The notes beneath the pieces are model-generated. The model was not told the origin of the DNA, made no database searches, and worked only from the letters and a program-made list of their open reading frames with translations. A program made the position numbers and the translations under genes. Below, in pieces: positions 1 to 50,475 of a stretch of 50,475 bases of DNA. The stretch comes from Bacillota bacterium (GTDB lineage: Bacteria > Bacillota > Sulfobacillia > JAJZYS01 > JAJYTV01): NCBI GenBank assembly GCA_021793215.1, contig JAJYTE010000018.1, positions 1-50,475 on the forward strand, written 5' to 3'. Numbering within the stretch: position 1 is the stretch's first letter; every line of letters starts with the position of its first letter.

Positions 1-42
1 GTGGAGGGGAAGGCTCTGGCGACGGTCATCCGGCCGCCGTGA
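1..42 (+). CDS. Possible 3' end of an upstream gene (partial)
   Basis: Reading frame 1 is open from the window edge to a TGA at 40-42 and has codon usage like its neighbours. Only 13 residues are visible, so no function can be given. A perfect hairpin at 74-97 follows and the next gene is on the opposite strand, which would suit the end of a plus-strand transcript. It could equally be chance. Confidence 0.25.
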   Translation: MEGKALATVIRPP

Positions 43-73
43 AACCAGCCCCGGCGAAACAGGAAGCTGGCTT

Positions 74-97
74 CAAAGCTACCTATGGGTAGCTTTG
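74..97. terminator. Perfect 10-bp hairpin between possibly convergent genes
   Basis: CAAAGCTACC (74-83) and GGTAGCTTTG (88-97) are exact inverted repeats with a 4-nt loop. It lies just past the stop of the TSUP gene read on the minus strand. There is no T-run on either side, so it is a weak intrinsic-terminator candidate. It could instead be a protein-binding palindrome. Confidence 0.4.
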
Positions 98-173
98 GCT
101 AGGTCCAGCGGAACGGTCACGCGAACACCCTGGCTGCGCGACACGTGAGAACGGCGCGGCCACAAGGCGAGTC

Positions 174-938
174 CTAGGCGACGAAGTAGACGACGGCGAC
201 GACGAGGCCGATCCCGACGACGATCTGGCGCAGAAGGGACGGACGAACCCGGCCGGCGAACCGTCCGCCCAGCACTCCGCCGATCAGGGAGCCGACGAAC
301 ATCACGAGCGCCGCCGCCCAGACGACCTGGCCGGAGAAGACGAAGAAGACGGCCGCGGCGACGTTCGTCGCGAGCGAGACGGCCTGCTTCAAGGCGTTCA
401 CGCGCGTGAGGCTGTCGTCGACCGCGAGTCCGAGCACCGCGAGGACGATGACGCCGAGGCCCGCGCCGAAGTAGCCGCCGTAGACGGTGGCGACGCCCAC
501 GGGCAGCGTGGCCCAAATGTCTGACCCCGGGCTCTTGCCCCGGCGCGCTGCGCGGCGATCGAGCCATGCCCGCACCGTAGGCTGCAGGGCCAGGAGTGCC
601 GACGCCAAGAGGATCAGGTAGGGCACGAGCGCGCGGAAGAGCCCCGCGGCCGTCACCTGCAGCAGGAGTCCGCCCAGGAGTCCGCCCACGACGCTGGCGG
701 GCAGAAGGATCCAAAGCCGTCGCTCCTGGCCGCGCAGGTCGTCGCGCTGCGACAGGGTGCCGCCAAGGTAGCCCGGGCAGAGCGCGACCGTGTTCGTCAT
801 GTTCGCCGCCACGGGCGGCAGTCCGACGGCGGTCAGGACGGGGAACGTGATCAGGGTGCCGCCGCCCGCGAGGGCGTTCACGCCGCCGCCGGCGACCGCG
901 GCCAGGAAGACGAGGATGAACTGCAGGGCGCTAAGCAC
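174..938 (-). CDS. TSUP-family (TauE/SafE) membrane transporter
   Basis: A 254-residue integral membrane protein of the sulfite exporter TauE/SafE (TSUP) family, which usually exports small sulfur-containing or organic anions. The N-terminal segment has the family's [19 protein letters not shown] signature. About eight hydrophobic segments follow, with a second repeat unit ([11 protein letters not shown]) in the second half, the usual two-fold TSUP layout. I place the start at GTG 936-938 because a GAAGGGAG site lies 7 nt upstream; the upstream TTG at 965 has no such site. It lies between the window edge and a minus-strand alpha/beta hydrolase. The substrate cannot be read from the sequence. 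Confidence 0.85.
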
Positions 939-1035
939 TTGGCAACTCCCTTCGGGCTGGTGCAAGGACTCGCCTGCACGTGGGTATCAAGAGTCGCATG
1001 CGGCGGAGGGCCCGGCGCCCTGACCGCCGGACGCA

Positions 1036-1842
1036 TCACGCATGCGGGGCGGGCACGCCGAGCCAGTTCGCCAGAATGGCGTTGAACTCCCCGGGGCGCT
1101 CAAGGCTGGGAAGGTGCGCTGCGCCCGCGATCTCCTCGAGTCGGGCCGCGGGGAGGCAGCCGACGAGGTAGCGCGCCGTGTCGAGGATGGCCGGCACGTC
1201 CAGCGTGCCCACCACGACGAGGGCCGGGATCGCCATCTCGGGGAGTGCGGCGACGTCGGTGGTCGCGCGCTCCAAGGACTCGGCCTGGATTCCGACGTAA
1301 GCCAGCGCGGTGCTGTTCATGGCCCGGCAGAGCGCCAGGAACTCCGGGTCCACCTCCCGGCGCGCGCGATCGGGGCCGACGACCCAGACCGCCTCCTCGA
1401 TCTCGAGGAGCCGCTCGAAGTCTTTGGCCTCCAAGGCGCGATCCGCCTCCGCGAGGAGGGGTGGCTCGGGGACCCTGGGCTCGTAGCCGTAGAGGCCCGA
1501 GCCGATCAGCACCAGTCGCTCGACGCGCTCGGGGTGGGAGGCCGCAATGTGCAGGGCGGATGAGCCACCCATGGAGCAGCCGATCAAGGTGGCCCGCTCG
1601 ATGCCCAATGAGTCCAGAACGCCAAGGGCGTCCCTCGGCAGGCTGAACGGACCGGGCGGCAGAGGGCTCTCGCCGAACCCGCGCTGGTCGTACCGCACGA
1701 CGCGGAAGTGTCGGGAGAGCCATTCCCACTGCGGCTGCCACATGCGCCGGTCGGCGACGCCGGCGTGCAGACAGAGGACCGCGGGGCCGGAGCCCGCCTC
1801 CTCGACCGCTAGCCGCGCTCCGTTGATCAGGAGTGTCCGCAT
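1036..1842 (-). CDS. Alpha/beta hydrolase (3-oxoadipate enol-lactonase-like)
   Basis: A 268-residue alpha/beta-hydrolase fold enzyme. The nucleophile elbow reads GCSMGG (Ser in G-x-S-x-G). An acidic residue is seen in VVVGTLDVPAI and the catalytic histidine in GAAHLPSLERP near the C-terminus. The opening strand and LCLHAG oxyanion region resemble PcaD-type enol-lactonases and related esterases. The start is ATG 1840-1842, with AAGGA 9 nt upstream; an earlier in-frame start at 1968 has no ribosome site. A carboxymuconolactone-decarboxylase-family gene lies about 670 bp away on the other strand, which is suggestive of an aromatic-acid link but not proof. The substrate is unknown. Confidence 0.85.
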   Translation of the reverse strand: MRTLLINGARLAVEEAGSGPAVLCLHAGVADRRMWQPQWEWLSRHFRVVRYDQRGFGESPLPPGPFSLPRDALGVLDSLGIERATLIGCSMGGSSALHIAASHPERVERLVLIGSGLYGYEPRVPEPPLLAEADRALEAKDFERLLEIEEAVWVVGPDRARREVDPEFLALCRAMNSTALAYVGIQAESLERATTDVAALPEMAIPALVVVGTLDVPAILDTARYLVGCLPAARLEEIAGAAHLPSLERPGEFNAILANWLGVPAPHA

Positions 1843-2036
1843 GCTGTCATCCTTCCAATGTCCAACGGTGTCCTGTGGGAAGCTGCCCGGCCAGCCGCGC
1901 CGCGCGTGGCACCCAATCTTTCTCGCCGCCTTCCTCAATGCCCTCCCGGTGACCCCGCCGTCCCGCACCGCATTGGCAGGGTTCCTCCAGCGCCAACGAA
2001 ATCCAACGCCAGAACAGTGTGGGCGAAGGCCGAGCG
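1843..2036. other. Intergenic stretch without recognised features
   Basis: Upstream DNA of the minus-strand alpha/beta hydrolase. Apart from that gene's ribosome binding site I see no convincing gene, RNA or repeat here. It leads directly into the gene remnant starting at 2037. Confidence 0.5.
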
Positions 2037-2230
2037 GTGAAGGCGTACGTCGGAATGACGGCCCGGGATTGGTAGACGTTCTTGGGTGCCCGTCAGCCGG
2101 ACGAAGTCAACTTCTGGACGCCGTCATCTGGCACCGCATTTCGGGCGCTGCAGCCTGGCGAGCCGTTCCTCTTCAAGCTGCAGCGCCGCAATTCCATCGT
2201 TGGCGGCGGTTTTTCGCCCCTGGACGGACC
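2037..2230 (+). pseudogene. Remnant of an HNH-endonuclease-like gene
   Basis: From GTG 2037 the frame reads VKAYVGMTARDW, then an in-frame TAG at 2073-2075, then TFLGARQPDEVNFWTPSS, FRALQPGEPFLFKL and IVGGGF. This is recognisable as the N-terminal domain of the bacterial HNH-endonuclease / putative restriction endonuclease family, whose members begin with an AYVGVTDxDW-like segment followed by EVNFWxPSG and FRALxPGEPFLFKL motifs. After the GGGF motif (about 2207) the similarity fades, perhaps through a frameshift in the run of five T residues. No HNH catalytic domain follows. The gene is therefore broken by a stop codon and truncated. The identification is from memory of the family. Confidence 0.6.
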
Positions 2231-2512
2231 GATGACGGAAAGGGTATACGGCTCCGTGACGCGCGGCACCCGCCCTGCGGAGGGCGACACCGACGACGGT
2301 TGGGGAATGCGCTGCGGTTGGCGGGAGAGCGAACAACACAGCAGTCTTAGATGATCAAGTTTGTCTAAGCTCTTTGGAGCGGCTAGGCGCCCCCTCCTAC
2401 TCGATCTGCGGCCGGTGCAAGGACCCTTGGGGTTGACCGGCGCCGCCGGCAGGATGACACTTTCAGGAACGGCAGCCGTGGCCGCGAGGAGCACGCGCAG
2501 GGGAGGATGTCC
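2231..2512. other. Intergenic stretch upstream of the carboxymuconolactone-decarboxylase-like gene
   Basis: No intact gene is visible. It may contain decayed sequence from the endonuclease remnant at its left end. The AGGGGAGG ribosome site for the next gene is at 2499-2506. Confidence 0.4.
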
Positions 2513-2890
2513 ATGGACCAGTCCAAACACGATGCGGGGATGGCGGTGCGCCGGTCCGTGCTGGGCGGGGCGTACGTCGATGGATCGCGCAAAGCGCCGG
2601 GGCAGTTCGGAGCAGCGCTCCAGGAGCTCATCACCGAGAACGTCTGGGGCACCGTCTGGGTGCGTGAAGGCCTCGACCGCAAGACCCGCAGCCTACTGAA
2701 CATCGCCATGATGGCGGCGATCAACCACGCAGGCGAACTGCGCCTGCACGTCGAGGGTGCGGTCAACAACGGCTGCACGCCGCAGGAGATCGAGGAGGTG
2801 CTGCTCCAGGTGGCCGCGTACTGCGGCGCGCCCGCGGCGCTGAGCGCCTTCCACGTGGCCGACGCGGTGCTCGAGGAACTGGAGGGCTGA
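2513..2890 (+). CDS. Carboxymuconolactone decarboxylase family protein
   Basis: A 125-residue small helical protein of the carboxymuconolactone decarboxylase (CMD) family. Family marks are the LxxELITENVWGxVWxREGLDRKTRSLLNIA block, NHAGELRLHVEGAVNNGCTPQEIEEVLLQ and AYCGAPAALSAFHVA. The conserved histidine sits in ELRLH. It lacks the CxxC of AhpD-type members and so resembles PcaC-like decarboxylases, which convert 4-carboxymuconolactone to an enol-lactone. The ATG at 2513 is preferred over 2507 because AGGGGAGG ends right before 2507 and gives 6-nt spacing to 2513. No other beta-ketoadipate gene is adjacent, so the physiological substrate is uncertain. Confidence 0.85.
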   Translation: MDQSKHDAGMAVRRSVLGGAYVDGSRKAPGQFGAALQELITENVWGTVWVREGLDRKTRSLLNIAMMAAINHAGELRLHVEGAVNNGCTPQEIEEVLLQVAAYCGAPAALSAFHVADAVLEELEG

Positions 2891-3002
2891 TGAAGGTGCC
2901 CTGTCAGGGCACGTTCGCGCCTTGGGCGCGGCCCGGCGCAGAGGGCGGCGCGCGCGGGATGTCCGCGAGGGCGTCCGCCACGGCTGGGAGGGTGCATGCA
3001 GG

Positions 3003-3275
3003 CTACAACTCGCAGAGCGCCGCCATCGTGTCCGGGGCGACCTTGTCCTGCTCCGGTGTGCCGGCGAGGGCGTAGAAGGTCATGGCCTGCTCCTCCCGCC
3101 GCTTGCCCGTCCCCTCGACGAGCAGGAAGGCGTGGACGAGGGCGAAGTGCCTTCGCCGGCGCTGCGAGAGACCCGCGGCCCTCCGCCCGGCGACCGAGAC
3201 GTCGTGGCTTCCCGGACAGATGCTGCCCGCCACCTCGCCGACGTGTCTTTCCAGGCCGATGTGGCAGAGCTTCAC
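3003..3275 (-). CDS. Possible small ORF or gene fragment, unknown function
   Basis: A 90-residue minus-strand frame from GTG 3275 to TAG 3003 has strongly GC-rich third positions, like the real genes here. The frame antisense to it has the acidic/arginine-rich look typical of a shadow. It begins VKLCHIG and ends MTFYALAG...MAALCEL. I recognise no family. No good ribosome site precedes it, and it sits where otherwise nearly 600 bp would lack a gene. It may be the decayed end of a lost gene, or not coding. Confidence 0.3.
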   Translation of the reverse strand: MKLCHIGLERHVGEVAGSICPGSHDVSVAGRRAAGLSQRRRRHFALVHAFLLVEGTGKRREEQAMTFYALAGTPEQDKVAPDTMAALCEL

Positions 3276-3289
3276 GGATAGCTTCTCAC

Positions 3290-3317
3290 GGCAGGGTCGA
3301 ACGACCCTGCCTTTTTT
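3290..3317 (+). terminator. Intrinsic terminator
   Basis: GGCAGGGTCG (3290-3299) pairs perfectly with CGACCCTGCC (3302-3311) and is followed by six T residues (3312-3317). It is a textbook plus-strand intrinsic terminator. It lies upstream of the CocE-like gene, so that gene's start must be downstream of it rather than at an in-frame codon near 3082. Confidence 0.85.
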
Positions 3318-3361
3318 GGCCGCCGCGGCAGGGGCCGCGCGCTTGGCCGCGAACAGCAAGA

Positions 3362-3378
3362 CATCAGAATGTCTGACA
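3362..3378. promoter_or_regulatory. Operator copy 1 (CATCAGAATGTCTGACA)
   Basis: A 17-bp element identical to one at 5227-5243 and very similar to one at 9878-9891. Its core TGTCTGACA is a palindrome with a single central base, and TCAGA-ATG-TCTGA forms a second overlapping inverted repeat. The form fits operators of FadR/FCD-type GntR regulators, and such a regulator is encoded at 14778. A weak promoter-like pair, TTGGCC (3343-3348) and CAGAAT (3365-3370), overlaps it. Confidence 0.65.
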
Positions 3379-3456
3379 CGCGGTTCGTCGGACGCACGTC
3401 CGCCGGCCCGTGTCTGCAAGCGCCACTCACGGGGGGACGTCACGTTGGGTGAGGAG

Positions 3457-5193
3457 ATGCGGGAGAAGAGCGTGGTCGCGGACGGAATGCGCATCGACTG
3501 GGATGTTCCGGTGCCGATGGCGGACGGCATCACGCTGCGCGCGGACATCTTCAGGCCCGAGCAGGAGGGGAAGTACCCGGTTCTCCTGACCTACGGCCCG
3601 TACGGCAAGGGACTGCCCTTCCAGGCGGGCTACAAGGACCAGTGGGACGCGATGGTCAGCCAGCACCCCGATATCACGGCGGGCTCGACGAACAAGTACC
3701 AGAACTGGGAGGTCGTCGACCCCGAGAAGTGGGTCCCGGACGGGTACGTCTGCGTGCGCGTCGACTCGCGCGGCGCGGGCCGCTCGCCGGGCCTCATGGA
3801 CTTCTTCTCGCCGCGCGAGACGCAGGACCTCTACGAGTGCATCGAGTGGGCGGCCTCACAGCCCTGGAGCACGGGCAAGGTCGGACTCCTGGGCATCTCG
3901 TACTACGCGATGAACCAGTGGATGGTCGCCTCGAAGCAGCCCCCGCACCTCACGGCGATGTGTCCGTGGGAGGGGGCCGCCGACATGTACCGCGACGCCA
4001 CGCGGCACGGCGGCATCGTCTCCGACTTCTGGGGCAACTGGTTCCGCACCCAGGTCGTCAAGGTGCAGCACGGCTACGGCGAGCGCGGGGAGAAGGACCC
4101 GAACAGCCGGCTGCTCGTCGCGGGCCCCGAGACGCTGAGCGAAGAGGAACTCGCGAAGAACCGCCTCGGGCTTGAGGAGCAGGTGCTCGAGCACCCGCTC
4201 GACGACGACTTCTACCACGACCGCTCGCCGGACTGGTCCAAGGTGAGGGTGCCGTTCCTCTCCGCGGCCAACTGGGGCGGACAGGGCCTGCACCCGCGCG
4301 GCAACGTCGAGGGCTTCGTGCGCGCCGCCTCGCAGGAGAAGTGGCTGGAGGTGCACGGGCTCGAGCACTGGACGCACTTCTACACCGACTACGGGCGCGG
4401 CCTCCAGAAGCGGTTCTTCGACTACTACCTCAAGGGCATCCAGAACGGCTGGGAGAAGCAGCCGCGGGTGCTGCTGCAGGTGCGCCGCGTCGACGGGTTC
4501 GAGGAGCGCCCGGAGACCGACTGGCCGCTCCCGTCGACCGCGTGGACGCGCCTCTACCTGAACGCGGCCGACCGCAGCCTCAGCTTCACGCCGCCCGCGG
4601 CGGAGGGCGAGGTGCGCTATCCCGCGATGGGCGATGGGGTCACCTTCCGGTCGGCGCCGCTCGAGCGCGAGACCGAGATCACGGGGCCAGTGGCGCTCAA
4701 GCTCTTCCTCGCGTCGTCCACCAAGGACGCGGACGTCTTCGCGACGCTGCGGGTCTTCGACCCGGTCGGGAACGAGGTCGACTTCCAGGGCGCGCTCGAC
4801 CCGCACACCCCGATCGGCCAGGGCTGGCTGCGCGCGTCGCACCGCCGGCTCGACCCGGAGCTGACGCGTCCCTACCGCCCGTACCACACGCACGACCGCG
4901 AGGAGCCCCTGACGCCGGGAGCGGTCTACGAGTTGGACGTCGAGATCCTGCCGACCTCGCTCGTGATCCCCAAGGGCTACACGGTCGCGCTCACCTTGCA
5001 GGGCAAGGACTTCGAGCGCGAAGGGGCGGAGGGACACCTCGGCACCGTCGTGAACCCGATGCGCGGGTCGGGGCCGTTCACCCACACGCGCCCGACGGAC
5101 CGGCCGCAGGACGTCTTCGGCGGCGAGCACACCGCGAAGACCGGAGGGGCGTCGGCCTCCTTCCTCCTCCTGCCAGTCATCCCAAGGCGCTAG
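3457..5193 (+). CDS. CocE/NonD family hydrolase (X-Pro dipeptidyl-peptidase-like)
   Basis: A 578-residue enzyme of the CocE/NonD acyl-hydrolase family (peptidase S15 type). The N-terminal alpha/beta-hydrolase domain starts MRIDWDVPVPMADGITLRAD. It carries an S15-like nucleophile motif, GISYYAMNQ (Ser about residue 149), and the catalytic histidine is likely in LEHWTHFY. The C-terminal third is the beta-sandwich PepX_C-type domain (from about TDWPLP to SASFLLLP). It hydrolyses esters or amides. The start is uncertain: ATG 3457 has GGTGA 4 nt upstream, and TTG 3445 with GGGGGGA upstream is the alternative. It has its own operator/promoter region (3343-3378), so it is probably transcribed alone or first in its unit. 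Confidence 0.88.
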   Translation: MREKSVVADGMRIDWDVPVPMADGITLRADIFRPEQEGKYPVLLTYGPYGKGLPFQAGYKDQWDAMVSQHPDITAGSTNKYQNWEVVDPEKWVPDGYVCVRVDSRGAGRSPGLMDFFSPRETQDLYECIEWAASQPWSTGKVGLLGISYYAMNQWMVASKQPPHLTAMCPWEGAADMYRDATRHGGIVSDFWGNWFRTQVVKVQHGYGERGEKDPNSRLLVAGPETLSEEELAKNRLGLEEQVLEHPLDDDFYHDRSPDWSKVRVPFLSAANWGGQGLHPRGNVEGFVRAASQEKWLEVHGLEHWTHFYTDYGRGLQKRFFDYYLKGIQNGWEKQPRVLLQVRRVDGFEERPETDWPLPSTAWTRLYLNAADRSLSFTPPAAEGEVRYPAMGDGVTFRSAPLERETEITGPVALKLFLASSTKDADVFATLRVFDPVGNEVDFQGALDPHTPIGQGWLRASHRRLDPELTRPYRPYHTHDREEPLTPGAVYELDVEILPTSLVIPKGYTVALTLQGKDFEREGAEGHLGTVVNPMRGSGPFTHTRPTDRPQDVFGGEHTAKTGGASASFLLLPVIPRR

Positions 5194-5226
5194 TACCCAG
5201 CGACCAGGTCTCTTCGGACGCACTGC

Positions 5227-5243
5227 CATCAGAATGTCTGACA
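5227..5243. promoter_or_regulatory. Operator copy 2, with a reverse core at 5284-5290
   Basis: Identical over 17 bp to the element at 3362-3378. It lies in the 131-bp gap before the D-2-hydroxyacid dehydrogenase gene. The core is TGTCTGACA at 5235-5243. A second core in the reverse sense, GTCAGAC, occurs at 5284-5290, centred 48 bp downstream, so two regulator dimers could bind one promoter region. Confidence 0.65.
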
Positions 5244-5324
5244 TACGGCAGGGATGCGGAGTCCGCCGAACGAACTCCGCCAAGTCAGACGGCGGGGTCC
5301 ACACCGCTGAAAGGACGTGTCCCA

Positions 5325-6305
5325 TTGGCCACTCGGATCTACGTGACCCAGCCCCTGGCCGACCCCGGTTTCTCACGCATCAAGGCGGCGGGCGACGTGC
5401 GCAGCTACCCCCACAGCGCGCAGATCGCCCCGAAGCAGGACGTGATCGAGGGGGTGCGCGATGCCGAGGTGCTCTGCTGCCTTCTGCAGGACAGCATCGA
5501 CGCCGAGGTGCTCGACGCGGCGAAGAACCTGAAGCTGATCGTCACCGGCGCGGTCCACCCGATGAACCTCGACATCGCCCGCGCGAGCGCCCGCGGGATC
5601 GCCGTCACCGGCATCCCGAACCTCATCGCGGAGGCGACGGCCGACCTCGAGTGGTCGCTGCTGATGTCGCTCTCCCGCCGCATCGTGGAGGCGGACAACG
5701 ACCTGCGCCAGGGCGTCTTCCCGGGCTCGCAGTCGGTGCACTTCGCCGGCGGGCAGGTCTACGGGCGCACGCTCGGCACGATCGGCTTCGGCGCGATCGG
5801 CCAGGGCATCGCGCGCCGGGCGCACGGCTTCGGCATGAAGGTGCTGTACACGAAGCCAACGCGCCTGCCGGAGGCCGAGGAGCAGGAGCTCGGAGTGGAG
5901 TACCGCACCCAAGACGACCTGCTGCGCGAGAGTGACTTCGTCTGCCTGAACGCGACCTTCACGCCCGAGACGCGCCACCTGATCGGGGAGCGCGAGCTTT
6001 CGCTGATGCAGGAGAGCGCCTACCTCATCAACGTCTCCCGCGGCCCGATGGTCGATGAGGCGGCGCTCGTCGCGGCGCTCAAGGCGAAGCGGATCCGAGG
6101 CGTCGCGCTCGACGTGTTCGAGTTCGAGCCGATGGTCGCGCCGGAGCTGCTCGCGTTCAAGAACACCGTGCTCACGCCGCACCTCGGCAGCGCCACGGTG
6201 GAGATGCGGCAGGCGATCTCCGACGTCATGGCGGACAACGTCGAGGCGTTCGTGGCGGGAAAGGAGCTCTCGTACCTCTTGAACGGGCCGCAGATCGGCC
6301 GCTGA
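5325..6305 (+). CDS. D-isomer-specific 2-hydroxyacid dehydrogenase
   Basis: A 326-residue NAD(P)-dependent dehydrogenase of the D-3-phosphoglycerate / hydroxypyruvate reductase family. The Rossmann motif is GFGAIGQG in TLGTIGFGAIGQGIARRA. The catalytic triad is visible as Arg in NVSRGPMVDE, Glu in DVFEFEP and His in LTPHLGS. Start TTG 5325 has AAAGGA 9 nt upstream. It opens a probable operon with the amidohydrolase (17-nt gap), the isochorismatase-like hydrolase and the aldehyde dehydrogenase, under operator copy 2. It likely interconverts a 2-oxoacid and a D-2-hydroxyacid; the exact substrate is not evident. Confidence 0.88.
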   Translation: MATRIYVTQPLADPGFSRIKAAGDVRSYPHSAQIAPKQDVIEGVRDAEVLCCLLQDSIDAEVLDAAKNLKLIVTGAVHPMNLDIARASARGIAVTGIPNLIAEATADLEWSLLMSLSRRIVEADNDLRQGVFPGSQSVHFAGGQVYGRTLGTIGFGAIGQGIARRAHGFGMKVLYTKPTRLPEAEEQELGVEYRTQDDLLRESDFVCLNATFTPETRHLIGERELSLMQESAYLINVSRGPMVDEAALVAALKAKRIRGVALDVFEFEPMVAPELLAFKNTVLTPHLGSATVEMRQAISDVMADNVEAFVAGKELSYLLNGPQIGR

Positions 6306-6321
6306 GGAAGGAGGAACAGAC

Positions 6322-7677
6322 GTGGCAGATCTCTTGATCCGCGGAGGCGTCGTCTGCGACGGTGACGCGCCGCACCAGGCAGACCTCCTGGTCCAGGGCG
6401 GGCGGGTCACCGCAGTCCTCGCACCGGGGACGGCGGACCCGTCCGGCGCCGGCGAGGTCGTCGAGGCCGGCGGCCTCTGGGTGCTGCCGGGGCGGGTGGA
6501 CCCGCACGTCCATATGATGGATCCCGGCCCGACCCACCGCGAGGACTTCCTCACGGGCACGGAAGGCGGGGTGCTGGGCGGCTGCACGACGGTGATCGAC
6601 CACCCGCGCACCGAACCGACGGTACTAAGCGCAGACGTCCTGCGCCAGAAGGCCGCCTACCTCACCGGTCGCTCCTACGCGGACTTCGGCCTGTTCGGCG
6701 GCGGCCAGGAGGACAACATCGGCGGGCTCGAGGGCATGTGGAGGGCGGGCGCGCTCGCCTTCAAGGTCTTCACCTGCAACCTGCACGGCGTGCCGCAGGT
6801 GCGCCCCCAGCAGATGCGCGACCTCTTGCGCACGGTGGCGTCGTTCGGCGGGACGGTCCTCGTGCACGCCGAGGACGAGGAGATCACGAAGGCCAACGAG
6901 CAGCGCCTGCGCGCCGCGGGCCGCAAGGACGGCGGCGTCACGTCAGAGTGGCGCTCGCTCGAGGCGGAGTTCACCGCGGCGCGCGAGGTGCTCGCGGCGG
7001 CCCGGGAGACCGGCTGCCGCGTCGTCCTCGCGCACGCGAGCCACCCGAAGATCGCCGGGCTCGTCGGCGAGGTGCGCGGTCAGGGCTACGACGTGCACTG
7101 CGAGAGCTGCCCGCAGTACTTCTACCTCTCCGAGGAGATCGTGCGGGAGCGCGGGCCCTGGGCGAAGTTCACGCCCCCGGCGCGCGAGGCGGCCGCCCAC
7201 GCCCAGCTCTTCCGCCAGCTCGAGCTCGGGGTGATCGACACGATCACGACCGACCACGCGCCGGCGACGGTCGCGGAGAAGAAGCCCGGCGAGGCGGACA
7301 TCTGGGAGGCGCCGTTCGGCGTCCCGGGCATCCAGACGACGATGCCCCTGATGCTCGAGGCGGTGCGCAGCGGCCAGGTGAGCCTGCCGGCCGTGGTGCG
7401 CGCGATGAGCGTGAACCCGGCGAAGCTCTGGAACATCTACCCGCGCAAGGGGCACCTCGGCGTCGGCGCCGACGCCGACGTCGTGCTCGTCGATCCCGCG
7501 GCCGAGTGGACCATCCGCGGCGCGGACCTCGTGAGCAAGGCCGGCTGGTCGCCGTACGAGGGGCAGAAGATCCACGGCGCGATCGTCTCCACCTACGTGC
7601 GCGGGCAGCTCGTCGCGCACGAGGGGAAGGTCGTGCGCGGGCCGGACACCGGCACCTTCATCACGCGCCCGGAGTGA
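6322..7677 (+). CDS. Hydantoinase/allantoinase-like cyclic amidohydrolase
   Basis: A 451-residue metal-dependent amidohydrolase of the dihydropyrimidinase/allantoinase/dihydroorotase group. DPHVHMMDPGPTHREDF gives the metal-binding HxH (residues 62 and 64). FKVF contains the likely carboxylated bridging lysine (K148). Further ligands are in LVHAEDEE and LAHASHP, and the catalytic aspartate is in TTDHAP. The length matches allantoinases. GTG 6322 is preceded by AAGGAGGA. Such enzymes open cyclic amide rings (hydantoins, dihydropyrimidines, allantoin). With an isochorismatase-like hydrolase and an aldehyde dehydrogenase immediately downstream, ring opening followed by amide hydrolysis and oxidation is a reasonable inference. 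Confidence 0.87.
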   Translation: MADLLIRGGVVCDGDAPHQADLLVQGGRVTAVLAPGTADPSGAGEVVEAGGLWVLPGRVDPHVHMMDPGPTHREDFLTGTEGGVLGGCTTVIDHPRTEPTVLSADVLRQKAAYLTGRSYADFGLFGGGQEDNIGGLEGMWRAGALAFKVFTCNLHGVPQVRPQQMRDLLRTVASFGGTVLVHAEDEEITKANEQRLRAAGRKDGGVTSEWRSLEAEFTAAREVLAAARETGCRVVLAHASHPKIAGLVGEVRGQGYDVHCESCPQYFYLSEEIVRERGPWAKFTPPAREAAAHAQLFRQLELGVIDTITTDHAPATVAEKKPGEADIWEAPFGVPGIQTTMPLMLEAVRSGQVSLPAVVRAMSVNPAKLWNIYPRKGHLGVGADADVVLVDPAAEWTIRGADLVSKAGWSPYEGQKIHGAIVSTYVRGQLVAHEGKVVRGPDTGTFITRPE

Positions 7678-7699
7678 GAGGTCAAGGAGGCTTGAGGCA

Positions 7700-8326
7700 A
7701 TGGACGTAGCGGTCATCGCCATCGACCTGCACCGTGGACACCTCGACCCCGCTGTCGCCACGCTGCCGCTGGAGCCTAGGGCCGCCGCCGCGGTGGTGGG
7801 GAGGGCGGCGGAGTTCTTCGAGGAGTGCCGCAGCCGCGGCATCCCGATCATCCACCTCGTGACCCGCTACCGCGGCCAGGAGGAGATCCTCTCGAACCCG
7901 GCCTGGCTGCGCCGCTCCAAGGACCCGAACTCGACGCGCCAGAACATGGCGCGCCACAACCTCGAGGGCATGCCGGGGATCGAGATCATGCCGGAGCTGT
8001 GGCGCGCGGGGGACGTCCGCGTCGACACGAAGAAGCGCTACGACTGCTTCGTCGGCACGGACCTCGACTTCGTCCTCAAGGGAAGGGGCATCCGGGAGGT
8101 CTGGATGACCGGCGTCAACACCAATAGCTGCGTCCTCGCCACGAGCATCCAGGCGAGCGTGCGCGACTACGACGTCTCGGTCGTCTCGGACTGCGTCGAC
8201 AGCATGGATGGGCGCGAGTTCCACGAGAACGCCCTGCAGATCATGGGACGCGCCTTCACGGAGGTCCACACGAGCCGGGAGCTGCTGGCGGCGTTCGACC
8301 AGCGTCGGGAGACTGTCAAGTCCTAG
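7700..8326 (+). CDS. Isochorismatase-like cysteine hydrolase
   Basis: A 208-residue protein of the isochorismatase-like hydrolase superfamily (nicotinamidase, N-carbamoylsarcosine amidase, ureidoacrylate amidohydrolase, biuret hydrolase). The catalytic triad is visible: Asp9 in AIDLHRGH, Lys in DTKKRYDCF and Cys144 in GVNTNSCV. It should cleave an amide or carbamoyl group. AGGAGG lies about 10 nt before ATG 7700. It follows the cyclic amidohydrolase by 22 nt, so it plausibly acts on the ring-opened product. The exact substrate is not determinable. Confidence 0.87.
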   Translation: MDVAVIAIDLHRGHLDPAVATLPLEPRAAAAVVGRAAEFFEECRSRGIPIIHLVTRYRGQEEILSNPAWLRRSKDPNSTRQNMARHNLEGMPGIEIMPELWRAGDVRVDTKKRYDCFVGTDLDFVLKGRGIREVWMTGVNTNSCVLATSIQASVRDYDVSVVSDCVDSMDGREFHENALQIMGRAFTEVHTSRELLAAFDQRRETVKS

Positions 8327-8339
8327 GGAGGGTTCAAGG

Positions 8340-9830
8340 ATGTCCCTGCCGCACTACGACCACTTCATCGACGGAGAGTTCGTTCCCGCCTCCGACGGCG
8401 CGTACTTCGACCTGATCGACCCCGCGACGGCTGAGGTCTCGGCCAAGGTCGCGGCCGGCACGGCGGAGGATATCGACCGCGCGATCCGGGCGGGCGAGCG
8501 GGCGCAGAAGGAGGGCGACTGGGCGCGCGAGGCGCGCGTGCGGGTGCCGGTGCTGCGTCGGTTCGCGTCGGCGCTGCGCGACGCGGTGCCCCGGCTCGCG
8601 GAGAAGGAGTCCGCGACCACCGGGCGGCCCGTGCGCGAGATGAAGGCGCAGCTCGGGCGCCTCGCGGACTGGTACGACTACTTCGCGAGCGTCGCCGAGA
8701 CGATCGAGGGCGGGGTGCTGCCGTTCGGCCCCGGCTACCTCGACTACACCCTGCGCGAACCGCTCGGAGTCGTCGCGCTGCTGACGCCGTGGAACCACCC
8801 CCTCCTGATCCTGACGAAGAAGCTCTCCGCGGCGCTCGCGGCGGGCAACTCGATCGTGATCAAGCCCTCGGAGCTCGCGCCGATCACAATCAACGACCTC
8901 GCGCAGCTCCTGCGCGACGCCGGCGTTCCGAAGGGCATCGTGAACGTCGTGCACGGCCTTGGACGGGTCACCGGGAAGGCGCTCGCAGAGGACCCCAGGG
9001 TTGCCAAGGTCGACCTTACAGGGGGTACCCCCACCGGCAAGGCGGTCGCCGCGGCGGCGGGGCAGAACCTCGCGCGGGTCACGGCCGAGCTCGGCGGCAA
9101 GGGGACGGTGATCGTCTTCCCGGACGCCGACGAGGATGAGGCGGTGAACGGGGCGGTCTTCGCGAGCTTCATCGCGACCGGGCAGACTTGCGTGCAGGGC
9201 GCGCGGGTGCTTGTCCACGAGAGCCGCTACGAGGCGTTCCTCGAGCGCCTGGCGGACAAGGTCTCCCGGTTGCGGCTGGGTCCCCCGTCGGATGTCTCGA
9301 CCGACATCGGCCCGATGGTCTCCGAAGGCCAGCGCGGCCGCGTGCTCGACTACGTCCGGATCGGCGTCGAAGAGGGCGCGCGGCTCGTGCACGGCGGCGT
9401 CGTGCCCGAGGGAGCGAAGGGCTGGTACGTCGTCCCGGCCGTGTTCGGCGGCGTGCGCCCAGAGATGCGCATCGCCCGCGAGGAGATCTTCGGGCCGCTC
9501 GTCGTGGTGATGCCCTACCGCGACGAGGAGGACGCGATCCGCATCGCCAACGACACGGAGTTCGGCCTCGCGATGTCGGTCTGGACGCGTGACGTGCTGC
9601 GGGCGCACCGGGTCGCGGCGCGGCTCGAGTGCGGCATCGTCTGGGTGAACGACCACCACCGCATCGACCCGGCCTCGCCGTGGGGCGGCTACAAGCAGAG
9701 CGGCATCGGCTCGGAGAACGGGGTGGACGCCTACCGGGGCTACACCCGCCTCAAGACGGTGATCGTGCGCACCCAGGAGACGAAGTTCGACTGGTTCGAC
9801 GGCAGCGATGAGGTGAAGCGGTACAGTTGA
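8340..9830 (+). CDS. NAD(P)-dependent aldehyde dehydrogenase
   Basis: A 496-residue aldehyde dehydrogenase superfamily enzyme. The general base Glu250 is in TAELGGKG and the catalytic Cys284 in GQTCVQGARV. The oxidoreductase tail motif EEIFGPLVVVMPY and PWGGYKQSGIG are present. Start ATG 8340 follows GGGAGGG by 7 nt and lies 13 nt after the previous stop. It resembles enzymes acting on semialdehydes from ring-cleavage or amine catabolism, but the family is too broad to name the substrate. It ends the unit that begins at 5325; the next unit has its own operator (9878-9891). Confidence 0.9.
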   Translation: MSLPHYDHFIDGEFVPASDGAYFDLIDPATAEVSAKVAAGTAEDIDRAIRAGERAQKEGDWAREARVRVPVLRRFASALRDAVPRLAEKESATTGRPVREMKAQLGRLADWYDYFASVAETIEGGVLPFGPGYLDYTLREPLGVVALLTPWNHPLLILTKKLSAALAAGNSIVIKPSELAPITINDLAQLLRDAGVPKGIVNVVHGLGRVTGKALAEDPRVAKVDLTGGTPTGKAVAAAAGQNLARVTAELGGKGTVIVFPDADEDEAVNGAVFASFIATGQTCVQGARVLVHESRYEAFLERLADKVSRLRLGPPSDVSTDIGPMVSEGQRGRVLDYVRIGVEEGARLVHGGVVPEGAKGWYVVPAVFGGVRPEMRIAREEIFGPLVVVMPYRDEEDAIRIANDTEFGLAMSVWTRDVLRAHRVAARLECGIVWVNDHHRIDPASPWGGYKQSGIGSENGVDAYRGYTRLKTVIVRTQETKFDWFDGSDEVKRYS

Positions 9831-9877
9831 CCGCTTGAGACAGGAATTGAACTTGCCTCGTGGAACCTCTTCATGAA

Positions 9878-9891
9878 CAGATTGTCTGACA
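9878..9891. promoter_or_regulatory. Operator copy 3 (CAGATTGTCTGACA)
   Basis: Differs from copies 1 and 2 by one base over 14 bp (CAGATT instead of CAGAAT) and keeps the TGTCTGACA palindrome (9883-9891). It lies about 110 bp upstream of livH in a 168-bp gap. TTGCCT at 9853-9858 is a possible -35. The CAGAAT/CAGATT part may double as the -10 at all three sites, which would suit repression by steric block. Confidence 0.6.
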
Positions 9892-9998
9892 GTCTTCACT
9901 CCCGCACGTCCGATGGCTGGGCGCAGGCCCAACCAGGGGAGGGGGCGCGCCGGGCGATCCGCTAACCTCCTGATTTTGCGGATAGGGAAGGTGGGCAA

Positions 9999-10859
9999 AT
10001 GGCCTTCTTCGTCCAGAACGCCCTGGGCGGTCTGGCGTACGGCGGCCTCCTGTTCATGGTCGCCGCCGGCTTCACCCTGATCTTCGGACTCATGCGGGTC
10101 GTGAACCTTGCCCAGACGTCGTTCTACCTGATCGGCGCCTACGTAGGTCTCGCGCTGCTGGGGGATCACGTGAACTTCTGGATCGCCGCCGTGGGCGCCG
10201 GCCTCGTCGTGCTGGTGATCGGCGTCGTGACCTACGGGGGTCTCTTGCACCGCTTCCACACGAAGGATCTGACGACGCTGCTGATCACGCTCGGCGTCTC
10301 CTTGATCCTCGACGACGCGGCGCTCGCGATCTGGGGCGGGGACCCGCTCTCCGTGCCGTCCCCCGCGCACCTCACCTCGTCGATGACCATCGGCGGCGCG
10401 GTGTTCCCGGTCTACTGGCTCGCGCTCTTCGGGGTGGCCGTGCTCGTGGGGCTGGCGCTCTGGTTCTTCCAGCAGCGCACGCGCTTCGGGGCCATCGTCC
10501 GCGCCGGCGTCGACGACGAGGAGATGGTCCGCGGGCTCGGGGTGGACGTCAACCGGGCGTTCTACGTGGTGTTCGCGATCGGCGCCTTCCTCGCCGGCGC
10601 GGGCGGCCTGCTGGGCGGCCCGATCACCGGCGTCGCGCCGGGACTCGACGGAGACCTCCTGGCCCTCGCCTTCGCCGTCGTCATCGTCGGCGGCATGGGC
10701 AGCCTCTCCGGGGCCTTCATCGGCAGCATGCTGATCGGCCTCGTCGACACGTTCGGCCAGGCGCTCTTCCCGCAGCTCGCCTACTTCACGATCTTCGCCC
10801 CCGTGGCGCTGATCGTCGCCCTCCGGCCGCAGGGTCTCCTGGGCCGGAAGGAGATCTGA
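9999..10859 (+). CDS. livH: Branched-chain-type ABC transporter permease (LivH family)
   Basis: A 286-residue inner-membrane permease with about eight hydrophobic helices. Family motifs are ALGGLAYGGLLFMVAAGFTLIFGLMRVVNLAQTSFY near the N-terminus and FAVVIVGGMGSLSGAFIGSMLIGLVDTFG near the C-terminus. It pairs with the LivM gene one base downstream. ATG 9999 is preceded by GGGAAGGTGGG. LivH-family systems import branched-chain amino acids but also urea, amides and aromatic acids. Given the catabolic neighbours, the cargo is more likely the pathway substrate than leucine. Confidence 0.93.
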   Translation: MAFFVQNALGGLAYGGLLFMVAAGFTLIFGLMRVVNLAQTSFYLIGAYVGLALLGDHVNFWIAAVGAGLVVLVIGVVTYGGLLHRFHTKDLTTLLITLGVSLILDDAALAIWGGDPLSVPSPAHLTSSMTIGGAVFPVYWLALFGVAVLVGLALWFFQQRTRFGAIVRAGVDDEEMVRGLGVDVNRAFYVVFAIGAFLAGAGGLLGGPITGVAPGLDGDLLALAFAVVIVGGMGSLSGAFIGSMLIGLVDTFGQALFPQLAYFTIFAPVALIVALRPQGLLGRKEI

Positions 10860-10860
10860 C

Positions 10861-11880
10861 GTGCGCTGGCGTGCGGTCCTCCCCTGGCTCTTCGCGGTGA
10901 TCGGCGTCCTCCTGCTCGTACTGCCCCTGATCGGGACCCCGGAGTACGTGGTGACGCTCGCGACGCTGATGCTGATCTACGGCATCGCCGCGATGGCGCT
11001 CGACATCCTCGTGGGCTTCACCGGACTCGTCTCCTTCGCCCAGGGCGCGTTCTTCGGCGTCGCGGCCTACGGCGTCGGCGTGGCCACCACCGAGATGGGG
11101 ATCACGAACTTCTTCGCCGTCTCCGGCTTCTCGGTGATGCTCGCGGTCGGCCTCTCGGTCATCGTCGGCTTGATCGCGCTGCGCGCGAAGGGCGTCGGCT
11201 TCATCATCCTCACGCTCGCGATCAACGAGCTGATGTGGGGCCTCGCCTACCAGTGGGTCGCGGTGAGCGGCGGCGACAACGGACTGATCGGCTTCGTGCG
11301 GCCGGAGCTGTTCGGGATCAGCCTGAGCGGCACCGATTCCTTCTACTGGTTCTCGTTCGGCGTGCTCGCGATCACGGGTGCCCTCATGTACCTCGTGGTG
11401 CGATCGCCCTTCGGCCTGGCGCTCAAGGGCATCCGCGAGCAGCCGCGGCGGATGAAGGCGCTCGGCTACAACGTCTGGGTCTACCAGTACATGGCGTTCA
11501 TCGTCGCCGCGTTCTTCGCCGGCATCGCCGGCGTGCTGATCGCCTACTACAACGAGTTCGTCGGCACCTCCATCCTCAACCTCGCCCAGTCGACCCAGTT
11601 CCTGATCATGACGATCCTCGGCGGCACCGGCACCTTGTGGGGCTCCCTGCTCGGGTCGGGCATCATCGTCGCCCTCCAGAACGTGATCAGCAACTACACC
11701 ATGCGCTGGGAGATGATCCTCGGCGCCATCTACGTGGCGGTGGTCATGTGGGCGCCCGAAGGCATCCTGGGTGTCGCGCAGCGGCTGCTGACGCGCCGCC
11801 GCAGGGGGCGGACCGCAGCAAAGGGGGTGGTTGAGGTTCGTCCGGGCGACGAGGGGACCCCTCAGGAAGGTAAGGGATGA
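10861..11880 (+). CDS. livM: Branched-chain-type ABC transporter permease (LivM family)
   Basis: A 339-residue membrane permease with the LivM marks MALDILVGFTGLVSFAQGAFFGVAAY and LIMTILGGTGTLWGSLLGSGIIVALQ, and a cytoplasmic loop SPFGLALKGIREQPRRMKALGY that contacts the ATPase. GTG 10861 starts one base after the livH stop, with GGAAGGAG in the end of livH, so translation is probably coupled. The C-terminal tail is basic and hydrophilic. It forms the membrane channel with LivH. Confidence 0.93.
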   Translation: MRWRAVLPWLFAVIGVLLLVLPLIGTPEYVVTLATLMLIYGIAAMALDILVGFTGLVSFAQGAFFGVAAYGVGVATTEMGITNFFAVSGFSVMLAVGLSVIVGLIALRAKGVGFIILTLAINELMWGLAYQWVAVSGGDNGLIGFVRPELFGISLSGTDSFYWFSFGVLAITGALMYLVVRSPFGLALKGIREQPRRMKALGYNVWVYQYMAFIVAAFFAGIAGVLIAYYNEFVGTSILNLAQSTQFLIMTILGGTGTLWGSLLGSGIIVALQNVISNYTMRWEMILGAIYVAVVMWAPEGILGVAQRLLTRRRRGRTAAKGVVEVRPGDEGTPQEGKG

Positions 11881-11971
11881 CCCCGGCGCGCTGCGGAACG
11901 TCGGTCGAGCGTCCGCTCTCACCCACTTGGTGGTTCCTTCGCATCCGTCAGAGGAAAGAAGGTCAGTGCCA

Positions 11972-13234
11972 ATGAAGTGGAACCTTCGCAAACCTGTGAT
12001 GCTCGCCATGGCGGCCTCGATGGCCCTTGTCGCCGCAGGCTGCGGTTCGAGCCCTGCGACCACAACGTCGAAGAGTCAGGCGCCGATCAAGATCGGCTTC
12101 CTGTACCCCGAGACCGGCGTGTTCGCCGCACCGGGCAAGTACATGGCGAATGGACTTACGCTCTTCCTGCAGCAGCACCACTACAAACTCGCCGGCCGCA
12201 AGATCGAGGTGATCACGGCCGACACCCAGGGCAACCCCCAGGTAGCGATCACGCAGGCCAAGAAGCTCGTCGAGCAGGACCACGTGAACCTCTTGTTCGG
12301 CCCCCTCTCGGCCGCGGTGGGCAGCGCCTTGCAGCCGTACATCGACAGCCAGGGGATCCCGACGATCTACCCGATCGTCTCTTCTGACGACCTGACGCAG
12401 CGCCTGCCAAGCCAGTACATCGTCCGCACGGGCTGGACCTCCAGCCAGACGACGCAGCCGCTCGGCGACTACGCCTATAAGCAGCTCGGCTACCGCAAGG
12501 TGGTCACGGTCGGGTACGACTTCAGCTTCGGCTGGCAGAGCGTCAGCGGGTTCGTCTCCGCGTTCCAGAACGAGGGCGGCAAGGTCGCCCAGGAGATCTG
12601 GACCCCGCTGACGACGCAGAACTACGCGCCGTACCTCTCGCAGATCCCGAAGTCCGGGATCGACGCGGTGATGATCAGCTACTCCGGCTCCGCCGCGATC
12701 AGCTTCATCCAGCAGTACAAGCAGTTCGGGCTGAAGTACCCCATCATCGCGCAGGGCAACGCGACCGACGAGAGCACGCTCGGCGCGACCGGGCCTGACG
12801 CTGTCGGGATCATCTCGGCGCTGCACTACAGCGGCGCGCTCACGACCCCGAACGCAGTCGCCTTTGAGAAGGCCTACGAGAAGAAGTTCGGCGCGGTGCC
12901 GTCCTACTACTCCGAAGGCACCTACGTCGGCGGCATGTTCCTGCTGGCCGGCCTCGAGAAGCTCCACGGCAACATCAGCAACACGCAGGCGTTCGTCAAG
13001 GCGATGAAGACCGCCTCGATCCCGAACGCCCCGCGCGGGCCGATCACCATGGACAAATACGGCAACCCGATCGAGAACGTGTACATCCGCAAGGTAGAGA
13101 TGGTCAACGGCCAACTCGAGAACGTCGTGATCTACACCTACCCGAAGGTGTCGCAGTTCTGGACCGAGTCGCCGAGCACGTTCCTCGCGCACCCGGTGTT
13201 CTCGAACACCTACCCGAAGCCGACCGGCCCCTGA
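11972..13234 (+). CDS. Branched-chain-type ABC transporter substrate-binding lipoprotein
   Basis: A 420-residue extracytoplasmic binding protein (Peripla_BP_6/LivK type). The N-terminus is a lipoprotein signal: basic MKWNLRK, a hydrophobic stretch, then lipobox AAGC with Cys24 as the lipidated residue. A Ser/Thr-rich linker and the mature domain IKIGFLYPETGVFAAPGKYMANG follow. ATG 11972 is chosen so that the signal peptide begins correctly and because AGAAGG lies 9 nt upstream. A lipid anchor suits a Gram-positive binding protein. It is the specificity component of the transporter made by livH, livM, livG and livF. Confidence 0.92.
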   Translation: MKWNLRKPVMLAMAASMALVAAGCGSSPATTTSKSQAPIKIGFLYPETGVFAAPGKYMANGLTLFLQQHHYKLAGRKIEVITADTQGNPQVAITQAKKLVEQDHVNLLFGPLSAAVGSALQPYIDSQGIPTIYPIVSSDDLTQRLPSQYIVRTGWTSSQTTQPLGDYAYKQLGYRKVVTVGYDFSFGWQSVSGFVSAFQNEGGKVAQEIWTPLTTQNYAPYLSQIPKSGIDAVMISYSGSAAISFIQQYKQFGLKYPIIAQGNATDESTLGATGPDAVGIISALHYSGALTTPNAVAFEKAYEKKFGAVPSYYSEGTYVGGMFLLAGLEKLHGNISNTQAFVKAMKTASIPNAPRGPITMDKYGNPIENVYIRKVEMVNGQLENVVIYTYPKVSQFWTESPSTFLAHPVFSNTYPKPTGP

Positions 13235-13319
13235 TCGATCGGCCGACCCGGGAGGCGGACGCTGGACGGCACCTCGGCGCCGCCCAGCGGAGCGCCCGCA
13301 AGAGCCCCGCTGGACGCGG

Positions 13320-13331
13320 AAGTCTGACCCA
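13320..13331. promoter_or_regulatory. Weak partial operator match
   Basis: AAGTCTGACCCA at 13320-13331 keeps the GTCTGAC core of the three stronger operator copies but loses the symmetrical outer bases. It lies about 25 bp before the M24 peptidase start. It could be a low-affinity site or chance. Confidence 0.25.
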
Positions 13332-13355
13332 ATGGTTTGAAGGAGTGTATCGCGC

Positions 13356-14612
13356 ATGGACTTGAGCTTCATTGGGCGGCCGCACGAGTACCTGCCGCGC
13401 CGGATCTACAGCACCACTGCCACCGACTGGCAGCAGCGGGTCGACTTCGACCGCATGCGCCGTGAGCGCCTCGCCCGCGCGAAGGCGAAGATGGCGGAGC
13501 ACAACCTCGGCGCGATGGTGCTCTTCGTCGGTGAGAACGTTCGGTACGTCACCGGCGTGTGGCAGGGCAACTGGAAGAACAACATCTTCATCCGCTACGC
13601 GGTGCTGCCGCGCGACGGCGAGCCGATCCTCTTCGAGACGGTCGGTTCCGACCTGGAGACGGCGAAGATCGATGCCCCGTGGATGGAGGGCCGCATCCGC
13701 CCGGCCATGACCTGGAAGTGGGCGGAGAGCGCCGAGGACTTCATGGTGAACAAGATGGTCCAGAGCGTCGTCGACGTGCTGAAGGAGCATGGCGTCGAGA
13801 AGGAGCCCTTGGGCATCGACATCATGGACATCCGCGCCTACGAGGGCTTCCGCAACGCGGGGGTCAATGTCGTCAACGCGTGGCCGGCCATGTCGGGCGC
13901 CCGCGTGGTCAAGACGCAGGATGAGATCGAGAGCCACAAGATCGCGACCGCCTACGGCGACGCGGCGATGTGGCGGATCAAGAACGAGTGGCTGAAGCCG
14001 GGCGTCCGCGAGTCGCACATCACGGCGAAGGTCAATGAGTTCTTCTATGAGGAAGGCTTCGACTTCGTCTACGACATCATCGTGGCGTCGGGCGGCAACA
14101 CGAGCCCGTACCGCCGCTGGCACACCGACAAGCTGGTGCGCCAGGGCGACCTCGTGATCGTCGACATCAACGCCATCGGACCAGGCGGCTACTTCGTCGA
14201 CTACGTCCGCTGCTTCAAGGTCGACGCGAAGCCGACCCAGAAGGAGAAGGACCTCTACAAGGAGTGCTACGACTCGCTGTACGCATCGCTCGAACAGCTC
14301 CAGCCCGGCAACACGACAGCCGACGTCGCCAAGCGTTTCCCGGTCTACGACGACGACAAGTACGGAAGCGTCAGCCTGCAGCAGTTCGCGCACTCGATCG
14401 GCCTCTCGCTCTACGAGGGCATGTGGATCTCGCGCGCGTACTCGCTCGACTACCCTGTTGAGCTGCAACCGAACATGTGCTTCGCGATCGAGACGTTCGC
14501 CGGTCACCCGCAGCTCGAGCAGACGGTGCGTCTCGAGGAGGACGTCGTGATCACCGACAAGGGCCCCATGATCATGACCATGATGCCCTTCGAGGAGGAC
14601 TTTCTGAAGTAG
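13356..14612 (+). CDS. M24 family metallopeptidase (Xaa-Pro peptidase/creatinase fold)
   Basis: A 418-residue pita-bread-fold protein. The N-terminal creatinase-like domain (1 to about 180) precedes the M24 catalytic domain. All five metal ligands can be traced: Asp in IVDINA, Asp in GYFVDYVR, His in QFAHSIGLS, Glu in FAIETFAG and Glu in VRLEEDVVI. It is therefore probably an active dinuclear metallohydrolase acting on a C-N bond (Xaa-Pro peptide, creatine or similar). ATG 13356 has AAGGAG 10 nt upstream. It is not closely similar to the DoeA-type M24 protein at 49811. Its place inside the transporter cluster suggests that it processes the imported compound. Confidence 0.88.
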   Translation: MDLSFIGRPHEYLPRRIYSTTATDWQQRVDFDRMRRERLARAKAKMAEHNLGAMVLFVGENVRYVTGVWQGNWKNNIFIRYAVLPRDGEPILFETVGSDLETAKIDAPWMEGRIRPAMTWKWAESAEDFMVNKMVQSVVDVLKEHGVEKEPLGIDIMDIRAYEGFRNAGVNVVNAWPAMSGARVVKTQDEIESHKIATAYGDAAMWRIKNEWLKPGVRESHITAKVNEFFYEEGFDFVYDIIVASGGNTSPYRRWHTDKLVRQGDLVIVDINAIGPGGYFVDYVRCFKVDAKPTQKEKDLYKECYDSLYASLEQLQPGNTTADVAKRFPVYDDDKYGSVSLQQFAHSIGLSLYEGMWISRAYSLDYPVELQPNMCFAIETFAGHPQLEQTVRLEEDVVITDKGPMIMTMMPFEEDFLK

Positions 14613-14667
14613 CCGCTGGTTGCGTCGGAGCAGGACGCCAGGGTCCATCGGGAGAATGCACCATTGT

Positions 14668-14682
14668 TGCCGGAGTCCGGCA
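14668..14682. promoter_or_regulatory. 15-bp perfect palindrome upstream of the GntR gene
   Basis: TGCCGGA-G-TCCGGCA lies 95 bp before the GntR-family start. It could be an autoregulatory site or an RNA hairpin at the end of the preceding gene. No T-run follows. It is unlike the TGTCTGACA elements. Confidence 0.35.
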
Positions 14683-14777
14683 CCCTCGTTCGCTTCTCCC
14701 GATACCCTGACCTTCCGCTCCGGCCGCGGGTGCGCTGCGTGCCGACAGCTGATCATATCTGGCTGGAGGAATGATCG

Positions 14778-15497
14778 ATGCCCACAAGCCACCTGCGACC
14801 AGTCACCCGTAGGACGCTGCCCGACGTCGTCGTCGGCCAGGTCCAGGACCTCATCCGGTCCGGGAAGCTCCACCCGGGGGACCAGCTCCCCACGGAGCGC
14901 GAACTCTGCGAGACGCTCTCCGTCGGTCGTTCGACCGTGCGCGAGGCGCTGCGCGACCTGAAGGCGATCGGCGTACTGCGACGCAACCGGAGCGGCCTGT
15001 ACATCAACCCGGAGCCGCCGCTGATCGTTTCCGTGAGCAAGGCCACCATCCAGGAAGTCTTCGAGGCGCGGCGGCTGATCGAAGTCGGGCTCGCACACCT
15101 CGCGGCGCAGCGCGCGAGCGAGGAGCAGATCGCCGAGATCGGCCGTTGGCTCCCGCCGGAGGGCGTCACACCCTCGGTCGAGGAGTTCCTCCAGCGCGAC
15201 GTCGACTTCCACTACGCGATCTCGAGCGCCGCCGAGAACCGGATCATCACAGGCTACCTCAACCGCGTCCGTGACGAACTGTTCGTGTCACACAAGTTCT
15301 ACGCCGCGCTGGAATCCTTCGACCCGAGTCAGGCGAGTGAGTTCGTCGAGCGGGCGATCGCCGACCACCGCCGCATCTACGCGGCGATTGCGGCGCACCG
15401 TCCGAGCGAGGCCCAGCGCATGATGGAAGCGCACTTCCGCCGCCTGGAGCGAGATATGCTCAAGCGCATCGGGGGCGCGGAGGAGGAGAGCCGGTAG
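14778..15497 (+). CDS. GntR-family regulator (FadR/FCD subfamily)
   Basis: A 239-residue transcription factor. The winged-helix DNA-binding domain covers about residues 10-75 (PGDQLPTERELCETLSVGRSTVREALRDLKAIGVL). It is followed by an all-helical FCD effector domain with likely metal-binding residues in DVDFHYAIS and ADHRRIYAAI...AHFRRLE. Such proteins usually repress catabolic operons until an organic acid binds. Start ATG 14778 has GGAGGA 7 nt upstream. It lies between the binding-protein/M24 genes and livG. The repeated TGTCTGACA elements at 3362, 5227 and 9878 are its most likely targets; this is inference. Confidence 0.92.
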   Translation: MPTSHLRPVTRRTLPDVVVGQVQDLIRSGKLHPGDQLPTERELCETLSVGRSTVREALRDLKAIGVLRRNRSGLYINPEPPLIVSVSKATIQEVFEARRLIEVGLAHLAAQRASEEQIAEIGRWLPPEGVTPSVEEFLQRDVDFHYAISSAAENRIITGYLNRVRDELFVSHKFYAALESFDPSQASEFVERAIADHRRIYAAIAAHRPSEAQRMMEAHFRRLERDMLKRIGGAEEESR

Positions 15498-15538
15498 GCC
15501 CGAGCGGGGGGCTAAGGCAAGGTAAGGGGGACGCAGCC

Positions 15539-16312
15539 TTGGCGCAAGCCAGAGAGTCCACACCCGAGATCTGTCTCGATCTGCAGAGCGTCAGCCACCG
15601 CTTCGGATCCCTGAAGGTCATCGAGGACATCAGCCTAAAGGTGCCCAAGGGGCAGCGTAGGGCGATCATCGGGCCGAACGGGGCCGGCAAGACGACACTC
15701 TTCAACATCATCGCCGGGGAGATCCGCCCGACGGCCGGCACGGTCCTGTTCGAGGGCCGAGACGTGACCCCGCTCCCGGTCCACCGCCACGCGGCGATCG
15801 GGATCTCGCGCACCTTCCAGACCACGTCGCTGTTCCCGAAGCTCTCCGTGCTGGAGAACGTCGGACTCGCGCTGCAGGCGTTCCAGCGCGGCAGCATGCA
15901 GATGCTGCGGCCGCGCTCGCGCTACCGGCGGTGGGACGACGAGGCCGAAGCCCTGCTCGACCTGGCGGGCCTTTCGGATCGCGCGCACGAGCCGCTCTCC
16001 GGACTCTCCTACGGCGAGCAGCGCCAGGTGGAGATCCTGCTCGCGCTGGCGCAGAAACCGCGGCTCCTGCTGCTCGACGAGCCGACGGCCGGACTCTCGC
16101 GCGGAGACCTGAAGGCGGTCGCCGAGCCCCTGAAGGCGCTCAGCCGGGATGTGACCATGGTGCTGATCGAGCACGACATGGACGTCGTCTTCGACCTCGT
16201 CGACCGCATCGCCGTACTGCACAACGGCGGCATCGTCGCCGACGGCACCGTCGAGGAGATCCGCAAGAACGAGGTTGTGCAGGAGATCTACCTCGGAGGA
16301 ACCCACCGATGA
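15539..16312 (+). CDS. livG: Branched-chain-type ABC transporter ATP-binding protein (LivG)
   Basis: A 257-residue ABC ATPase. Walker A is GPNGAGKTTL, the signature is LSYGEQRQVEI, Walker B is LLLLDEPTAGLS and the switch histidine is in LIEHDMDVVFDLVDRIAVLHNG. ISRTFQTTSLFPKLSVLENV is typical of LivG. Start TTG 15539 has AAGGGGG 8 nt upstream. The stop overlaps the livF start (ATGA), so the two are translationally coupled. It is separated from livH-livM-livK by the M24 and GntR genes. Confidence 0.93.
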   Translation: MAQARESTPEICLDLQSVSHRFGSLKVIEDISLKVPKGQRRAIIGPNGAGKTTLFNIIAGEIRPTAGTVLFEGRDVTPLPVHRHAAIGISRTFQTTSLFPKLSVLENVGLALQAFQRGSMQMLRPRSRYRRWDDEAEALLDLAGLSDRAHEPLSGLSYGEQRQVEILLALAQKPRLLLLDEPTAGLSRGDLKAVAEPLKALSRDVTMVLIEHDMDVVFDLVDRIAVLHNGGIVADGTVEEIRKNEVVQEIYLGGTHR

Positions 16313-17010
16313 AGGCGCTCGAAGCGACTGGGATTCACACCTACTACGGCGAGAGCCACGTGCTGCAGGGCGTCGACCTGGGCGTCGAGGAGGGCGCGGT
16401 GACGTCGCTGCTCGGCCGCAACGGCGTCGGGAAGACGACCCTCATCCGCACGATCGTCGGCTTCACGCGGGCGCGCTCCGGCACGGTGATGTTCGGGAGC
16501 ACCGCGATCCAGCGCATGGCCTCCCACCGCATCGCGCGGCTCGGCATCGGGCTCGTGCCGCAGGGGCGGCGCATCTTCCGCTCCCTCACGGTGGAGGAGC
16601 AGCTCCTGCTGCCGGCGAGCTGGCGGGCGAAGGGGGAGTGGGACCTCGACCGGGTCTACCAGCTCTTCCCGCGGCTGAAGGAGCGGCGCCAGCACCTCGG
16701 CAGCCAGCTCTCCGGCGGCGAGCAATCGATGCTGGCGGTCGGGCGCGCGCTGATGACGAACCCGCGCCTGCTCGTCATGGATGAACCGTCCGAGGGGCTC
16801 GCGCCGGTGATCATCCAGGAGCTCGAGCGCACGTTCAAGTCCCTGATCAAGACCGGGCTCACGATCCTGCTCGTCGAGCAGAACTTCGGGCTCGCGATGG
16901 CGCTCGCCGATACCGTCTACGTGATGAGCAAGGGCCAGATCGTGTACACGGGCACCGCCCAGGACCTCTCGGAGTCCCACGAACTGCGCCACCAGTACCT
17001 CGGGATCTAG
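16309..17010 (+). CDS. livF: Branched-chain-type ABC transporter ATP-binding protein (LivF)
   Basis: A 233-residue ABC ATPase with Walker A GRNGVGKTTL, the LivF-typical LGIGLVPQGRRIFRSLTVEEQL, signature LSGGEQSMLAVGRAL and Walker B LLVMDEPSEGLAP. ATG 16309 overlaps the livG stop by 4 nt, with CGGAGGA upstream. It pairs with LivG under the LivH/LivM channel. Confidence 0.93.
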   Translation: MKALEATGIHTYYGESHVLQGVDLGVEEGAVTSLLGRNGVGKTTLIRTIVGFTRARSGTVMFGSTAIQRMASHRIARLGIGLVPQGRRIFRSLTVEEQLLLPASWRAKGEWDLDRVYQLFPRLKERRQHLGSQLSGGEQSMLAVGRALMTNPRLLVMDEPSEGLAPVIIQELERTFKSLIKTGLTILLVEQNFGLAMALADTVYVMSKGQIVYTGTAQDLSESHELRHQYLGI

Positions 17011-17050
17011 GCCTCTTGGCGGACCTGCCCAGGGAAAGGAGTCTTCGCCA

Positions 17051-18082
17051 ATGGAGGCCATGGTGCTGGAGCGCTTCGGCGCTCCTCTGATCCACCGCGA
17101 CGTGCCCGTGCGCACCCTGCGCCCGGACGAGGCGCTCGTACGGGTGGGTGCGTGCGGCGTCTGCGGCACCGACCTCAAGGTCTCGTCAGGCGCCCTGCAG
17201 GGGATCGACCTGCCGCGGATCATGGGGCACGAGGTCGCCGGCACGGTCGAGCGGGTGGGGGACGAGGTGACCAATGTCGCCCCTGGCCAGCGCGTCACCT
17301 GCTACTACTACATCTCGTGCGGCCGCTGCGCGAACTGCCGGTCGGGTCGGGAGACGGTCTGCACCGACTTCCAGGGCCGGCTCGGCTTCGAGCGCGACGG
17401 CGGCTACGCCGAGTTCGTGGCGGTGCCGGCGCAGAACTGCGTCCCCATCCCCGACGGCCTCGGCTTCGCCGAGGCTGGGGTGCTGGAGGACGCGGTCGCG
17501 ACGCCGTACCACGCGCTCGTCACGCGCGGCGACCTGCGGGCCGGCGAGACGGCCGTGATCATGGGCGCGGGCGGGCTCGGGCTGAACGCCATCCAGGTGG
17601 CCCGCGCCGCAGGCGCCCGGGTGATCGCCGTGGATGTCGAGGAGCGGCGCCTCACGCGCGCGCTCGAACTCGGTGCGCACGCGGCGGTGCAGTACCGCGC
17701 CGAGAGCTACGTCGAGGATGTGCGGCGCGCCGCCGAAGGGCGGGGCATCGACCTCATCATGGAGACGGTCTCGCGCACCGAGACGCTGCGGGCGAACGCC
17801 CAGGCGCTCGAGATGGGCGGGCGGCTGGTGCCGGTCGGCTACTACCCCGGCACCGACTTCGCCCACGACACCTCCGAGCTCGTCCTGCGCGAGATCTCCG
17901 TGCTCGGCTCACGGGCGGCGGGGCTGCACGAGGTCCGGCGGGCGATCGAGCTCGTCGCGGACGGCAAGGTGCAGCCGGAGATCAGCGAGCGCATCCCGCT
18001 GCGCTCGGTCAACGAGGCCCTGGACGCGCTGCGCTCGGGCCAACGCATGGGCCGCGCCGTGATCGACTTCAACATCGCCTGA
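17051..18082 (+). CDS. Zinc-dependent alcohol dehydrogenase (MDR family)
   Basis: A 343-residue medium-chain dehydrogenase. The catalytic zinc ligands lie in CGVCGTD and GHEVAGTVERVG. The structural zinc is bound by four cysteines in CGRCANCRSGRETVC. The coenzyme fold has GAGGLGLNAIQVARAAGARVIAVD, where the acidic residue after the second strand suggests NAD preference. It sits 40 nt after livF with AAAGGAG upstream. It is probably part of the same catabolic unit as the two genes that follow. The substrate alcohol or aldehyde is unknown. Confidence 0.9.
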   Translation: MEAMVLERFGAPLIHRDVPVRTLRPDEALVRVGACGVCGTDLKVSSGALQGIDLPRIMGHEVAGTVERVGDEVTNVAPGQRVTCYYYISCGRCANCRSGRETVCTDFQGRLGFERDGGYAEFVAVPAQNCVPIPDGLGFAEAGVLEDAVATPYHALVTRGDLRAGETAVIMGAGGLGLNAIQVARAAGARVIAVDVEERRLTRALELGAHAAVQYRAESYVEDVRRAAEGRGIDLIMETVSRTETLRANAQALEMGGRLVPVGYYPGTDFAHDTSELVLREISVLGSRAAGLHEVRRAIELVADGKVQPEISERIPLRSVNEALDALRSGQRMGRAVIDFNIA

Positions 18083-18098
18083 GGAGGAAACGCATCCC

Positions 18099-19106
18099 AT
18101 GCACAGATCCAGGGTCCCGTTCGTGCTCGACGTTCACGCCCACGACATCCCGCAGAACTTCGTCGACGAGCTCAGCCGCCGCGGCGGCGCGTTCGGCGCC
18201 CGGCTGGAGGACCGCGCCGGCAAGACCTTCATCGTGCACGACGAGGGCTACGCCTACCCGCTGCTGCCCGAGTTCGTCGACGTATCGGCGAAGCTCAAGG
18301 ACATGGACGCCCGCGGCATCGACGTGACCGTGCTCTCGCCCTCGCCGACCTTCTTCGGCTACGAGCGGGACGCGGGCGTCGCGGAGGACATGGCCGCCGC
18401 CCTCAACGGCGGCACGGCGCAGATGGCGGAGACGAGCGGTGGTCGCCTGCTGGGGATGGCGGTCGTGCCGCTGCAAGACCCCGCGCGCGCTGTGCGCGAG
18501 CTCGACCGCGCCGTGCAGCAGTACGGCTTCCGCGCGCTCGAAGTGGGCAGCCACATCGCCGGGCGGACGCTTTCGGAGCCGCAGTTCCGCGACTTCTGGC
18601 GGCGCGTGCGCGAGCTCGACCTGCTGGTTTTCGCGCACCCCTACTACACAGGCGTCAAGCAGCGTATGGAGCGCTACTACATGACGAACCTGATCGGCAA
18701 CCCGCTCGACACGGCGCTCTCGGTCGCCGACGTCTGCTTCTCCGGCATCCTGGAGGAGATCCCGGGCCTGAAGTTCTTCTTCGCCCACGGCGGCGGCTTC
18801 ATGCCGTACCAGGTGGGGCGCCTTCGCCACGGCTTCAGCGTCCGCTCCGAGTCGAAGGTCGACACGCAGCGCTCGCCGGAACTCGCGTTCCAAGAGCTCT
18901 ACTTCGATACCATAACGCACGACGCGCCGACGCTCCGCTACCTCGTCCAACAGGTCTCGGCGGAGCACGTCTTCTTGGGTACCGACCTGCCGTTCGACAT
19001 GGCCGACGTCGATCCGCTCGCGACGGTCGCGGCCGCTGGGCTCAGCCAGGAACAGCAGGAGAAGATCGCGGGCGGCAACCTGCGCGCGCACTTCGGCATC
19101 AAGTAG
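18099..19106 (+). CDS. Amidohydrolase-2 family protein (ACMSD-like decarboxylase or hydrolase)
   Basis: A 335-residue TIM-barrel protein of the amidohydrolase_2/ACMSD group. The metal-binding HxH is in LDVHAHDIP; other ligands or active-site residues are in FAHPYYTG, FFFAHGGGFMPYQ and LGTDLPFD. Members include aminocarboxymuconate-semialdehyde decarboxylase, gamma-resorcylate and 5-carboxyvanillate decarboxylases, and some lactonases. ATG 18099 lies 16 nt after the dehydrogenase stop with GAGGAGGAAA upstream. A nonoxidative decarboxylation is the commonest reaction in this family, but which one cannot be decided here. Confidence 0.87.
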   Translation: MHRSRVPFVLDVHAHDIPQNFVDELSRRGGAFGARLEDRAGKTFIVHDEGYAYPLLPEFVDVSAKLKDMDARGIDVTVLSPSPTFFGYERDAGVAEDMAAALNGGTAQMAETSGGRLLGMAVVPLQDPARAVRELDRAVQQYGFRALEVGSHIAGRTLSEPQFRDFWRRVRELDLLVFAHPYYTGVKQRMERYYMTNLIGNPLDTALSVADVCFSGILEEIPGLKFFFAHGGGFMPYQVGRLRHGFSVRSESKVDTQRSPELAFQELYFDTITHDAPTLRYLVQQVSAEHVFLGTDLPFDMADVDPLATVAAAGLSQEQQEKIAGGNLRAHFGIK

Positions 19107-19151
19107 GTACCGGATCCAGGTTCCGAGAGAACAGGAAGGCGAGGGATCGGG

Positions 19152-20393
19152 ATGAGCAGTACACCATGGCGCACCGACAAGTGGTTCACGAGCCCCTGGA
19201 ACTGGCTTCCGGACGTGCGGGGGGACATCGCGTTCCCGGAGAAGATCGAGCTGCACGACGTGACGCTGCGCGACGGTGAGCAGCAGGCGGGGATCATCTT
19301 CACGAAGGATGAGAAGATCCGCATCGCGGAGGCGCTCGCCGAAGTGGGGGTGCACCGCATCGAGGCCGGCATGCCGGTCGTCTCGCCGGATGACGCAGCG
19401 GCGGTGCAGGAGATCGTGAAGCGCAACCTCGGCCCGCAGATCTACGCCTTCGCCCGCTGCATGAAGGACGACGTGCAGCGCGCCATCGACAGCGGCGTGA
19501 GCGGCATCGTCATCGAGATCCCGTCGTCGACCCACATGATCGAGAAGGCGTACGGCTGGAAGCTCGAGCGCGCGATCTCGCTCTCCGTCGAGGCGACGAG
19601 CTACGCCCACGAGAAGGGCCTGCGGGTCGTCTTCTTCCCGATCGACCTGAGCCGCGCGGAGTTCGACTGGGGCATGGGCCTGATCGAGAAGGTGGCGCGC
19701 GAGGGCTGGATGGACGCGCTCGCGGTTGTGGACACGTTCGGCGGCCTCGCACCGCACGCGATCCCCTGGCTGATCCGGTCGATGAAGGAGCGGGTCGGCG
19801 ACAAGCCGCTCGAGGCCCACTTCCACGACGACTTCGGCATGGGCGCGGCGAACTCGCTGCTCGCGGTCGCGGCCGGCGCCTCCGCGGTCCACACGACGAT
19901 CTCGGCGCTGGGCGAGCGGGCCGGCAACACCCCGTACGAGGACCTCGCGCTCGCGCTGCTGACGATGTACGGCGTGAACCTCGGGTTGCGCTACGACCGG
20001 ATGGCGCAGGTCGCGCGGATGGTCGAGGGGATCACGGGCCAGCCGAACCGGTGGAACCGGGCGGTGTTCGGCAAGTACCTCACCGACATCGAGTCGGGGA
20101 TCATCGCGGGCTGGTACCGCAACTGCAAGGACGAGCCGACGATGCTATCGCCCTACGACCCGGCGCTCGTCGGCGGCAATCCGATCGACGTGGTGCTCGG
20201 GAAGAACTCGGGCGTCGAATCGATCCGGGTCTGGGCGGAGCGGATCGGCGTCGACATCACCGAGGACGAGGCGCAGGCGCTGGTGCAGGCCGTCAAGGCG
20301 AAGGCCTTCGAGAAGCACGGCCTCCTGGACGAGGCGGACTTCCGCGCGATCGTCGCGCAGTCCATCCCGAAGAGCCGCACGCACATCGGCTGA
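19152..20393 (+). CDS. LeuA/homocitrate-synthase-like DRE-TIM metallolyase in a catabolic setting
   Basis: A 413-residue DRE-TIM metallolyase (HMGL-like). The DVTLRDGEQQAG motif holds the DRE-type Arg-Asp. Metal-binding histidines are in EAHFHDDFGMG, and SALGERAGNTPYED and LGKNSGVES match the alpha-isopropylmalate/homocitrate synthase group. It lacks the C-terminal allosteric domain of LeuA: the true biosynthetic leuA at 28621 is about 105 residues longer. It therefore likely condenses an acyl-CoA with a different 2-oxoacid, or acts as a lyase. ATG 19152 is preceded by AGGAAGGCGAGGG. It is the last gene before the strong palindrome at 20400. Confidence 0.85.
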   Translation: MSSTPWRTDKWFTSPWNWLPDVRGDIAFPEKIELHDVTLRDGEQQAGIIFTKDEKIRIAEALAEVGVHRIEAGMPVVSPDDAAAVQEIVKRNLGPQIYAFARCMKDDVQRAIDSGVSGIVIEIPSSTHMIEKAYGWKLERAISLSVEATSYAHEKGLRVVFFPIDLSRAEFDWGMGLIEKVAREGWMDALAVVDTFGGLAPHAIPWLIRSMKERVGDKPLEAHFHDDFGMGAANSLLAVAAGASAVHTTISALGERAGNTPYEDLALALLTMYGVNLGLRYDRMAQVARMVEGITGQPNRWNRAVFGKYLTDIESGIIAGWYRNCKDEPTMLSPYDPALVGGNPIDVVLGKNSGVESIRVWAERIGVDITEDEAQALVQAVKAKAFEKHGLLDEADFRAIVAQSIPKSRTHIG

Positions 20394-20399
20394 GTGCTT

Positions 20400-20441
20400 C
20401 GACGGGGCGCCCGCCGGCCGGCGGGCGCCCCGTCGTTCTTG
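20400..20441 (+). terminator. 36-bp perfect palindrome, probable terminator
   Basis: From 20400 to 20435 the sequence is an exact inverted repeat (arms of 18 bp beginning CGACGGGGCG, all but one pair in the central 32 bp being G-C), followed by TTCTT. It can form a very stable hairpin 6 nt past the LeuA-like gene. It probably ends that transcript and isolates the glycolate-oxidase-like genes downstream. Confidence 0.7.
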
Positions 20442-20454
20442 GGGAGGGATGGCG

Positions 20455-22815
20455 ATGGAGCAGAGCACACTGGACGCGCTGCGGCAGAGGTTCGGCACCG
20501 CCCTGAAGCTTGAACGGCATGCCCGTCAGCTCTACGGCTACGACGCGAGCGGCGGCCACGACATGCCGGATGCGGTCGTCTACCCGCGGGACGCGGAGGA
20601 CATCCGCTTCCTCGTGGCCCTCGCGCACGAGCACCGGGCGCTGCTCGTTCCGCGCGGCTCCGGGACGGGCCTCTCCGGCGGCGCGATCGCAGGAGCGGGG
20701 ACGATCACCGTCTCCTTCGAGCGCATGCGCCGCCTGCGCTCGCTCGACGCCGCCCGGCGCCGGGCGTGGGTCCAGCCCGGACACGTGAACGGGCTCCTCG
20801 ATCCCGTGCTCGCGCCGTACGGACTCTTCTTCCCGCCCGACCCCGCGAGCCACCGCGTCTCGACGATCGGCGGCAACGTCGCGGAGAACGCGGGCGGGCC
20901 GCACGCCGTGAAGTACGGAGTGACGGGCCAGCACGTCGTCGGTCTCGAGGTCGTCGACATGAGCGGCCGCACCGGAGCGCTCACGGCCGGCACGGTGCAG
21001 CCCTGGGCGGACCTCGTCTCCCTCGTCGTGGGGTCGGAGGGGACGCTCGCCTTCGTGCTCGCAGCGGAGCTCGTGCTCGTGGAGCGGCCGCAGGAGGTCG
21101 CGACGATGCTGATAAGCTTCCGCGACATGCAGGCGGGCACCGACTTCGTCTCCGCCATTGTGGCGCAGGGCATGATCCCCGCGACCCTCGAGTTCCTCGA
21201 CCGCGCGCACGTCGAGGCGATCGAGGCGTGGGGCGTGACCCACTACCCCGAGGGTGCGGGCGCCGTCCTCCTGATCGAGTTCGACGGGCTGCGCGAGGAC
21301 GTCGTGCGCGACGTCGCCCGCACCGAGGCGCTCGCCGCCGAGCGGCAGGCACTCGGGTGCAAGACGACGCGAGACCCGGAGGAGCGGGAGTCGCTGTGGC
21401 TTGGGCGACGCGGCGCCTACGCCGTGATCGCCCGCTACGGGCGGCGCCTCCTGACCCAGGACGTGACGGTGCCGCGCCAGCGCCTCACGGAGATGCTGGC
21501 GGCCGTCGAGCGGATCGCCGAGGACCATGGGCTGATGGTCGCGACGGTGGGCCACGCGGGCGACGGCAACCTGCACCCGAACTTCCCCTACGACCCGGAC
21601 GACGAGGAGCTCAGCAGGCGCGTCCACGCCGCGAACGACGAGGTGATGCGCGCCTGCGTGGCGCTCGACGGCTCCATCTCCGGCGAGCACGGGATCGGTG
21701 AGGATAAGCTCCACCAGATGCCGATCATGTTCGGCGAGCAGGAGCTCGGCCTGATGGCCGCGGTGCGCCGCGCCCTCGACCCGGACCAGATCCTGAACCC
21801 CGGCAAGGCCGTGGCGGACCTGCCGCGCGTCATCCCGGCTGGCGAGGCGCGGGCGACCCTCGCGCCGCGCAGCGCAGAGGAGGTGCAGGCGGCCGTCCGC
21901 GCCGCGCGGACGGGCGGCGCGCCCCTTGCGATCTCGCTGCGCGAACTGCGCGGTGTACGCCCGGACCTGCCGAACCTGACGCTGGAGGCGGGCGCGGGCG
22001 CGACGCTCGCGGAGGTCGAGGAGGCTCTCCAGGGGACGCCGCTCGAGCTCGCGCAGACGTCGCTGCGCAGCCTTACGCTCGCCGATGCCGTGCTGCTTGG
22101 GGACTACGGTCCAGAGCACCTCGCGGCGGGCACCTGGCGCAACCACCTGCTCGCGGCGAAGTACGTCACCGGAACGGGCGAGCTCGTCCGCTTCGGCCGG
22201 CCGGTTGTGAAGAACGTCGCGGGCTACGACCTCTTCCGCCTGCTGATCGGGAGCCGCGGCAGCCTCGGCGTGCCGGTCTCGTTCACCTTCCGGCTCCTGC
22301 CCCGGCGGCCTGAGACGTGGCAGCGGCAGAGGGGCGTCCCGGCCGAGCGGCTCTGGGAGGCTGTGCCCCAGGAGGCCGGCGCGGCGTTCGCCGTCCCGGA
22401 AGACGGTGCCTTTACTCTCTTCGCGCGGGTGCGCGGCGAGGCGTCCGGCTTCACGCCGGCCCCGCAGGCCTTGGGGCGCCTCGCGGACGCGCGTGGACGC
22501 CTCGCAACGAGTCGTTCCCTGCTCGACCTCGCGCTCTCGGACGCGGGGCTCGCGCAGGCGCTCCGCGCGGCGCAGGACCCGCCTGCGCTCGTGCTGCCGC
22601 GCGCGGCGCGCGTCCTGCTCGAGGTGCCGCGGGCGCGGGCGGAGGAGATCACGCAGGCGCTGGGAGAGGCCCAGCCGCTGCGGGCGACCTACGGCCCGCG
22701 CCACGTGGAGCTGCACGGGGTGGGCGCGCTCGAAGCCGACTGGCGCAAGGCCCTCGAGCGTGTCTTCGACCCGGATCGGGTGCTGGTGAACTGGTTCTCG
22801 GGGGAGGGGTCCTGA
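20455..22815 (+). CDS. Glycolate-oxidase-like GlcD-GlcE fusion (FAD-linked oxidoreductase)
   Basis: A 786-residue protein joining two subunits that are usually separate. Residues 1 to about 460 are GlcD-like: FAD-binding PRGSGTGLSGGA and IGGNVAENAGGPHAVKYG, then the oxidase C-terminal domain with GHAGDGNLHPNFP and GEHGIGEDK. From about residue 461 a GlcE-like FAD-binding half follows, with GRPVVKNVAGYDLFRLLIGSRGSLGV as the diagnostic GlcE motif. With GlcF it should oxidise glycolate, D-lactate or another 2-hydroxyacid and pass electrons to the respiratory chain. ATG 20455 is preferred because GGGGAGGG sits 6 nt upstream; the ATG at 20449 directly abuts that site. It overlaps glcF by one base (TGATG). 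Confidence 0.9.
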   Translation: MEQSTLDALRQRFGTALKLERHARQLYGYDASGGHDMPDAVVYPRDAEDIRFLVALAHEHRALLVPRGSGTGLSGGAIAGAGTITVSFERMRRLRSLDAARRRAWVQPGHVNGLLDPVLAPYGLFFPPDPASHRVSTIGGNVAENAGGPHAVKYGVTGQHVVGLEVVDMSGRTGALTAGTVQPWADLVSLVVGSEGTLAFVLAAELVLVERPQEVATMLISFRDMQAGTDFVSAIVAQGMIPATLEFLDRAHVEAIEAWGVTHYPEGAGAVLLIEFDGLREDVVRDVARTEALAAERQALGCKTTRDPEERESLWLGRRGAYAVIARYGRRLLTQDVTVPRQRLTEMLAAVERIAEDHGLMVATVGHAGDGNLHPNFPYDPDDEELSRRVHAANDEVMRACVALDGSISGEHGIGEDKLHQMPIMFGEQELGLMAAVRRALDPDQILNPGKAVADLPRVIPAGEARATLAPRSAEEVQAAVRAARTGGAPLAISLRELRGVRPDLPNLTLEAGAGATLAEVEEALQGTPLELAQTSLRSLTLADAVLLGDYGPEHLAAGTWRNHLLAAKYVTGTGELVRFGRPVVKNVAGYDLFRLLIGSRGSLGVPVSFTFRLLPRRPETWQRQRGVPAERLWEAVPQEAGAAFAVPEDGAFTLFARVRGEASGFTPAPQALGRLADARGRLATSRSLLDLALSDAGLAQALRAAQDPPALVLPRAARVLLEVPRARAEEITQALGEAQPLRATYGPRHVELHGVGALEADWRKALERVFDPDRVLVNWFSGEGS

Positions 22816-24053
22816 TGCTCCAGGAGGCCATCGACCGCTGCGTCCAGTGCGGGTTCTGCCTGCAGGCGTGCCCCACCTACCGCCTCACGGACGACGAGGA
22901 GCAGTCGCCGCGCGGGCGCATCGCGCTCGCGAAGGGTATGGTGCGGGGCGAGATCTCGCCAGACGCCCTGACGCTCCAGACGTTCGACGACTGCCTCGGC
23001 TGCCGCGCCTGCGAGGCGGCCTGCCCATCCGGCGTCCACTACGCCGAGATCCTGATGTACGGTCGCACGGAGTTGCACCGGCAGCGGCGGCGCGAACCCT
23101 GGCACGTGCGCATGCTCTACGCGACCATCGCGCGGCCGGGCCGCATCGCCTGGGCGCGGCGGGCCTGGCGGCTCGTGGGCGGCATCGCGATTCGACTCGC
23201 GCGCGGGCTCGGCGCGCGGCGGCCGCCCTTCGGGATGCTCGCGGCTCTGCCGAAGCCGGCGCCGCAATCCGCGCCGAAGGCGACGGGGCCGGTGCAGGCT
23301 GCGATCCACCGCGGCTGCCTGATGAACGTCTTCTGGGAGGGCACGAACGCGCGCGCCGCCATCCTGCTGCGCCAGGCGGGTGTTTCGGCCGACCTGATGG
23401 ACGAGTCCGTCGGCTGCTGCGGTGCCCTGCACGCGCACGAGGGCGACGTGGAGACTGCCCGCGCGATGGCGCGGCGCGTGATCGAGGCCTTCGAGCAGCA
23501 GGGGGCGGAGCAGATCGTCAGCCTGGCTGGCGGCTGCGGCGCCTTCCTCAAGGAGTACCCGGATCTCTTCGAGGGCGATGCGGCGTGGCATCCGCGGGCC
23601 GAGCGCCTCGCGGCCGCCGTCAGTGACGTCTCGACGCTCCTCGCGGCGCAGGGCGCGGTTCCTGCGGGCGGGAGCGAGCGGCTCACCTACCAGGACTCTT
23701 GCCATCTGCGCAACGGGCTCGGGGTCGTGGCGCCGCCGCGCGCCCTCCTGCGGCAGGCGGGCGAGTACTGCGAGCTGCCGTCGGCCGGACAGTGCTGCGG
23801 CTCCGCCGGCGTCTACAACCTCGTGCACCCGGACGTGTCGGGCACGATCATCTCCGGCAAGGTGGAGGAGGTCCGCGCGCTCGGCGCCAAGACAATGGTC
23901 ACGGCGAACCCGGGCTGCGAACTGCAGTGGCGGATGGGAGTCCAGCAGTCGGGCCTCGACGCCAGGGTCTGCCACATCGTCGACTACCTCTACGAGGAGG
24001 GTCTGAAGACTTCGGCGCCCTCCGAACAGCAGGCCGCGGGTACGCCCGGCTGA
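22815..24053 (+). CDS. glcF: Glycolate-oxidase iron-sulfur subunit GlcF
   Basis: A 412-residue iron-sulfur protein. Two 4Fe-4S motifs near the N-terminus (CVQCGFCLQACP and CLGCRACEAACP) are followed by two cysteine-rich CCG domains (ESVGCCGALHAHEG and AGQCCGSAGVYN). This is the GlcF/HdrD-type layout that carries electrons from the flavin subunit to quinone or another carrier. The ATG at 22815 overlaps the stop of the GlcD-GlcE gene, with GAGGGG upstream, so the two should be made in equal amounts and form one complex. Confidence 0.92.
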   Translation: MLQEAIDRCVQCGFCLQACPTYRLTDDEEQSPRGRIALAKGMVRGEISPDALTLQTFDDCLGCRACEAACPSGVHYAEILMYGRTELHRQRRREPWHVRMLYATIARPGRIAWARRAWRLVGGIAIRLARGLGARRPPFGMLAALPKPAPQSAPKATGPVQAAIHRGCLMNVFWEGTNARAAILLRQAGVSADLMDESVGCCGALHAHEGDVETARAMARRVIEAFEQQGAEQIVSLAGGCGAFLKEYPDLFEGDAAWHPRAERLAAAVSDVSTLLAAQGAVPAGGSERLTYQDSCHLRNGLGVVAPPRALLRQAGEYCELPSAGQCCGSAGVYNLVHPDVSGTIISGKVEEVRALGAKTMVTANPGCELQWRMGVQQSGLDARVCHIVDYLYEEGLKTSAPSEQQAAGTPG

Positions 24054-24123
24054 GGGGCAGGGTGTCCTGCGGCGGTCCGAGAAGCTGAGGGAGCGAAACG
24101 GTATTGATCGGGAGGGGACCCCT

Positions 24124-24789
24124 TTGAAGATCCGGTGGTACGGACAGTCGGCGTTCCTGCTCACTGGCAAGACGCATTCGGTGTTCACGGACCCCTTCTA
24201 CGACACCTCCCACATGGCGGCGCGCGGCATCCGCTTCGCCTACCCCGCCATACAGGGCGTGCACGCGGATCTCGTCCTGATCACGCACGAGCACGGCGAC
24301 CACAACGGCCAGGAGGCGATCGTCTCCCCGGAAACGGTGATCCGCTCGACCGCGGGCACCTTCGACACGCCGGTGGGGAAGGTCGTGGGCGTGAACTCCG
24401 ACCACGACCAGGCGGCCGGCACGCAGCGCGGGGCGAACAAGATCTACACGTTCGAGCTCGACGGGCTGCGGTTGTGCCACTTCGGCGACTTCGGACAGGA
24501 TGCGCTGCGCCCGGAGCAGCGCGCCGCGATCGGGCAGGTCGATGTCCTGATGCTGCCGGTGGGCGCGGGGCCGACGATCGGGCCGGAGAAGGCGCGGGAG
24601 GTCGCGGCGGAGCTCTCGCCGCGCTGGATCATCCCGATGCACTACCGCACCGAGCTCCTCGGCATGCTCGAGGCGCCGGATGCGTTCTTCGGCATGTACG
24701 ATCGCGCGCACCGCATCGGCGGCACCGAGATTGACCTCGACAAGGCGCCCGACGCGGACCTTCTGATCTTCGACACGCCGTCCGCCTGA
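24124..24789 (+). CDS. Metallo-beta-lactamase-fold hydrolase (UlaG/UPF0173-like)
   Basis: A 221-residue MBL-fold protein. The metal motif THEHGDHN is intact, with further ligands in FGDFGQD and MHYRTEL. It opens MKIRWYGQSAFLL, as in UlaG/UPF0173-like hydrolases that cleave phosphodiester, lactone or thioester bonds. TTG 24124 has GGGAGGGG about 7 nt upstream. It follows glcF by 70 nt and is convergent with the amidase, with a hairpin between them. The substrate is unknown. Confidence 0.87.
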   Translation: MKIRWYGQSAFLLTGKTHSVFTDPFYDTSHMAARGIRFAYPAIQGVHADLVLITHEHGDHNGQEAIVSPETVIRSTAGTFDTPVGKVVGVNSDHDQAAGTQRGANKIYTFELDGLRLCHFGDFGQDALRPEQRAAIGQVDVLMLPVGAGPTIGPEKAREVAAELSPRWIIPMHYRTELLGMLEAPDAFFGMYDRAHRIGGTEIDLDKAPDADLLIFDTPSA

Positions 24790-24804
24790 GACACCCACCG
24801 AAGC

Positions 24805-24833
24805 GGGCCGCAACCGCGCTGCGGTTCCGGCCC
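24805..24833. terminator. Hairpin between convergent genes
   Basis: GGGCCG-C-AACCGC and GCGGTT-C-CGGCCC form a 12-bp stem with one C-C mismatch and a GCT loop. It lies in the 61-bp gap between the MBL-fold gene and the minus-strand amidase. It is a likely bidirectional terminator without a clear T-run. Confidence 0.55.
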
Positions 24834-24850
24834 TCTCGCTGCGCGCCGCG

Positions 24851-26227
24851 CTACGCGGCCGGGGGCTCCGGCCGCGGCAGCGCCGGGAGGCGAGTCTCCA
24901 GCTCCCCGGCGCGGCGCAGGAGGCGATGGTCCTCGAAGCGGCGGCCGACGATCTGCAGTCCGATCGGCAGGCCGTCGCGGTCCTGGCCCATCGGGATGTT
25001 CACGGCGGGCCAGCCGGTCACGTTGAACGGGCCGGTGTAGCGGATCAGGGCGTCGCGCACCTCGGCCCCCGCGCCATCGCCGAGCTGCACCTCGCTCTGG
25101 CCGGAGAAGGGAGCGGTGACCGGGGCGGTCGGCAGCAGCAGCCCATCGACCTCCTGGTCCGCGAGCCGACGCTCGAGGCGGCGCGTCAGCGCCCAGCGCT
25201 CCTCGAGCAGCGCCACGTAATCCTCCGCGAGCGTGCCGCGCCCGCGCACGATGCGGGCCACCAGCCCTTCGCCGAAGCGCTCGGGACGGTTCGCGACCGC
25301 CTCCCGGTGGATGTGGTAGGTCTCTGGTCCGCGGATCGCCGCCTGCAGCCGGGAGAACTCCCGGTGCGGCGGCAGGTCCACCTCGACGACGGTGTACCCG
25401 AGCGCCTCGGCCTGCGCCACCGCGTCGCGGAACGCGGCGAGCACGTCGGGATGCGCCTCGGTCTGGAACCAGGACCACGGCACCCCCAGCCGGTGCGTCT
25501 CGGGCGACTCCGGCGGCAGGGCCGGCAGGCTCTGCGGGTCGTCCGGGTCGTAGCCCGCGAGCTCCTCGAAGAGCAGCGCCGCGGTGGCGACGTCGCGCGC
25601 CATGGGACCGGCGTGGTCGAGCGTCGTGCTGAGCGGCATGATCCCGCCGCGCCCGATCACCCCAGCGGTCGGCTTCAGCCCGACGACGCCGCAGAGCGCC
25701 GCCGGCAGACGGATCGAGGCCGCGGTGTCGCTGCCGAGGGCGAGCGTCACCATCCCCGCGGCCAGGGCGGCCGCCGAGCCCCCCGAGGAGCCCCCCGGGA
25801 TGCGCGCGAGGTCGAAGGGGTTGCGCGTCGGGGCGGTGATGATGCCGAAGGCGAGCTCCTCCGTGTTCAGCTTGCCGGTGACTACGGCCCCCTGCGCCAG
25901 CAGCAGCGCGACGGCGTGGGCATCCCGGCGCGCCGGCTCGTAGCCATAGGCGCGGGAGCCGCCCGTCGTGGGGAGGCCCGCCACGTCGTAGAGGTCCTTG
26001 ACGCCCAAGGTGAGCCCGGCGAGGCGCCCGCCGATCTCCCCGGCGTCGACGCGGCGCGCCACTTCGGCCGCATCCTGGGCCAGGGTGATGTAGGCGCGCA
26101 GCTGCGGTTCCCAGCGCGCCCGGCGCGCGTCCTGCGCCGCGAAGAGATCCGCAGCGCGCACGGCGCCGCTGCGCAGGAGATCGAGGACAGTGCGGGCGGG
26201 GGCGAGGGCGAGGTCCCGCTCGTTCAT
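24851..26227 (-). CDS. Amidase signature family protein
   Basis: A 458-residue amidase of the Ser-cisSer-Lys family. Lys77 is in GVKDLYD, the cis-Ser is in GGSSGGS (about 147-151) and the nucleophile Ser171 is in GSDTAASIR. The usual GSDTGGS has two alanines here instead of glycines, a variation known in some relatives. The start is ATG 26227 with GGAGGTG 6 nt upstream; the earlier in-frame codon lacks such a site. The protein could cleave a range of amides; it lacks GatB/GatC neighbours, so it is not the tRNA amidotransferase subunit. It may belong to the amide-handling theme of the upstream cluster. Confidence 0.88.
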   Translation of the reverse strand: MNERDLALAPARTVLDLLRSGAVRAADLFAAQDARRARWEPQLRAYITLAQDAAEVARRVDAGEIGGRLAGLTLGVKDLYDVAGLPTTGGSRAYGYEPARRDAHAVALLLAQGAVVTGKLNTEELAFGIITAPTRNPFDLARIPGGSSGGSAAALAAGMVTLALGSDTAASIRLPAALCGVVGLKPTAGVIGRGGIMPLSTTLDHAGPMARDVATAALLFEELAGYDPDDPQSLPALPPESPETHRLGVPWSWFQTEAHPDVLAAFRDAVAQAEALGYTVVEVDLPPHREFSRLQAAIRGPETYHIHREAVANRPERFGEGLVARIVRGRGTLAEDYVALLEERWALTRRLERRLADQEVDGLLLPTAPVTAPFSGQSEVQLGDGAGAEVRDALIRYTGPFNVTGWPAVNIPMGQDRDGLPIGLQIVGRRFEDHRLLRRAGELETRLPALPRPEPPAA

Positions 26228-26594
26228 CGGATGCACCTCCATGGCCTCGGCTGGCGGTTCCGGGGACGGCCATGCCAACAGCATAGCGTCAAACGGCCGG
26301 TTGGGGCAGGACTTCGGCGCGGAACCGATGGTCTGCGGCGTTCCGCGAACAGGACGTGGGGCGCCCCGGCCGGCGCCTCGCGGCGCGGCGGATGGCCCTT
26401 GGCAGGACGGGCGGACCTCGCCGCGGGACAGGCCCGCAGCGGGGCGGCACACTGCCGCGTCACGGCAACGCATCGCGCCGCCTGCCGACCCGGCGCAGCG
26501 GCCCGCAAAGGAACACCTCGAGTGGCACCGCGGCCACGTCTACATCGCATCAGCGCACGGCGGCGGCGTAGGAGATGGGTCGCGAGAAAACTGT
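26228..26594. other. Intergenic stretch between the amidase and the ilv-leu promoter
   Basis: No gene is visible. At 26522-26533 the sequence GTGGCACCGCGG matches the T-box antiterminator consensus, but no T-box stem I elements or T-run terminator accompany it. Confidence 0.5.
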
Positions 26595-26624
26595 TGACGG
26601 ATCGGTCCCGGCTCCTGTATAGTC
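26595..26624 (+). promoter_or_regulatory. Vegetative sigma-factor promoter of the ilv-leu operon
   Basis: TTGACG (26595-26600) and TATAGT (26619-26624) with 18-bp spacing are near-consensus -35 and -10 boxes. Transcription should begin about 26631, upstream of the T-box leader. Confidence 0.8.
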
Positions 26625-26689
26625 ACGGCCAACAACCTTGTTCGCCCGCCATTGGCGGGACGGGGCAAGGGGTCAATGCAATAGTCCTG

Positions 26690-26960
26690 CTGCGATGAAG
26701 GGACGCGCCGCCGAAGCCCACGGGCAAGAGAGAGCCGGCCATGGCTGAAAGCCGGACCCAAGGGCAAGGCAGCACTCCTCCCCGAGCTGCCCGTTGAACA
26801 CCCCAGCTTGTGACGGCTGGGACAAATAGGCGGGCCGGCGAACAAAAGCCGTTATCAGTGGTCGAGGCTTCCCGCGAAACCGCTGCGTGCGGGTCCGGGA
26901 GGTGAACAAGGTGGTACCGCGACATCAGTTCGCCCTTGATGGGCAGCCGATGTCGTTTTT
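26690..26960 (+). ncRNA. T-box leader of the ilv-leu operon
   Basis: A tRNA-sensing leader. Stem I marks are GATGAAGGGA (from about 26694), the AGAGAG bulge before GCCGG (about 26729-26740), and the opposing strand with CTCCTCCCCGAG. The antiterminator motif AAGGTGGTACCGCG is at 26909-26922; TGGT would pair with ACCA at the tRNA end, so the discriminator base is A. CGACATC (26920-26926) and GATGTCG (26949-26955) followed by TTTTT (26956-26960) form the competing terminator. The best specifier candidate is CTC (26775-26777, Leu), a tentative reading from the manual fold. Uncharged tRNA should allow read-through into ilvN and onward. Confidence 0.92.
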
Positions 26961-26993
26961 CATTTCCGAAGTTCGCTGCAGGAGGCGATGGCG

Positions 26994-27536
26994 ATGGAGT
27001 TCACCCTCGGGATCCTGGTCGACAACGAGGCCGGCGTCCTTGCACGTGTCGCGAGCCTCTTTAGTCGGCGCGGCTACAACATCCAGAGCCTCGCCGTCGG
27101 GCCGACCGATGACCCCGGTACCTCGTGGATCACGCTGCGGGCGGAGGGTGAGGACGCGGTGCGCGTCCAGATGCAGCGCCAGCTCGGAAAGCTCGTCGAG
27201 GTGGTCGGGGTCTACCACATGACCGAGGGCATCTCCGTCGAGCGCGAGCTCGCGCTGATCAAGGTCAGTACGGGCGACCGACGCGCAGAGGTGATGCAGA
27301 TCGCCCAGACCTTCCGCGCCGCGGTGATCGACGTGAGTCCCAGTTCCGTCGTGCTCGAGACCACAGGCGATCGCGGCAAGGTGAACGCCCTGATCGAGGT
27401 CATGCACGAGTTCGGCGTGCTCGAGGTCGCGCGCACCGGCGCCGTCGCGATGCTTCGCGGACCGGGCGTCTTCCGGGAAGACGTGGAGGACGGCCGTGCC
27501 CCGCCGGACGACCTGCGCAAGACCGAGACCCGCTAA
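26994..27536 (+). CDS. ilvN: Acetolactate synthase small (regulatory) subunit
   Basis: A 180-residue regulatory subunit. An N-terminal ACT domain (FTLGILVDNEAGVLARVASLFSRRGYNIQSLAVG) binds valine, and a second ferredoxin-like domain (RAEVMQIAQTFRAAVIDVSPSSVVLETTG) completes the IlvN/IlvH architecture. AGGAGG ends 2 nt before the ATG at 26988 and 8 nt before the ATG at 26994, so the second is preferred. It is the first gene behind the T-box leader, while its catalytic partner ilvB is seventh in the operon. Confidence 0.93.
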   Translation: MEFTLGILVDNEAGVLARVASLFSRRGYNIQSLAVGPTDDPGTSWITLRAEGEDAVRVQMQRQLGKLVEVVGVYHMTEGISVERELALIKVSTGDRRAEVMQIAQTFRAAVIDVSPSSVVLETTGDRGKVNALIEVMHEFGVLEVARTGAVAMLRGPGVFREDVEDGRAPPDDLRKTETR

Positions 27537-27554
27537 CTGAAGGAGGACGAAGAG

Positions 27555-28592
<1,038 letters not shown>

Positions 28593-28620
28593 CGTTCGAT
28601 TCGGCAGAGGAGGGTGAGCG

Positions 28621-30177
28621 ATGCGACGCATCCGGATCTTCGACACGACGCTGCGCGACGGGGAGCAGTCCCCCGGCGTCAACCTCATGGGTATCGAGAA
28701 GATCGAGATCGCGCGGCAGCTGGAGCGCCTTGGCGTCGACATCATCGAGGCGGGCTTCCCGATCACCTCAGAGGGCGACATGGAAGCCGTCCAGGCGATC
28801 TCGCGCGAGGTGCGAGGGCCCGTGATCGCGGCGCTCGCCCGCACCCACCAGGCCGACATCGAGGCAGCGGCGAAGGCGCTCGAGCAGGCGAAGAGCCCAC
28901 GCATCCACGTCTTCACGTCGTTCTCGCCGGTGCACCTCCAGTACATGCTGCGCAAGAGCGAGGACGAGGTGATCGCGATGAGCGTCGCCTCGATCGAGGC
29001 GGCGCGCCGCTACGTCGACGACGTGGAGTTCTCCGGCCAGGACGCGATGCGCTCGGACCCCGCCTTCGTCTTCCGCGCGATCGCCGCGGCGATCGCGGCG
29101 GGCGCCACGACGATCAACATCCCGGACACGGTGGGCTACACGGCGCCCGAGGAGTTCGCAGCCCTGATCCGCGGCGTGCGCGAACAGGTGCCGGGCGCCA
29201 AGGACGTGCACATCTCGGTCCACTGCCACAACGACCTCGGCCTCGCCGTCGCGAACACGCTCGCGGGGCTCGCGGCAGGCGCCGACCAGGCCGAGGTGGC
29301 GGTCAACGGGATCGGCGAGCGCGCCGGCAACACGTCGCTCGAGGAGGTCGCGATGGCGCTCGCGACGCGCGAGGACTTCTTCCAGATGGACACGGGCATC
29401 GACGCGCGGGAGATCGGGCGCACAAGCCGGCTCGTCAGCCGCCTCACGGGCATGCAGGTCCAGCCGAACAAGGCGATCGTCGGCGCGAACGCCTTCGCCC
29501 ACGAGGCGGGCATTCACCAGGACGGCGTGATCAAGGAGCGCACCACCTACGAGATCATGAACCCGCAGGACATCGGCCAGGGCGAAACGCAGCTCGTGAT
29601 GGGCAAGCACTCGGGGCGTCACGCCTTCCAGATGAAGCTCGCGGCGCTGGGCTATAGCCTTGCGGAGACGGAGCAGCGCGAGCTCTTTCGGCGCTTCAAG
29701 GCGCTGACGGACAAGAAGAAGCAGGTCACCGACCGCGACATCCAGTCGCTCGTGGAGGACGAGATCTACCGCTTCGACGACGCCTACGAGCTCGTCGACT
29801 ACCAGGTCTCGAGCGCTGGCGGAGCACCCTCGACCGCCACCGTCGGCGTCTGCACGCAGGGCGGAGCGGCTGGCGCGGTGACGCGCGAGGCGGCGGTCGG
29901 CCTGGGCCCGATCGAGGCGCTCTACCTCGCGCTGCAGCGCGCGACCGGCCTGCAGGCCGACCTCAAGGACTACGCGATCCAGTCGGTCGGGGGCGGGTCG
30001 GACGCGCAGGGCGAGGTGCGCTGCAGCATCGACTACTTCGGCCAGACGTTCGTCGGCTTCGGCGTTTCGACGGACATCCTCGAGGCGAGCGCGCTCGCCT
30101 ACCTGCACGCGCTCAACAAGGCGGCCGCCGTACGCGCGCAGGCGGAGCAGCACCCCACCGGAAAGGAGGCGATCTGA
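28621..30177 (+). CDS. leuA: 2-Isopropylmalate synthase
   Basis: A 518-residue full-length LeuA. The catalytic barrel has DTTLRDGEQSPGV, HCHNDLGLAVAN and NGIGERAGNTSLEEV. The C-terminal LeuA allosteric domain (about 390-510, with VGVCTQGGAAG and SVGGGSDAQGEV) is present, so leucine feedback is expected. It condenses acetyl-CoA with 2-oxoisovalerate. Its TGA is followed immediately by the leuC start. Confidence 0.96.
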   Translation: MRRIRIFDTTLRDGEQSPGVNLMGIEKIEIARQLERLGVDIIEAGFPITSEGDMEAVQAISREVRGPVIAALARTHQADIEAAAKALEQAKSPRIHVFTSFSPVHLQYMLRKSEDEVIAMSVASIEAARRYVDDVEFSGQDAMRSDPAFVFRAIAAAIAAGATTINIPDTVGYTAPEEFAALIRGVREQVPGAKDVHISVHCHNDLGLAVANTLAGLAAGADQAEVAVNGIGERAGNTSLEEVAMALATREDFFQMDTGIDAREIGRTSRLVSRLTGMQVQPNKAIVGANAFAHEAGIHQDGVIKERTTYEIMNPQDIGQGETQLVMGKHSGRHAFQMKLAALGYSLAETEQRELFRRFKALTDKKKQVTDRDIQSLVEDEIYRFDDAYELVDYQVSSAGGAPSTATVGVCTQGGAAGAVTREAAVGLGPIEALYLALQRATGLQADLKDYAIQSVGGGSDAQGEVRCSIDYFGQTFVGFGVSTDILEASALAYLHALNKAAAVRAQAEQHPTGKEAI

Positions 30178-31458
30178 GTGGCGATGACCTTGGCCGAGAG
30201 GATGCTGGCGGACCGCTCTGGACTGCGAGAGGTCCATCCGGGAGAGATCGTGGAGACACCCGTTGACCTCGTGATGGGAAACGACATCACCGCGCCGATC
30301 GCCATCCGCGAATTCGAGGCGGCGGGCGCGACCCGCCTCTTCGACCGCGAGCGCGTCGCGCTCGTGATGAGCCACTTCGTGCCGGCGAAGGACATCAACT
30401 CCGCCGACCAGACCCAGATCATGCGCCGCTTCGCGAAGGAGCAGCAGGTCAAGCACTACTACCCCGAAGGGACGGGCGGAATCGAGCACACGCTGCTGCC
30501 GGAGCGCGGCATCGTCGTGCCGGGCGACATCGTGATCGGCGCGGACTCCCACACCTGCACCTACGGCGGGCTCGGCGCGTTCGCGACGGGCGTGGGCTCC
30601 ACGGACCTCGCCTACGCCATGGCGACGGGCCGCACCTGGTTCAAGGTGCCCGAGTCGATGCGCTTCGTCTACTACGGGAAGCGCCAGCCGTACGTCACCG
30701 GCAAGGACCTCATCCTCTACACGATCAAGATGATCGGCGACGACGGAGCGCTCTACCGCGCGATGGAGTTCACCGGCGAGGCGATCGCGGACCTGCCGAT
30801 GGAGGACCGCCTGACCATGTCGAACATGACGATCGAGGCCGGCGGCAAGGTGGGGATCGTCCCGACGGATGCCCTGACCCTGCGCTACGAGGTGGGCCGG
30901 GCGGAGCGGCCCTGGCGCATCTACGCCGCGGACCCGGGCGCGCGCTACGTCGCCGAGTACGAGATCGACGTCTCGGCTCTGGAGCCGCAGGTCGCGTTCC
31001 CCTCGCTCCCTTCGCTGACGCGCGGCATCAGTGCCGTCGGCGACGTCGGGATCGACCAGGTGTTCATCGGGTCGTGCACCAACGGGCGCCTCTCGGACCT
31101 GCGCATCGCCGCCTCCATCCTGCGCGGCCAGCGCGTGCACCCCGAGACGCGGCTGATCGTCATCCCGGCGACGCAGGACGTCTACAAGGCCGCGCTGCGC
31201 GAGGGGCTGATCGAGGTCTTCGTCGAGGCGGGCGCCTCGGTGAGCACCTCGACCTGCGGACCGTGCCTCGGCGGGCACATGGGCGTGCTCGGCAAGGGCG
31301 AGCGCTGCCTCTCGACCTCCAACCGCAACTACGTCGGGCGCATGGGCGACCGCGAGTCGGAAGTGTTCCTCGCGAGCCCGGCCGTCGCCGCGGCGACGGC
31401 GATCCGGGGACGCATCACCGATCCCCGCGAGATGTCTCCCGTAGAGGAGGCGGTCTGA
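30178..31458 (+). CDS. leuC: 3-Isopropylmalate dehydratase large subunit
   Basis: A 426-residue aconitase-family large subunit. The 4Fe-4S cysteines are in IGSCTNGRLSDLR and TCGPCLGGHMG, and DSHTCTYGGLGAFATGVGSTDLA is conserved. The length matches the shorter LeuC type typical of archaea and many Bacillota, Thermotogae and similar groups rather than the ~465-residue E. coli type. GTG 30178 follows the leuA stop with no gap; AAAGGAGG lies 8 nt upstream. It partners LeuD. Confidence 0.95.
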   Translation: MAMTLAERMLADRSGLREVHPGEIVETPVDLVMGNDITAPIAIREFEAAGATRLFDRERVALVMSHFVPAKDINSADQTQIMRRFAKEQQVKHYYPEGTGGIEHTLLPERGIVVPGDIVIGADSHTCTYGGLGAFATGVGSTDLAYAMATGRTWFKVPESMRFVYYGKRQPYVTGKDLILYTIKMIGDDGALYRAMEFTGEAIADLPMEDRLTMSNMTIEAGGKVGIVPTDALTLRYEVGRAERPWRIYAADPGARYVAEYEIDVSALEPQVAFPSLPSLTRGISAVGDVGIDQVFIGSCTNGRLSDLRIAASILRGQRVHPETRLIVIPATQDVYKAALREGLIEVFVEAGASVSTSTCGPCLGGHMGVLGKGERCLSTSNRNYVGRMGDRESEVFLASPAVAAATAIRGRITDPREMSPVEEAV

Positions 31459-31958
31459 TGCCGAGGGCCTGGAAGTACGGTGACAACGTCGACACCGACG
31501 TGATCATTCCCGCCCGCTACCTCGTCACGGGTGACCCCGAGAAGCTCGGACCGCATTGCCTGGAGAACCTCGACCCCGAGTTCGTCGCCAGAAAGCAGCC
31601 AGGCGACGTGATCGTCGGCGGGCGCAACTTCGGCTGCGGCAGCTCGCGCGAGCACGCGCCGATCGCGATCAAGGGGGCGGGCGTGCCCTGCGTGATCGCC
31701 GAGTCCTTCGCCCGCATCTTCTTCCGCAACGCGATCAACATCGGACTTCGGGTCTACGAGTCGCCGACTGCGGCGCAAGGGATCCAGATGGGCGACGAGG
31801 TCGAGGTCGATGAGGCGCAGGCCGCGATCTTCAACCGCACGCGCGGCGAACGCTACGAGATCATTCCGCTCTCGCCCTTCGTGCAGGAGATCGTGGCGGC
31901 TGGCGGCCTGATGGCGAAGCTGCGGCGCGAACTGCAGGCAGGGGGGGCGTCGTCGTGA
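31458..31958 (+). CDS. leuD: 3-Isopropylmalate dehydratase small subunit
   Basis: A 166-residue small subunit of the short LeuD type. It begins RAWKYGDNVDTDVIIPARYL and contains the substrate-binding loop GGRNFGCGSSREHAP and FARIFFRNAINIGL. ATG 31458 overlaps the leuC stop by one base; GAGGAGG is 7 nt upstream. Confidence 0.95.
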   Translation: MPRAWKYGDNVDTDVIIPARYLVTGDPEKLGPHCLENLDPEFVARKQPGDVIVGGRNFGCGSSREHAPIAIKGAGVPCVIAESFARIFFRNAINIGLRVYESPTAAQGIQMGDEVEVDEAQAAIFNRTRGERYEIIPLSPFVQEIVAAGGLMAKLRRELQAGGASS

Positions 31959-33103
31959 CGGAGGAGAAGGGCGTCTCCCACCAGCTGGTGCTCCTGCCCG
32001 GCGACGGGATCGGTCCCGAGGTGATCTCCGCGGCGGAGACGGTCATGGTGACCGCCCGCGAGTACCTGCGCCGCGAGGGCATCGAACTCTCCTGGGAGGC
32101 GAAGCCGATCGGTGGCGCCGCGATCGAGGAGGCGGGCAAGCCGCTGCCGGACGAGACGCTCACGGCGGCCCAGGCGGCGAAGGGCGTACTGCTCGGCGCG
32201 GTGGGCGGGCCCAAGTGGGATCGCCTGGCGCCGCAGGAGCGGCCGGAGGCCGGACTCCTCGGCCTGCGCCGCGCGCTGTCCGTGTACGCGAACCTGCGCC
32301 CGGCGACGCTCCTGCCCGGTCTCGAGGGCCACTCGCCGCTGCGGCCAGATGCGGTCGCGGGGCTGAACGTCCTGCTGGTGCGCGAGTTGACGGGCGGCGT
32401 CTACTTCGGCCAGCCCAGGGGGCGCAGCGGCGAGAAGCCTGCGCGGAGCGCCCTCGACACCATGGCCTACGAGGAGGGGGAGATCCGGCGGGTCGCCCAC
32501 GTCGCCTTCCGCTCGGCGCAGCGGCGCCAAGGGCGCGTCACCTCGGTCGACAAGCGCAACGTGCTCGAGACGTCGCGCCTGTGGCGCGAGGTGGTCGAGG
32601 AGGTTGCGAACGAGTACCCCGACGTCAAGGTCGAGCACCAGCTGGTCGACGCGATGGCGATGCTGCTCGTGCTGCGGCCGCAGATCTTCGACGTGGTGCT
32701 CACGGAGAACATGTTCGGCGACATCCTCAGCGACGAGCTGGGCGGCGTCGTCGGCAGTCTCGGCGTGATGGCGTCGGCCAGCCTGGCCGACGACGGCCCC
32801 GGACTCTACGAGCCGGTGCACGGCTCGGCGCCGGACATCGCAGGCAAGGACCTCGCGAACCCCCTGGGCGCGATCCTGTCGCTCGCGATGCTCGCCGAGC
32901 ACAGCCTCGGTCTGCCGCTCCTGGCGCGCGCCATCGAGGGCGCCGTCGACGAAGTCCTGCGTCAGGGCCTGCGCACCCAGGACATCGGGGGCGGCGGGCA
33001 GGGCGAGAAGGTGATCGGAACGCGCGAGATGGGGGAGCGCGTCGCCGCCGCGCTCGCGCAGAGCCTACATTCGCGCCAGGCGCTCAACGCGACCTACTTC
33101 TGA
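31955..33103 (+). CDS. leuB: 3-Isopropylmalate dehydrogenase
   Basis: A 382-residue IMDH. It has LLPGDGIGPEV, the substrate loop GLLGLRRALSVYANLRPA, RELTGGVYFGQPRG, the Mg-binding MFGDILSDELGGVVGSLG and the NAD motif EPVHGSAPDIAGKDLANP. GTG 31955 overlaps the leuD stop by four bases. It oxidises and decarboxylates 3-isopropylmalate. Confidence 0.96.
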   Translation: MTEEKGVSHQLVLLPGDGIGPEVISAAETVMVTAREYLRREGIELSWEAKPIGGAAIEEAGKPLPDETLTAAQAAKGVLLGAVGGPKWDRLAPQERPEAGLLGLRRALSVYANLRPATLLPGLEGHSPLRPDAVAGLNVLLVRELTGGVYFGQPRGRSGEKPARSALDTMAYEEGEIRRVAHVAFRSAQRRQGRVTSVDKRNVLETSRLWREVVEEVANEYPDVKVEHQLVDAMAMLLVLRPQIFDVVLTENMFGDILSDELGGVVGSLGVMASASLADDGPGLYEPVHGSAPDIAGKDLANPLGAILSLAMLAEHSLGLPLLARAIEGAVDEVLRQGLRTQDIGGGGQGEKVIGTREMGERVAAALAQSLHSRQALNATYF

Positions 33104-33119
33104 GAGGAGGCGGACGGTG

Positions 33120-34859
33120 ATGGTGGAAACCGGTGCGCGCACGCTCCTGCGTTGTCTGCAGGAGGAAGGCGTCGACGTGATTTTCGGCTACCCGGGCGGA
33201 GCGGTGCTCCCGATCTACGACGCGCTCTACGACTCCTCGATCCGGCACATCCTCGTCCGCCACGAGCAGGGCGCGGTGCACGCTGCGGACGGATTCGCGC
33301 GCGTGTCCGGGAAGGTCGGGGTCTGCCTCGCGACGTCGGGGCCCGGTGCGACGAACCTCGTGACGGGACTCGCGACCGCCCTGATGGACTCGATCCCGCT
33401 CGTCGCGATCACCGGCCAGGTGGCGCGCGCGCTGATCGGCACGGACGCGTTCCAGGAGGTCGACACGCTCGGCGTCACGCGGGCGATCACCAAGCACAGC
33501 TACCTCGTCGAGGACGCGAAGGACATCCCCCGCATCGTCCACGAGGCCTTCCACATCGCGCGCACCGGCCGTCCCGGCCCAGTGCTGATCGACCTGCCGA
33601 AGAACGTCTGCCTGCAGCGCGTGCCGGTCGTCCACCCCGGCGCGCCTCCTGGCCGCCGCGGCTACCGCTTCGCCAAGGAGGCGGACCCCGGGGCTGTCGA
33701 GGCGGCGGCGCAGGCGATCGCCGCGGCGGAGCGGCCGCTGCTGATCGTCGGCGGCGGCGTGATCCACTCCGGCATGCACGAGTCGCTGCGCCGCCTGATG
33801 CAGGCGATCGACGTGCCGGCCACGAGCACGCTGATGGGGCTCGGCGCCGTCGTCGGAACGGATCCGCGCCACCTCGGTCTCCTGGGCATGCACGGCACCT
33901 ACGCCGCGAACCGCGCGACGGCCCATGCCGACCTCGTGATCGGGGTCGGGCTGCGCTTCGACGACCGGGTCACGGGATCCGCGCCCCACTTCGCGCCGAA
34001 GGCGAAGATCATCCACTTCGAGATCGAGGAAGCGGAGATCGAGAAGATCGTCCGCGTCGACTTCCCGGTGCTCGGGGACCTGCGCTACTCGCTGCCGGCG
34101 CTCGAGGAGGCCGTGGAGAGGAACCCGCGCACGGCCAGCGACGCATCGCGCAGCGCCTGGTGGGAGGAGATTCGGGCCTGGGAGGAGCACCAGGGCTGGA
34201 CCGCCCTCACGCCGATGGAGCTCGGCGGCGAGGATGGGAAGCTGCTGCGGCCACAGGCGGTCATCCAGGAGGTCTACAAGGCGACGGGCGGCGACGCGGT
34301 CGTCGTCACGGACGTCGGTCAGCACCAGATGTGGACGGCGCTCCTCTACCCGTTCCGGGAGGCGCGACAGCTCGTCACCTCAGGCGGCCTCGGCACGATG
34401 GGCTTCGGCCTGCCCGCGGCGCTGGGCGCGCAGATGGCGCAGCCGGAGAAGAGCGTCTGGCTGATCTCCGGCGACGGAAGCATCCAGATGAACATCCAGG
34501 AGATGGCCACGGCGACCAACTACGGCCTGCCAGTGCGCGTCGTGGTGATCAACAACCACCAGCTCGGCATGGTGCGCCAGTGGCAGGAACTCTTCCACCA
34601 GGAGCGCTACAGTGCGGTCGCGATGACCGACCTGCCGGACTACCGCCTGCTCGCGGAGGCGTACGGCTGGAAGGGCCTGCGCGTCGAGACGGCGGACGGC
34701 CTCAGGGAGGCGCTCGCGGCGTGCGCCGAGTACCCCGGTCCCGTGATCCTCGACGTCGTCGTCGAGCCGCAGGAGAACGTCTTCCCGATGGTCCCGGCGG
34801 GCGCGAGCCTTTCGGAGGTCATCCTGGAGAAGCCGCAGCCCGCCGTCGAGAGGAGCTAG
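33120..34859 (+). CDS. ilvB: Acetolactate synthase large (catalytic) subunit
   Basis: A 579-residue thiamine-diphosphate enzyme. The catalytic Glu is in VRHEQGAVHAADG, the FAD-associated central domain follows, and the ThDP motif is SGDGSIQMNIQEMATATNYGLPVRVVVINN. It makes acetolactate and acetohydroxybutyrate with IlvN. GAGAGGAGG lies 9 nt before ATG 33120; GTG 33117 is an alternative. It is placed after leuB, six genes away from ilvN. Confidence 0.95.
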   Translation: MVETGARTLLRCLQEEGVDVIFGYPGGAVLPIYDALYDSSIRHILVRHEQGAVHAADGFARVSGKVGVCLATSGPGATNLVTGLATALMDSIPLVAITGQVARALIGTDAFQEVDTLGVTRAITKHSYLVEDAKDIPRIVHEAFHIARTGRPGPVLIDLPKNVCLQRVPVVHPGAPPGRRGYRFAKEADPGAVEAAAQAIAAAERPLLIVGGGVIHSGMHESLRRLMQAIDVPATSTLMGLGAVVGTDPRHLGLLGMHGTYAANRATAHADLVIGVGLRFDDRVTGSAPHFAPKAKIIHFEIEEAEIEKIVRVDFPVLGDLRYSLPALEEAVERNPRTASDASRSAWWEEIRAWEEHQGWTALTPMELGGEDGKLLRPQAVIQEVYKATGGDAVVVTDVGQHQMWTALLYPFREARQLVTSGGLGTMGFGLPAALGAQMAQPEKSVWLISGDGSIQMNIQEMATATNYGLPVRVVVINNHQLGMVRQWQELFHQERYSAVAMTDLPDYRLLAEAYGWKGLRVETADGLREALAACAEYPGPVILDVVVEPQENVFPMVPAGASLSEVILEKPQPAVERS

Positions 34860-34862
34860 GAA

Positions 34863-36527
34863 ATGCGTTCAGACATGATCAAGCAGGGAGCCGACCGCGC
34901 GCCGCACCGCGCGCTGCTGCGCGCGGCGGGCGTCAAGCCCGTCGACTTCGGCAAGCCCTTCATCGCCATCGCGAACTCCTACGTCGACATCGTTCCCGGC
35001 CACGTCCACCTGCAGGAGTTCGGACGCATCGTCAAGGAGGCGGTGCGGGCGGCGGGTGGAGTGCCGTTCGAGTTCAACACGATCGGCGTGGACGACGGCA
35101 TCGCGATGGGGCACATCGGCATGCGCTACTCTCTGCCCAGCCGTGAACTGATCGCCGACTCGGTCGAGACGATGGTGATGGCCCACTGGTTCGACGGGAT
35201 GATCTGCATCCCGAACTGCGACAAGATCACACCCGGCATGCTGATGGCCACGATGCGGCTCGACATCCCGACGATCTTCGTCTCCGGCGGCCCGATGGCC
35301 GCGGGGCGCACGTCGGAGGGCAAGGCCGTGGACCTGATCTCGGTCTTCGAGGGAGTCGGCGCCTACAAGAGCGGCCGGATGGCCGAAGCGCAGCTCGAGG
35401 AGCTCGAGGCGATCGCCTGCCCGACCTGCGGTTCGTGCTCCGGGATGTTCACGGCGAACTCGATGAACTGCCTCACGGAGGCGCTCGGACTCGCACTGCC
35501 GGGCAACGGCACGATCCTTGCGAAGACGGAGCGGCGCGAGGAGCTCGCGCGGCGGACGGCCGAGGCCGTCATCGAACTGGTGCGAAGCGACCTGCGCCCG
35601 TCGCGCATCGTCACGCGCGACGCGCTCGACAACGCCTTCGCCCTCGACATGGCGATGGGCGGGTCGACGAACACCGTGCTCCACGGCATGGCGATCGCGA
35701 AGGAGGGCGGCATCGACTTCCCCCTGAGCCGCATCGACGAGATCTCGCGCCGCACGCCGAACATCTGCCGCGTGAGCCCCGCGTCGCAGTGGCACCTCGA
35801 GGACGTCGACCGCGCCGGCGGCATCCCGGCCCTCATGAAGGAGCTCTCCGCCGTTCCGGGACTCCTGCACATGGACACCGTCTCGGTCTCCGGCAAGACG
35901 CTGCAGGAGACGCTCGCGGGCGTCAGGACGCTCGACGAGGACGTGATCCGGCCGACGAGCGACCCGCACGACCCCGAGGGGGGCCTCGCGATCCTCTACG
36001 GCAACCTCGCGCCGCGCGGCGGCGTGCTGAAGGTGGCGGCCGTCGACCCCGACGTGAAGAGCATTCGCGGCCCCGCCGTGATCTTCGAGTCGCAGGAGGA
36101 GGCCGGGAGAGGGATCGAGGAGGGGATGGTCCAGGCAGGCGACGTCGTCGTCATCCGCTACGAGGGACCGCGCGGCGGGCCCGGGATGCCGGAGATGCTC
36201 GCGCCGACGTCGGCGCTGCAGGGCATGGGCCTCGGCAAGGAGGTCGCCCTGATCACGGACGGGCGGTTCTCCGGCGGCACGCGCGGCATCTGCCTCGGCC
36301 ACATCTCGCCGGAGGCGGCGGAAGGCGGCCCGCTCGCCCTCGTGGAGACAGGCGACGTGATCGAGGTCGACATCGCCGCGCGCCGCCTGACCCTGGAGGT
36401 TCCGGACGAGGAGATCGAGCGGCGGCGCGCCGCGTGGCAGGCCCCGCCGACCCGGGCCAAGGGCGGCTACCTGCGGCGCTACGCGCGGGACGTCACCTCG
36501 GCCGACCAGGGAGCCGTGCTTCGCTAG
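34863..36527 (+). CDS. ilvD: Dihydroxy-acid dehydratase
   Basis: A 554-residue iron-sulfur dehydratase. Cluster ligands lie in [11 protein letters not shown] and [18 protein letters not shown]. Mg/carbamylated-lysine region motifs and the C-terminal [11 protein letters not shown] are present. It performs the last shared step, giving the 2-oxoacids of valine and isoleucine. It starts 3 nt after ilvB and ends the operon. Confidence 0.96.
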
Positions 36528-36548
36528 TCGACCAGGCTCGCGCGTCGA

Positions 36549-36584
36549 CGAAGAGTGCCCGTCTGAAGAGGCGGGCACTCTTCG
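36549..36584 (+). terminator. Probable terminator after ilvD
   Basis: CGAAGAGTGCCCG (36549-36561) and CGGGCACTCTTCG (36572-36584) are perfect 13-bp inverted repeats; the inner bases extend the stem to a GAAG loop. No T-run follows, so termination may be partial or need a factor. It lies 21 nt past the operon's last stop. Confidence 0.6.
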
Positions 36585-36635
36585 TGCGCCTCGGGTCGGG
36601 GCAGGGCTCCCGACATCGTGACGGACGGCGCGCCG

Positions 36636-36663
36636 CCAACTTCATACATGTTTCGCGTTGCGG
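36636..36663 (+). promoter_or_regulatory. Shared upstream element, copy 1
   Basis: CCAACTTCATACA (36636-36648), then 9 nt, then TTGCGG (36658-36663). The same two blocks with the same spacing occur at 44526-44553. Each lies 100-230 bp before a gene of the ectoine-like region. Function unknown; a regulator site or promoter is most likely. Confidence 0.4.
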
Positions 36664-36775
36664 ACATCGATGCTGGTGCGCGACCCTAAGCACCAGATCG
36701 TGAGGATGCGGCACCTCCAACGCTGGCGCCGCCCACGACCCTTGGTCAGCGGGGCGCACGGTGGGAGGAGTTTCA

Positions 36776-37756
36776 ATGCAGGCGGCCTTTGAACGGGCGG
36801 AGTACGCGGCGAGGAATGCCGAAACCCAGCGCACGATGGCAGCGCGCGGGATCGAGGCGCTCGTCGTCAGCGACCCGGCGAACATGTACTATCTGACGGG
36901 CTACGACGGCTGGTCGTTCTACGTGCCGCAGGCCGTGGTCGTCGTGGCCAGTGAGGCGCAGCCGGTCTGGATCGGTCGGCCTGCGGAACGCGGCCCCGTG
37001 CCGGGTGTCGTGACGTTCTCGACCGGAAACCACGGCATGGGTGTGGCGTACGTTGCACGTCGGCTCGGGCTTCCGGCGTACGTCTGCCTCCCGGACGTCG
37101 TGCCGCAGACGAAGCTCGACGGCCTTCGCCGCCTGGGTGTCGTCGCGACGCCGAGCGGGCCGACGCAGGAGGATGCGGCGCGCCGGACCGAGGAGATCGA
37201 GCGCGAGCAGGGGCTCGTCGCGATCTCTCCGATCGACGGTCCGGACATCATCGCCGGGCAGGGGACGATCGGAATCGAACTTTTGGAGGACGACCCAAAT
37301 GTGGATACGGTTCTCGTCCCCCTGTCCGGTGGGGGGCTCCTCTCGGGCGTGGCCCTCTCCGTCAAGGCGAACTCCCCGAGGACCCGGGTGATCGGGGTCT
37401 GCGCCCAGGCTGCGCGGGCGATGTACGAGAGTGTGCGCGCAGGCGGGCCGATCGACTTCCAGGAGAGCCCGACCGTCGCGGACAGCCTGCGCGGTGGGAT
37501 CGGCATGGAGAATCGGCACACGCTGCGGATGGTGCGGGAACTCGTGGACGACATCGTGCTGGTGTCAGAGGCCGAGATCGAGCAGGCGATGGGCTTTCTG
37601 CTGCGCGAGGAGCGCATGGTCGTCGAGGGAGCTGCGGCGGTCGGTGTCGCCGCGCTGCTCTCGGGACGGGTGCGCGCCCGGGCGCGGACGACCGCACTGA
37701 TCACCGGACGCAACGTGGCGAGCGACGTGCTTGCGCGCCTCGGAACCCAAATCTAG
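36776..37756 (+). CDS. Chimera: DoeA-like N-terminus fused to EutB-like PLP dehydratase C-terminus
   Basis: A 326-residue in-frame fusion. Residues 1 to about 69 match the start of the DoeA-like M24 protein at 49811 (shared NYLTGYDGWSFYVPQAVVVV region and the following GRP). From about residue 76, VVTFSTGNHGMGVAYVARRLG onward, it matches the EutB-like dehydratase at 40728 to its end, including AGQGTIG, LSGGGLLSGVAL, TVADSLRGGIG and ITGRNV. The join falls at about 36980-37003. The dehydratase part lacks its first ~78 residues, which in the intact relative contain the PLP lysine (Lys60 in GAFKVRGA). The metal site of the M24 half is also gone. GGGAGGAG precedes ATG 36776 and the frame is intact, so it may be translated, but catalysis by either half is unlikely. 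Confidence 0.85.
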   Translation: MQAAFERAEYAARNAETQRTMAARGIEALVVSDPANMYYLTGYDGWSFYVPQAVVVVASEAQPVWIGRPAERGPVPGVVTFSTGNHGMGVAYVARRLGLPAYVCLPDVVPQTKLDGLRRLGVVATPSGPTQEDAARRTEEIEREQGLVAISPIDGPDIIAGQGTIGIELLEDDPNVDTVLVPLSGGGLLSGVALSVKANSPRTRVIGVCAQAARAMYESVRAGGPIDFQESPTVADSLRGGIGMENRHTLRMVRELVDDIVLVSEAEIEQAMGFLLREERMVVEGAAAVGVAALLSGRVRARARTTALITGRNVASDVLARLGTQI

Positions 37757-37848
37757 CGCTCCGGCGCGGCACAAGTTCACGCGTGGGGGCGTGCCGGCGG
37801 CGCCCGTGCGGCGGTCAAGACGGTCTTGGCGGCCCAGCTTCGTTCCGG

Positions 37849-39123
37849 CTAGGCTCGATCCTCCAGTGCGGGTGCCGCGGACGCCACCTGCGGTTCGCCG
37901 ATCGCGCAGATGCGGCGGAAGGTCTGTGAGCGCAGGAGGTAGCGAGCCACTACGACGACGAAGGCGAGGCCCAGCACCAGCATGAGCGACGCCGGACGGA
38001 TGCTCGACGCGAGCACGCCGTACAGCCAGTTGGCAAGCGCCATGACGCCGGCCGCGAGAACGTAGTAGGCGCCGACGGCGCGGCCCCGCATCGACTCGGC
38101 GACATCGCTTTGCAGGTGGGCGAGACTCAGGGTCATGAACATGGCCTGTGACGCGCCGACCAGCACGATGGCGACGGCGGCGGCGATGTCCGAGCGGCTC
38201 ACGCCGAGCACCGAGAGCGAGAGGCCGCTCAGCACGGCCGTCGCGAGGTAGAGCCGGCCACGCTGGCGCTCGTCGGAGATCGGCGCCAGGCCCAGCGTTC
38301 CCAGGATTGCGCCGAGGCCGACGAGCGTGACGAGAAGGCCGTACGTCCCGGAGCCCGACGCGAGGCTCTGGCCGACGAACTGGGGCAGAATGCCGAGGTA
38401 GGCCATCGTCAGGGTGCAGTGGAATCCGACCACGGCGACGATCGTGCGCACGCCGGGAAGACCCCGGATGTACTGGAGTCCCTCGCGCAGCGGCTGCAGC
38501 AGTCCCGGGCTGGCGTCGCCCGCGGTGCGATCGGCCGCGGGGATGCCGCGGAGGAACAGCGCGGAGGCGCCGAACAGTACGGCGGTTATAAGGAAGACGC
38601 TCGCCGTGCCGGTGGTCGCGAGCAGAAGGCTGGCCGCCGCGGGACCGACGAACTCCGTGCCACGCTGCGCAACGCCCTGCAGGGAGATCGCGTTGAGTAG
38701 GAGACGCCGCGGCACGAGGCCGGGCAGCAGCGCGTTCAGCGAGACGTTGCGCACCGCTCCCGCCAGTCCGAAGAGCAGCGTCAGGAGCACGATCAGCAGC
38801 GGTGACAGGACGCCGCCCGCGATTGCCGCGGCGATCGCCGCAGTCGCCAGGGCGGTGACCATCAGGGAAGCGAAGAGGAGCTGGCGCCGATCGAAGCGGT
38901 CGGCGAGCACCCCCGCAACCGGTGCGCCCAGGAGGTTCGGCGCGAGGCTGGCGAAGATCGTCGCACCGACCCAGATCGACGAGTGGGTCAAGGCGTAGCT
39001 CTCCCAACCGATCGCCATGGTGAACGCCCACTGCGCGGTGTTGCTGACGAGCGTCAGGAACCAGAGCGGACGGTAGGACGACTCGCGCAGCGACGAAAGC
39101 GTTTCGCGGAAGAGCGTAGACAA
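37849..39123 (-). CDS. MFS transporter (EntS/DHA3-like)
   Basis: A 424-residue major facilitator protein with about 12 hydrophobic helices. GVLADRFDRRQLLFASLM is the loop 2-3 signature of the EntS/DHA3 group, usually efflux proteins. Start TTG 39123 has CCGGAGGTG upstream on the minus strand; a -10-like TATAGT occurs at 39166-39161. It is convergent with the chimeric gene and divergent from the D-2-hydroxyacid dehydrogenase. It may export or import a compound linked to the ectoine-like genes; no direct evidence. Confidence 0.9.
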   Translation of the reverse strand: MSTLFRETLSSLRESSYRPLWFLTLVSNTAQWAFTMAIGWESYALTHSSIWVGATIFASLAPNLLGAPVAGVLADRFDRRQLLFASLMVTALATAAIAAAIAGGVLSPLLIVLLTLLFGLAGAVRNVSLNALLPGLVPRRLLLNAISLQGVAQRGTEFVGPAAASLLLATTGTASVFLITAVLFGASALFLRGIPAADRTAGDASPGLLQPLREGLQYIRGLPGVRTIVAVVGFHCTLTMAYLGILPQFVGQSLASGSGTYGLLVTLVGLGAILGTLGLAPISDERQRGRLYLATAVLSGLSLSVLGVSRSDIAAAVAIVLVGASQAMFMTLSLAHLQSDVAESMRGRAVGAYYVLAAGVMALANWLYGVLASSIRPASLMLVLGLAFVVVVARYLLRSQTFRRICAIGEPQVASAAPALEDRA

Positions 39124-39504
39124 CGTGCCACCTCCGGTGAGGCGAAAAGAGCGTGGAATAACTATACCGCGGCGGGTTTGGACTCGACCAGCGCGAAGGG
39201 CTCTGCGTCCACCCGTGACCAGCCCGGGAGCGCAGCCGGTCCCCTTCGCCCCTCGTGGGCGGGGGCGTTCTGCGTAAGGCATGGCGCTTGCCGTTCCCGA
39301 TGCGCCGAACCTGCCCAACAATTCGTGCGAAGAGGGCGCGGAATCTTCAGTCAAGTTGGCTGTTGCCCGCAGCTTGCCCGAGCCGAATACTCGTGCCAGC
39401 CGGGGCCTACGAGCACCGGACGCAGCGAGCGAACTCGGGGTAGCGCGCAGGGCTCGCCGCTTGGAGGGCATCCTTGCTGGATGCGCCCGTGCGTGGCCTT
39501 TCGT
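39124..39504. other. Intergenic stretch upstream of the MFS gene
   Basis: Divergent promoter region of the MFS gene and the 2-hydroxyacid dehydrogenase. The MFS -10 candidate is at 39161-39166. I see no convincing gene; open frames here lack ribosome sites and family similarity. Confidence 0.5.
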
Positions 39505-39538
39505 TGGATGGATGGATGGATGGGTGGATGGATGGATG
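39505..39538 (+). repeat. Tetranucleotide tandem repeat (TGGA)n
   Basis: Eight TGGA units with one variant (TGGG in position five), plus a trailing TG, at 39505-39538. It lies about 95-140 bp upstream of the dehydrogenase start. The frame of that gene happens to be open through the repeat (reading DGWMDGWMDG), but the ribosome site places the start downstream. It could alter promoter spacing by slippage. Confidence 0.85.
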
Positions 39539-39644
39539 TGCGCCGCCGCGCTGGTGTCCGATCCGAGGTGCACCCCTGCGCGATCCGCGGTGGGATGGAC
39601 GCGGGAAGCCCGTCCAGGAAAGGTTGAAAGGAGTGCTCACCAAG

Positions 39645-40679
39645 TTGACCAAGGTCTTGCTCGGTTGGCAGGCGGACGAGGAAGAACTCTCGCTGGCCCG
39701 ATCCATCCTACCGGACTGCGACGTGCGCGCGGTTCCGTCCCATGCGACGCTGACCCGTTTCGACTGCGACCCGGGCATCCTCGCGCAACACGCGAAGGAC
39801 GCGGACATCCTCGCGACCTTCACGATCGGACCGGAGGTGTACCGCAGCGCGGAGCGCATGAAGCTCCTCCTCTGGCTGCACTCGGGGTTCGACCCGGTGG
39901 ACTTCGCGGCACTCAAGGAGCGCCATGTGATGCTGGCGAACGCCTCGGGTTCGAACGCGACCGCGGTCGCGGAGCATGCCTTCGCGCTTCTTCTCGCGCT
40001 CGCGAAGCGCATCGTGGAGCGCGATGCGCGTGTCAAGCAGGGTGGCTGGGCCCCCTTCTGGGCCAGTGAGACCTCGAGTGCGCTCCTCGCGGGCAGCACC
40101 GTCACGATCGTGGGACTGGGCGAGATCGGTCGGCGCGTCGCGCAGCGTGCACGCGCGTTCGAGTGCCGTGTCATCGGCGTCCGCCGGTCCGGTCGGCCGT
40201 CTCCCGAGGCGGATGTGGTCTACGGGCCGGACAAGCTCTGCGAGGCGCTCTCCCGGGCCGACTTCGTCGTCATGGCGACGCCACACACCGCGGAGACGAA
40301 CGCCATGATCAGTCACCAAGAACTCGCGGCGATGAAGCCCGGCAGCTTCCTGATCAACGTCTGCCGCGGCCGCGTCGTCGATGAGATCGCGCTCCGCGCG
40401 GCGCTCGACAGCGGGCATCTCGGCGGTTTCGCGTCGGACGTCTGGTGGGTCTACGCGAACTCGATGCCGGAGGGCTGGCACTACGCCGTGCCGTCGCGCC
40501 TGGGCATCCACCAACTGAAGAGCGTCGTCGCGTCGCACGACTCGGCCGTCGACAACCTGAAGGTGAAGACCGAGATGATCACCCGGGGCCTCCAGAACGG
40601 GAGGGCGTACCTCGACAAGGCGCCGATGCCGAACCTCGTGTTCGACGGGGAGAAGATGGTCGGCTCGCTCGCAGACTAG
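39645..40679 (+). CDS. D-isomer-specific 2-hydroxyacid dehydrogenase, variant active site
   Basis: A 344-residue NAD-binding dehydrogenase. The Rossmann motif is VGLGEIGRRVAQRARAF and the catalytic Arg is in NVCRGRVVDE. Where most members have the catalytic Glu in DVFEPEP, this one reads ASDVWWVYANS, so the Glu is missing or displaced. A histidine is retained in VVASHDSA. It may therefore use a different proton relay or bind an unusual substrate. AAAGGAG lies 11 nt before TTG 39645; GTG 39633 is an alternative start. It precedes the EutB-like gene by 48 nt, probably in one operon. Confidence 0.85.
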   Translation: MTKVLLGWQADEEELSLARSILPDCDVRAVPSHATLTRFDCDPGILAQHAKDADILATFTIGPEVYRSAERMKLLLWLHSGFDPVDFAALKERHVMLANASGSNATAVAEHAFALLLALAKRIVERDARVKQGGWAPFWASETSSALLAGSTVTIVGLGEIGRRVAQRARAFECRVIGVRRSGRPSPEADVVYGPDKLCEALSRADFVVMATPHTAETNAMISHQELAAMKPGSFLINVCRGRVVDEIALRAALDSGHLGGFASDVWWVYANSMPEGWHYAVPSRLGIHQLKSVVASHDSAVDNLKVKTEMITRGLQNGRAYLDKAPMPNLVFDGEKMVGSLAD

Positions 40680-40727
40680 GCGCGGCGGGCAGCAGAATTC
40701 ACATTCACATGGAAGGAGGCGACGCCG

Positions 40728-41714
40728 ATGACGGACGCCGTCCCGCGGGAATCCGCGCCGACGATGCAGGATGTCTGGACTGCGCGCAGCCGGCTCGGAT
40801 CGATCGCGGTCCGAACGCCGCTCACCGAGGCGGCGGCGCTCGGAGAAGCGGTCGGAGGAACCGTTCTCCTGAAGCACGAGGAGATGCAGCCGATCGGCGC
40901 CTTCAAGGTGCGCGGCGCGGTGAACACCCTCCTGGCGCGCAGCGAGGCGGGGCCGCTCACGGGCGCCGTGACCTTCTCGACCGGCAACCACGGCATGGGG
41001 GTCGCGTACGCGGCGCGCCGGCTCGGCCTGCCAGCGTACGTCTGCCTGCCCGACGAGGTGCCGCAGGCGAAGCTCGACGGCCTGGGGCGCCTGGGCGCCC
41101 ACGTGGAGCTCTGCGGCCCGACCCAGGAGGACGCGGCGCGCCGGGCCGAGGAGCTCGAGCGCGAGCGCGGCCTCACGCCGGTCGCTCCGTTCGACGACCC
41201 GGACGTGATCGCGGGGCAGGGGACGATCGGCCTCGAGATGCTCGCGGCGGATCCCAGGATCGATGCGGTGATCGTCCCGGTCTCGGGCGGCGGGCTGCTC
41301 GCCGGTGTCGCGCTCGCGGTGAAGTCGAACGCCCCCGCGGTGCGCGTGATCGGCGTCTGCGCCGAGGGGGCGCGGGCGATGTACGAGAGCGTGCGCGCCG
41401 GAAGGCCCGTGGACTTCACGGAGAGCCCGACGCTGGCGGACTCGCTGCGCGGCGGCATCGGTGCCCAGAATCGGCACACGCTGCGCTTGACGCAGGCGTT
41501 CGTGGACGACCTCGTGCTCGTCTCGGAGCAGGAGATCGAACAGGCGATGCGCTTCCTGCTTCGAGAGGAGCGCCTCGTGGTCGAGGGCGCCGCGGCGGTC
41601 GGCGTCGCCGCGCTGCTCTCAGGACGCGTTCCGGCCAACCGGCGCACCGCGGTCCTGATCACGGGGCGCAACGTGGCCGGCGATGTGCTCGCGCGGCTGG
41701 CGGCAGGGGACTGA
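40728..41714 (+). CDS. EutB-like PLP-dependent dehydratase (threonine dehydratase family)
   Basis: A 328-residue fold-type II PLP enzyme. The PLP lysine is Lys60 in PIGAFKVRGAVN, the phosphate-binding loop is SGGGLLAGVAL, and TFSTGNHGMGVAYAARRLG is conserved. It lacks the C-terminal regulatory domain of biosynthetic IlvA. The block FDDPDVIAGQGTIGLE, with ESPTLADSLRGGIGAQNRHT and VLITGRNV, is most like EutB, the dehydratase of hydroxyectoine utilisation clusters (recognised from memory). AAGGAGG is 8 nt before ATG 40728. A diverged partial copy forms the C-terminus of the chimera at 36776. Generic serine/threonine dehydratase activity is the alternative. Confidence 0.85.
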   Translation: MTDAVPRESAPTMQDVWTARSRLGSIAVRTPLTEAAALGEAVGGTVLLKHEEMQPIGAFKVRGAVNTLLARSEAGPLTGAVTFSTGNHGMGVAYAARRLGLPAYVCLPDEVPQAKLDGLGRLGAHVELCGPTQEDAARRAEELERERGLTPVAPFDDPDVIAGQGTIGLEMLAADPRIDAVIVPVSGGGLLAGVALAVKSNAPAVRVIGVCAEGARAMYESVRAGRPVDFTESPTLADSLRGGIGAQNRHTLRLTQAFVDDLVLVSEQEIEQAMRFLLREERLVVEGAAAVGVAALLSGRVPANRRTAVLITGRNVAGDVLARLAAGD

Positions 41715-41730
41715 GCGCAGTCAGATAGAG

Positions 41731-41755
41731 CAGCCGGCGGACGGCCCGCCGGCTG
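41731..41755. terminator. Hairpin between convergent genes
   Basis: CAGCCGGCGG (41731-41740) and CCGCCGGCTG (41746-41755) form a perfect 10-bp stem with a 5-nt loop. It lies in the 67-bp gap between the EutB-like gene and the minus-strand PucR-type gene. No T-run follows; it is probably a bidirectional terminator. Confidence 0.6.
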
Positions 41756-41781
41756 CCAAGGTCTCCCGGTTCCCCAAAGGT

Positions 41782-43488
41782 TCAGCCGAGGTCCTCCGTT
41801 TCGGGTGCGGGTTCGCGCGGCTCCCGGCCCATCAGTGCCGTGACGCCGGCGCGGTCCGCTCCGTCGACCGACGACAAGAACAGCGCGAAGCTGAAGAGGA
41901 ACCAGGTCTCGGGATCCGTGAGGCTGCGCCCTGTGAGCGACTCGATCTTGTTGAGCCGGTAGATGAGGGACTGGCGGTGCAGGTGCAGAAGACGTGCCGT
42001 CTCACTGATCTGTCCACGCGTGCGGATGAAGGTGGACAGCGTCGGGATGAGCGCGCCGTCGCGGCGTCGGTCGTAGTCGACCAGGAGCGACAGCGCATCC
42101 GAGACGAGCGACTGCACCTCGGAGTCGTTCGAGAGGTGCATCAGGGTGCGGTAGAGCGTCACGTCGCGCGACGCCGTGCGGTGGCCCTGACCGTTTTGAC
42201 GGTAGCCGATCTCGAGCGCCTCGCGCGCATCCTGGTAACCCTGCGCGAAGCCCGCAACGCCGGTCAACGCGCTGGCGACGCCCCAGGAGATGACGAGATC
42301 CGGCAGTACCTCGCGCAGTCTGCGGTTGACGCGATCAAGAAAGCGGTCGACGGGAGGCAGCCCCTCGTCCGGTTCCGCCTCGAGGTAGAGCAGGAAGGTC
42401 TCCCGCTGGTAGGTCAGCATCAGGCGCCGGCCCAAGGCGTCCGCGGCGTGTGTGAGCTCGGCCGCGATCAGTTGGCGGACGCGATCCGCGGCGTCCGCTT
42501 CCCGGAAGGCGGGCCGCCACTGCCCGGCCCCGTCGAGGTTGTCGGGATGCCCGACGATGCAGGAGTGGCCCGCGTCAAGGCGGTAGCCCAGCGCGGCGCC
42601 CTTCGAGAGCGCGGCATCCTCGCCGAGCTGACCCTTGGCGAGGTTCCAGACGAAGTCCTCGCGGAAGCGCTCCTCCGCATGCCGGGCAGCGTTCTGCTGC
42701 AGGAACCAGAAGGCGCAGGCGATCGAAGCATGCTCCAGCATCAGCCGGTGCTTCGCGCTGAACCCCGGCACCTCGTTCGCCGGGCGCGCGACGACAAGGT
42801 AGCCCTCGACGTGCTCCATCGACCGGATGGGGACGCGGAGCGCGGAGAGTTCGCCCAAGGAGATCTGCGCCATCACGCCCACGTCGGAGCCCGCCGGCGC
42901 CACGCCGGTTTGCGAGAGGAGATCCTCAAGCCGGTCGCCCCTGGCGCAGCGGCCCAGGACGTCGCCGCGCGCGTCCACGACGAGCGCGATCGCATCGAGC
43001 CGGCGCGCGAGGCAGGCCGCGACTTCGGAGAGGTTGCCTCCGCGCAGCGTGAGGTCGAGCACCTCGCTCTGCATCTGCTGGGCCGCCTCGAGCGTTCCGA
43101 ACTCCTCCTGACGAAGGGCGTCCGAGACCGCCTGCGCGACCTCGGAGAAGCGTACCTCCCACGGGATCTCGATCAGTGGGAAGTGCGCGCGATCGGCGAG
43201 CGACAGCACACTCTCAGGGATCTCCTTGATGTAGCACCCGATCGCGATGCCCAGGGCAGCCGCGTTGGCGGCGACGACCTGCTCGACGAGCGCCTCCAGA
43301 AGTTGCGGGTCGGATCCGCAGCCCATCGCGGTCGTGAGGACGAGCTCGTCCTCGCGCACGAAGTCCTCGACCGGCATCTCGATCACCGAAACCCACTTGA
43401 CAGGGCGCTGGCGGACGTCGCCACCGGTCCGCAGCTTGGCGGACCGCAGCATGGGAAACGACATCACGGTATCGAGATGGATGTCCAC
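41782..43488 (-). CDS. PucR-family transcriptional regulator
   Basis: A 568-residue regulator. The N-terminal PucR domain (residues 1 to about 125; VKWVSVIEMPVEDFVREDELVLTT) likely senses a metabolite. A GGDEF-like central region precedes the C-terminal PucR helix-turn-helix (FIRTRGQISETARLLHLHRQSLIYRLNKIESLTGRSL). PucR proteins typically activate purine, amino acid or amine catabolism. Start GTG 43488 has GGAGGG 8 nt upstream. It is divergent from the HpcH/HpaI aldolase gene, so it probably controls that promoter and perhaps the surrounding ectoine-like genes. Confidence 0.92.
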   Translation of the reverse strand: MDIHLDTVMSFPMLRSAKLRTGGDVRQRPVKWVSVIEMPVEDFVREDELVLTTAMGCGSDPQLLEALVEQVVAANAAALGIAIGCYIKEIPESVLSLADRAHFPLIEIPWEVRFSEVAQAVSDALRQEEFGTLEAAQQMQSEVLDLTLRGGNLSEVAACLARRLDAIALVVDARGDVLGRCARGDRLEDLLSQTGVAPAGSDVGVMAQISLGELSALRVPIRSMEHVEGYLVVARPANEVPGFSAKHRLMLEHASIACAFWFLQQNAARHAEERFREDFVWNLAKGQLGEDAALSKGAALGYRLDAGHSCIVGHPDNLDGAGQWRPAFREADAADRVRQLIAAELTHAADALGRRLMLTYQRETFLLYLEAEPDEGLPPVDRFLDRVNRRLREVLPDLVISWGVASALTGVAGFAQGYQDAREALEIGYRQNGQGHRTASRDVTLYRTLMHLSNDSEVQSLVSDALSLLVDYDRRRDGALIPTLSTFIRTRGQISETARLLHLHRQSLIYRLNKIESLTGRSLTDPETWFLFSFALFLSSVDGADRAGVTALMGREPREPAPETEDLG

Positions 43489-43563
43489 CGTTGCAGCCCT
43501 CCAGTCTCAATTTCAGGCAACGCCCAACAGTAGTAAAGTTCGAGAGGCCGTTTGATCCTCCTC

Positions 43564-43572
43564 TTGTGACAA
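43564..43572. promoter_or_regulatory. TTGTGACAA palindrome in a divergent regulator promoter
   Basis: TTGT-G-ACAA is symmetrical and lies in the 166-bp gap between the PucR-type gene and the aldolase. It is a candidate operator for the regulator, though short enough to be chance. Confidence 0.3.
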
Positions 43573-43654
43573 CCTGGGACGAATGGGGCAAGTGCCCGTC
43601 TGCGGCGCTCGCTGGGGTCCCGATCGAAACGCAGTGTCGAAGGGAGCACTCCGC

Positions 43655-44446
43655 ATGCACAAGCTCGGCCGGGCGCTTGAAGCCGGCAGGATCGGACTCG
43701 GACTCTTCTCGGTGATCCGCGATCCGAACGTGATCGAACTGCTGGGCTGTCTCGGATACGATTTCGTCGTGATCGACATGGAGCACAGCGCCTTGGACCT
43801 TCCTGGTGCGGAGAACCTGATCCGCGCGGCCCAGCTGCACGCCATGGCGGCCCTGGTGCGCACGCCGCGCGGAGACCTCGCGACGGTGGCGCGCGTCCTG
43901 GACGCGGGCGCGGACGGCGTGATGATTCCGCACGTCTCGACGCCGCAGCAGGCGGCGGAGGTCGTGGCGGCCGCGAAGTACCACCCCGTGGGTACGCGCG
44001 GCGTCGACGACGCGAACCGCGCGGCGCGCTTCGGCACGGTGCCGATGGCGGAGCACATGCGCGCGCAGAACGCGAAGAACCTCGTGATCGCAATGATCGA
44101 GGACGGCGGCGCCGTGCAGCGCATCGACGAGATTCTGGCGGTGAAGGGACTCGACGCGCTCGTCATGGGGACGGCGGACCTCGCCGCGGACCTCGGAGTG
44201 CCGAACGAGATGGACCACCCTTCGGTCGTGGCCGCGAAGCGCCGCGTCTTCGAGCGCGCGCTCGCCGTCGGCTTGCCGGTCGGCATGTCGGCGTGGGGCG
44301 ACGAGGCGGTCGCGAAGGCCGCGACGATGGGTGCCCGCCTGATCACCGTGCCGGACCTCGACATGCTCTTCCTCTCGAGTGTGCTCGGCGGGGCGCTTTC
44401 GGCCGCGCGGCGCGTGCTTGGAGGCGGTGCGGAGCACGGGGAGTAG
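43655..44446 (+). CDS. HpcH/HpaI family aldolase
   Basis: A 263-residue class II pyruvate-type aldolase of the HpcH/HpaI/citrate lyase beta family. Metal and substrate residues are seen in YDFVVIDMEHSALD, VRTPRGD, VMIPHVSTPQQA, GTRGVDD and AMIEDGGAV (Glu). It should cleave or form a C-C bond between pyruvate or another 2-oxoacid and an aldehyde. AAGGGAG lies 8 nt before ATG 43655. It is divergent from the PucR-type regulator. Its role in the ectoine-like locus is unclear. Confidence 0.9.
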   Translation: MHKLGRALEAGRIGLGLFSVIRDPNVIELLGCLGYDFVVIDMEHSALDLPGAENLIRAAQLHAMAALVRTPRGDLATVARVLDAGADGVMIPHVSTPQQAAEVVAAAKYHPVGTRGVDDANRAARFGTVPMAEHMRAQNAKNLVIAMIEDGGAVQRIDEILAVKGLDALVMGTADLAADLGVPNEMDHPSVVAAKRRVFERALAVGLPVGMSAWGDEAVAKAATMGARLITVPDLDMLFLSSVLGGALSAARRVLGGGAEHGE

Positions 44447-44752
44447 CCAGGCTGCACGCGCAGGACCGCGCGTACGCGTCGAAGCGTGGCGATCGGCGTG
44501 AGTCAACGTGTCGCAAAGCCGAGTTCCAACTTCATACACTCTTGACCTTGCGGCAAGGGTCGGCGATCCATGAAGCTTGCTGCGTAGGAGCGCGGGCCCG
44601 GGACACGGCCGCGGTGCTGCACGCGAGGGCGGCGGCACGGGAGGCATCGGGCTCTTGCAGCGTAACCGGGGTCGGAGACGTCGAGGCGCCGCGGCAGAGC
44701 GGCGGTCGGCGCCGTCGCGCCCGGAATTCGGCAGTTTTGGAGGCGTATACCT
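44447..44752. other. Intergenic leader before the PLP lyase
   Basis: A 306-bp gap with no gene. It contains the second copy of the shared element at 44526-44553 and a short imperfect hairpin around GACCTTGC/GCAAGGGTC (44544-44558). I see no S-box or other known riboswitch consensus. Confidence 0.5.
44526..44553 (+). promoter_or_regulatory. Shared upstream element, copy 2
   Basis: CCAACTTCATACA (44526-44538), then 9 nt, then TTGCGG (44548-44553), matching the blocks and spacing at 36636-36663. It lies about 200 bp before the PLP lyase. Confidence 0.4.
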
Positions 44753-45985
44753 TTGGAAGACCGACGAGACTTCAGCGGGGCGCACGCGGGGACCAAGGCG
44801 ATCTGGGGCGGGGAGGATTCCTACCTCCTGCAGCGCGCGACCCAGGTGCCCGTCGTGCACAGCGTCGCGTTCGGCTACCGTGACCTCGACGAGTGGTACG
44901 AGGTGGCCCTGGGCTCGCGCACGGGGCACATCTACGGGCGCAACACGAACCCGACCGTCGCCGTGCTCGAGGACAAGGTGCGCATCTTGGAGGGCGCCGA
45001 GGCGGCCACCAGCTTCGCGACCGGCATGGCCGCGATCAGCGGCACGCTCTTCGCGCTGCTCGCCCCAGGCGACCGCGTCGTCTCGATCAAGGACACCTAC
45101 GGCGGCACGAACAAGATCTTCCTGGAGTTCCTGCCGAAGTTCAACATCGCGGTCGCCCTGTGCGACACGAGCGACTTCGCGGAGATCGAGGCCGAGATCG
45201 CCAAGGGCTGCAAGGTAGTGTACCTGGAGACCCCGACGAACCCGACGCTCAAGGTCGTCGACATTGAGCGCCTGAGCCGCGCCGCGCACAAGCAGGGTGC
45301 GGTCGTCGTCGTCGACAACACGTTCGCGACGCCGATCAACCAGCACCCGCTCGAGCTCGGTGCGGACCTCGTGGTGCACAGCGCGACGAAGTTCCTCGGC
45401 GGCCACGCCGACGCCCTCGGCGGCATCCTCTGCGGCGGACAGGAGCTCGTCGCCGAGGTCTACCACTTCCGCGAGATCAACGGCGCGACCTTGCACCCGG
45501 AGGCGGCCTACCTGATCCTGCGCGGCCTCAAGACGCTCGGACTTCGCATCAAGCAGCAGAACCAGAGCGCGCTGCGCATCGCGCGCTTCCTCGAGGGACA
45601 TTCCGAGGTGGAGCAGGTGTTCTACCCGGGACTCGAGAGCCACCGCCACCACGACGTGGCGGTCCGCCAGATGGAGGGCTTCGGCGGCGTCCTCTCGTTC
45701 TCGCTGAAGGGCGGGTTCGACGCGGTGCGCCACATGCTGCCGCGCCTGAGCTTCGCGCACCTCGCGGCGAACCTCGGTTCCGTGGAGACGGTCGCGGGCC
45801 CGCCCCGCACGACGAGCCACGTCGAACTCTCCGAGGAGGAGCGCCTTGCGATGGGCATCCCGGAGAGCCTGATCCGCTACTCCGTCGGCATCGAGGAGAC
45901 GGAGGACCTGATCGCGGACCTCGACGGTGCGCTGCAGGGCGCCGCGCAGGAGCGCAAGGACCGACGGTCGGCGGCTTCCCTGTAA
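44753..45985 (+). CDS. Trans-sulfuration-family PLP enzyme (cystathionine gamma-synthase / gamma-lyase-like)
   Basis: A 410-residue Cys/Met-metabolism PLP enzyme of fold type I. The PLP lysine is Lys213 in HSATKFLGGHADA. YGRNTNPTVAVLEDKVRILEGAEAATSFATGMAAI and DNTFATPINQHPLELGADLVVHS are typical. Members catalyse gamma-replacement or elimination on activated homoserine, cystathionine or methionine. TTG 44753 has GGAGG 9 nt upstream. It lies 18 nt before an M20 hydrolase that is coupled to a homoserine dehydrogenase, so it may work on a homoserine- or diaminobutyrate-derived compound here rather than in methionine synthesis. That is inference. Confidence 0.9.
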   Translation: MEDRRDFSGAHAGTKAIWGGEDSYLLQRATQVPVVHSVAFGYRDLDEWYEVALGSRTGHIYGRNTNPTVAVLEDKVRILEGAEAATSFATGMAAISGTLFALLAPGDRVVSIKDTYGGTNKIFLEFLPKFNIAVALCDTSDFAEIEAEIAKGCKVVYLETPTNPTLKVVDIERLSRAAHKQGAVVVVDNTFATPINQHPLELGADLVVHSATKFLGGHADALGGILCGGQELVAEVYHFREINGATLHPEAAYLILRGLKTLGLRIKQQNQSALRIARFLEGHSEVEQVFYPGLESHRHHDVAVRQMEGFGGVLSFSLKGGFDAVRHMLPRLSFAHLAANLGSVETVAGPPRTTSHVELSEEERLAMGIPESLIRYSVGIEETEDLIADLDGALQGAAQERKDRRSAASL

Positions 45986-46003
45986 GAGAAAGAGGCGAGC
46001 GGT

Positions 46004-47242
46004 GTGAAGCAGCAAAGCCTTCGCGCGCAGGCGGAGGGCCTTCAGAGCCAGCTGGTCACGTGGCGTCGGGAACTGCACGCGCATCCGGAACTCTCGTTCG
46101 AGGAACACCTCACCTCCGCGTTCGTGGCGAACGTGCTCGACGGGCTCGGCGGCTACCAGGTCACGCGCAACGTCGCGAAGACCGGGGTCGTCGCCGAGCT
46201 GCGCAGCGGTGAGGGCCCGCTGATCGCACTGCGCGCCGACATGGACGCGCTTCCGATCGAGGAGAAGAACACGTTCGCGTTCCGCTCGCAGAGCGAGGGG
46301 CGCATGCACGCCTGCGGACACGACGGGCACACGTCGATGCTCCTCGGGGCGGCGGTGATCCTGAAGTCCCTCTTCGCCGGCGGCAAGCTGCGCGGCGGCG
46401 TGCGCCTCCTGTTCCAGCCCGCCGAGGAGGCGGCCGACGCGGACGGCAAGAGCGGTGCGCCCTACATGCTCGAGGAGGGAGCGCTCGACGGCGTCGACCT
46501 GGCGCTCGCCCTGCACGTCAACCCGGCCCAGCCCTACGGCTCGCTGCAGCTCTGGAGCGGCGCCGCGATGGCGAGCGTCGACACCTTCGAGGGCGCACTG
46601 ATCGGCAAGGGGAGCCATGGCGGCTATCCGCACCTCGGAGTCGACCCGCTCTGGATGCTCGTGCCGGTGCTCTCCGCGCTGCACGGAATCGTCTCCCGGC
46701 GTGTCTCGCCGCTCGAAACGGCCGTCGTGACGGTCGGGAGCGTGAACGGCGGCAGCGCGCCGAACATCATCCCGGACGAGGTTGCGCTCTCCGGGACGAT
46801 GCGCACGTTCGACGTGCAGACGCGAGAGGTCCTGGAGGCGGAGGTGCGACGCGCCTTCTCGCTCGCGCGGGAGCTCGGCGGGGACTTCCGCCTGCGCATC
46901 ACGCGCGAGAGTCCGGCGCTCAGGAACGCGCCCTTGGCGAACCGCCTGATGCAGTCGGCGCTGCGGGCCCTCTACCCGGAGGCCCAGGAGACCTGGGCTC
47001 CCTTCGGCATGCCGGGCGAAGATTTCGCCTACATCGCGGAAAAGGTCCCGGCGGCGATGGCGTTCCTCGGGTGCGCAACCCCGGACCGCGTGGACCGCGG
47101 ACTGCACACCCCGATCTTCGACATGGACGAGCGTTGCCTCCCGATGGGCGCGGCGCTGATGGCGGACTGCGCGCGGCAAGCGCTGAGCGGCGAGTTCGCC
47201 GTGAACGAGGACAAGCAGAGTGGGGTGGTCTTCAATGCGTAG
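46004..47242 (+). CDS. M20-family amidohydrolase, candidate N-acetyl-diaminobutyrate deacetylase
   Basis: A 412-residue M20D zinc aminoacylase. Metal-binding motifs are HACGHDGHTSML and QPAEEAADADG, with LRADMDALPIEE, ALHVNPAQPYG and HTPIFDMDERCLPMG. It cleaves an acyl group from an amino acid. Because it sits in one cluster with a DoeA-like ectoine hydrolase, the likely substrate is the acetylated diaminobutyrate formed by that enzyme (DoeB2 role); hippurate-type substrates cannot be excluded. GTG 46004 lies after GAAAGAGG. The homoserine dehydrogenase gene overlaps its end by 8 nt. Confidence 0.88.
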   Translation: MKQQSLRAQAEGLQSQLVTWRRELHAHPELSFEEHLTSAFVANVLDGLGGYQVTRNVAKTGVVAELRSGEGPLIALRADMDALPIEEKNTFAFRSQSEGRMHACGHDGHTSMLLGAAVILKSLFAGGKLRGGVRLLFQPAEEAADADGKSGAPYMLEEGALDGVDLALALHVNPAQPYGSLQLWSGAAMASVDTFEGALIGKGSHGGYPHLGVDPLWMLVPVLSALHGIVSRRVSPLETAVVTVGSVNGGSAPNIIPDEVALSGTMRTFDVQTREVLEAEVRRAFSLARELGGDFRLRITRESPALRNAPLANRLMQSALRALYPEAQETWAPFGMPGEDFAYIAEKVPAAMAFLGCATPDRVDRGLHTPIFDMDERCLPMGAALMADCARQALSGEFAVNEDKQSGVVFNA

Positions 47243-48287
47243 GATTGCACTGATCGGATTCGGCGGCGTCGGCCAGGCGTTCGCCGCCGTCCTTGCGGAG
47301 CGCGGCGAGGACCTGCGGCGCGAGATGGGTCTCGACGCACGCATCGTGGCCGTGTCGGACCCTTTCAAGGGAGCCGTGTACCAGGAGGGCGGCCTGGACC
47401 TTCGGGCGCTCTCCGCCTGCGTGCGCGAAAAAGGCAGCGTCGACGCGTACCCGGAGGGACCGGGCGTCGTGCGCGGCCTCGACAGCATCGCCACGATCCA
47501 GGAGACCGCCGCCGACACGATCGTCGAAGTATCTCCGACGCTGCCGGGCGGTGAGCCATCGATCGGGTACTGCCGCGCCGCGTTCGCGTCCGGCAAGCAC
47601 GTGATCACATCGAACAAGGGACCGGCCGCGCTTGGGTACGCGGAACTCTCGGCCGCCGCGAAGGCGGTGGGCGCCTATTTCGGCATCGAGGGCACCGTGA
47701 TGAGCGGCACGCCATCGCTCTGGCTCGGCAAGGCCGCGCTCGCGGGCAACCGGATCTCCGAGATCCGCGGCATCCTGAACGGCACGACGAACTACATGCT
47801 CACGCGCATGGAGGAAGGGCTCGAGTACGACGACGCGCTCGGCGAGGCGCAGCAGCTCGGCTACGCGGAGGCCGAGCCCAGCAGCGACGTCGACGGGCAC
47901 GACGCCCAGTTCAAGATCGTCATCCTGGCGCAGCACGTGCTGGGCGTGCCGCTGCGCCTCGAGCAGGTGCAGCGGACAGGCATCCGCGACCTCACGCGCA
48001 AGGACGTCGAGGCGGCGGTGCGCGCGGGCAGCCACTGGAAGCTCCTCGCCCGGGTCGAGGTCGACGGATCGGAGGTGCGCGCGTCGGTCGGACCGGTGCG
48101 CGTGCCGTCCGCGGACGCCCTCGCCTCGGTACGCGGCGCGCTGAACGCCATCACCTACCAGTGCGACCTGATGGGCCCGGTGACCCTGGTCGGAGCCGGG
48201 GCGGGGCGCCAGGAAACGGCCTTCGCGCTGCTCGCGGACCTCATCCGCATCGAACAACGGGCTGCAACGGGGAGGAGTCTCGCATGA
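47235..48287 (+). CDS. Homoserine dehydrogenase (short form, no ACT domain)
   Basis: A 350-residue dehydrogenase. The Rossmann motif is ALIGFGGVGQAFA. The catalytic core has ITSNKGPAAL, the diagnostic GILNGTTNYMLTRM and the Asp/Lys pair in DVDGHDAQFKIVILA. It interconverts aspartate-4-semialdehyde and homoserine. The absence of an ACT domain suggests no threonine feedback, which suits a catabolic role. It overlaps the M20 gene by 8 nt and the next aldehyde dehydrogenase by 4 nt, so the three are translationally linked. Ectoine breakdown yields aspartate-semialdehyde, which makes the setting meaningful. Confidence 0.92.
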   Translation: MRRIALIGFGGVGQAFAAVLAERGEDLRREMGLDARIVAVSDPFKGAVYQEGGLDLRALSACVREKGSVDAYPEGPGVVRGLDSIATIQETAADTIVEVSPTLPGGEPSIGYCRAAFASGKHVITSNKGPAALGYAELSAAAKAVGAYFGIEGTVMSGTPSLWLGKAALAGNRISEIRGILNGTTNYMLTRMEEGLEYDDALGEAQQLGYAEAEPSSDVDGHDAQFKIVILAQHVLGVPLRLEQVQRTGIRDLTRKDVEAAVRAGSHWKLLARVEVDGSEVRASVGPVRVPSADALASVRGALNAITYQCDLMGPVTLVGAGAGRQETAFALLADLIRIEQRAATGRSLA

Positions 48288-49735
48288 TCGACGCGCGCAA
48301 GCTGGAGGACGGCGTTCGAAAGCGCATGCTGATCCGCGGCGAGTGGGTGAGCGCGAAGGAGACGTTCGCGGTCACGAACCCCCAGGACGGCAGCGTGATC
48401 GCGCTCATGCCGTCGGCCACCATCGATGACATGGAGGCGGCGATCCAGGGGGCGAAGCAGGGCAGCGTCATCGCGCGCGAGCTGCCCGTCCACCGGCGCA
48501 AGGCGATCCTGCTGAAGGCCGCGGACCTTCTCGCGGCGCGCGGCGATGAGGTTGCGCGCACGCTGGCGCAGGACTGCAGCAAGACGATTCGCGAGGCGCG
48601 CAAGGAGGTCGTTCGGGCCGCCGACACCCTGCGCCTCAGCGCGGAGGAGGCGAGCCGCGTCCAAGGGGAGACGATCTCCTTCGACCAGCGGCCGGGCGCC
48701 GAGGGCCGGATCGGCTACTACGAGCGCTTCCCGGTCGGGATCGTCGCGGCGATCACGCCGTTCAACGACCCCCTGAACCTCGTAGCGCACAAGGTGGGTC
48801 CGGCGATCGCCACGGGCAACGCCGTGGTGCTGAAGCCGTCGAGCGCGGCGCCGCTCGGTGCGCATCTTCTCGTGGAGACGCTGCTCGAGGCCGGGCTGCC
48901 GCCCGAGGTCATCTCGCTCGTGACGGGCGACGGCGGCCTCCTGGGCGACCACCTCGTGCAGCACCCCGACGTCCCGATGATCTCCTTCACCGGCGGGCTC
49001 TCCACCGGGCTGGGGATCACGCGCAAGGCGGGCATCAAGCGGCTCGCGATGGAACTCGGGTCGAACTCTCCGACGATCGTGCTCTCGGATGCCGACATCG
49101 GTCGGGCGGTTGAGGCGACCGTCTCGGGGGCCTTCGGCAACGCCGGGCAGAACTGCCTCGGCGTGCAGCGCATCATCCTGCAGGAGGAGATCGCGGACGC
49201 GTTCACGGAGCGGTTCGTCGCGGCCACGAAGGCGCTGCGCGTCGGGGACAAGCTGAGCGAGAGCACGGATGTCGGCCCGATGATCTCGGAGAAGGAAGCG
49301 CGGCGCGTCGCGTCGTGGGTGCAGGAGGCCGTCTCCGAGGGCGCGCGGGTGCTCGCGGGCGGCATGCGGCGCGGCGCCTTCTACGACCCGACGGTGCTCG
49401 TCGACGTGCCGCGCGGCGCGAAGGTCGACTACGAGGAAGTCTACGGCCCCGTCGTGTCTCTCTACCGGGTGAAGGACGTCGCGCAGGCCATCGAGAAGGC
49501 GAACGACTCGCCCTACGGGCTGCAGGCCGGCATCTTCACGCGGGACATCGACACCGCGTTCCGCGCGGTTCGGGCGCTGGAGATGGGGGGCGTGATGGTC
49601 AACGACAGCAGCGACTTCCGCGTCGACGCGATGCCGTTCGGCGGCGTGAAGGGGAGCGGCATCGGACGCGAGGGCGTGCACTTCGCGGCGGAGAAGATGA
49701 CCGAGACCAAGGTCGTCTGCCTGAACCTCGGCTGA
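48284..49735 (+). CDS. Aldehyde dehydrogenase, candidate aspartate-semialdehyde oxidase (DoeC role)
   Basis: A 483-residue aldehyde dehydrogenase. The catalytic Cys291 is in AGQNCLGVQRI and the general base Glu in AMELGSNSP. The C-terminal NDSSDFRVDAMPFGGVKGSGIGREG is like lactaldehyde, phosphonoacetaldehyde and GAPN-type members. ATG 48284 overlaps the homoserine dehydrogenase stop, with GGGGAGGAG upstream. In the ectoine pathway DoeC oxidises aspartate-semialdehyde to aspartate; context supports that role but the sequence alone does not prove it. Confidence 0.9.
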   Translation: MIDARKLEDGVRKRMLIRGEWVSAKETFAVTNPQDGSVIALMPSATIDDMEAAIQGAKQGSVIARELPVHRRKAILLKAADLLAARGDEVARTLAQDCSKTIREARKEVVRAADTLRLSAEEASRVQGETISFDQRPGAEGRIGYYERFPVGIVAAITPFNDPLNLVAHKVGPAIATGNAVVLKPSSAAPLGAHLLVETLLEAGLPPEVISLVTGDGGLLGDHLVQHPDVPMISFTGGLSTGLGITRKAGIKRLAMELGSNSPTIVLSDADIGRAVEATVSGAFGNAGQNCLGVQRIILQEEIADAFTERFVAATKALRVGDKLSESTDVGPMISEKEARRVASWVQEAVSEGARVLAGGMRRGAFYDPTVLVDVPRGAKVDYEEVYGPVVSLYRVKDVAQAIEKANDSPYGLQAGIFTRDIDTAFRAVRALEMGGVMVNDSSDFRVDAMPFGGVKGSGIGREGVHFAAEKMTETKVVCLNLG

Positions 49736-49810
49736 CCGGGGGGCCGCAGCGCGCGGCCCGGATCCCTTGCAGCGCGACGCACATGGCTCTCATTTGGGAG
49801 GACAACGAGG

Positions 49811-50475
49811 ATGGCCCTGCCATTCGACCGGTCGGAGTACGAGGCCAGGATCTCCGCAGTGGAGCGAGAGATGGAGAAGCGCGGGCTCGACGCCCTGCTC
49901 ATCACCGAACCCGCGAACATGAACTACCTGACGGGCTACGACGGATGGTCATTCTACGTGCCGCAGGCCGTGGTCGTCGTGGGCGGCGAGGTGCAGCCCT
50001 ACTGGTTCGGCCGCCCGATGGACGCGAACGGAGCGCGGCTCACGACGTGGCTCGACGACTCGCACATCGAGTCCTACCCTGAGTCGTACATTCACGCGCA
50101 GGATCGCCACCCGATCGACGTGGCGGCGCAGCTGATCGAGCGGCTCGGCTGCGGCGCAAAGACGATCGGCGTCGAGATGGATGCCTACTACTTCTCAGCG
50201 CTCTCCTTCGCGCGTCTCTCGCAGCACCTCCCGAACGCGCGATTCAAGGACGCGACGCTGCTCGTCAACTGGCAGCGGATCGTCAAGTCCGACGCGGAGA
50301 TCGATCTGATGCGCAAGGCTGCACGCATCGCGTCGAACGCGATGGAGGTCGCGAGGCGCTCGGTCCGGGTCGGCGTCCGGGAGTCCGATGCCGCCGCTGC
50401 CGTCTACCAAGCCGAAATCGCCGGGGTCGACGGGATCACCGGCGAGTACACGTCGCTCTCCCCACTGATGCCCTC
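49811..50475 (+). CDS. doeA: DoeA-like ectoine hydrolase, M24 fold (truncated by window end)
   Basis: The first 221 residues of an M24-fold protein that runs off the window. It has the features I associate with ectoine hydrolase DoeA: ANMNYLTGYDGWSFYVPQ, then MDANGARLTTWLDD, YIHAQDRHPID, IGVEMDAYYFSALSF and VNWQRIVKSDAEIDLMRKAARI. DoeA opens the ectoine ring to N-acetyl-2,4-diaminobutyrate. The C-terminal metal-binding half lies outside the window. GGGAGGA is 8 nt before ATG 49811, 75 nt after the aldehyde dehydrogenase. Its N-terminal ~69 residues reappear in the chimera at 36776. Confidence 0.85.
   Translation, partial: MALPFDRSEYEARISAVEREMEKRGLDALLITEPANMNYLTGYDGWSFYVPQAVVVVGGEVQPYWFGRPMDANGARLTTWLDDSHIESYPESYIHAQDRHPIDVAAQLIERLGCGAKTIGVEMDAYYFSALSFARLSQHLPNARFKDATLLVNWQRIVKSDAEIDLMRKAARIASNAMEVARRSVRVGVRESDAAAAVYQAEIAGVDGITGEYTSLSPLMP

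Follow-up and report, generated by a model that had tools for sequence, protein, structure and literature searches.

A repeated palindromic word as the predicted operator of an FCD-type GntR regulator with a putative four-unit regulon

Genes and operator-like words at the locus

The window, i.e. the entire stretch of 50,475 nucleotides analysed here from a Bacillota bacterium of the class Sulfobacillia, carries three units of genes (Table 1). Unit 1 is a CocE/NonD family hydrolase. Unit 2 starts with a 2-hydroxyacid dehydrogenase and continues with an amidohydrolase, an amidase and an aldehyde dehydrogenase; judged by the nearest relatives with solved structures, its chemistry would be hydantoinase- and biuret-hydrolase-like. 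Unit 3 starts with livH, and its two permeases, the binding protein and the LivG and LivF ATPases constitute one transporter. The M24 gene probably belongs to the unit 3 transcript. In the run livH-livM-binding protein-M24-gntR-livG-livF a terminator-like site was not found on the gene strand. A text search of the literature for this gene combination returned nothing useful.

Table 1. Features of the predicted regulon within the window.
Feature	Position	Strand	Basis
Terminator-like hairpin (T run) marking the left regulon border	3290..3311	+	terminator scan; synteny starts at 3327
Operator 1, CATCAGAATGTCTGACA (predicted)	3362..3378	+	core TGTCTGACA at 3370-3378; half-box TCAG at 3364-3367
CocE/NonD family hydrolase (Peptidase_S15 + PepX_C), unit 1	3445..5193	+	domain search; TTG start inferred
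Operator 2, CATCAGAATGTCTGACA (predicted)	5227..5243	+	motif match; core intact in sister species
D-2-hydroxyacid dehydrogenase, first gene of unit 2	5325..6305	+	domain search
Hydantoinase/allantoinase-type amidohydrolase, unit 2	6322..7677	+	best solved relative 1gkr, L-hydantoinase
Isochorismatase-family amidase, unit 2	7700..8326	+	domain search
Aldehyde dehydrogenase, unit 2	8340..9830	+	domain search; start inferred
Operator 3, CAGATTGTCTGACA (predicted)	9878..9891	+	motif match; sister species CAGATTGTCAGACAATC
livH-type permease, first gene of unit 3	9999..10859	+	domain search
livM-type permease, unit 3	10861..11880	+	domain search
LivK/UrtA-like substrate-binding protein, unit 3	11954..13234	+	domain search; start inferred
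M24 (creatinase/prolidase superfamily) protein	13356..14612	+	domain search; class comparison
FCD-type GntR regulator, proposed binder of operators 1-3 and of the site on contig C63	14778..15497	+	domain search, homologue enrichment, species pattern
LivG- and LivF-type ATPases	15539..17010	+	domain search

The M24 protein is distantly prolidase-, DddP- or DoeA-like and reached no NCBIfam cut-off. In the sister species its identity amounts to 98%, compared with 79-92% for its neighbours, and in class relatives, where it stands beside an FCD gntR gene, to 71-77%. It appears to be under unusually strong constraint.

Further downstream, at 26988-36527, lies a near-complete cluster for branched-chain amino acid synthesis (ilvN, ilvC, leuA, aconitase-type, leuB-type, TPP enzyme, ilvD), in which no operator was found. 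The open reading frame at 36761-37753 corresponds to the start of an ectoine hydrolase (DoeA/EutD) for ~75 residues and thereafter to an EutB dehydratase from about residue 68 onward. Exact 17-mers from its two parts recur at places that begin at 49928 and 41214; it looks like a fusion by recombination or deletion, or an assembly join.

The original prediction, made from the window alone, had described a 17-bp word that recurs identically, a 14-bp near-copy, and the position of all three in gaps before the CocE-like gene, the dehydrogenase-amidohydrolase operon and livH. All of this was confirmed. The word CATCAGAATGTCTGACA occupies the gaps before units 1 and 2 with the same 17 bases, and CAGATTGTCTGACA, with one mismatch over 14 positions, the gap before livH. 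The centres are located 71 bp upstream of the proposed CocE start, 86 bp upstream of the dehydrogenase start and 112 bp upstream of livH, respectively. An additional half-box, TCAG, is placed at a distance of about 8.5 nt from the centre. In the gap immediately upstream of gntR there is no site. A weaker core at 13322-13328 had also been proposed. It was rejected: it is the bare core GTCTGAC without the TGT/ACA arms, one of the six GTCWGAC matches within the window, and is absent from the sister species. For GTCAGAC at 5284, likewise, the sister species has no copy, and this candidate was dropped.

Rarity in the genome and conservation in the genus

Taken by itself the 17-bp identity is weak evidence because at least one repeated 17-mer occurred in 72% of windows simulated with a Markov-2 model of the window's composition (mean 1.6). 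Similarly, the number of one-mismatch versions of TGTCTGACA in the window was within that of shuffled sequences. These two results speak for a chance repeat in a GC-rich window. Only at the scale of the genome do the sites exceed chance. With up to two mismatches, ATCAGAATGTCTGACA matched only the three window sites in the 2.74-Mb genome. TGTCWGACA occurred six times, three times in the window gaps, once on another contig (C63) and twice apparently by coincidence; that three of six random sites fall inside 6.5 kb had a simulated P of about 0.0003. CAGNWTGTCWGACA has four copies here, three in the sister species and at most two in any other of 154 class genomes; as the search words were picked after the sites were known, all of these genome-scale figures are descriptive. 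The scan of the genome, which had been suggested originally, did not turn up many copies in unrelated coding regions, in that just two of the six look coincidental.

Independent tests are conservation and the enrichment at homologues described below. The sister species of the same genus (G002) has about 85% DNA identity in this region, and synteny begins at 3327. Sites 1 to 4, site 4 being the one on C63, are identical at 13, 11, 13 and 13 of 14 positions, while the remaining sequence of their gaps has 67%, 62%, 60% and 55% identity, respectively. At site 1, which reads TCAGAATGTCAGACA in the sister species, this amounts to 13/14 as against 68/101 in the remaining gap. The sole change at sites 1 and 3 is T to A at the centre base; site 3 reads CAGATTGTCAGACAATC. 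Such a pattern would be expected for a symmetric dimer that recognises the arms irrespective of the centre base. At site 2 the core TGTCTGACA is unchanged and the left half-box is altered or lost. Genome-wide rarity, position in gaps, conservation and homologue enrichment all oppose chance, and the conservation of all four sites refutes it in practice; we give it next to no credence. Taken together, the comparative evidence settles, as far as sequence can, that the sites are real.

Could the conserved word belong to a regulator from a different family, or to a promoter? Sites 1-3 do overlap a conserved stretch, CAGAAT or CAGATT, upstream of the genes, and CAGAAT might be taken for a poor -10 box. 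At site 2 of the sister species, however, it is precisely this left part that is gone and TGTCTGACA that is kept, and CAGAAT was rejected as a -10 box. Nor was a sigma-70-like promoter pair recognised at the sites. Furthermore, the core matches FCD-type sites which have been footprinted or mutated (PMC8206213, PMC9145765). We regard this explanation as very improbable, though less so than chance, and retain that of an FCD-type operator.

The fourth site, TGTCWGACA at C63:29759-29767, is centred 78 bp before a gene for a branched-chain-type substrate-binding protein. In the sister species it is retained and precedes a binding-protein gene that is 86% identical. The locus (L060:3842-5125) encodes a LivK-like binding protein with a predicted operator of its own, and transporter genes were not seen alongside. 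Perhaps it serves as a second binding protein, with the same ligand or a different one. The site is a good one, and the gene was added as a predicted fourth unit which was invisible from the window.

Other genomic copies were rejected. The C43:801 copy shares bases with the start codon of nusG and occurs also in a genome of the genus without the regulator (G003); probably it is retained through coding constraint. For the copy at C39:34113 a conserved match was not seen. Extensions with one mismatch on C21 and C72, and on C3 and C151 of the sister species, are scattered and all crossed by long open frames, and the places on C72 and C151 have no mutual similarity. Therefore, no further members were added. 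At the nusG locus (L059:800-1351) the overlap of the start codon with TGTCTGACATGA is coincidental and can mislead motif searches within the genus.

The regulator at 14778 and its homologues

The product of the gene at 14778 has a GntR domain (PF00392, 4e-18) and an FCD domain (PF07729, 2.8e-19), both above cut-off. The GT-N3-AC palindrome core of FCD operators (FadR subfamily) is present as TGTCWGACA at four own and four sister-species sites. The outer positions of TNGTNNNACNA are both present at sister sites 3 and 4; own sites have one half or neither. According to a comparative-genomics survey, an Arg reads the G of the GT half-site (PMC4494728). In the 14778 product this Arg, at position 28 ahead of the recognition helix, is R41 in LPTERELCE and is invariant in the alignment.

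Within the genus, G001 and G003 have no close GntR homologue (best about 30%), no M24 gene and no site cluster, a species pattern that is drawn from four genomes, one of them 82% complete. Across these species the promoter-gap sites are conserved together with the regulator.

The genome encodes six FCD proteins, and the operators might be real and yet be bound by another one, e.g. that on contig C52, with the 14778 product merely a neighbour. Like the 14778 product, and as the only other of the six, the C52 protein is found in the sister species (84%) and missing from the other two genomes; moreover, a site is missing from the gap of the gntR gene itself. The C52 protein, however, is without the Arg before the recognition helix (ETE instead of ERE). 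The FCD proteins on C36 and C40 do have the Arg but occur in species without the sites. Only the 14778 product both fits the species pattern and has the recognition Arg, and among its homologues the core adjoins their own genes. Binding by another FCD protein is thus unlikely, albeit the most serious of the alternatives, and the 14778 product is the preferred binder.

For the homologues, 128 palindromic 7-mers were tested in upstream regions of 250 bp at 80 homologous gntR genes drawn from many phyla. One of them, GTCWGAC, was present upstream of 17 of the 80 genes compared with 1.04 expected (P 4e-16; next-best palindrome P 7e-4); this P value should be taken as indicative, because the homologues are partly interdependent. 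A perfect TTGTCWGACAA is located 32-75 bp upstream of gntR in four homologues (L086, L087, L088 and L159), and one further homologue has TTGTCTGACAT at 123 bp. In L084, L087 and L088 a CAG box is located at the same spacing as here. GTCWGAC is supported as a common core for this branch of FCD regulators.

The distant homologues adjoin genes for URO-D/pterin-type enzymes, BenE and HpaB/UbiD. An attempt to deduce the inducer from them was abandoned as the neighbour genes point to no common ligand. In two Acidobacteria (L084:3114-5137 and L087:8244-9960) a homologous gntR with TTGTCTGACA lies beside a URO-D family protein and a protein of ~215 amino acids without a Pfam match; this is a candidate for a separate regulon.

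Closer to home, class relatives L051, L052, L067 and L068 have clusters of GntR, hydroxyacid dehydrogenase, HMGL-like and M24 genes with the same regulator group and M24 proteins which are 71-76% identical. These contigs yielded neither CocE nor hydantoinase genes, and L068 had no HMGL match. The site of the class relatives, GGTCAGACA, differs in form from that here. It is situated immediately downstream of gntR in L052, L053 and L068, and in L052 and L068 it precedes a hydroxyacid dehydrogenase operon with an M24 gene; the GntR proteins of relatives with this site are 37-40% identical. A sample of the phylum yielded no additional close GntR relatives.

How does the predicted operator compare with characterised ones? 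AnsR of Corynebacterium glutamicum, a FadR-subfamily regulator, binds ACCTGTCTGACAGCT, in which mutation of the centre T is without effect; it senses L-asparagine and controls asparaginase, aspartase and a permease (PMC9145765). The palindromic nine-base core TGTCTGACA is the same, the centre base is unimportant in both, and catabolic and uptake genes are the targets there and the predicted targets here. The AnsR site likewise only partly matches TNGTNNNACNA. It differs by being downstream of the transcript start, and neither asparaginase nor aspartase is among the unit genes according to Pfam and NCBIfam. LhgR of Pseudomonas putida W619, also of the GntR family, has the sites TTGTCTGACAA and TAGTCTGACAA, the former protected in a DNase I footprint; it controls lhgO, senses L-2-hydroxyglutarate and binds its own promoter as well (PMC8206213). 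The core is shared; lhgO was not identified among the neighbouring genes searched. The FadR-subfamily survey reports motifs of TKGT/ACMA groups and extra weaker half-boxes 7-12 nt from the centre (PMC4494728), which agrees with the GT-N3-AC palindrome, the Arg-G contact and the half-box at about 8.5 nt. Neither the present orthologous group nor its targets appeared in the sections of the survey consulted.

The putative regulon and its biological role

We propose, with a probability of about 0.78, that the FCD-type GntR regulator encoded at 14778 recognises the repeated word as its operator and would govern four units. Conservation of the sites, their rarity in the genome, co-occurrence with gntR in the genus, enrichment at homologues and the poor fit of the other FCD proteins argue for this reading; from them we infer the binding. 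The assignment of the symmetric word to the 14778 product, already part of the original prediction, is supported. Its extent was revised: three of the four named sites are conserved, that at 13322 was discarded and the C63 unit was added.

A dimer of the protein would bind TGTC-W-GACA as a palindrome, which a weaker additional half-site (CAG) often accompanies at fixed spacing. The regulated units would be the CocE-like hydrolase, the dehydrogenase-amidohydrolase-amidase-aldehyde dehydrogenase operon, the genes from livHM via binding protein, M24 and gntR to livGF, and the orphan LivK-like gene on C63. Because a sigma-70-like promoter was not recognised, the position of the sites does not distinguish repression from activation. 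Most likely the regulator represses the four units, relief of repression by a carboxylate ligand being a usual mode of FCD proteins (established knowledge; PMC4494728). A small carboxylate, derived from the imported compound or its pathway, would bind to the FCD domain and release the repressor, whereupon genes for uptake and breakdown would be switched on together. We infer repression, co-transcription and the class of inducer, and a single inducer for all units would follow in the same manner. As gntR is within unit 3 and no terminator-like site intervenes, the promoter at operator 3 probably drives its transcription, and it would adjust its own level by feedback.

More tentatively, the regulon may mark an undescribed catabolic route under a single FCD ligand. 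Its core, possibly kept across the class, would comprise gntR, 2-hydroxyacid dehydrogenase, an HMGL-like condensing enzyme or lyase and the M24 protein. Here it might have been widened by the hydantoinase, the amidase, the CocE-type esterase, a dedicated ABC importer and the second, remote binding protein. We consider this proposal as a whole somewhat less probable than even.

This type of switch protein and its site are already well known, and as regulation biology the regulon is ordinary. Its use is in naming genes. About a dozen genes of unclear role, one of them on another contig, are tied to one predicted regulator; this narrows the search for a common substrate and supplies a DNA site for a ligand screen.
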